IMG/VR virus record: IMGVR_UViG_3300025647_000184
Location: 1-29,461 of that record
DNA length: 29,461 bases
Strand: one strand, 5' to 3'
DNA from: a virus
The notes beneath the pieces are model-generated. The model was not told where the DNA came from. It ran no database searches and saw only the letters and a program-made list of their open reading frames with translations. The position numbers and the translations under genes were made by a program. Below, one piece after another: positions 1 to 29,461 of this stretch; the first letter of the stretch is position 1, and each line of letters begins with the position of its first letter.

Positions 1-247
1 TACCTAAAGCTATATAAACTATATCAACAAGAGCATCTAAAGCACCTGCTGCATCTTTTTTAGTAATCGCTTGAGTGTACTCAGCTAGTTCTTCCATTAA
101 AAAAGAAGTTCTAAAATTTACTAATTCATTATCGTCAGGTATACCAACTTTTTCATTCTTTTCAAACCCAAATTTTTTATGAAAAGCATCTATATCTCTT
201 ATTAAAGTATCTTTATTCATATCATCAAATATTCCTGAATGCGTCAT
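1..247 (-). CDS. MazG-like NTP pyrophosphohydrolase, N-terminal part (cut by window edge)
   Basis: Only the first 82 residues are in the window. I translated them from the minus strand starting at the ATG at 245-247. The segment MEELAEYTQA (residues 51-60), followed by DALVDIVYIALG (71-82), matches the helical pattern of the all-alpha NTP pyrophosphohydrolases (MazG/HisE/dUTPase-like). In those enzymes an EExxE motif and a later Asp pair bind Mg2+ and the triphosphate. Such phage proteins hydrolyse (d)NTPs or alarmone-like nucleotides, cleaning the pool or altering host starvation signals. The start overlaps the stop of the upstream methyltransferase in an ATGA arrangement, which supports this start and implies translational coupling. 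The second half of the metal site should lie beyond base 1, so the exact subfamily is open. Confidence 0.7.
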   Translation of the reverse strand, partial: MTHSGIFDDMNKDTLIRDIDAFHKKFGFEKNEKVGIPDDNELVNFRTSFLMEELAEYTQAITKKDAAGALDALVDIVYIALG

Positions 248-1302
248 AGTAAAGTCGCCTGTTCAGGTTCTTTTCTAAAATCTATTATTTGTAATTCTTC
301 TTCTTTTTTATTTTTTTCTTTTATACTATTTTTAACTATTCTTGCTACATATTCAGCTACAGGTGGCATAACTCCTCTTGCGATTTGTGACCCTATCGTA
401 GATGCCGGTCCTTCCCATTTATAATCTACAGGATACCCTGCCATATAAGCTAATTCTTTATGACCAAATAATCTATCTTCTGTAGGGTGAATATAAAATC
501 CTCCTGCTATAACTGGTATATGAGCATCATTTTTTAATCTCCATTTCATAAACTGAGGTCTACCTTTAACTCCTCCACGCATACCTCCTCTTTTCCAAGT
601 TTCTGGTGGATTATATCTTTCCCATGTAACTCTTAAACTTTCACCTTGTTTACAATGTTTAAGATAAGGTTTTTCGTTTTCTCCTAATTTCATTAAGTGT
701 CCAATATCTGATCCATGTTCTTTCTTAAATTGTCCTAATACTTCACCAGCAGTTGGTAATGGTTGAAAGTTAAGTATGTGAGGATTTAAATTATATTTAG
801 TTGCTATAAAGAAAAATCTTTTTCTACTATGATTTAAACCAGTAAATCCACCATCAATTAATAAATGACTTACTTGATAACCAAGATCAATTGCTTCTTT
901 AGATAATTCAGTAATCATAGGTCTTCCACCATTAATCGAATATACTCTAGGTACTGATTCAATAGCAATAGCTTGCGGTTCTAATTCTTTTAATAAATTA
1001 AAACTATCTCTCCAACATTTAATTCTAGGGTCATTTCTCCATGCTCCTGCACCTTTTTGAGCTCCACCTAAATTAGACCATGGAGCACATGGAGGATTAC
1101 AATATACAAAATCAATTTTACCTTTATATTTTTCTTTAGGCCATTCGTCTTCACCTTCATAAACTGGAATATTTGGAAAATTAGCTTGAAAAGTTTTCTT
1201 ATATAAACCTGGTTTCATTTCAAAATGTGCTTGAACATCAAAATGTTTTCTAACACCTAAAGTAAAACCACCTGCAAATATATAAGTTCCTAACGCTTTC
1301 AT
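244..1302 (-). CDS. DNA (cytosine-5-)-methyltransferase
   Basis: The 352-residue protein carries the ordered motifs of the C5 methyltransferase family. Motif I (SAM binding) is FAGGFTLG at residues 9-16, one Gly shorter than the usual form. Motif IV is NPPC at 69-72, with C72 as the predicted catalytic nucleophile. Motif VI is reduced to ESV at 115-117 (ENV in most members). Motif VIII is the RKR at 160-162, and a motif X-like segment GSQIARGVMPPVAEY spans about 304-318. The segment between VIII and X is short, so target recognition is probably simple. It would methylate cytosine in phage DNA, plausibly as protection from host restriction. The RBS AAGGAAAG precedes the ATG. No cognate restriction enzyme is visible nearby, so it reads as an orphan phage methylase. 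Confidence 0.88.
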   Translation of the reverse strand: MKALGTYIFAGGFTLGVRKHFDVQAHFEMKPGLYKKTFQANFPNIPVYEGEDEWPKEKYKGKIDFVYCNPPCAPWSNLGGAQKGAGAWRNDPRIKCWRDSFNLLKELEPQAIAIESVPRVYSINGGRPMITELSKEAIDLGYQVSHLLIDGGFTGLNHSRKRFFFIATKYNLNPHILNFQPLPTAGEVLGQFKKEHGSDIGHLMKLGENEKPYLKHCKQGESLRVTWERYNPPETWKRGGMRGGVKGRPQFMKWRLKNDAHIPVIAGGFYIHPTEDRLFGHKELAYMAGYPVDYKWEGPASTIGSQIARGVMPPVAEYVARIVKNSIKEKNKKEEELQIIDFRKEPEQATLL

Positions 1303-1319
1303 AATTCTTTCCTTTTTAA

Positions 1320-2834
1320 TTATCTTATTTCATAACTATACTTCGTTTCAGGCTGCAGTATAAACAAATTTTTGCGTGCTCTGGTTACAGCAACATAAAA
1401 TACTCTGTGTTCATCATCAGGTTCTGTATTTAGTTTTCTCCATGTTCTATAAGAAATATCCGATATAACAACAACATTATCACTTTCTCCACCTTTTATT
1501 CCATGTATTGTTGACAATCTAATACGAGCTTTATTTTTAAATAAATCACCAGATTTTTGTAATGATTCAAACATTAATATATCTTCTGGATCTAATCCAT
1601 AAATTACATCTTGCCATTCACCTTCTGCTATTAGTCCACAGTTTTTTCTTAAATAATCTATATCAAAATTTAAATTTTGATCAATACCTTCTAATTTTTT
1701 AAATCCTCTTTTAATTGATACTTTACCATACAAACATTGATAGAGTTTTTTAAGTTCTTCAAATATTATTGTTTCACCTTTATTTAATTTAATCCAAGCT
1801 CTTATTGCAATTACATATTTATTAGTTTTAAATTCATGATATCCTTTTTCATAAAACCAACCCATTCTTTTACAATAAGCTTCAGTTCTATTTAATTGAT
1901 AACCTGATCTAGCTAATACTAACCATTCACCTTTAGACATATCAACATCTTCTATTGCTGTAATTTCATTTACTGATCCAAGGTCCTCTCTACATCCCCA
2001 TTGTTTTGCTTGTCTTAAACTAATTTTATTAGATATATCACAAGCAAGTTTATGAATAGTTTTAGGAAGTCTATAACTAATTGGTAATACTTCTACTTTA
2101 CCCTCTATATCTAAAAATTTTTTAACGTCAGCACCAGCCCATTTATATATCGCTTGATCATCGTCACCTGCTATATATCTAAATTTACAATGAGTAGTTA
2201 ATTTATCTATTACTTTCCATTGTTTAGTTGTTAAATCTTGAGCTTCATCAACAAATATAATATCTAAATGTGGTACAGTTTCTTCTAATAAAAATACATC
2301 TAACATATCAGTAAAATCTAAAAGTTTTTTTTCTTTTTTAAAATTAGCTAATGCTTTAGAAAAATATTCTTGTTCTTCCCATGAATGATCACATTCTAAT
2401 TCTCGCCATACATCTTTTAAATTTTTTTCGCTTGATCTAGAAACTTCATCACAAAATAAAAGTAAATCACCTTTTTTATTTCCTGCTGATAATCCTGTAG
2501 TATCTTCTTCTGATACTCCCGACATTTCAATTCTTGCAACTTCGCTAAATTCTTTTACACGTTCACCTTTAAATACTTGACCACTATTTATATTTAAAGT
2601 TCTATAACATAAACTGTGTATAGTTCTAAAATAATCTAAACTTTCTTCATCTATTTCAAACTTTTTAATAACACGTCTTCGTGCTTCTCTTATTGCTCTA
2701 CGTGTAAAAGAAAAATATCCAATTCGTAAAGGATTATATCCTTCTGATATTTTTTTCTCTAGTATATCTAATAACGTTGTTGTCTTCCCTGTACCTGGGC
2801 TTCCGAATATTTTTATTGTTTGACAATTGTTCAT
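1320..2834 (-). CDS. UvrD/Rep-type superfamily 1 DNA helicase
   Basis: The 504-residue protein has a complete SF1A motif set. Walker A GSPGTGKT is at residues 11-18, motif Ia FSFTRRAIREA at about 41-51 and motif Ib TIHSL at 71-75. Walker B FVDEAQD is at 194-200 and motif III GDDDQAIYKWAGA at 223-235. Near the C-terminus are STIHGIKGGE (motif V) and FYVAVTRARKNL (motif VI). It should translocate 3'-5' on ssDNA and unwind duplexes during phage replication or recombination. At about 500 residues it is smaller than E. coli UvrD (about 720), as is common for phage versions. The start lies inside the preceding zinc-ribbon frame and has no clear Shine-Dalgarno, but Walker A is so close to the N-terminus that no later start is possible. 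Confidence 0.93.
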   Translation of the reverse strand: MNNCQTIKIFGSPGTGKTTTLLDILEKKISEGYNPLRIGYFSFTRRAIREARRRVIKKFEIDEESLDYFRTIHSLCYRTLNINSGQVFKGERVKEFSEVARIEMSGVSEEDTTGLSAGNKKGDLLLFCDEVSRSSEKNLKDVWRELECDHSWEEQEYFSKALANFKKEKKLLDFTDMLDVFLLEETVPHLDIIFVDEAQDLTTKQWKVIDKLTTHCKFRYIAGDDDQAIYKWAGADVKKFLDIEGKVEVLPISYRLPKTIHKLACDISNKISLRQAKQWGCREDLGSVNEITAIEDVDMSKGEWLVLARSGYQLNRTEAYCKRMGWFYEKGYHEFKTNKYVIAIRAWIKLNKGETIIFEELKKLYQCLYGKVSIKRGFKKLEGIDQNLNFDIDYLRKNCGLIAEGEWQDVIYGLDPEDILMFESLQKSGDLFKNKARIRLSTIHGIKGGESDNVVVISDISYRTWRKLNTEPDDEHRVFYVAVTRARKNLFILQPETKYSYEIR

Positions 2835-2925
2835 TTAATCTACATTTTGCACAATAATATTTATTATCGTGAATTACGTGTGCTACGTTTTTACATTTAT
2901 AACAAACTTTAATTACATTTAGCAT
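2734..2925 (-). CDS. small zinc-ribbon protein overlapping the helicase start
   Basis: A 63-residue basic protein. Residues 8-11 are CYKC and a second pair, CAKC, follows about 15 residues later, giving a CxxC...CxxC arrangement that would bind one Zn2+. The C-terminal half is rich in Arg, Lys and Asn and has no recognisable fold. The ATG at 2925 lies 17 bases inside the end of the exonuclease gene; an upstream ATG at 2946 would add seven residues. Neither has a clear ribosome site, so translation probably depends on coupling. The last 101 bases overlap the helicase gene in another frame. The Cys pattern and position between two replication genes argue for a real gene, perhaps nucleic-acid binding, but the long overlap leaves doubt. 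No named family was recognised. Confidence 0.5.
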   Translation of the reverse strand: MLNVIKVCYKCKNVAHVIHDNKYYCAKCRLNEQLSNNKNIRKPRYREDNNVIRYTREKNIRRI

Positions 2926-3712
2926 AAATTTTTTTAAGAACATCATATTGTTTAGTAGACACTAAAATATGTTCATCAAATTTATCCATCTTTTCTATTA
3001 AAGATTGGCAAAAATTATTTTCCCAATCGTTTAATCTAGTTGAATCTATATCATGTAAAAACTTAACTAAATTTTTATATTTTTCTCCATCTATTCTTTT
3101 TAATAATTCATTAGGTATAGCTTGATGAGTTTGTAGTAATACACCTTTTCTTCTTAAATGAAAATAAAGCTCTCTACATAACTGTACATCTAATAAAGCA
3201 TCATGATAATTTTGAACACCTTGATGAAAAAAATAATTAAAACATTCTTCTAATTTAGGAAATTTATAATCATCAAATTTACCTTCTAATTTCATTTCAT
3301 TCTTAGCTGTCATCATTGTACAATGTAAATTATCTGGCATTTTATACATAAATTTTAATAAATTAAATTCACGTTGTATCATTTGTAAATCAAATGCTAA
3401 ATTATGTGCAACCATAGTATGACACTTACTCATAAAATAACTTAAAGTAGCCATTGCATATTTAGCTGATATACCTGTTTCTTGTGCTTCTTTAGTTGTT
3501 ATACCATTAATATCAGAAGCTTCTTTAGGTATAGTAAATTCTGGATACTCATTATTTTTAGGTTCTATTCTAGTTGAATACTGTGCTACAATTCTTTCAT
3601 TATCATCTGTAACTTGAAAAGCTAAACTAACAAGTCTAGGTTGATCTTCATGATTAGGATTTAAATCTCTACGCCATAGTCCATTAGTTTCTGTATCAAA
3701 AAATAATATCAT
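2909..3712 (-). CDS. DnaQ-like 3'-5' exonuclease (DEDDh)
   Basis: All five catalytic residues of the DEDDh exonuclease family are present in the 267-residue protein. D6 and E8 lie in FFDTETNGLW (Exo I), D108 in HNLAFD (Exo II), and H170 and D175 in YHDALLD (Exo III). Such enzymes remove 3'-terminal nucleotides with two metal ions, either as proofreaders or in repair and recycling of DNA. No polymerase is visible in this window, so a proofreading partner, if any, lies elsewhere. AAAGGAATATAATG provides a good ribosome site. The start codon shares its A with the TAA of the upstream small gene (TAATG). The C-terminal 80 residues beyond Exo III are charged and unassigned. Confidence 0.9.
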   Translation of the reverse strand: MILFFDTETNGLWRRDLNPNHEDQPRLVSLAFQVTDDNERIVAQYSTRIEPKNNEYPEFTIPKEASDINGITTKEAQETGISAKYAMATLSYFMSKCHTMVAHNLAFDLQMIQREFNLLKFMYKMPDNLHCTMMTAKNEMKLEGKFDDYKFPKLEECFNYFFHQGVQNYHDALLDVQLCRELYFHLRRKGVLLQTHQAIPNELLKRIDGEKYKNLVKFLHDIDSTRLNDWENNFCQSLIEKMDKFDEHILVSTKQYDVLKKIYAKCN

Positions 3713-3909
3713 TATATTCCTTTTTTAATATTAAATGATACACCTTTAACTTCTACTTTAGTGTCAACTTTATTTTTATCTCTGTCTCTTTCTAAAAATA
3801 AAATAGCTGCTGTTATTTCATCAATCTCTGCTGCATAAGCATCATCATTACGATCAATACTTCTTATAGCATGTTGTAATAAAATATTAATTGCTTGTTC
3901 TTTATTCAT
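3712..3909 (-). CDS. hypothetical 65-residue protein
   Basis: A short, charged protein with a predicted helical first half containing the hydrophobic stretch AAILFLERDRD, and a Lys/Val-rich second half. No motif or family was recognised. The ribosome site AAGGAAGCATATG is good, the start overlaps the end of the primase gene by 8 bases, and the stop overlaps the exonuclease start (TAATG). This tight spacing inside a co-directional operon is the main evidence that it is expressed. A replication accessory role is only suggested by its neighbours. Confidence 0.7.
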   Translation of the reverse strand: MNKEQAINILLQHAIRSIDRNDDAYAAEIDEITAAILFLERDRDKNKVDTKVEVKGVSFNIKKGI

Positions 3910-5404
3910 ATGCTTCCTTTTCTATTTCTGGTTGTTTAAATTCTTCATTCTGAGTTTCAAAATTTTTAATTGACCATGTATTAACGTATTTACCTTTTAC
4001 TTTTTTTCCATCATGAGTAGCACCTAAATCTTTTAAATAAGCAGTTATTTGATTTAATTTAAATTCTTTAAATCTATGTCTATCTAAAAATTCCATAAAA
4101 TCATTAATTCTAAATTCAGTATGCTTATCTTGTATTACTGCTTTACCTCTTAAAATATCTTCAAACTCTGTAGATGATGTAGACCCTGTACAAAATCTTT
4201 CTAATAAATCTAATAATCTACCTTCATTACTAGAATCATCAGAAGCTTCAACAGGTATTACTCTGGACATTAAATCATTAACTGATTCTACCCATAGCTT
4301 GTCATTTAATTTAGGAAGTAACATATCTAAATGTTCAAATACGACTTCTTTAAAATCTAAAAAATTATAAATTTGTTTACTATTTAATGGACCTATCTTT
4401 CTTTCGTTAATAGTTAAAAAATATTGTGGTGGTTTAGTTAATATTTTAGTAATACTATTTAAAACAGGCATAGTACCATCATCACTTATACCATACTCAC
4501 ACGTTAAACATTTAGTTTTATTACATACTGAATTAATAGGACTATCTTTACATTTATAATTATAAGTTTTTTTATCTAAACTATTTAATACTGATGTAAA
4601 TTCTCTAGGTTTTAATGGTGGATCTAGATATTCATCATTATATTCTTCTAATTTTTCTTGCCATTCTTCTGGAAATCTTTTTCTTAAATAAACTCCGATA
4701 TTAAATAATCCATTATTTCTACCACCTTCTCCTAAAGCACCTTGAGATAATAAATCTTGTAAACAAGGCGGTCCTCCTGGTAATATTTCGTTTGACTTAT
4801 TTACTTTTTTTATAAAACTTAAATCAATTTCATCTAAACTGTTTACTGCAAACTTATCTACCCATTGTATAAAATGTTTTAAAGTTAAAGCTTTACCATC
4901 ATAAACTGCATATCTATCTGATTCATCACCTCCAAAGTATGGCATATTAAGCCAACTACCTACATCATTTTCATCTAATAATTTAGTTTGTTGAGGTCTT
5001 AAATCATATTTAACAAAACCAAAAGCTTTTTGTATTTCTTTTAATTTTTCTATCATTGATTTTGCTGATACAAATTTTTTAGTAAATATAAATATATGTG
5101 CTCCGCCTGATTTTGATCTACAGACTATTAAATTTTTTTTAATAAATTGTTGTGAAATTTTTTCTATATTGACTGAATAATCATCAACATCAAGACAACC
5201 CCATTTACATTTGCTGTCTTCATTAATAGGAATAACACCTAAACCAGTTTTACCGTCTAGGTGTTCTTTCCATAAGTTTTCATTGTAAGCCTCCCTAATA
5301 GTTTTTCCATAACCATCTAGCTTAGGGCCTTTTCTTTCTGTAATAAAGAATTGGCCATAAGCTCTAGTTAACCCTGGAAATATATCAAAGAGTTCTTTAT
5401 GCAT
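3902..5404 (-). CDS. archaeo-eukaryotic primase (AEP/prim-pol) family protein
   Basis: With the start at 5404 the protein has 500 residues. CLDVDDY (residues 70-76) supplies the catalytic acidic pair D72/D74. CRSKSGGAH (95-103) supplies the Ser/His nucleotide-binding element with H103. GSWLNMPYFGG (149-159) matches the conserved segment that follows in phage and plasmid AEPs. A downstream Cys group, with CNKTKCLTC at its core, probably binds Zn or an Fe-S cluster. The last 150 residues are unassigned and may be a primase C-terminal domain. It should make primers, perhaps also extend them, at the phage fork. The frame is open up to 5458, but only the ATG at 5404 sits directly after the stop of the upstream ssDNA-binding gene, so I prefer it. 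No helicase domain is fused, unlike many plasmid prim-pols. Confidence 0.78.
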   Translation of the reverse strand: MHKELFDIFPGLTRAYGQFFITERKGPKLDGYGKTIREAYNENLWKEHLDGKTGLGVIPINEDSKCKWGCLDVDDYSVNIEKISQQFIKKNLIVCRSKSGGAHIFIFTKKFVSAKSMIEKLKEIQKAFGFVKYDLRPQQTKLLDENDVGSWLNMPYFGGDESDRYAVYDGKALTLKHFIQWVDKFAVNSLDEIDLSFIKKVNKSNEILPGGPPCLQDLLSQGALGEGGRNNGLFNIGVYLRKRFPEEWQEKLEEYNDEYLDPPLKPREFTSVLNSLDKKTYNYKCKDSPINSVCNKTKCLTCEYGISDDGTMPVLNSITKILTKPPQYFLTINERKIGPLNSKQIYNFLDFKEVVFEHLDMLLPKLNDKLWVESVNDLMSRVIPVEASDDSSNEGRLLDLLERFCTGSTSSTEFEDILRGKAVIQDKHTEFRINDFMEFLDRHRFKEFKLNQITAYLKDLGATHDGKKVKGKYVNTWSIKNFETQNEEFKQPEIEKEAYE

Positions 5405-5405
5405 A

Positions 5406-6191
5406 TTAGAATGGTGCGTCTTCTCCATTTTCAGCTTCTGTTGAAACTTCAGTATCAACAGGTTCTGATGCTTTTACTTTTCCATCAGATACTGAATCTG
5501 CAAAAGCTTTAGCTTGCTTAAAGACATCTTGACTTTGTATTTGACCAATTTCTTCTATTTTATATTTATGCCAACTACCTAAATCATTCTCTGCTTGAAC
5601 AGTAGATAGTTTAAACTCAAATAAAAATGAAGGTGGTTCTACAGTTTGACCTTTAATATTCATACGTTTCATTTTTAAAAGTGTATTCCACTTTCTAGAA
5701 ACAGATAAATTACTAGAAGTCATAGTAAGAACAGCAGGTTCATAAGAATCATTGTTCTTAACTAAAACATAATGTTCAGCTGTATCAACTAATTGATTTT
5801 CGCCTAACATAGTTTTTTTAGTTTTAGAATCAATCTTAGCACCATCAGGTTTATAATCGTGCACTGCAACTAATCCTCCACCTTTTTCTCTAGGTATCCA
5901 CTCTACATAAGATTTTTTATATCCACAAGGAATTACTGTTAATCCATCTGTATATAAAGTACCAGAAACTGTATTAAAGACATGACCTTCATCTGCGCCT
6001 TCAATATATTTCTCATCTTTTTTCTTACGTTGAGGTGACCCTGATTGAACAATCGCTAATCTAGGAATAGTAATATCGTCATTACCGACATTTTGTAAAC
6101 CTTGACCAGCAGATTTAATAATCAAATCTGCAGATAAATCGCCTAAAGCAACTTCTGAGTTTGACTTCTTTACTACTTGTTTATCACTCAT
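5406..6191 (-). CDS. probable phage ssDNA-binding protein
   Basis: The 261-residue protein has a basic/mixed core and a long acidic tail ending in ENGEDAPF. A terminal acidic stretch closing with a hydrophobic Phe is the hallmark of bacterial SSB and T7 gp2.5-type proteins, where the tail recruits replication partners. The segment TIPRLAIVQSGSP (41-53) and the Gly/Tyr/Trp-rich middle recur in phage DNA-binding proteins, but I cannot identify an OB fold by eye. It has an excellent ribosome site (GGAAAGGAGA) and lies directly upstream of the primase with one base between stop and start. Position and tail support a role in coating template strands; the functional assignment is inference. Confidence 0.55.
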   Translation of the reverse strand: MSDKQVVKKSNSEVALGDLSADLIIKSAGQGLQNVGNDDITIPRLAIVQSGSPQRKKKDEKYIEGADEGHVFNTVSGTLYTDGLTVIPCGYKKSYVEWIPREKGGGLVAVHDYKPDGAKIDSKTKKTMLGENQLVDTAEHYVLVKNNDSYEPAVLTMTSSNLSVSRKWNTLLKMKRMNIKGQTVEPPSFLFEFKLSTVQAENDLGSWHKYKIEEIGQIQSQDVFKQAKAFADSVSDGKVKASEPVDTEVSTEAENGEDAPF

Positions 6192-6194
6192 AGT

Positions 6195-6779
6195 TTATTT
6201 CTCCTTTCCGAGTTTTATTTTCGCTATACTTGCTTCATAGACACTAAATAAATCTTCAGGTAATGTTTTACCTAATTTATATTGGTCTTTGGCCCAAGCT
6301 TTTAGCGTTTGAGCGTGTACGTCAGCTTTTTCATCATAAGGTATATCTTTAAAATTTTTAGATAATACCTCAATTAACTTATCAGCTTGATCATACTTTC
6401 CTTTAGGGAAACTAACTTTAACATCGTGTTTAATTAGTTCCGCATGGCCTTCATCTTCTAACCATTTTAAAGCATCTGCTTTTCTATCAGCTTTAATTGA
6501 GCAAAAGATTTCGTCTTTAATTTTGATTTGTGTGCCATCTTCCAAATCAAATCTAGTCATACCGTTGCATGCTCGCATAGCATCCGGTAATTCTTCTTCT
6601 TGTATCTTACGAATTTCAAGTTTAAGATTTTTTAATTCTTCTTCTTTTATCGCAAGTTGATTATTTTTATCTACAAGTTTATTACCAATTCTAGTAACTA
6701 CTTCTAGTCCTACATTTGGTAATTTTTCTTTTTTCGAGTGTTTTTCAACCTCGTCAAATATCCAAGTTTCTTTAGACAT
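6195..6779 (-). CDS. hypothetical protein with coiled coil
   Basis: I chose the ATG at 6779 because AGAAAGGAGAAAGCAAATG gives a strong ribosome site; the frame stays open 39 bases further upstream. The 194-residue product has a charged coiled coil at about 32-63, then a compact, probably beta-rich segment (FDLEDGTQIKIKDE at about 77-90), then alternating charged helices. The build, a coiled coil followed by a small globular part, recalls Gam-type nuclease inhibitors, but I see no residue-level match and do not assign that function. It overlaps the preceding gene by 8 bases and ends 3 bases before the ssDNA-binding gene, so it belongs to the replication operon. Confidence 0.75.
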   Translation of the reverse strand: MSKETWIFDEVEKHSKKEKLPNVGLEVVTRIGNKLVDKNNQLAIKEEELKNLKLEIRKIQEEELPDAMRACNGMTRFDLEDGTQIKIKDEIFCSIKADRKADALKWLEDEGHAELIKHDVKVSFPKGKYDQADKLIEVLSKNFKDIPYDEKADVHAQTLKAWAKDQYKLGKTLPEDLFSVYEASIAKIKLGKEK

Positions 6780-7104
6780 TTGCTTTCTCCTTTCTATTAA
6801 AGACATCACAACATACATTATAGTAAGCTCTATTTTCTCTGTCCCACTTTAATATATTTACAACGCCATTATTAACGTCACCTGCTATTATAGATGCTAT
6901 CGCAATAGCAGCAGGATCACCCATTGCTAAAAGATAATCATCATCACAAAAATCTTTTAATTTAGATTTAAGCATTCTTATAATAGGTGCTGGAGATAAC
7001 ATTATTTGATGTCCTGGTGGAAGCAATGGAATTAAATCACCAAAGCGACCAGCAGCCAGTACATTAACATTAGGGTTTTCTTGTACTACATAAACTTTAC
7101 CCAT
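6772..7104 (-). CDS. hypothetical protein, first gene of the leftward replication operon
   Basis: A 110-residue protein starting with MGKVYVVQENP. It contains a Pro/Gly-rich segment (LLPPGHQIMLSP at about 28-39) and an Ala/Ile-rich helix (AAIAIASIIAGD). There is no signal peptide and no recognised domain. The ribosome site AGAAAGGAGAACTAAATG is strong. It is the first gene after the divergent intergenic region, so it would be translated first and most from any promoter there, as often seen with early takeover proteins. That role is inference from position only. Confidence 0.75.
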   Translation of the reverse strand: MGKVYVVQENPNVNVLAAGRFGDLIPLLPPGHQIMLSPAPIIRMLKSKLKDFCDDDYLLAMGDPAAIAIASIIAGDVNNGVVNILKWDRENRAYYNVCCDVFNRKEKANV

Positions 7105-7188
7105 TTAGTTCTCCTTTCTTCATTTACTATTTACTTATATAAAAAAGTTTTATAAAAGTAAATTAAAAAAAGAAAACAGAAAGTTTAT
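7105..7188. promoter_or_regulatory. divergent intergenic region, probable bidirectional control region
   Basis: These 84 bases separate the leftward replication operon from the rightward SNF2 gene, and are the only divergent junction in the window. They are almost entirely A/T and contain TTTACT at 7130-7135 and TATAAA at 7151-7156, a weak -35/-10 pair with a short 15-base spacing. Near symmetry gives a similar pair in the other direction. Both flanking genes need a promoter from this gap unless transcripts read through from outside. No sigma-70 consensus is strong enough to name a start site. Confidence 0.5.
7130..7162. promoter_or_regulatory. 33-base near-perfect palindrome (operator or promoter element)
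   Basis: Reading inward from both ends, 14 of 15 base pairs match: arms TTTACTT-x-TATAAAA and TTTTATA-x-AAGTAAA around a three-base centre, with one A/A mismatch at the eighth position. It lies in the divergent gap, upstream of both neighbours, so a terminator role is unlikely. A dimeric repressor or activator site, or a cruciform at a replication start, fits better. The AT-rich background raises the chance of accidental symmetry, but the G/C pairs inside the arms also match. Confidence 0.5.
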
Positions 7189-8664
7189 ATGCAAGTACAG
7201 TTTATTAATGACGATGATTTTATAAAATATAAATTTAAAACTAAACCATTTAAACATCAGTATGATGCTTTTATGGAAAGTAAAGATAAGGAAGCCTATG
7301 CATTATTTATGGAACAAGGTACTGGTAAGTCTAAAGTTATTATTGATAACATTGCCTATCTATTTAGGAGAGGCTCTATTGATACTGCTATTATTGCTGC
7401 TCCAAAAGGTGTATATCGTAATTGGCTTGCTTCTGAATTTAATACTCACATGCCTGAAGATGTCGTACAATTATCTAAAATCTGTATATGGTCGCCTAGT
7501 GAAACGAAAAAAAATGTAGATGAACTTGTAAGCTTTTTAAAAGAATCAGAGAAGTTAAGATTTTTTATTATAAATATAGAAGCTCTATCTACTGACAAAG
7601 GTAAAAATTATTTACAACGATTATTAAATACTGGTAAATCTTTTTTCTGTATAGATGAAAGTACAACGATTAAACATAGAACTGCTAGAAGAACTAAATC
7701 AGTTTTAAAACTTGGTCGTATGGCTAAGTATAGAAGAATACTTACAGGAACACCAGTGACCCAAGGTCCTTTAGACTTATGGTCACAAATAAATTTTTTA
7801 GATGAATATATTTTACAATCTAGTTTCTATGCATATCGAAATGCTTATTGTGTACTTCGTAGAAGACGTACATCAACACATAGTTTTGATGAAATAGTAA
7901 GTTATCAAAGATTAGATGAATTACAAGATACTCTAAAACCATACAGCTTTAGAGTAACTAAAGAAGAATGTTTAGATTTACCGCCTAAACTAAGACAAAA
8001 GCGAGAAATAGAGCTTAATGTGAACCAGAAGCAATTATATCACACACTTAGAAAACGTGCTATAGTAGAACTAGAACAGTCTAAATTAGTGACTGCGCCT
8101 CTTATAATCACAAGAATATTGAGATTACAGCAGATATTATGTGGATTTATTAAATATGATGATGGAAGAGAAGAAGTCATCCCGGGAACTAACCCTAGAC
8201 TAGAAGAATTAATGAATGTATTGGAAGAGACAACTGGCGGTGTAATTATATGGGCTACATTTAGAAGAACGATTGAAATGATCTACGATGCTCTAGCTAA
8301 GAAGTATGGTGCTAGTAATGTTGCAACTTATTATGGTGAAACTGAATCTGAATTAAGACAAGAAATAGTTACTAAGTTTCAAGCTGGTGAAATTAAATAC
8401 TTTATAGGTCAACCTAGAACTGGAGGTTATGGTCTAACTTTAACTAATGCTAAAACTGTTATTTACTTTAATAATACTTACGATATGGAAGTTAGATTAC
8501 AGTCTGAAGATAGAGCACATAGAATTGGTCAAAAAGATAAAGTTACTTATATAGATTTTGTAGTACCGGGAAGTATAGATGAAAAAATACTTAAAACTTT
8601 AGATACTAAAAAGAAACTCGCTGATCAAATAACAGGTGATCATTGGAAAGAATTATTTAGTTAA
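7189..8664 (+). CDS. SNF2-family DNA helicase/translocase
   Basis: The 491-residue protein is the only plus-strand gene. Motif I MEQGTGKS is at residues 41-48. Motif II is DEST at 156-159, in place of the usual DEAH. Motif III LTGTPV is at 185-190. The C-terminal RecA lobe has RTGGYGLTL and the motif VI segment QSEDRAHRIGQ at 438-448. The order and spacing are those of minimal SNF2/Rad54-like ATPases, which translocate on duplex DNA and remodel bound proteins rather than unwind strands. It has no extra nuclease or chromatin-binding domain. The ribosome site is weak (AGAAAGTTTATATG). It diverges from the replication genes and converges on the lysis genes, so it is transcribed on its own and may be expressed at a different time. 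Confidence 0.92.
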   Translation: MQVQFINDDDFIKYKFKTKPFKHQYDAFMESKDKEAYALFMEQGTGKSKVIIDNIAYLFRRGSIDTAIIAAPKGVYRNWLASEFNTHMPEDVVQLSKICIWSPSETKKNVDELVSFLKESEKLRFFIINIEALSTDKGKNYLQRLLNTGKSFFCIDESTTIKHRTARRTKSVLKLGRMAKYRRILTGTPVTQGPLDLWSQINFLDEYILQSSFYAYRNAYCVLRRRRTSTHSFDEIVSYQRLDELQDTLKPYSFRVTKEECLDLPPKLRQKREIELNVNQKQLYHTLRKRAIVELEQSKLVTAPLIITRILRLQQILCGFIKYDDGREEVIPGTNPRLEELMNVLEETTGGVIIWATFRRTIEMIYDALAKKYGASNVATYYGETESELRQEIVTKFQAGEIKYFIGQPRTGGYGLTLTNAKTVIYFNNTYDMEVRLQSEDRAHRIGQKDKVTYIDFVVPGSIDEKILKTLDTKKKLADQITGDHWKELFS

Positions 8665-8746
8665 CAGGTCCACCAAAAAAAGCTAACAAACAAATAAGAA
8701 TAATAAGTATAGCTGTAAATTTATAATTTATATCACCTGGTTCCAT
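8657..8746 (-). CDS. 29-residue single-span membrane peptide at the end of the lysis cassette
   Basis: I found this frame in the gap between the SNF2 gene and the holin-like gene. It encodes MEPGDINYKF, then a hydrophobic span TAILIILICLLAFFGG, then PVN and stop: one membrane helix with a short acidic N-terminus. GGAG lies nine bases before the ATG at 8746; an upstream in-frame ATG at 8761 would give 34 residues. It follows the holin-like gene directly and its last 8 bases overlap the converging SNF2 gene. Size and place suit an antiholin, a pinholin-like peptide or a small spanin-like partner, but no family was recognised. Confidence 0.6.
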   Translation of the reverse strand: MEPGDINYKFTAILIILICLLAFFGGPVN

Positions 8747-8762
8747 ATAAAGATACTCCATA

Positions 8763-9152
8763 TTATTTCTTTTTAATTATATCGGCTCCTTTCAAACCGT
8801 AGATTGCTGATACCACACCAATAAATAAAGCTTGATACCAAAATGGCATGTTACCAAAGTATTCAAAAAATGTGTCTAATTTAGTACGAATTTCTGGATC
8901 GTCAGAAAAGATAGACCAAACCAATATAATAACAGGAGCGGATACCAAAATAAGGACAAATTCATCCTTCCAGCCTTTATCATTAGACGCAATAATTTCC
9001 TTTTTATATTCAAGTTCGCCACTCGCCATTTTTTCTGCATGCTTCATTTCAGCAACAGATTCTAATTCTTTTGTTCTTCTTCTATTAGCAGCAATACTCA
9101 TTCCAGTTTTAATTATTCCTGGAACTAATTTAGCTGCAATATTTAACCACAT
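8763..9152 (-). CDS. holin-like membrane protein
   Basis: Start chosen at 9152, where GGAGG lies seven bases upstream of the ATG; the frame is open a further 24 bases. The 129-residue product has an amphipathic N-terminal helix, a charged Lys/Glu-rich linker (about 24-64), and two membrane spans: FVLILVSAPVIILVWSIF at about 65-82 and FWYQALFIGVVSAIYGL at about 104-120. It ends in KKK. This layout resembles the GTA/phage three-span holin group, in which the first span is weak. It would open the inner membrane so the amidase can reach the wall. The amidase gene lies immediately upstream with a 10-base overlap, as in a standard lysis cassette. Confidence 0.72.
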   Translation of the reverse strand: MWLNIAAKLVPGIIKTGMSIAANRRRTKELESVAEMKHAEKMASGELEYKKEIIASNDKGWKDEFVLILVSAPVIILVWSIFSDDPEIRTKLDTFFEYFGNMPFWYQALFIGVVSAIYGLKGADIIKKK

Positions 9153-9586
9153 TTTATGTCCTCCTTGTGTAACCATTCTCTAAGAGGAAAACCTGGGCAA
9201 TTAGGTTTATTTTCTTGAACGTCACTGTGTCCAACGATTTCTTTAATATGCGGATATTTTTTTAATAGCATAACTAAAGTATCTTTTAAAGTAAAAAGTT
9301 GTTCTAAAGTAAAATTATTTTCTGGTCCATCGTCATCAGCCATACCTCCGACTAAACAAATAGCTACACTTCTTGAATTAACAGCTGGAGCGTGTGCTCC
9401 TTTAAAACCTACTGGTCTTCCATGTTCTAATTTACCATCACGTCTAATAATATAATGATAACCTACATCGTCCCAACCATTTTGATCCACGTGCCACTTT
9501 CTTATTTCATCGTAACCAATATCCATAGATGCTTTAGTTGCAGCACAATGAACAACGATCATATCTGTATTGCTTCTTAACTCCAT
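9143..9586 (-). CDS. N-acetylmuramoyl-L-alanine amidase (T7 lysozyme type, endolysin)
   Basis: The 147-residue protein matches the Amidase_2/T7 gp3.5 fold in length and active site. Zn ligands are H13 in IVVHCAAT, H120 in IVGHSD and C130 in KPNCPGF; Y43 in GYHYIIRRDG and K127 complete the catalytic set seen in T7 lysozyme. It cuts the bond between N-acetylmuramic acid and L-alanine in peptidoglycan at lysis. There is no signal peptide, so it needs the adjacent holin. AGAGG sits six bases before the ATG. T7 lysozyme also inhibits T7 RNA polymerase; no such polymerase is visible here, so that second role cannot be claimed. Confidence 0.92.
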   Translation of the reverse strand: MELRSNTDMIVVHCAATKASMDIGYDEIRKWHVDQNGWDDVGYHYIIRRDGKLEHGRPVGFKGAHAPAVNSRSVAICLVGGMADDDGPENNFTLEQLFTLKDTLVMLLKKYPHIKEIVGHSDVQENKPNCPGFPLREWLHKEDIKCG

Positions 9587-9873
9587 GTAACACCTCTTTT
9601 TTCTACTATTCTACACTTTTTTGTTTGTAAATCTACTTTAATTATTTCTATATTTTTATTTTTAATTCTAGGAACTCTAGATATAGAGCTTCCATCTTTT
9701 CTTTTATTCTCTGTTTTAACGTCAAATAATCTAGTTTTAAATGTTATAGGATCTATTGCAACTAAGTCTACAGCTGATTGTGTTTGGCATGCTTTAAATA
9801 CAAAAAAATTATTTTCTTGTAACCAACAAACAGCTAAATTTTCTGCGTAACAACCTTTATTTTTATTAATCAC
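9577..9873 (-). CDS. PD-(D/E)XK nuclease-like protein, GTG start
   Basis: The frame begins with GTG at 9871-9873, four bases after the stop of the large ejection protein; no in-frame ATG precedes the conserved core, so GTG is the likely start. The 98-residue product has the order E11 in GCYAENLA, D36 in AVDLVAID, then DVK at 51-53. This is the E...D...(D/E)xK metal-binding core of the PD-(D/E)XK superfamily, most like small group-I-intron-type or resolvase-like endonucleases. It could resolve branched phage DNA before packaging, or degrade host DNA. The ribosome site is weak (AAAGAAAG). It overlaps the amidase start by 10 bases, so it is translated with the lysis genes. Confidence 0.72.
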   Translation of the reverse strand: MINKNKGCYAENLAVCWLQENNFFVFKACQTQSAVDLVAIDPITFKTRLFDVKTENKRKDGSSISRVPRIKNKNIEIIKVDLQTKKCRIVEKRGVTWS

Positions 9874-9876
9874 TCA

Positions 9877-12800
9877 TTAATCTTTCTTTAACTTTTTCTC
9901 AAATTCCATTTGTTCTAAGTTAATATTTTTAGCTTTTTCACCTTTTATAAACATATTAATTAATTTTTTAATTTTAGGTGTTAAATATTTATCTAAATAT
10001 TTAGGAGCAGTTGCGCCAGTTTTTCCTACTACAGCATTTACTACTGAATCAATAGGAGTAAATATATCAGGTGATCCTGGTGGTACATCTTCTCCTGATA
10101 CTCTTTCTGTAATTTTATCTTCCATATATTCTTTAGCATATAATGGATTAGTTTTGAAACTATAAGTTTTTCTAGGCAAATAATCTTGTGCTGCTTGTAA
10201 TACTTTTTTAAATAAATTTTTATGTTCGGGTTTACTACTTTCGCCTAATCTATCTAACCATCTAGGATAGTTTCCTGCTAAAAATTGATTTTTAACAGCT
10301 TGTGTAAATTTAGTATAATCTGCTAATAAATCTAAACTGTCTCCACCTAAATCCATACCATCATAAATACGACCTAGTCTATTAACAATTAATCTTTTAT
10401 GGTTTAATGGTCCTGCAAATATATCGATAAATAAACCTGCTCTATTAGCAGCTTCTGTAAGACCTTCTCCAGCTTTACCGCCTAAATCGGGAGCTTGAAC
10501 AAGTTTTAAAACTTTAGATATACTTCTATATGATTCTACAAATTCTTTTCCATATAGATTATCTAAGACACCTTTATTAGAAGTTAAAAAATCATCTAAT
10601 AAATTACCATTTAAGGCTTTTACATTACTTCCTTCTATTGGTGTTTTAACTGCATTCATCATTTTTTGTAAATACAACTTTCTAATATCAGTAGTTAATT
10701 GATTTGATGTAAGTGATAATTTTTTAATTAATGGTTTGATATCGTATTTATTTCCTATTCTAAATATTTCATCAGCAATAGCTGTACCAGTTCCTTTATC
10801 TAATAAATCTATTTTTAAAGAAGGTAATTCTTTAGATACAATATTTTGTATATCAGCATTTTGTTTTACAAGATCATCATATAATTTCATCGCTGATCCA
10901 GTATCTTTTGCAAATTTATTGTATAAATCATCTCCTAAAATTAATCTATAATTGTCTCCATATTTTTTAATAAAGTTTGCATGTGACATAGCACCACTAG
11001 CACCAGCTTCTTTTGGTAAAACATTATCATAATAATGTTGATAAAGTGATCCTTTAATTTTATTAGTTTGATTAAAGTTTAAAAATTTACCATCAATTAG
11101 ATTTCCTAATCTTTCAGCATTATTTAATCCTTCTTTAGTACTAGCTGTAATAGAATCAAATACATTTCTACCAGTACCAGTTAAACTTGCTGATCTAATT
11201 ACTTGAGGTTTAGGACCATATCCTATTTCGTCAGCTAATTTATTTAAAAAACTATTTTTATAATTAAATAATAAAGTATCATATTCTCGATATAAAGCTG
11301 CAGTTTTTGGATCTTTTGAAACAGCATCATCAATAGCATCATTAAATATTCCTTTTAAATTTCTTATTGCGTCTTTAGTACCTTTAGGTACAGCATCTGT
11401 AATATCTATATTTTGTAAAGCTCTCTTAATAGCTAATGCATTATTAAAACTTAAATTTTCAATACTATTAACACCTTCTTTTAATATTTTTAATTGGTTT
11501 TTTACTAAACCAAATTGTCCACCATTTTGTTCTAAAAAATCTACAAATTCATTTATAGTTTTTTGATTTTTCCATTCTGCTAAAGCTTTTTTACCTTTAG
11601 GTGGAGTAGGTGATATTTTCTTTTTTATAGTTAAATCATATTCATTAAATATATTTTTTAATACTTGTGTTCCTTTTTCATCAAGTTGAACTGTTAATTG
11701 ATTTTTTTTAGCAGAAGTATTTATTCTATTTTGTAATAAAGATAATCTTGAATTAAGTTTTTCATTAACTTCATTGAACACAATACCCATTTTATCAATT
11801 TGATTTGTTTCATATGTTTTATATAAATTATCTTTAACTCTTTGAGTATTTGCAAAAGCTTGTTTAACACCTTTATCAGATGCGACTAATTCATCTTCTC
11901 TTATATTTTTAACATTCTTTTCTATGTTATTAATAATATTATCACTTGTTTTAACATTAATATCATCAAGACCAGTAGTATATTTTAATATTTTATTTTC
12001 TACTTCTTTATTTTTAACTCTTTCATTTGCTGAATTTAAAATCTTTTTATATATTCTATCTCCTTTAGTACCTTTAGGAATTATACCACTTTCAGGTATC
12101 ATATTTGCTACACTAATTGCAATATAGTCATTTGCTATATCATCACTAACTCCAGCATTTTTTAAAACTGTTCTAGCTTCATTTATTGCTTTAGTCATTT
12201 CTTCATCTATACTTCCACCTGTTTTTAAAAATTTACCAACAGTATCTCTAGATAATCTTTCGTTTCCAACCATGAAAACTTGTTGTTTAATTATTTTTGC
12301 TAAAGGTAAAAATGCTGCAGTTGCAACCGCATCAATTGCTCCTGTAGTTGCTGCTTCTTTAAAAGCGTATGCTCCAAATTGTTCATCGTCCATATAATCA
12401 AAAAGGCCATACTTTCTTCCTAATTGTAATCTATAATATTCAGCACCAGCAGCTGCTAGTCCTGATCCAGCAACAGTTCCTCCAGGACCAAACGCTGATC
12501 CAACAGTTCCTGCTGTAATACTTGCTCCTATTACCATAGCATCACCAGCAAAACCTTGAAGATCAGAAGTATCAAACCCTGGTTTATTAAAAGTATAAAA
12601 GTAACCATCTCCACCTAATTCTTTAGGTATAGAAAAAACTAAACCAGTATATGCATCATTACCTTCACCTACTTGTTGATTTTTTACTTTTATCTTATCT
12701 TTATATTGATCAACTAATTCTTTATCAAGTCCTTGATTTTGTACAAGATCCTCTGCTAATAATCTTTTAGCTCCAAAAATTTGAGCATCTGGAGTTTTAC

Positions 12801-13173
12801 CTCCAAAACTTAATCTATATCTTACATCAGCAGGAGCTTCCTTATCAGTTCTTACACCATAAAGATTAAATGTTTCTCCTTTAGATGGCATATAATAAGC
12901 AAGAGCTTCATCTACACCTTCCATATATAGTTCATCATATGTTGATCTATCTTTTTTTATTTTAGATGTTGTGCTTTGTATTAAATCGTAATCGTAACCT
13001 TGACTTGCTAATATTTCTTTTTTAGTTTGAGGTTTTTGTTTAGTTTGTAATTCTGATAAATAAGTATCTTTATCAATAGCTCCAGTAACTAAACCTTCAG
13101 CAGTCTTTTCATCAAGTCCATTACTAATAAGTTTATTGTAAACATTCTTTTGTTGAGTAGAAAGTTCTGCCAT
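9877..13173 (-). CDS. large internal virion / DNA-ejection-type protein
   Basis: At 1098 residues this is the largest gene. The N-terminal 200 residues are soluble and charged. A Gly/Ala-rich hydrophobic segment follows at about 207-245 (GDAMVIGASITAGTVGSAFG within it), with a second weaker one at about 278-293. The rest is helical, Lys/Asn-rich and coiled-coil-like. One long, mostly helical protein with a glycine-rich membrane-active patch, placed after the tail genes and before lysis, fits ejection proteins that form the channel for DNA entry (compare the position of T7 gp15/gp16). I see no lytic transglycosylase motif. The start follows the preceding stop by only four bases and has no Shine-Dalgarno, suggesting reinitiation. 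The specific function is inferred from size and context. Confidence 0.62.
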   Translation of the reverse strand: MAELSTQQKNVYNKLISNGLDEKTAEGLVTGAIDKDTYLSELQTKQKPQTKKEILASQGYDYDLIQSTTSKIKKDRSTYDELYMEGVDEALAYYMPSKGETFNLYGVRTDKEAPADVRYRLSFGGKTPDAQIFGAKRLLAEDLVQNQGLDKELVDQYKDKIKVKNQQVGEGNDAYTGLVFSIPKELGGDGYFYTFNKPGFDTSDLQGFAGDAMVIGASITAGTVGSAFGPGGTVAGSGLAAAGAEYYRLQLGRKYGLFDYMDDEQFGAYAFKEAATTGAIDAVATAAFLPLAKIIKQQVFMVGNERLSRDTVGKFLKTGGSIDEEMTKAINEARTVLKNAGVSDDIANDYIAISVANMIPESGIIPKGTKGDRIYKKILNSANERVKNKEVENKILKYTTGLDDINVKTSDNIINNIEKNVKNIREDELVASDKGVKQAFANTQRVKDNLYKTYETNQIDKMGIVFNEVNEKLNSRLSLLQNRINTSAKKNQLTVQLDEKGTQVLKNIFNEYDLTIKKKISPTPPKGKKALAEWKNQKTINEFVDFLEQNGGQFGLVKNQLKILKEGVNSIENLSFNNALAIKRALQNIDITDAVPKGTKDAIRNLKGIFNDAIDDAVSKDPKTAALYREYDTLLFNYKNSFLNKLADEIGYGPKPQVIRSASLTGTGRNVFDSITASTKEGLNNAERLGNLIDGKFLNFNQTNKIKGSLYQHYYDNVLPKEAGASGAMSHANFIKKYGDNYRLILGDDLYNKFAKDTGSAMKLYDDLVKQNADIQNIVSKELPSLKIDLLDKGTGTAIADEIFRIGNKYDIKPLIKKLSLTSNQLTTDIRKLYLQKMMNAVKTPIEGSNVKALNGNLLDDFLTSNKGVLDNLYGKEFVESYRSISKVLKLVQAPDLGGKAGEGLTEAANRAGLFIDIFAGPLNHKRLIVNRLGRIYDGMDLGGDSLDLLADYTKFTQAVKNQFLAGNYPRWLDRLGESSKPEHKNLFKKVLQAAQDYLPRKTYSFKTNPLYAKEYMEDKITERVSGEDVPPGSPDIFTPIDSVVNAVVGKTGATAPKYLDKYLTPKIKKLINMFIKGEKAKNINLEQMEFEKKLKKD

Positions 13174-13177
13174 TTTA

Positions 13178-14458
13178 TTATTTAGGTTTATTTATTAACT
13201 CATTAGTTATTTCATTTTGAATTAAACTTTGTATATTTTGTTCTTGTGCTGCTGCAGTTTTTTTATAAGTATCAAAATAACTAGTTGTTTCTCCTTTGAA
13301 TTGAGGCTCTAATGTTTGATAATAATAAGCATTAATAATTCTAAATGGATTAGCATCTTCTGCTGTACCAAATAAATCAATTAAACTTTGATCTGTTACT
13401 TTATCTTTTAATTGATCAGCTAAAGCTTTAGCTGCTTTTTCATTTGCAACCTGTTCAAATTCAATATTTTTATTTATAAATGCTTCTTCTTTAGCAAAAC
13501 TAGGTATTTTATTATTAATTTCCATCAAAGTTTTTTGTGCAGCGACAAGTTTTCTTAGAGCTTGTGGGTTAGTTCCAATATCACCTATTGTACTTAATAA
13601 CACTTGAATATCTTTATCAGAAGCTGGATATAAATCTTTTACTTGAGATACAATAGCTTGTTTAGTTGCAGCAGAAAATAAATCTTTAAAAGCAACTTTG
13701 TCTTCAGCAGATAAATCTTGACCTGGTTCATATTTAGATACACTTGCTTCTAAACTTCTAAATTTATCAGATAAACCGCCACCTAATTCAGAAAATACTT
13801 TTTCAAATGGAGTTAAAAACTCTGAAACTAAACCAGTTGGTGCTTCAAAACCTTTTTGAGCTAATTTATATAACTCAATATATCTTTGATCTAGTGCGCC
13901 ATATTGTTTTTTTAAATCTCTCATTCTTGTTTGAAACTCTGGATATTCTTTTAAAATAGCTTCACTTATATCATCTCTAAATCTAGGAGGTTCTCCTTTT
14001 AATGCTTTTTCTAAAGAAGCTTGTGCTTTTATTTTTTCAGTTTCAGCAGCTGAACGTTTTTGACCAATAGCTTCTGATTCTAAAAATCCTTTTTTCTGTC
14101 CTTCTGCAAACATACCTATAGCAGACTTAGCTTGTCCTATTGGTGTATAAGATGATGCTGATATTAATGTATTTAAACCAGATAAAAATTGTTGTCTTTT
14201 TTCTCGATCATCATAGACAGATTCCATTTTTTTATCTATACCTTCAGTAAAAGAAGATAAAGCATCACCTACAGAAGATACAAATTGTTTAAATCCACCT
14301 TCTTTATAATCATTAATTTTTTTATCTTTTTTTAAATCGTCTAAATCAGAATATTCATCTAAATTTATTCTTTCAGCTTCTCTTTCTTCAAAAGTTTTTT
14401 TTACTGCTTCTGTTAAAGCTTTACCGCCTTGTACTTCGATTTTATTTTCTTCTTCCAT
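13178..14458 (-). CDS. probable internal virion protein, helical
   Basis: A 426-residue, strongly charged, mostly helical protein. The first 150 residues contain long Glu/Lys-rich stretches and a moderately hydrophobic segment (FLSGLNTLISASSYTPIG); the rest alternates short helices. No catalytic motif or named domain was recognised. AGGAGG precedes the ATG. It lies between a Gln/Ala-rich structural protein and the 1098-residue ejection-type protein, in the same place where short-tailed phages carry their set of two to four core proteins. I infer a role inside the capsid or as a partner of the large protein. Confidence 0.55.
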   Translation of the reverse strand: MEEENKIEVQGGKALTEAVKKTFEEREAERINLDEYSDLDDLKKDKKINDYKEGGFKQFVSSVGDALSSFTEGIDKKMESVYDDREKRQQFLSGLNTLISASSYTPIGQAKSAIGMFAEGQKKGFLESEAIGQKRSAAETEKIKAQASLEKALKGEPPRFRDDISEAILKEYPEFQTRMRDLKKQYGALDQRYIELYKLAQKGFEAPTGLVSEFLTPFEKVFSELGGGLSDKFRSLEASVSKYEPGQDLSAEDKVAFKDLFSAATKQAIVSQVKDLYPASDKDIQVLLSTIGDIGTNPQALRKLVAAQKTLMEINNKIPSFAKEEAFINKNIEFEQVANEKAAKALADQLKDKVTDQSLIDLFGTAEDANPFRIINAYYYQTLEPQFKGETTSYFDTYKKTAAAQEQNIQSLIQNEITNELINKPK

Positions 14459-14466
14459 TTAACCTC

Positions 14467-15297
14467 CTAAAAACTAGCGAGAGCTTGACCTGCTCCAACT
14501 AATTGCATAAATGGACTAGGTGATCCTACTGGTGTTCCAACATATCCTGATCTTTCTTCTCCATAAGTTCTTATAGGTGCTCCCGCTAATGCACCAACCA
14601 TTTGTCTAATTTGTCCTGCTGGATATTCTCTTTCTTCAATGAAATCTCTGTATTGTTCAGCAAGTTGTGCTTGTTCTATTCCTCTTGCTAAACTACCATA
14701 TTGAGCTAAACCTTGTGCTGCTCCGGCAAGTCCTGATAATTGAGATTGTGCCGCTTGTAATTGTGCTGCTCTATCTTGAGCAAATCTTTGTGCACCAGAT
14801 TCAAAACCTGCTTGTCTTAATCTACTTGATACATCAGAAACTTGATCAAAATATCTTTCTCTACCTAAAGCTCGTTCAACACCTTCTCTAGATCCACCAA
14901 AAGCTCCTGCACCAATTGCTTGTGCTGCCATTCCTCTTTGTTGTTGACCATAAGCTTCTCCTAAATCAGATAATGTTGATTGAATTACAGCTTCTTGATA
15001 TGGATTCATATATTGTTGCATTGTAGCAGTATCAAAAGTTTGTGCTCCTATTTGAGCTAACTGTCCTGCTTGTGGTAAAATTTGTGTGCTATAGACATTA
15101 GCAACTTGTTGTTCTTGTGGAGTAAGTCCAGCTACACGTTGACCAGTGTAGCCTTGATAAGGTTGTGTAAAAACATTTTCTGCTGTACGCAATGTTCGTT
15201 CTTGAATCTCTTTAAAGTATTCAGGAATTTGTGAAGTAACAGTTTGTTGACTTGGTGCTTGAACAACAGTTGTTTGTGGTTTAAAGATACTACCCAT
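14467..15297 (-). CDS. Gln/Ala-rich virion-associated protein
   Basis: A 276-residue protein rich in Gln, Ala and Gly. It has a disordered N-terminus (MGSIFKPQTTVVQAPSQQ), a segment MQQYMNPYQEAV, and a Gly-rich block GAGAFGGSREGVER, then a long Ala/Gln helix. The MNPY and GAFGGSRE elements recur in structural proteins of marine podoviruses and siphoviruses that I recall as unassigned virion proteins. Its start overlaps the end of the GNAT gene by 8 bases; GGAGG occurs 12 bases upstream. Function is not known; a core or tail-associated role is inferred from its place between the tail and ejection genes. Confidence 0.55.
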   Translation of the reverse strand: MGSIFKPQTTVVQAPSQQTVTSQIPEYFKEIQERTLRTAENVFTQPYQGYTGQRVAGLTPQEQQVANVYSTQILPQAGQLAQIGAQTFDTATMQQYMNPYQEAVIQSTLSDLGEAYGQQQRGMAAQAIGAGAFGGSREGVERALGRERYFDQVSDVSSRLRQAGFESGAQRFAQDRAAQLQAAQSQLSGLAGAAQGLAQYGSLARGIEQAQLAEQYRDFIEEREYPAGQIRQMVGALAGAPIRTYGEERSGYVGTPVGSPSPFMQLVGAGQALASF

Positions 15298-15745
15298 TGA
15301 TTATATATGTTCCTCCAATATTTTTATATCCTAATTTGACAAAGGCGTTGTGTTTTCTTTCAACGTCTTTACCTTGAAATATTTCGCATATCGCTGTAAC
15401 TTTTCTAGCTAATGCGTATTCTTTAAAAACTAACATTATAGCTTTAAAGATATGAAAGTTTCGATACTTAGGATTCATATGTAACCATAAAGTTCTTAAA
15501 AACTTTTTGTCACTATACCAAGTTTCGTCTATTGTAGCAGCCATAGTTCCTACAATATTATTTTCATATTCCACTACTATAACAAAACTATTACGAATGT
15601 AAAATATTATATTTTCAAGAGCTTTTTTATTATTAGTGTTTCCAAAGTTAAATGGAGCTTCTATTAGCCATGTTTTAAGTAATTCTCGTATTCTAACAGC
15701 GTCATCTATACGAGCTAATCTAATCTTATATTTATCTTTTTCCAT
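15290..15745 (-). CDS. GNAT-family N-acetyltransferase
   Basis: A 151-residue protein with the GNAT layout: an N-terminal strand-helix unit (KIRLARIDDAVRIRELL), a central strand FVIVVEYENNIVGTMAA, a core strand LRTLWLHMNPKYRN at about 83-96, then the helix FKAIMLVFKEYALAR. It ends in the typical NAFVKLGYKNIGG element. The acetyl-CoA pyrophosphate loop (usually R/Q-x-x-G-x-G/A) is degenerate here, reading KYRNFHIF, so acyl-CoA binding should be verified. Such genes recur between structural genes of short-tailed marine phages; substrates are unknown. It overlaps the tail gene before it by 14 bases and the next gene by 8. Confidence 0.72.
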   Translation of the reverse strand: MEKDKYKIRLARIDDAVRIRELLKTWLIEAPFNFGNTNNKKALENIIFYIRNSFVIVVEYENNIVGTMAATIDETWYSDKKFLRTLWLHMNPKYRNFHIFKAIMLVFKEYALARKVTAICEIFQGKDVERKHNAFVKLGYKNIGGTYIING

Positions 15746-17576
15746 CTGGTCTTACATTGATTCTTAATGTACCAAATCGCCAATTACTACCTAATTCGTC
15801 ACTTTCTATTTTAATGGAAGATTGTCTACCTCGTATTCTAGAATTATAAAAAGCTGTCGTATTTGAGACCGTTATAACCTCTCCTGAAGTCTTAGAGCTA
15901 TTAGGATAATCTCTAGCTGATAAAGTAATAGTAGCATTACCAGTTTGATTTTTAAAGTCAGGTATAACTTTATTTATAAAAGTAAATGTTTCTCCATCAG
16001 CAATGTCACCATCACCTGATTGTATGTAAGCAGTGATCGCTGATCCATCAGCATCAACGCCATCTTCATGACGATAGATTAAAGAACGACCAGGTGTTAA
16101 ACCATATATAGTTGAATATGTATTAGCTGTAGAATTAGCAAAATATTCTGTAGCTAAAGGATTTAATTCTACTCCATTATCTATATATGTACTTCTTGAT
16201 AAATTACCAAAATACCAACTATTTTCTAAATGATTATAGATTACATATTTATCAATAAAATTAGATGAAGCTGAACAATAATACCAAATAACTTCAGAGA
16301 AGTCAGAAGTTTGACCAGCATAAACTTGAGCATATTGAGTTTTATTTATATCATCAAATATATGATTTAATATAGGACAAGGTATTTCTTGAACAGCACC
16401 AGCAAATCTAAAGAATTGCCCATCGGACATCCAATAAGCTACGTCATCTATTACAATTGCACTATTCAATCCAATAGCTCCGCAATCATTACCGAGTTGA
16501 CGAAAACCAAATATAAAAGGTGGACCAATAAAAGACATTGAATGTAATGTTGTATCTGTCCATACAAGTATAGTTCCTTTTGCTGGTTTAGCTGTTCTTA
16601 TTTCAGAACCTCCAGCAATTCTTTGAGAGCCTGCTGAGTTAGTTGCGTTAGCAAACCAAAAATTATAATTTTCTTGATCTGACCATCTTATAAATAATTT
16701 ATCTTGTGTATCAGGTGTACCTATAGTAGTTTCTGTTCCCATACAAATTAAATGTCTAGTTTCTGTAGATACTAAAGATAACGTAGAAGCAGTAGGAGCA
16801 TTAGCTATTTGTGTAGCTCTATTATCAGTCATACCTGCTGATTCATCCCATTCATAAGTAGCTCCATCTCTTTGAGTTAAAATTAAATCTTCTCCCCAAT
16901 TGTTTAAAGACCATTGTCTCATATCAAGAGTAACTTCTGATGTAGTTCTAGGAGTATTCCAAGTACTTTCTGAATATGTACCAGCTGACCAACCATATCC
17001 AAAAGTTTGAGTAGTAGGACCAATATTTAATTGATAAGATATATCAGCATTTGCTGAATCAGTTACTGTAGAAGTAGCTGTACCTGGTGTAGTTATAGTA
17101 TAAGCACTTGAATTATTTATTTGGACTATTTCAAATTCATTTTCTAAATCAGAAATAGTAATACCTCCTACATTTGCTGATACATTAGATATGGTTATAA
17201 ATGAACCTAAAGTTGCGCCATGAGAGGCATGATTAACTATTACATTAGAGCTAGTATCCGTAGTAGTAAATACAGAAGTTAAACTGTTAGATTGTTTAAT
17301 AGGAGTAATATCTTGGTTATCTCCTGATCTATATGTATAAACTTTTTTATCTCCTCCAATACATTGATAACGAGTACCATCTAAACTTATCCAAGAAGCT
17401 ATACCTGCTTGTCGTCCTACATAATAATCTTGACTAAATTTAGTCCATCCACCTATTTTTTGAGGTAAACCTTTTCTAAATCTAATCTTATCACAATCTG
17501 TCCATCTACCTTCCGCACCTGTTTCGGTGTTTTCAGTATCTAAACCAGGTTGAAAATTCAATTGAGTTAATGGCAT
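15732..17576 (-). CDS. large beta-rich tail or stabilisation-like structural protein
   Basis: A 614-residue protein beginning MPLTQLNFQPGLDTENT, followed by WTDCDKIRFRKG and LPQKIGGW within the first 45 residues. That opening (a DCDKIRFR-like motif followed by KIGGW) is a recurrent signature of marine phage tail proteins often annotated as P22 gp10-like stabilisation or tail tube proteins. The remainder is rich in Thr, Ser, Asn, Gly and aromatics, suggesting beta propeller or beta sandwich domains. There is no clear Shine-Dalgarno; an AT-rich hairpin and 46 noncoding bases separate it from the oxygenase cassette, so it may start a new transcript. Its role as a tail nozzle or plug protein is inferred. 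Confidence 0.6.
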   Translation of the reverse strand: MPLTQLNFQPGLDTENTETGAEGRWTDCDKIRFRKGLPQKIGGWTKFSQDYYVGRQAGIASWISLDGTRYQCIGGDKKVYTYRSGDNQDITPIKQSNSLTSVFTTTDTSSNVIVNHASHGATLGSFITISNVSANVGGITISDLENEFEIVQINNSSAYTITTPGTATSTVTDSANADISYQLNIGPTTQTFGYGWSAGTYSESTWNTPRTTSEVTLDMRQWSLNNWGEDLILTQRDGATYEWDESAGMTDNRATQIANAPTASTLSLVSTETRHLICMGTETTIGTPDTQDKLFIRWSDQENYNFWFANATNSAGSQRIAGGSEIRTAKPAKGTILVWTDTTLHSMSFIGPPFIFGFRQLGNDCGAIGLNSAIVIDDVAYWMSDGQFFRFAGAVQEIPCPILNHIFDDINKTQYAQVYAGQTSDFSEVIWYYCSASSNFIDKYVIYNHLENSWYFGNLSRSTYIDNGVELNPLATEYFANSTANTYSTIYGLTPGRSLIYRHEDGVDADGSAITAYIQSGDGDIADGETFTFINKVIPDFKNQTGNATITLSARDYPNSSKTSGEVITVSNTTAFYNSRIRGRQSSIKIESDELGSNWRFGTLRINVRPDGKR

Positions 17577-17601
17577 AATTTATAAATTATATAACAAAAA
17601 T

Positions 17602-17627
17602 TATAAAAATATAGTGCTATTTTTATA
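17602..17627 (-). terminator. AT-rich hairpin with T-tract between oxygenase cassette and tail gene
   Basis: Positions 17602-17611 and 17618-17627 form a perfect 10-bp stem around a six-base loop. On the minus strand the stem is followed by A then TTTTT at 17596-17600. It covers the stop codon of the last oxygenase gene. The stem is all A/T, which makes a weak terminator, so an attenuator or chance hairpin is also possible. The next gene starts 26 bases further on. Confidence 0.35.
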
Positions 17628-18207
17628 TATAAGAAAACCAGCCTGTTACAATATACTTTTCATTCTTTTTATTTACAATTCCTTTATGAGTATGAGTAAA
17701 TGCAGCGGGCCATATTAAAGTTAATCCTTTTTTACAAGGTGTTTTTAGCTTTTGATAAAAAAATTCTGTACCTGCATTTTCTACATCATTTAAATAAGTC
17801 ATAAATACAAGCACTCTTTGAGATGTTTCTTTTTGTGCATTTTCAAAATGAAATACTTTATAGCCACCTTTTGGTGGGTAATGTTGAATTGAATAATTTT
17901 CTTTTACATTAAATTTAGCATAACCATTTACATATTTATATTTTTTAATATATTTTTCTAAACATTTTTGTAAGGCAATTCTATATTCACCTACAGGATG
18001 ATTAAAATAATTAGGTGCTAAAATTAAATCATTTGAATCTTTAATAGATTTATTAACAGATTCCACGTCATCATACATTATTCTTCCTTCTTGGGTATAT
18101 TCTTTATTCTGTTGATGTAGTGAAATTAAATTATCACATATTTTATTATCTATAAACCAACCTCCTATAAAAGAATCAAAAGGTAACTTATATTCTTTTA
18201 ACTTCAT
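17623..18207 (-). CDS. 2OG-Fe(II) oxygenase (prolyl 4-hydroxylase-like, HxE variant)
   Basis: The 194-residue protein shows the double-stranded beta-helix order of the P4H-like group. SIQHYPPKGGY at 106-116 leads to the metal motif H120-F-E122. After RVLVFMTYLNDVENAGTEF (131-149) comes the distal THTH (171-174), then EKYIVTGW, whose K184 stands where 2-oxoglutarate is bound. The iron triad is therefore H-x-E...H rather than H-x-D...H. The family oxidatively hydroxylates amino acid side chains or small molecules, with release of succinate and CO2. The ATG forms an ATGA overlap with the upstream methyltransferase. It is the last gene of the seven-gene cassette; substrate unknown. Confidence 0.82.
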   Translation of the reverse strand: MKLKEYKLPFDSFIGGWFIDNKICDNLISLHQQNKEYTQEGRIMYDDVESVNKSIKDSNDLILAPNYFNHPVGEYRIALQKCLEKYIKKYKYVNGYAKFNVKENYSIQHYPPKGGYKVFHFENAQKETSQRVLVFMTYLNDVENAGTEFFYQKLKTPCKKGLTLIWPAAFTHTHKGIVNKKNEKYIVTGWFSYI

Positions 18208-18713
18208 TCGTATAAATGTTTATAGTTTTTTTCAGTGAAGAAAACAGAAGTTACTGAAACTTTATCATCATACCTTTTACCAAAGAAGTCTAAACATAAA
18301 TACCTTTGTCTTAAATAATTAAATGCATCTAAATTCCAAAGACCATTATCAAGTAATATTATAAAATCATTTTTTCTATTTTCATCAACAAATTTAGCAA
18401 AATCAAACCTGTTTATGTAGCTAGGGTCATTATCAATCATAACGTAATCTGGTTTTTTATTAAGTTCTTTAATTAAAAGATCCCCTATATTTTTTTTATT
18501 AAATAGTTTCAAATCTACGTTTTTAAATTTTTGTTTTTTAATTTTATTGAACCATTTTTTATCATTTTCAAGGCTTACTATTTTTTTAAAATATTTTGCA
18601 AAATATAATGTTGAATAACCAGAACCTATTTCAAGATAAGTTTTATCTCTGTTATCTACTGTTTTAAAATAATTTAAAAAAGGTTTAGTTAATAATGGTT
18701 TATCTTTTATCAT
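18204..18713 (-). CDS. class I SAM-dependent methyltransferase-like protein
   Basis: A 169-residue Rossmann-type protein. Motif I YLEIGSGYST is at about 26-35 and the acidic residue closing strand 2 is E49 in IVSLEND. Strand 4 is YVMIDNDPS at 90-98, followed by IILLDNG at 118-124. These match small methyltransferases of the Methyltransf_24/FkbM-like type, which often act on sugars or small molecules; no DNA-methylase catalytic motif (DPPY/NPPC) is present. At 169 residues it is a minimal fold with little room for a substrate domain. GGAAGAG precedes the start, which lies 14 bases inside the preceding oxygenase gene; the stop overlaps the next gene (ATGA). It is embedded in the oxygenase cassette, suggesting a shared substrate pathway. 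Confidence 0.7.
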   Translation of the reverse strand: MIKDKPLLTKPFLNYFKTVDNRDKTYLEIGSGYSTLYFAKYFKKIVSLENDKKWFNKIKKQKFKNVDLKLFNKKNIGDLLIKELNKKPDYVMIDNDPSYINRFDFAKFVDENRKNDFIILLDNGLWNLDAFNYLRQRYLCLDFFGKRYDDKVSVTSVFFTEKNYKHLYE

Positions 18714-19239
18714 CTCTTCCTTTAAAAGTAGAAGAAAAATTAAAACTCATTCCCCATTTTGTATCTTTATGTCTATGTCTTTTACACCCATGATTTAAAA
18801 AAGAAGAAAATAATGCAAATTTACCTTTTTCTGGTTTTATTTTTCTTTTAATCGTTGGGAAATCTAATGTTTGAGGATGATCATTTAAATAAATAGCCCC
18901 TGACCATATAGCAGGTGAGTGATTATGGAACTGAGTCCTATTTCCTGTTCTAACACAATAACCCCAAGAATCTTGTAATAAATAAGAATTTAATCTAATT
19001 CTTTCATCTATATATTTTATAAATATATCTAATATTTTTGAAAACTCTTCATCGTCATTAAAATAAGTATAAGAAGTCATTAAATCTCTAATATTTGTTT
19101 TGAACCCCATATTAGTATTTTGATCAAAACCTTCTTTAATTTTTTTAATAAAATACTCTGCATCTATATCCATAGTGCCTTCTATAAAAAAATAATCAGT
19201 TAAAGCTACATCTTCAATATGGTGGTCTATTAAAATCAT
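18700..19239 (-). CDS. 2OG-Fe(II) oxygenase of the HxH subfamily
   Basis: The 179-residue protein fits the putative 2OG-FeII oxygenase family that uses an N-H-x-H pattern. QFHNHSPAIWSGAIYLND (103-120) holds H105 and H107, GKFALFSSFLNHG (139-151) supplies the distal H150, and KWGMSFNFS (161-169) has K161 where most members have Arg. A helical N-terminal lobe (about 24-90) precedes the barrel, as in phage relatives. Substrate unknown. The start overlaps the preceding unknown gene in an ATGA arrangement. It is not a close relative of the other three oxygenases here, judging from the different metal motifs. Confidence 0.75.
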   Translation of the reverse strand: MILIDHHIEDVALTDYFFIEGTMDIDAEYFIKKIKEGFDQNTNMGFKTNIRDLMTSYTYFNDDEEFSKILDIFIKYIDERIRLNSYLLQDSWGYCVRTGNRTQFHNHSPAIWSGAIYLNDHPQTLDFPTIKRKIKPEKGKFALFSSFLNHGCKRHRHKDTKWGMSFNFSSTFKGRDDKR

Positions 19240-19598
19240 ATTGTTATATTCCAGTCTAATTTATTTATTAACTCCTCTATCTTTATATCTTTTAAATTAT
19301 TATTTTTTACATAAAAAAACAACTCTTCCATATCAATTATGATCCATTTTTTATTTAAATAAAAAACCATTTTGTCTGCTTTACTTTTAAAACTTCCTAC
19401 TTTAAAACCTTCTTTTTGAATAGGTCTAGTATCAAATTTTAATTTTTGGTTTAATCTATTTCTAAGAATCCCTGATATATTCCACAATTCATTTTGTTGT
19501 TCTTTAGTTGGATATTCTATATCCTCTAAATATCTTTCAAATAATTTATTTAGGTTTTTGGAATTCTCTTGGGATTCCAACATAAGGTCTTCTGTCAT
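19236..19598 (-). CDS. hypothetical protein within the oxygenase cassette
   Basis: A 120-residue protein: a helical, Asn/Gln/Glu-rich N-terminal half (LFERYLEDIEYPTKEQQNEL) and a C-terminal half with strands (KADKMVFYLNKKWIIIDMEE). No domain was recognised, and it has none of the His/Asp pattern of its neighbours. The start at 19598 overlaps the previous oxygenase gene by 53 bases; an ATG at 19583 is the alternative. The stop overlaps the next oxygenase (ATGA). Such firm coupling suggests it acts with the enzymes, for instance as an adaptor, but that is inference. Confidence 0.65.
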   Translation of the reverse strand: MTEDLMLESQENSKNLNKLFERYLEDIEYPTKEQQNELWNISGILRNRLNQKLKFDTRPIQKEGFKVGSFKSKADKMVFYLNKKWIIIDMEELFFYVKNNNLKDIKIEELINKLDWNITI

Positions 19599-20181
19599 AT
19601 TTATTTTCTTCAGCTCCTTCTGAAGTTATTTTATTATAATGTAAAAAAACTTGAGCACAATGTAGTCCTTCAAATTTCTCTCTCCAATGCTCTCTTTCAC
19701 ATCCTTTATAAATTAACATATCTCCTTGTTTTAAATCTATTTTAACACCTTTAGTATTAGTTCTTTTATTTTTAGCAACATAGATAGGCCATTCATTACC
19801 ACCTAAAAGAATAGTTGTAGACACCTCGCAACTAAATCTATCTTTATGTCTTTTAAGGATGTCACCTGTTTTATAAAGCCTTGCATAAGTGTAAGTAGGG
19901 TAAACTTCACATTTTATAGCTTTTTCTAGTTTTGGTTTTATAGCTAATAGTAAAGTTTCCATTGCTATATCTGCATACACACTATAAGTGCCAGGAATCA
20001 TATCTTTTTCTGTTTCAAAACCTCCATAAGTATCAATACAAACATGTTTATATTTATGATAATATAAAAATTTAGTAACTTCTCTTTTTAATAAAAGATA
20101 ATTATATAAAAATTTAGCTGTATCTTTTGAAACAGCTTTTCTAACAATAACATAACCTTTTTTATCAAATTCAGTTTTCAT
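19546..20181 (-). CDS. 2OG-Fe(II) oxygenase (HxD type, phage family)
   Basis: In the 211-residue protein the metal motif is H112-K-D114 in LKRHKDRFSCEVSTTI. It is followed by LLGGNEWPIYVA, then GDMLIYKGCEREHW with H165 as the likely distal ligand, and FEGLHCAQVFLHY closing the barrel. An upstream segment MIPGTYSVYAD (61-71) together with the metal motif is typical of a cyanophage/marine phage oxygenase family that I recall by its PGTYSVYxD-type signature. The start gives no clear Shine-Dalgarno, but the preceding stop is only one base away. The C-terminal tail (RRPYVGIPREFQ) is Pro/Arg-rich. Substrate unknown. Confidence 0.78.
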   Translation of the reverse strand: MKTEFDKKGYVIVRKAVSKDTAKFLYNYLLLKREVTKFLYYHKYKHVCIDTYGGFETEKDMIPGTYSVYADIAMETLLLAIKPKLEKAIKCEVYPTYTYARLYKTGDILKRHKDRFSCEVSTTILLGGNEWPIYVAKNKRTNTKGVKIDLKQGDMLIYKGCEREHWREKFEGLHCAQVFLHYNKITSEGAEENKYDRRPYVGIPREFQKPK

Positions 20182-20182
20182 T

Positions 20183-20794
20183 TTATTTAAAAGGTGCTCC
20201 TAATGACCAAGAAACTAAACTATATCTAGTCCCACTTATAACAGGTTTAACTCTATGCCACATAAAAGATGGAAATACAATTACTGTCCCTTTTTGTCTT
20301 AGTTCTTTTATTGTAACAATTCTACGAACATCTTTTATTTCTTTTTTATCTTTCATAGGTTTATCTCTAAAATCCATTTGAAATTCACCACCTTTATATT
20401 TAGATCCATCAGATAAAGCAACAACAGTGCTTAGTTTTCTATACTTACCTCTATAGTTAACATACTTATGATCATCTGGATAACATTCAGGTGAACTATC
20501 TTGGTGCCAATTATAATATTGATTTAGTTTATATTTTGTAAATTGAAAAGATTCTGTAAAATCCCATTGAAAATTCCAATCTGCTTCTTTATTTGCATGA
20601 TGTATAAAAGGATTAATAAGATCATACAATTCTGGATCATCAGAAAATATAACATCAGAGTTTCTAACTTTTATACTACCACCTTTTATTGTACCTTTAT
20701 GAAGATTTTTAGAATAAAGTTTTTCTACAATATTATCACAGGTTTTATCAGGTATACCTCTAGTGAAGTAATAATAATAGTTTTTTAAAATCAT
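20183..20794 (-). CDS. 2OG-Fe(II) oxygenase (PKHD/prolyl hydroxylase-like, complete site)
   Basis: This 203-residue protein has the most canonical site of the four: H97-Q-D99 in NQYYNWHQDSS, distal H180 in VIVFPSFMWHRV, and the 2-oxoglutarate Arg R190 in GTRYSLVSW. The barrel strands LSTVVALSD and YKGGEFQM between them match PiuC/PKHD-type hydroxylases. Predicted reaction: O2- and 2OG-dependent hydroxylation of a protein residue or small molecule. No Shine-Dalgarno is visible before the ATG, so it may be translated by coupling to the upstream gene, whose stop lies 5 bases away. Confidence 0.85.
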   Translation of the reverse strand: MILKNYYYYFTRGIPDKTCDNIVEKLYSKNLHKGTIKGGSIKVRNSDVIFSDDPELYDLINPFIHHANKEADWNFQWDFTESFQFTKYKLNQYYNWHQDSSPECYPDDHKYVNYRGKYRKLSTVVALSDGSKYKGGEFQMDFRDKPMKDKKEIKDVRRIVTIKELRQKGTVIVFPSFMWHRVKPVISGTRYSLVSWSLGAPFK

Positions 20795-20799
20795 TTATG

Positions 20800-21342
20800 T
20801 TATTGTTCAACGCAAGTCCAAGTTATGTATTCTCTATTTTTTTCATCTAAGTTTTTAGAAAAATAATAGTCTATATTAGAATTGAAAACATAAAAGTTTC
20901 CCTGTTGAACATGACAAGTGTCTACATAAATTTTTTGATTTGGTTTTTTATATTTTAAAACCAATTCTCCAGCATTATCTCCTGCTTGTAAAATATATAT
21001 TAAAGTATGAGTAGGTTGATTTTGAATATCTTGTATATTTAAATTATTTCTTGTAACAGATATTTCATTAAAGTTTTCTATATTTGCCCAAACTTTATTA
21101 TTTACAATAGATAAATTTTGATAAGCATAAACTTGTTGTCTAATTAAATCAAGAATCCAAGAATGTTGGCCATGATAAGTTAAAGGTATATCATAAGTTT
21201 TATTAGTTACATCAAATGTAGCTTTATCTAAATCTTTTTTAAGACTTTCACTTATTTTGTCATTATCTATTTTAGAATTAGGTGTTCTTATATTACCTAT
21301 AATAAGACTTAATTTTGAAAGGGTAATCTCTTGAGATTCCAT
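20800..21342 (-). CDS. oxygenase-like beta-barrel protein lacking the iron ligands
   Basis: No domain is obvious at first sight in this 180-residue protein, but its order follows the HxH oxygenase at 18700-19239. VWANIEN (84-90) corresponds to the Trp strand before the metal motif. VTRNN (96-100) stands where HxH is expected. HTLIYILQAGDNAGELVLKY (112-131) mirrors the strand pair after it. GNFYVFNSNIDYYF (148-161) mirrors the strand with the distal His, here replaced by Tyr. NREYITW keeps the Arg (R170). All three iron ligands therefore appear lost. It could be a non-catalytic partner or ligand-binding protein. The homology is my inference from pattern, not from a search. It is the first gene of the cassette; no Shine-Dalgarno is visible. 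Confidence 0.5.
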   Translation of the reverse strand: MESQEITLSKLSLIIGNIRTPNSKIDNDKISESLKKDLDKATFDVTNKTYDIPLTYHGQHSWILDLIRQQVYAYQNLSIVNNKVWANIENFNEISVTRNNLNIQDIQNQPTHTLIYILQAGDNAGELVLKYKKPNQKIYVDTCHVQQGNFYVFNSNIDYYFSKNLDEKNREYITWTCVEQ

Positions 21343-21350
21343 ATGTTATA

Positions 21351-22256
21351 TTATTTGAATTTGTATCTAATAACTACAATACCTGAACCACCTGAGCCAC
21401 CATTAAGACCAATGTTAGGAGGAGTAAAGCCTCCGCCACCGCCTCCACCACCTGTGTTGGCGTCACCTGGTTGACCTGATGTAATCATTACTTCTGGACT
21501 GTTTGTTCCAGCGCCGCCTCCGCCTTGACCGCCTTGGCCACCTGGAGGGTTACCTTGGTCTGGACGACCTGATCCTCCACCGCCACCTGCAGTGAATTGA
21601 GATGAACCTCTTATAGTTAATGCAGTACCTTGTCCTCCTTGAGAACCTGGAGCTGGAGTTGCTGTATTAGCGTGACCTCCGCCACCGCCTGATGAATTTT
21701 CTGATTGTGTAGGTACACCAGGTTTTCCTTCAGCTGGAGAGTATCCCCCTGAATTTCCAGAACCACCTCCGCCGCCGTTTCCGCCGCCGCCTCCACCTGA
21801 TCCCCCTGGATTACCTGAAAGACTAGACCATGAGCCACCGCCTCCGCCGCCAGATGTTGAGAAACCTAATCCTGAAGAACCACCTCCAGAACCACCTTTT
21901 GAACCTTGGTTAGTAGAACCACCTCCGCCACCACCGACTGAAATAGGGTATGAAGTTGCAGTTACAGGTTGCCCTGAGCCTTCTGGATTAGGATAAGAGA
22001 AACGCATTCCTCCTGCTCCTCCTCCGCCTCCCAATCGGCTACCACCACCAGCACCGCCAGCGACAACTAACCAATCTACAGTTTCGCCAGCTGGTGCTTC
22101 AGTTACCGTAAAAGTTCCACCTGATGTAAATGTATGAATTTTAAAATCACCGTCTTCAGTAACAGTTCCACCTGTTGCTACAATTCTTTTTTTACCTCCA
22201 GAAGTAAATCCGAAACCTTTTCCTGATCCAGCTCCTCTAGTTCCTATTAATGGCAT
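21351..22256 (-). CDS. polyglycine-rich tail adhesin-like protein
   Basis: A 301-residue protein made largely of glycine. The N-terminus (to about residue 75) is a small beta domain with FTSGGTFTVTEAP and VDWLVVAGGAGGG, the opening of the glycine-rich domain family found in phage receptor-binding proteins. Gly runs of 5-8 residues follow, interspersed with Ser, Asn, Pro and Gln. The C-terminus GIVVIRYKF closes the domain. Such sequences can pack as polyglycine type II helices, as in the S16/T2-type gp38 adhesin, exposing variable loops to the host receptor. The gene is locally far richer in G/C than the window because of Gly codons. A good ribosome site (TAGGAGCATAATATG) is present. It lies last in the fibre block, next to the oxygenase cassette. 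Confidence 0.7.
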   Translation of the reverse strand: MPLIGTRGAGSGKGFGFTSGGKKRIVATGGTVTEDGDFKIHTFTSGGTFTVTEAPAGETVDWLVVAGGAGGGSRLGGGGGAGGMRFSYPNPEGSGQPVTATSYPISVGGGGGGSTNQGSKGGSGGGSSGLGFSTSGGGGGGSWSSLSGNPGGSGGGGGGNGGGGGSGNSGGYSPAEGKPGVPTQSENSSGGGGGHANTATPAPGSQGGQGTALTIRGSSQFTAGGGGGSGRPDQGNPPGGQGGQGGGGAGTNSPEVMITSGQPGDANTGGGGGGGGFTPPNIGLNGGSGGSGIVVIRYKFK

Positions 22257-22257
22257 A

Positions 22258-22668
22258 TTATGCTCCTACCCATTGTTGATTATTTTCATCCCATGTAAAA
22301 TTTCCATCTGAATCAGGAAATGCTACAGGAGGGTCCCATGTTGCAGTTGTAACATTTAAAGTCCAACTTGGAAAGGGTTTTGCAGTAACAAATATATTAT
22401 TTATAGTATCCCAACTTCCACCAATTATGGCGTAGTTTCCTCTAAAAGCTTTTGTTTGATCATCAGCTAATGTTCCATCAGGATTATAATATTTGTTAGC
22501 TGCAGTATTATATGAAGTTTGTTTCCAATTAGAATAACCTGTAAGGTTAGTTAAAAAAGCAATTCCTGTTGCCTCATCTTCAACACCATTTAATGCCGTA
22601 TCAGAATCTGCAACTTTAGTAACATCTAATACTACGTTATTTTCATCTAACTTAGCAAATGTTGCCAT
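22258..22668 (-). CDS. small tail-fibre-associated protein
   Basis: The 136-residue protein begins MATFAKLDENNVVLDVTKV and contains KYYNPDGTLADDQTKAFRGN (58-77), then PFPSWTLN and a C-terminal WDENNQQW. This pattern, including a paired W-x-P and W-D/E-E-N-N-Q-x-W end, recurs in cyanophage and pelagiphage proteins next to tail fibres, and I recall it without an assigned function. The last W-containing segment looks like a fibre-binding tag. A strong AAGGAAAGGA ribosome region precedes the ATG, and the stop overlaps the ribosome site of the polyglycine gene. A virion role is inferred. Confidence 0.65.
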   Translation of the reverse strand: MATFAKLDENNVVLDVTKVADSDTALNGVEDEATGIAFLTNLTGYSNWKQTSYNTAANKYYNPDGTLADDQTKAFRGNYAIIGGSWDTINNIFVTAKPFPSWTLNVTTATWDPPVAFPDSDGNFTWDENNQQWVGA

Positions 22669-22688
22669 TTTAATCTCTAATCCTTTCC

Positions 22689-23744
22689 TTACGCAAACTG
22701 TGTTTGCGATGCTAAAACTGTAAATGTAGCTGCTCCAGTTTTGATAACCGTATAAGAATATACATCAAGTGAATTAGTATTGCCACCTGTTGGTGCTGAA
22801 CCACCTTGCCATTCTGGAGTAACAGAGGATCCATCAATTTGTACCGCTGAATTATAATATGCAGTTCCACCTTGTTTAACAATGTGAGCAATAGTTATAG
22901 ATTCACCTGTATCCATAATTGAATCTAATGAATTAGAACCATCACCTCTAATATTTAATGTCCAGTTACCTGAAGCATCTGTAGTATAATTTAATACTGC
23001 TTGTGTAATTACATCGTAGTTAACTGTTCCTGTTGCAGCAGTAGCTGAGTTTGTAATTTTTTCAGCTGTTTGTTGAATTTTACCACCACCATTAAATGTA
23101 ACTCTTCCAGCAACTCCATTAGGCGATAAAAGAATATCAGCATTAGCTGTTGTTGAAGCAACATTAGGAGCTGATCCTGCAATAGAAATTACATTAGCAG
23201 TAGCATTTAAATTTGTACCAGCAACATTTCCAGTAGAAATTACTGCTGAACCATTAATATTTGTACCAGCAACATTCCCTGAAGAAGTTACAGATGTCAT
23301 AGCTATATCACCTAAATCAGCCATTACATCAACCATAGTAGTTCCATCTGTATATACTATAGTTTTAGCACCTTGTTTAAGAGTTACACCAGTTCCACCT
23401 GTTGGACCAAAAGTTAAAGTTTGTGAACCAGTTGTATTATTGAATACAATATATTTAGTTTCTACTGCATCAGTAAATACATTAATATCTCCTGTTAATG
23501 CACCAGTAAATTCTAATATTGCATTATGTACTTGGTCATCTGTTGATGAATCATCTGTGTTAGATGTTGAATTGTTTGAAGTTAAAGTAACATTAGCAGA
23601 ACCTGCAACGTCAACTGATTGATAACCTTTTACTGATGAATCAATTCTATTAAAAACATAATTAACTAAATCACCCCAAGTTCCTGAATTTTCTCCAGAA
23701 GCTTGTCTCTCTAATTTTAATCTCGATGTATAACTTGATGGCAT
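22689..23744 (-). CDS. tail fibre protein
   Basis: The 351-residue protein starts MPSSYTSRLKLERQ, then GENSGTWGDLVN. This opening (GE..GTWG..N) is a common N-terminus of marine phage tail fibres that join the tail. It continues with Thr/Ser/Asn/Gly-rich beta repeats, including the twice-used GNVAGTN element at about 173-196 and a FNNTTGSQTLTFGPTGGTG segment, and it ends in a small compact domain. The repeats suggest a trimeric beta-fibre. GGAG lies 11 bases upstream of the ATG. A 58-base noncoding gap precedes the gene. Confidence 0.75.
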   Translation of the reverse strand: MPSSYTSRLKLERQASGENSGTWGDLVNYVFNRIDSSVKGYQSVDVAGSANVTLTSNNSTSNTDDSSTDDQVHNAILEFTGALTGDINVFTDAVETKYIVFNNTTGSQTLTFGPTGGTGVTLKQGAKTIVYTDGTTMVDVMADLGDIAMTSVTSSGNVAGTNINGSAVISTGNVAGTNLNATANVISIAGSAPNVASTTANADILLSPNGVAGRVTFNGGGKIQQTAEKITNSATAATGTVNYDVITQAVLNYTTDASGNWTLNIRGDGSNSLDSIMDTGESITIAHIVKQGGTAYYNSAVQIDGSSVTPEWQGGSAPTGGNTNSLDVYSYTVIKTGAATFTVLASQTQFA

Positions 23745-23802
23745 AATTTTTTATACTCCATATTTTAAATAATGTAAATAATATATATTTGACATCATTT
23801 GT

Positions 23803-24888
23803 CTAGTGAATATTAGTCCAAGTTTCAGTAATATTTCCTGTAATTGGATCCCAAAATTTAAGAGATGTAACATTAGAATTAGCTTGATTTCCTTCAATAG
23901 ATATAAAGTTCTCACTATTAGGTACTATACTTGCAGAGCTAATAGTTACTCCATTTCCAGTAAGTGTTAATATTTGATCTGTACTTAAAGTAATAGTATT
24001 AACAGTTGTAGTTAATTCTTCTCCTGTAATAGAAATAAAGTTTTCAGAAGTTGTAGAAACATTACCTAAATTAACAATTAATTCTTGACCAGTAATACTT
24101 GTAAATGCAGCACTACCTACATTGATATTTGATACTTCTACATTAGCTTCAAAAGTAGGAGTATTTATAGTTATAGATCCTCCTGCAGCTACAGCAAAAC
24201 TATCTACTGTTGCGGCAACTAAAGGCTCTCCATTAATTGATATAAAATTATTTGTACTTAATGTAACATTTCCTTTAGAAACAGTTAAATCTTCTCCACT
24301 AATTACAATAGGTGCGTTACCTACTACTGCTACATTATTTACTGATGCAGTTAATCCTTGTCCATCTTCTATAAATACTACACCAGAACCAGATACTATT
24401 CCTGTTAAATCTTCATTCCATGCACCTTCATTCCATTCATCTCTACTCCAACCTAAACCTGCATTTAAATTAATAGATAATTGTTGACCGGATATTGTAA
24501 CACTGGTTCCTTCACCAATTACTATATCATTTACAGAAATAGTTATTTCTTCTCCTATAACATTAAATAATGAATTACCTATAACAATAAAACTACCATC
24601 ATTTATGTTTGATTGTTCACCTATAATATTAGATAATGAAGATGCAACAATTGTAGGATCACCATTTGCAGAATTAATTTGATTTCCTGTTAATGGAATA
24701 AAAGCATCGGGTCCTGTATTCCACTCAAAAGAGCTCCAAGTTTGTCTTCCCCAACCAGTTCTTAATTCTGAAAAAACAGATGTATTTCCAAGAGAAGTAG
24801 TTACACTTTGTCCACTAATGACTGCGCCACCCGCAGAGTCATTCCATGTTCCAAAATTCCAATTACCACTACTCCATGGTGTAGACAT
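23803..24888 (-). CDS. repeat-built fibre-like structural protein with Trp motifs
   Basis: The 361-residue protein contains three Trp-rich blocks: PWSSGNWNFGTWND at the N-terminus, GWGRQTWSSFEWNTG at about 45-59, and GWSRDEWNEGAWNED at about 154-168. Between and after them are beta repeats of roughly 20-25 residues with variants of FISITGEEL, FISINGEPL, FTSITGQEL and FISIEGNQ, each followed by a T/S-V-N or L-G-N-V strand. This is a repeated beta-strand shaft, probably a fibre or baseplate spike. The start codon and ribosome site sit in an eight-base-pair hairpin, described separately. The last repeats end in FWDPITGNITETWTNIH. Function inferred from composition and place among fibre genes. 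Confidence 0.65.
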   Translation of the reverse strand: MSTPWSSGNWNFGTWNDSAGGAVISGQSVTTSLGNTSVFSELRTGWGRQTWSSFEWNTGPDAFIPLTGNQINSANGDPTIVASSLSNIIGEQSNINDGSFIVIGNSLFNVIGEEITISVNDIVIGEGTSVTISGQQLSINLNAGLGWSRDEWNEGAWNEDLTGIVSGSGVVFIEDGQGLTASVNNVAVVGNAPIVISGEDLTVSKGNVTLSTNNFISINGEPLVAATVDSFAVAAGGSITINTPTFEANVEVSNINVGSAAFTSITGQELIVNLGNVSTTSENFISITGEELTTTVNTITLSTDQILTLTGNGVTISSASIVPNSENFISIEGNQANSNVTSLKFWDPITGNITETWTNIH

Positions 24889-24907
24889 AAGGAATTATCT
24901 CCTTATG
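24886..24907 (-). promoter_or_regulatory. hairpin masking the ribosome site and start codon of the Trp-repeat gene
   Basis: On the minus strand the sequence CATAAGGA, loop GATAAT, TCCTTATG forms a perfect eight-base-pair stem. The 5' arm holds the AAGGA Shine-Dalgarno and also the TAA stop of the upstream gene; the 3' arm holds the ATG of the downstream gene. A ribosome ending translation of the upstream gene would open the stem, so initiation would depend on upstream translation. Confidence 0.6.
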
Positions 24908-25328
24908 CTATTCTTATTAAACCGTTAGTAGCGTCAGCGTTAGGAAACTGTAACTCAAATGTACCGTTAGTAGATGTTTTTACTCCACCAAAATCTAATA
25001 CAGCGATTGATGCATTTGCATTAGTAAAATTATAAATTAATGCAGCTTGAGCTGAAATAGTTGCGTTTGCAAAAGAAACGTTATCAGCATCAAAAATTGC
25101 AGTAGTACCATCTGTAGAGATAGTAACACCAGTTAATGTTGCACCGCCAATTGTATAATTAGTACCACTATCTGAAATTTCATTTGCAGTAATATACGTT
25201 GCAGTATTTTGGTTTAAAGTTGCAGTGTTGTCATAAAGTGCGCACTTTAATGTAGCTGATTCTAAGTTTGCACCAGGCGACATTAAGTCTTGTTTAAACG
25301 ACACTGTTATCGCTTGTTCTATTGCCAT
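24903..25328 (-). CDS. beta-rich virion protein
   Basis: A 141-residue Ala/Thr/Asn-rich protein beginning MAIEQAITVSFKQDLMSPG, with short beta-strand segments such as TIGGATLTGVTISTDG and a C-terminal GTFELQFPNAD. No catalytic motif is present. Its composition and position between adaptor and fibre genes match small marine phage structural proteins of unknown detail. GGAGG lies nine bases before the ATG. Its stop codon forms part of the hairpin controlling the following gene, so its translation may set the output of that gene. Confidence 0.6.
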   Translation of the reverse strand: MAIEQAITVSFKQDLMSPGANLESATLKCALYDNTATLNQNTATYITANEISDSGTNYTIGGATLTGVTISTDGTTAIFDADNVSFANATISAQAALIYNFTNANASIAVLDFGGVKTSTNGTFELQFPNADATNGLIRIA

Positions 25329-25330
25329 AT

Positions 25331-25993
25331 TTATTGTCCTCCAGTTAATGTGTTTTCGCCTAGTGGACTACCTGGAAACTTGTAGTCAGTTCTTCTGTTT
25401 CTACGAGCTTCGTTATTAATAGCAGCCACACTTTCGACATACTTTTGTTTGTATATATTATAGTCTTCCATGTTCTTTGTAAAGAGATTTGCTTCAGATA
25501 AACAACCATATAATAAAGCGTCAGAAGCATTTTCAGTATACCAATTAGTAGTGTTAGTATTAGATAATGGATTAATTCTACCTTGATAGCCTAACTCCAT
25601 AGTATATACAGCATCTGGTGTTGGAGCTAAATATAGTGTAGTATCATCAAAATTAGCAAAATACCTAGGTTGACCAGTTAAAGAAGCATCAGGCCAATAC
25701 TCTTGTAAATACTCTAATGGCTTGATTTCTAAAAATACTCTATTACCAGAGCTGTCTATTATATTTAAATAATTTAAAAGCATAGGTTCAATTGCTGATG
25801 GAAGTGTTACAAACCTATCTCCTATAGAAGTAGATGAAGTTACATTTTCATTAAAACCTGTAGGATCAATTTCTCTAGATAATTTTTGTTGAGTATTACC
25901 AATAAAGGTATCTAATTGTGCTGTAAAATCAGTTCCTGTATTTTCTGCCCAAACTTGAATATCATTCTTTAGGCTGCTGTACGTCATTGGCAT
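25331..25993 (-). CDS. head-tail adaptor-type protein (second of two)
   Basis: The 220-residue protein begins MPMTYSSLKNDIQVWAEN and has FIGNTQQKLSREID in the first helical region, RFVTLPSAIEPM in the middle, and LYLAPTPDAVYTMELGYQG at about 115-133. It ends with a helix carrying LYGCLSEANLF. A helical bundle with an inserted beta sandwich and the APTPD...YTMEL..Y element fits the phage adaptor family (T7 gp11/P22 gp4-type). It resembles the protein at 27160-27840 in the same element. The first ATG has GGAG nine bases upstream and lies 32 bases inside the glycosyltransferase gene. It would sit at the neck, joining portal and tail. Confidence 0.62.
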   Translation of the reverse strand: MPMTYSSLKNDIQVWAENTGTDFTAQLDTFIGNTQQKLSREIDPTGFNENVTSSTSIGDRFVTLPSAIEPMLLNYLNIIDSSGNRVFLEIKPLEYLQEYWPDASLTGQPRYFANFDDTTLYLAPTPDAVYTMELGYQGRINPLSNTNTTNWYTENASDALLYGCLSEANLFTKNMEDYNIYKQKYVESVAAINNEARRNRRTDYKFPGSPLGENTLTGGQ

Positions 25994-26780
25994 TTGGCTC
26001 TACTCCTTCAATTTTAAACTTAGTCCATACATGACCTCTAAATGCATATGTACCATAATGCGTAAGAGGACTATGTAAATCAGCATATATCTTTCCACCG
26101 ATTTTTTGCCATAATCTGCAAAAAGCATAATCTTCTGATAAATATCTATTACTTTTTTCATCAATAATACAGTCAAAAAATGCATAACAATTGTCACTAC
26201 TAAATCTTTCATTATTTATTATTTGATCAGAAGTATATTTAAGATTAGGATAAGCTTCAATCATTTTATAAAATACTTCTTTTTTAATACACATAAAACC
26301 AGTTGCTGCGTCTAATACTTCAGTAAATCCATTTTTAACTTCTATATTTAAAGGATTTGCAAAATTTAAATTATATCCTAAAGCTTTTTGTTCTAAATTT
26401 TCTAAATCACCTTTTTCTGCATGAGATTTAACAGTATTCCAATCTACTGATTTTCTAGGATATATTCCACAAGCTACGTCATAATCACTTTCTAATAATC
26501 TCATTATAGCTTCCCCACCAAAACCTATATCACTATCTATAAACATTAAATGTGTAAATTTATTTGGATCTTTTTTATCAGCATCTAAAAATTGACTTAC
26601 TAAAGTATTTCTAGCTCTAGTAATTAAACTTTCATTACCCATAGTATTTAAATGTAATTGTATTCCTTTTTTATTAGCTTCAGTTATAGCATTTAAAATA
26701 CCATGTAGATATGATTCTGTTAATTGACCGCCATAACAAGGAGTTGCGATCATAACTCCTAATTTTTTTTGATTTGTCAT
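25962..26780 (-). CDS. GT-A type glycosyltransferase
   Basis: In the 272-residue protein, MIATPCYGGQLT near the N-terminus and SLITRARNTLVSQFLDAD (51-68) lead to FIDSDIGFGG at 80-89. D82-S-D84 there is the DxD motif that holds the metal and nucleotide sugar in GT-A enzymes. YDVACGIYPRK (100-110) and the acidic YLSEDYAFCRLW, a probable catalytic segment, follow. It should transfer a sugar from an NDP donor to an unknown acceptor. It lies among connector genes: its start overlaps the preceding gene (ATGA) and its end overlaps the second adaptor gene, so it is made with virion proteins. A virion protein or the host surface are the obvious candidate acceptors. The C-terminal 30 residues are acidic. 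Confidence 0.75.
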   Translation of the reverse strand: MTNQKKLGVMIATPCYGGQLTESYLHGILNAITEANKKGIQLHLNTMGNESLITRARNTLVSQFLDADKKDPNKFTHLMFIDSDIGFGGEAIMRLLESDYDVACGIYPRKSVDWNTVKSHAEKGDLENLEQKALGYNLNFANPLNIEVKNGFTEVLDAATGFMCIKKEVFYKMIEAYPNLKYTSDQIINNERFSSDNCYAFFDCIIDEKSNRYLSEDYAFCRLWQKIGGKIYADLHSPLTHYGTYAFRGHVWTKFKIEGVEPNANDVQQPKE

Positions 26781-27160
26781 GTAGACACTGTAACACTTCC
26801 TAAAGCAGTTTGTAACAAATTTGTGCTTGCTTGTGCGACACCAACATTAGAAATAGATCCTGATGTAGAAGGATATATTACAGTAATTTGATTTGGAACA
26901 CCTCCAGTAGCTGATAAATTAGCTTGTGGTCTTGCATTTTCTAAAGATTCAGCATCTGTAAAATATGTTAAATCTAATTGTGGTTGTTTCTTTTCAAATT
27001 CTGATATATGAACAAAACTTCCATTCCATTCAAATACCATTTCATTATATGGAAATTCTAAACCAGAACGATCAGATATAGCTAAAGCATATTTACCACC
27101 AGAAAATTTAGTATGTGGTGCTCTATGAGGTTTATTACTTCTATCTGCAAATCTAGCCAT
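26777..27160 (-). CDS. small conserved virion or neck protein
   Basis: A 127-residue protein with the core YALAISDRSG at 24-33, EFPYNEMVFEWNG (35-47) and FVHISEFEKKQPQLD (49-63), followed by a Thr/Ser/Asn-rich tail with an Ala-Leu helix. The order DRSG...EF..NEM..EWNG...H..EFE..QPQL is a recurring signature of small proteins next to adaptor genes in marine phages. I know of no assigned function. Its start overlaps the first adaptor (TAATG) and its stop overlaps the glycosyltransferase start (ATGA), which couples the three genes tightly. Confidence 0.62.
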   Translation of the reverse strand: MARFADRSNKPHRAPHTKFSGGKYALAISDRSGLEFPYNEMVFEWNGSFVHISEFEKKQPQLDLTYFTDAESLENARPQANLSATGGVPNQITVIYPSTSGSISNVGVAQASTNLLQTALGSVTVST

Positions 27161-27840
27161 TAATTATAATAACTCGTACTAGGTAATATTCTAGTAGATG
27201 GTGAGTCATCTCCTGCTATTAATCTTTCATACGCTTGTTCATAATCTAATTTTAATTCAGCTCTAGTTGCTTGATCTATACCAGTTCTTTTTTTAGATAA
27301 ATAATAAGCAAGACCTGCACACATACATTCAAAAGCTCTAAATGGTATATCAATATTTTGTTCTACTCCATTAACAGTAGAAGCTGTAATATCTTGTATC
27401 TTTCTCATTCTATAATATCTTAATGTATAAGCTTGATCAGGTGTTGGATAAATTAAAACTTGAGGAGTATTTAATCTTTGTAAATAAAATTGTGTAGGTC
27501 TAGATTGAGAAGTTTTATTAGATATAGCAGCATAATCATTAACACCTAAACGTGTCATTGAATATTCAGTAGTTCCATCTAAAATATTTGCATTAATAAT
27601 ATCTATTGTATCATAATCAAGTACATAAGTATTAGTACCTTGAGTTAATGATAAATCTTTTAATTCAACTGTCCATTGATTATAACCACGATTAGCCCAA
27701 TCACTAAACATAATATTTAAACTACGTCTAGCAGAACGTACATCGTATCCTAAAATAGGATCACCTCCTATTCTATCATACGCTTCTTGTATAACATCAT
27801 TAACTGTTAAATTAAATGTTGCTGTTCCTGATGTTGCCAT
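27160..27840 (-). CDS. head-tail adaptor-type protein (first of two)
   Basis: The 226-residue protein begins MATSGTATFNLTVNDVIQEA and has YDRIGGDPILGYDVRSARR in the first 40 residues. It continues with NIMFSDWANRGYNQWTVEL, a beta segment ending in LIYPTPDQAYTLRYYRMRK, and a C-terminal helix with AFECMCAGLAYYLSKK. This is the layout of tail tubular A/adaptor proteins: a helical bundle with an inserted beta domain carrying a P-T-P-D signature. It would form the ring below the portal. AAGGAT precedes the ATG. The shared PTPD element suggests distant kinship with the protein at 25331-25993. Confidence 0.68.
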   Translation of the reverse strand: MATSGTATFNLTVNDVIQEAYDRIGGDPILGYDVRSARRSLNIMFSDWANRGYNQWTVELKDLSLTQGTNTYVLDYDTIDIINANILDGTTEYSMTRLGVNDYAAISNKTSQSRPTQFYLQRLNTPQVLIYPTPDQAYTLRYYRMRKIQDITASTVNGVEQNIDIPFRAFECMCAGLAYYLSKKRTGIDQATRAELKLDYEQAYERLIAGDDSPSTRILPSTSYYN

Positions 27841-27849
27841 AAATTATCC

Positions 27850-28185
27850 TTATGCGTGGAATAATGTAACACCTTGAATAGTAGATACATTAGCACCTGC
27901 AATCGTTGCTGAAACTTGACAATTTGTATTAAACTTAACACCTTCTTCTGGAAGATTTAATTGAAAAGTAGATGCTCCAGCATCAACGTTTCCTGTGTTA
28001 ATTTCAAATACATCAGTTCCGCCATCTTTAAATGTTAATACACCAGCAGTAGAAGTAGGTTCTGCAATGAAACCTTTTAATCTTGTAGGTCCATTAACTA
28101 AAGTAACTGTAATAGCTACATTAGAAGATGTATTAGATAAAGAAGCTTGATTAGCACTAACTACTTTAATATCTGATCCTGCCAT
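27850..28185 (-). CDS. small beta-rich head or decoration-type protein
   Basis: A 111-residue protein, mostly beta, with short stretches ITVTLVNGPTRLKGFIAEP and VLTFKDGGTDVFEINTG and an Ala/Thr/Ser-rich surface. It has no cysteine motif apart from one Cys near the C-terminus and no catalytic pattern. AAGGAGGAAAATATG is an ideal ribosome site. Lying two genes after the presumed decoration protein and directly before an adaptor, it is most likely a virion component; the exact role is unknown. Confidence 0.6.
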   Translation of the reverse strand: MAGSDIKVVSANQASLSNTSSNVAITVTLVNGPTRLKGFIAEPTSTAGVLTFKDGGTDVFEINTGNVDAGASTFQLNLPEEGVKFNTNCQVSATIAGANVSTIQGVTLFHA

Positions 28186-28198
28186 ATTTTCCTCCTTA

Positions 28199-28696
28199 TT
28201 ATAATCCTAAATTTTTTAATTGTTGTAATAGTACATCAACTCTGTTTGTTTGGCTAGAAGAAGTTGGTAAAAAACTAGATATATATTGTTTTTGAGCTAA
28301 TCCTCCTAAATCTAAAGGTTGTAAATTCATACTTTTTGATTTAGCGGGATCATCTACAATAATTTCTGGTTTTAATACTGTTACATCTTCAGCTTTTTCA
28401 CCAAACGAAGTTAATACTTTTTGAATATCTTTTATTTTTTTATCTAATTCATCTTCTTTTTTTTCTTGTTTTGATTGTTCTACTAATATTTCTTCACCTG
28501 ATTTTGTTTGACCTGGGTAATCTTCCATAGTCATAACAGATTTTTGTTCTTCTGTTGGTGTAAATTCTTCTTTTGCTTTTTGAAAATCTAAATATTCTTC
28601 TAAAGAAGTTTTTTCATCTTCTTTATCTTTATCTGTATCTCTATCTAATTTAAAGTTTTCTAAAGCTTTACCTAATCTACTTAAACTTTCAAACAT
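28199..28696 (-). CDS. charged helical protein of unknown function in the head gene block
   Basis: A 165-residue, very acidic and basic protein (KDKEDEKTSLEEYLDFQKAK in its first third), with a middle coiled-coil-like stretch KQEKKEDELDKKIKDIQKVL and a less charged C-terminus ending VDVLLQQLKNLGL. No known domain. It follows a strong ribosome site (AGGAGATATAATG) and an eight-base-pair hairpin. Charged helical proteins in the head block can be scaffold-like, but scaffolds usually precede the capsid gene, so I do not assign that role. Confidence 0.62.
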   Translation of the reverse strand: MFESLSRLGKALENFKLDRDTDKDKEDEKTSLEEYLDFQKAKEEFTPTEEQKSVMTMEDYPGQTKSGEEILVEQSKQEKKEDELDKKIKDIQKVLTSFGEKAEDVTVLKPEIIVDDPAKSKSMNLQPLDLGGLAQKQYISSFLPTSSSQTNRVDVLLQQLKNLGL

Positions 28697-28713
28697 TATA
28701 TCTCCTATAAAGA

Positions 28714-28732
28714 GGGTCTTCTTAGAAGACCC
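28714..28732 (-). terminator. intercistronic hairpin, GC-containing stem
   Basis: GGGTCTTC at 28714-28721 pairs perfectly with GAAGACCC at 28725-28732 around a three-base loop. On the minus strand it is followed by TCTTTAT and then by the AGGAG ribosome site of the next gene. The T-tract is short, so a partial terminator or an RNA end-stabilising hairpin that grades expression of capsid and later genes are both possible. Confidence 0.45.
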
Positions 28733-28745
28733 CCTTAATTCAATA

Positions 28746-29198
28746 TTAACTTAAATTGTTGTTTTGAACATATCTAACAGTTATAAAACCTTCACCAGCA
28801 CCTGTGTTTGTGCTTGTTACAAGAATTCTTCTGTCAGTAGTTCCAACATCAGCCCAGTTATTAACTCTAGTTGCATCAGCTCCAGCAGTTGCAGAAATTA
28901 TTCCTAATGTTCCACCTGCTACAGCAGTTGCTGCTGTTAATGCAGTTGCATCACCAGTCCAACCAATGCCAGCTGTACTTGCTACTCCATCCCAAATTAC
29001 GTCTACTGATAATTCAATAGCTACGATTTGTGAGTTTGCAGGAATTACAATATTAGTTGTACCATCAGCTTGAGTTACTGCTTGTGATTGACACATTACA
29101 ACTTGACCAGTGTTTTTTACATCTGAACCTAAAGTAGTTCCAGTTGTATCTTTAATTGTTCCAGCCTTAATAGGACCAGAAAATGTAGTTGTTCCCAT
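28746..29198 (-). CDS. probable head decoration or fibre protein
   Basis: A 150-residue Thr/Ala/Gly-rich, beta-type protein beginning MGTTTFSGPIKAGTI and ending FITVRYVQNNNLS. An N-terminus with TTTFSGP immediately after the major capsid gene is typical of marine phages, where such proteins are predicted to decorate the capsid. Between, DGTTNIVIPANSQIVAIELS and WADVGTTDRRILVTSTN look like alternating strands. An excellent ribosome site (AAGGAGG) precedes the ATG. It is separated from the capsid gene by an 81-base gap containing a strong hairpin, which would allow its level to be set separately. Function inferred from position and composition. Confidence 0.62.
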   Translation of the reverse strand: MGTTTFSGPIKAGTIKDTTGTTLGSDVKNTGQVVMCQSQAVTQADGTTNIVIPANSQIVAIELSVDVIWDGVASTAGIGWTGDATALTAATAVAGGTLGIISATAGADATRVNNWADVGTTDRRILVTSTNTGAGEGFITVRYVQNNNLS

Positions 29199-29241
29199 AG
29201 TCTACCTCCTTAGTAGTCTTCTTTCGAAGTCTTAGGGTTAA

Positions 29242-29269
29242 ATACTAGGCGTATTGCTACGCCTAGTAT
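29242..29269 (-). terminator. 12-bp hairpin with GCAA loop after the capsid gene
   Basis: ATACTAGGCGTA at 29242-29253 pairs perfectly with TACGCCTAGTAT at 29258-29269. As minus-strand RNA the loop reads GCAA, a stable GNRA tetraloop. The following bases are TTTAACCC, so the T-tract is weak. It lies 10 bases after the capsid stop codon. Probably a partial terminator or an mRNA 3'-end protecting structure for the abundant capsid message. Confidence 0.55.
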
Positions 29270-29279
29270 GATTATATTA

Positions 29280-29461
29280 TTATGCAGCTCCTTCTGAACC
29301 GTAGATAGTTCTCCAGTCAGTGAAACCGAAAGAATATCTTTCTCTAACTTTGTATCTTAGATTACCAGATTCAAAATCGCCTTCAACAGCTTTTTTCATT
29401 GGTGATCTTACAAAGTGTTTCATTCCATCAGGACAATCAGTCATAATGAAGTATTGATCTG
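29280..29461 (-). CDS. major capsid protein, C-terminal end (cut by window edge)
   Basis: I read the minus strand from the right edge to the TAA at 29280-29282. The last 60 residues include QYFIMTDCPDGMKHFVRSP, then KVRERYSFGFTDWRTIYGS and EGAA at the end. The RYSFGxTDxRxIYGSEG ending is characteristic of HK97-fold major capsid proteins of marine short-tailed phages. The position before decoration, adaptor and fibre genes agrees. The coding part upstream (portal, scaffold, most of the capsid protein) lies outside the window. Identification rests on the C-terminal segment only. Confidence 0.75.
   Translation of the reverse strand, partial: DQYFIMTDCPDGMKHFVRSPMKKAVEGDFESGNLRYKVRERYSFGFTDWRTIYGSEGAA

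Follow-up and report, generated by a model that had tools for sequence, protein, structure and literature searches.

A phage oxygenase run beside a glycine-rich adhesin-like protein whose proline content follows a candidate prolyl-hydroxylase pair

The viral DNA analysed here (the window, 29,461 nucleotides) carries a run of seven genes, g1 to g7, which we give an even chance of being a tail-adhesin modification block, where two oxygenases, g5 and g6, would hydroxylate prolines of the neighbouring glycine-rich protein g8 and the other oxygenases would be exchangeable accessories. The proline content of such adhesins was found to be approximately two to three times higher where the g5/g6 pair is present, a sequence correlation which suggests hydroxylation of host-recognition proteins. 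Few auxiliary genes of marine phages have been discussed as much as those for 2OG oxygenases and the 'ferrochelatase' that accompanies them, yet these lack an established function. If the adhesin reading is true, these genes would serve host recognition rather than metabolism and the iron/heme reading of 'ferrochelatase' would fall.

The seven ORFs occupy positions 17623-21342, all on the minus strand and with ATG starts. In transcription order the run follows the adhesin-like gene g8 (GLY; 21351-22256, minus strand, 301 aa) after a gap of 8 nt, where g7 (20800-21342, 180 aa) is separated by 5 nt from g6 (O6; 20183-20794, 203 aa) and g6 by 1 nt from g5 (F5; 19546-20181, 211 aa). The remaining genes overlap, g5 with g4 (U4; 19236-19598, 120 aa) by 53 nt, g4 with g3 (18700-19239, 179 aa) by 4 nt, g3 with g2 (18204-18713, 169 aa) by 14 nt and g2 with g1 (17623-18207, 194 aa) by 4 nt. 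A 46-nt gap lies between g1 and the downstream virion structural gene VS3287 (15732-17576, minus strand; phrog_3287 at 4.1e-89), which forms the boundary of the block. The tightly packed run between virion genes described in the first-pass annotation was thus confirmed in its ORFs, spacing and placement. The 53-nt overlap of g5 and g4 recurs in a related locus (L005), and the seven ORFs are regarded as real genes because homologous cassettes occur in dozens of contigs.

The most informative member of the run is g5, which matches phrog_2954 at 7e-47. The name of that family, 'ferrochelatase', is rejected here since the Pfam ferrochelatase family was matched by neither g5 nor any of 41 relatives and no ferrochelatase fold was observed among the best 50 PDB fold matches. 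The AF2 model of g5 (pLDDT 91.1, pTM 0.88) forms a double-stranded beta-helix with Foldseek matches to P4H, PHD2, EctD and AlkB, where ranks 1-8 among the PDB matches are held by the Pseudomonas putida P4H and a Dictyostelium PHD and AlkB-type structures rank below the prolyl hydroxylases. The residues of its HKD iron site (H112, D114 and H165) were invariant in 36 sequences. Judged by its predicted model, g5 is an oxygenase with a fold nearest to bacterial prolyl-4-hydroxylase. The P. putida enzyme (which binds EF-Tu; PDB 4j25 and 4iw3) shares the HxD...H iron site with g5, but identity over the match is 14-16% and the usual Arg/Lys ligand of 2OG is not evident in g5. No conserved R or K was found 9-14 residues past the distal His, the usual site of this ligand, where C175 and Q177 are conserved; R101, R115 and R167 are invariant but lie outside that position. 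The fold matches have TM values of 0.5-0.64, and similarity of this degree leaves the substrate unfixed. A search of solved structures by sequence returned no relatives for g5 or g6, and g5 had no match in NCBIfam.

In Pfam, g5 gave only a sub-threshold match to PF13532, which would fit a function on nucleic acids, either AlkB-like repair or hypermodification, with g2 methylating DNA or RNA. The weak rRNA-methylase match of g2 points the same way, as do the proposals, cited in PMC3037559, of DNA-repair roles for cyanophage 2OG proteins. We consider nucleic-acid targets very improbable given the fold ranking of g5, the membership of g1 and g6 in PF13640 and of g3 in PF13759, and the position of the block among late virion genes.

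The second core oxygenase, g6, matches PF13640 at 2.8e-13, above the cut-off, as well as phrog_61, and belongs to a single family of 112 members across 111 loci. Its HQD ligands were observed to be highly conserved, with H97 and D99 present in 110/110 sequences and H180 and R190 in 109/110. The third member, g7, lies between the adhesin pair and g6; its AF2 model (pLDDT 88.8) matched 2OG and prolyl hydroxylases in Foldseek with E-values down to 9e-7, and seven of its 36 relatives matched the 2OG oxygenase family phrog_81. No His, Asp or Glu was conserved at the ligand positions across the 36 relatives, and a profile comparison of g7 with g5 found no similarity. The metal-less barrel noticed earlier therefore corresponds to g7, which on its modelled fold we treat as a non-catalytic-looking relative of the 2OG-Fe(II) oxygenase superfamily. 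Proteins of phrog_3531 combine the g5 and g6 domains in one chain, as does, as far as can be read from the sequence, a protein of an unrelated phage-like contig (L375), whose gene adjoins that of a glycine-rich protein with 10.3% proline.

The glycine-rich protein g8 matches PF21722 (Gly_rich_2) at 9.7e-18 and phrog_2295 at 5e-46, and contains 19 prolines in 301 residues (6.3%, counted on the identical protein of locus L004). It is located beside the phrog_7759 protein (22258-22668, minus strand; 5.8e-35), a near-constant partner, and upstream of the pair is a tail-fibre-like gene (22689-23744, minus strand; phrog_5906 and the tail fiber family phrog_12796). By sequence, the glycine-rich domain and these neighbours fit a PGII-type tail adhesin. 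A glycine-rich gene was found within 2.5 kb in 74 of the 76 loci retrieved through phrog_7759. Oxygenase runs recur between this pair and a virion gene, which was VS3287 in 86 blocks, and 364 of 371 oxygenase genes fall inside the adhesin-to-VS3287 block, which forms 36% of the DNA. Each run holds 0-10 oxygenase genes, so the number in the window is not unusual, contrary to the first-pass annotation.

The glycine-rich gene or phrog_7759 lies within 5 kb of g5 at 61 of the 69 g5 loci whose upstream sequence is long enough to tell. In the 171-179 kb genomes of cyanophages S-SSM5, S-MS29, S-CAM8 and S-TIM4, homologues of g5 and phrog_7759 are separated by approximately 0.1 kb. In HTVC008M the separation is 0.6 kb, and the two genes keep their adjacency although they lie on opposite strands. 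In locus L147 the entire oxygenase run is inverted and still lies beside the adhesin. A low-complexity protein search with a cyanophage adhesin returned near relatives only. The conserved core found with the adhesin pair is g7-g6-g5 alone, and the 650 oxygenases sort into 103 subfamilies. Co-occurrence in relatives thus holds for oxygenases beside the adhesin but not for the full set of seven genes, and a single coupled multistep pathway was rejected because the repertoires beyond g7-g6-g5 vary, with g2 confined to the close clade of the window.

In the glycine-rich domain of the adhesin, proline forms 7.6% of residues at loci with g5 (78 non-redundant loci), 3.4% at loci with other oxygenases only and 2.4% at loci with none (p=4e-18 and p=2e-21 for g5 against the other two groups, respectively). 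The differences persist within loci of GC below 0.40 (p=4e-18 and 6e-10), and the pooled other proteins of the same three groups show no difference (3.5, 3.7 and 3.4%); these two controls led us to reject a general amino-acid or GC drift. Proline gave the strongest signal in 240 enzyme-residue tests. A phylogenetic regression retained an effect of +3.5 proline points (p=6e-7), weaker than the raw contrast but present, and comparisons within the same anchor class gave 7.2 versus 1.1% and 5.7 versus 2.7%. Cultured Pelagibacter phages that share one host behave likewise: adhesin proline is 3.8-11.7% in the g5-positive HTVC023P, HTVC033P, Mosig and HTVC008M but 0.9% in Greip and 1.5% in HTVC025P, where a whole-genome search with a positive control found no g5. 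These phages make the hydroxylation hypothesis directly testable. The number of oxygenases beyond g5/g6 had no added effect, and the notion that more oxygenases mean more proline was discarded (rho 0.11, p=0.44 within cassette-bearing loci). The adhesin is therefore the best-supported of the substrates proposed at first, as it is syntenic with g5 and its proline tracks g5/g6, but glycine and asparagine, also put forward as targets, were dropped since neither is enriched with the cassette.

We propose that g5 and g6 may work jointly on the approximately 20 prolines per g8 chain, during its synthesis and assembly late in infection. The resulting hydroxyprolines would stabilise extended polyproline/polyglycine-II-like strands, alter the chemistry of receptor-binding loops, or both. 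The g7 protein, having lost its metal site, would probably be a non-catalytic partner that, for example, holds or presents the adhesin. The increase in proline is similar near GG stems and in loops. P-G pairs account for 28.5% of prolines with g5 and 20.6% otherwise; both values are below the glycine content and so a collagen-type X-Pro-Gly specificity is merely suggestive. It is also possible, although we lean slightly against it, that tailed phages widely share a so far unrecognised class of post-translational modification, where a dedicated prolyl-hydroxylase pair with exchangeable oxygenases diversifies the adhesin and recognition depends on both adhesin sequence and enzyme repertoire.

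The enzymes might instead modify the virion chiefly elsewhere than at adhesin prolines. The targets would then be the product of phrog_7759, the adjacent fibre, different residues of the adhesin, or sugars carried by any of these. The block does sit among virion genes, the linkage to phrog_7759 is as tight as that to the adhesin, and some subfamilies track other residues; subfamily 4, for example, correlates with adhesin cysteine within g5-positive loci (p=1e-7). However, proline in the phrog_7759, fibre and VS3287 proteins was not raised where the cassette is present, and adhesin glycine and asparagine are unchanged, which makes this alternative rather improbable.

A stronger competitor, though still an unlikely one, is that the fibre-to-tail junction is a hotspot for cargo insertion, the oxygenases are auxiliary metabolic genes (AMGs) acting on host metabolites or on 2-oxoglutarate levels, and the proline richness of the adhesins goes with g5-carrying phages through common ancestry or ecology alone. 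This view has been published for pelagiphages, as the AMG label (PMC9599517, PMC11561400), and for cyanophages, as a 2OG/NtcA link (PMC3037559). The variable repertoires agree with it, as do the few independent origins of g5 (six parsimony changes on the phrog_7759 tree); grouping by phrog_7759 at 45% identity left too few clusters for significance. Other uses are indicated by g5 paralogues among replication genes in ACG-2014f and Syn30 and by a homologue in a cyanobacterial NRPS/PKS cluster. In syn9, g5 and many oxygenases accompany glycine-rich fibres of just 2.2-2.6% proline, and five loci (L055, L056, L059, L062 and L074) have g5/g6 and no glycine-rich protein. The cargo explanation does not account for a proline shift confined to the adhesin that follows g5/g6 and not other oxygenases, for the two-domain protein of L375 beside a proline-rich glycine-rich protein, or for adjacency retained despite differing strands. 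Since g5 and g6 almost always occur together, the responsible enzyme cannot be named.

Clusters of 2OG-Fe(II) oxygenase and 'ferrochelatase' genes have already been published for HTVC023P-type pelagiphages (Wittmers et al. 2022, PMC9599517; PMC11561400) and seasonal viromes show an enrichment of these genes (PMC11561400). The published clusters involve the same phrog_61 and phrog_2954 families in the same phage group, with the ferrochelatase always adjoining a 2OG gene, but were described as AMGs with a true ferrochelatase and no tie to an adhesin, whereas here the 'ferrochelatase' has a predicted prolyl-hydroxylase fold and the set is tied to adhesin proline. Neither the fold re-assignment nor the proline link was found in the literature searched. 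Cyanophages similarly carry many diverse 2OG genes, often near fibres (Sullivan et al. 2010, PMC3037559), with 24 in S-SCSM1 (PMC9602691), and S-SM1, S-SSM5 and S-TIM4 have g6 and g5 homologues; the roles proposed in the available parts of these papers are 2OG/nitrogen signalling or DNA repair, with no substrate protein named there. The collagen prolyl hydroxylase of PBCV-1 (PDB 5c5t) is also virus-encoded and linked to viral structural proteins (PMC9301287 cites the presence of 4-hydroxyproline in proteins of viruses), but that is an algal virus with collagen-like substrates rather than a tailed phage with a glycine-rich adhesin. The T2/S16-type gp38 PGII sandwich and Pam3 gp24 (PMC12892980, PMC9608196) resemble g8 in having a glycine-rich receptor-binding domain with GGGG motifs, but the available parts of these sources report no modifying oxygenases, and g8 has its 19 prolines. 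In the literature searched on phage tail fibres together with hydroxyproline, prolyl hydroxylase or 2-oxoglutarate, we found no hydroxylated phage tail adhesins.

The accessory genes g1 and g3, and g2 in the clade of the window, may act on further residues or on additional fibre proteins. The presence of g1, g3 and g4 varies between loci; g4 is recurrent but not universal, matched no family in our searches, and an alignment of 21 diverse relatives showed seven invariant columns. The eight non-redundant homologues of g2 share an invariant LEIGSGxST motif of the class I methyltransferase type, but the profile matches (RrnaAD, of the rRNA-methylase type, in 7/8) are all sub-threshold and g2 is a putative methyltransferase. 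Both accessory oxygenases exceed the Pfam cut-offs, g1 with PF13640 at 2.4e-8 (phrog_61 at 1.4e-33) and g3 with PF13759 at 2.4e-9 (phrog_81 at 7e-14). In g1 the HFE ligands H120, E122 and H174 and also K184 are kept in 29/29 relatives. In g3 the HNH ligands H105, H107 and H150 and also K161 are kept in 23/23, and the H105-x-H107...H150 arrangement makes its second iron ligand non-canonical. The metal motifs of the four oxygenases are of the types first described, one HxE, one HxH and two HxD: HFE in g1, HNH in g3, HKD in g5 and HQD in g6.

The record under study is a virus sequence of 29,461 bases in which seven ORFs (g1 to g7, numbered against transcription) occupy positions 17623-21342. All start with ATG and lie on the minus strand and, as the first-pass annotation described, are joined by 1-53 base overlaps or gaps of at most 8 bases; the metal motifs it assigned were found to be correct and are kept in relatives. 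In Pfam, g1 and g6 match PF13640 and g3 matches PF13759, with a sub-threshold match only of g5 to PF13532 and no family found for g4 and g7. In PHROGs, g1 and g6 belong to phrog_61, g3 to phrog_81 and g5 to phrog_2954 ('ferrochelatase'). The cassette is flanked on its 5' side by g8, a glycine-rich adhesin-like protein recognised by PF21722, together with a phrog_7759 protein and a tail-fibre-like protein, and on its 3' side by a virion structural protein (phrog_3287). The window block (17623-22256) was observed at 99-100% protein identity in three other IMG/VR records (L002, L003 and L004) and this phage population is therefore recurrent.

The comparison of gene strings covered cultured phages and IMG/VR contigs, about 170 in all. 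The recurrent order is fibre, adhesin and phrog_7759 (either order), g7, g6, at least one oxygenase, g5, more oxygenases and the phrog_3287 protein. In loci where the block is complete, it makes up 36% of the DNA but contains 364 of the 371 oxygenase genes. The number of oxygenase genes per block ranges from 0 to 10, so the window set is of ordinary size and not the rarity it was first taken for. In one locus (L147) the stretch from phrog_7759 (4931-5341) to the phrog_3287 gene contains an uninterrupted run of seven genes on the opposite strand, of which six encode oxygenases. The g6 proteins form a single coherent family with about one member per locus (112 members, 111 loci), the other oxygenases among 650 in total fall into about 100 subfamilies (45 singletons) and the putative methyltransferase g2 is restricted to the window's clade. 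A conserved core with changing accessories explains this better than a seven-step pathway, and the earlier idea of a fixed seven-gene unit is wrong.

Residues H112, D114 and H165 are invariant in a 36-sequence alignment of g5; as a caveat, no clear candidate is seen for the Arg/Lys that normally anchors 2OG. The best PDB matches of its AlphaFold2 model (mean pLDDT 91) are Pseudomonas putida prolyl-4-hydroxylase, Dictyostelium PHD, EctD and PHD2. Two published interpretations use the name 'ferrochelatase' (PMC9599517, PMC11561400). No ferrochelatase family was matched in Pfam or NCBIfam and no ferrochelatase occurred among the top 50 PDB fold matches, so that this name is not supported here. 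The first half of phrog_3531 is matched by g5 and its second half by g6, and a 369-residue protein of L375 has a g5-like domain followed by a further domain that contains an H-x-D motif; the presence of both domain types in one polypeptide suggests that g5 and g6 work together. In L375, an Opitutae MAG contig, this two-domain protein is encoded in a phage-like fibre region (5052-6969) together with a small protein and a glycine-rich protein of 10.3% Pro, which makes an independent instance of the pairing. For g7, a 2OG-oxygenase fold is predicted (pLDDT 88.8, Foldseek matches to 2OG oxygenases). Of 36 relatives, 7 fit the phrog_81 oxygenase profile, but the set of 36 shows no conserved metal ligands; the preferred reading is that g7 is a non-catalytic relative.

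The adhesin and phrog_7759 are a near-obligate pair: a search with phrog_7759 as query added 76 loci, of which 74 have the adhesin within 2.5 kb and 37 also an oxygenase within 4 kb. With enough upstream sequence, either partner lies within 5 kb of g5 in 61 of 69 loci. Homologues of g5 and phrog_7759 are about 100 bases apart in the cyanophages S-SSM5, S-MS29, S-CAM8 and S-TIM4 (171-179 kb genomes), and 0.6 kb apart on opposite strands in HTVC008M. As the complete oxygenase run of L147 is also inverted with its position retained, adjacency does not depend on co-transcription alone. Leprecan-like (prolyl 3-hydroxylase-like) ORFs are annotated within the oxygenase blocks of S-SSM5 (16782-17300) and S-TIM4 (16784-17350), in line with the proline theme.

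In a first comparison, glycine-rich proteins had 6.9% Pro beside oxygenases versus 2.4% without, with equal Gly. After near-duplicate removal the values were 7.3 and 2.2% (p=2.5e-10); no such rise was seen in other proteins of the same loci, and the Pro-rich group had lower rather than higher GC. In low-GC loci, adhesin Pro was 7.9% where g5 and g6 were present but 2.6% where the oxygenases were all of other kinds (p=1e-6). Two added scans, selected on phrog_7759 alone, gave 278 non-redundant adhesins, of which 183 with enough flanking sequence were analysed. Pro was 7.6% with g5 (n=78), 3.35% with other oxygenases only (n=47; p=4e-18) and 2.4% with none (n=58; p=2e-21), and the same contrasts held at GC<0.40 (p=4e-18 and 6e-10, AUC 0.97). 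The g5-Pro pairing ranked first among 240 enzyme-by-residue tests. The contrast also held among adhesins sharing an N-terminal anchor, with 7.2 versus 1.1% (p=0.007) and 5.7 versus 2.7% (p=0.011). Phylogenetic regression on the phrog_7759 tree kept 3.5 additional points of Pro (p=6e-7, best-fitting lambda 0.72); parsimony gives only six g5 changes, and statistical power was lost under coarse clustering. Adhesin Pro follows g5/g6, which cannot be separated statistically, and not oxygenases generally.

Among phages of Pelagibacter HTCC1062, adhesin Pro is 3.8-11.7% in the g5-positive HTVC023P, HTVC033P, Mosig and HTVC008M, and 0.9 and 1.5% in the g5-negative Greip and HTVC025P. It is 5.0-7.9% in g5-positive cyanophages (S-SM1, S-SSM5, S-MS29, S-CAM8, S-TIM4, S-RSM4 and Bellamy) and 0.8-3.5% in g5-negative Melnitz-2, CRP-207 and DSL-LC04. 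A search with a positive control found g5 absent from the whole records of the g5-negative phages. The block also occurs in two Pelagibacteraceae single-cell genomes (adhesins 6.3-6.7% Pro), which ties such phages to this host group.

Related glycine-rich adhesins have a packed stem of glycine-rich strands and variable receptor-recognising loops, as described in PMC12892980 and PMC9608196. Each adhesin domain has about 22 prolines in g5-positive loci versus 7, with the rise seen near GG stems and in loops alike. By analogy with collagen, hydroxylation at these sites would be expected to stabilise extended strands and to provide the tip with additional hydrogen-bonding groups. We infer g5/g6 catalysis, the adhesin as substrate and this phenotype. 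The joint, adhesin-directed function proposed for the cassette is probable for the core pair g5/g6, by synteny and adhesin Pro. The oxygenase/'ferrochelatase' family combination is already published (PMC9599517, PMC11561400); within the searchable literature, neither the phrog_2954 re-assignment nor the connection of g5/g6 with adhesin proline seems to have been described before.

There are exceptions. In syn9, the glycine-rich fibres next to a large cluster of oxygenase genes and a g5 homologue contain only 2.2-2.6% Pro, 'ferrochelatase'-annotated g5 homologues in ACG-2014f (13974-15062, a 362-residue long form) and Syn30 (13878-14477) lie among replication genes and not beside adhesins, and a few loci have g5/g6 without a glycine-rich protein; g5 therefore has no single universal context. 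The syn9 region (4259-14438), after the fibre-assembly genes, holds two tryptophan halogenase genes, at least eight oxygenase genes and the g5 homologue. A tryptophan halogenase is likewise found in HTVC008M, close to the terminase gene, and these observations possibly reflect further virion-protein modification. In g5-positive loci, the presence of oxygenase subfamily 4 tracks adhesin Cys (0.89 versus 0%, p=1e-7), which may be due to common descent or to a second enzyme with residue specificity. In the cyanobacterium Brasilonema sp. CT11, a g5 homologue (5956-6627) is located between NRPS and PKS genes, which suggests a use in peptide natural-product tailoring.
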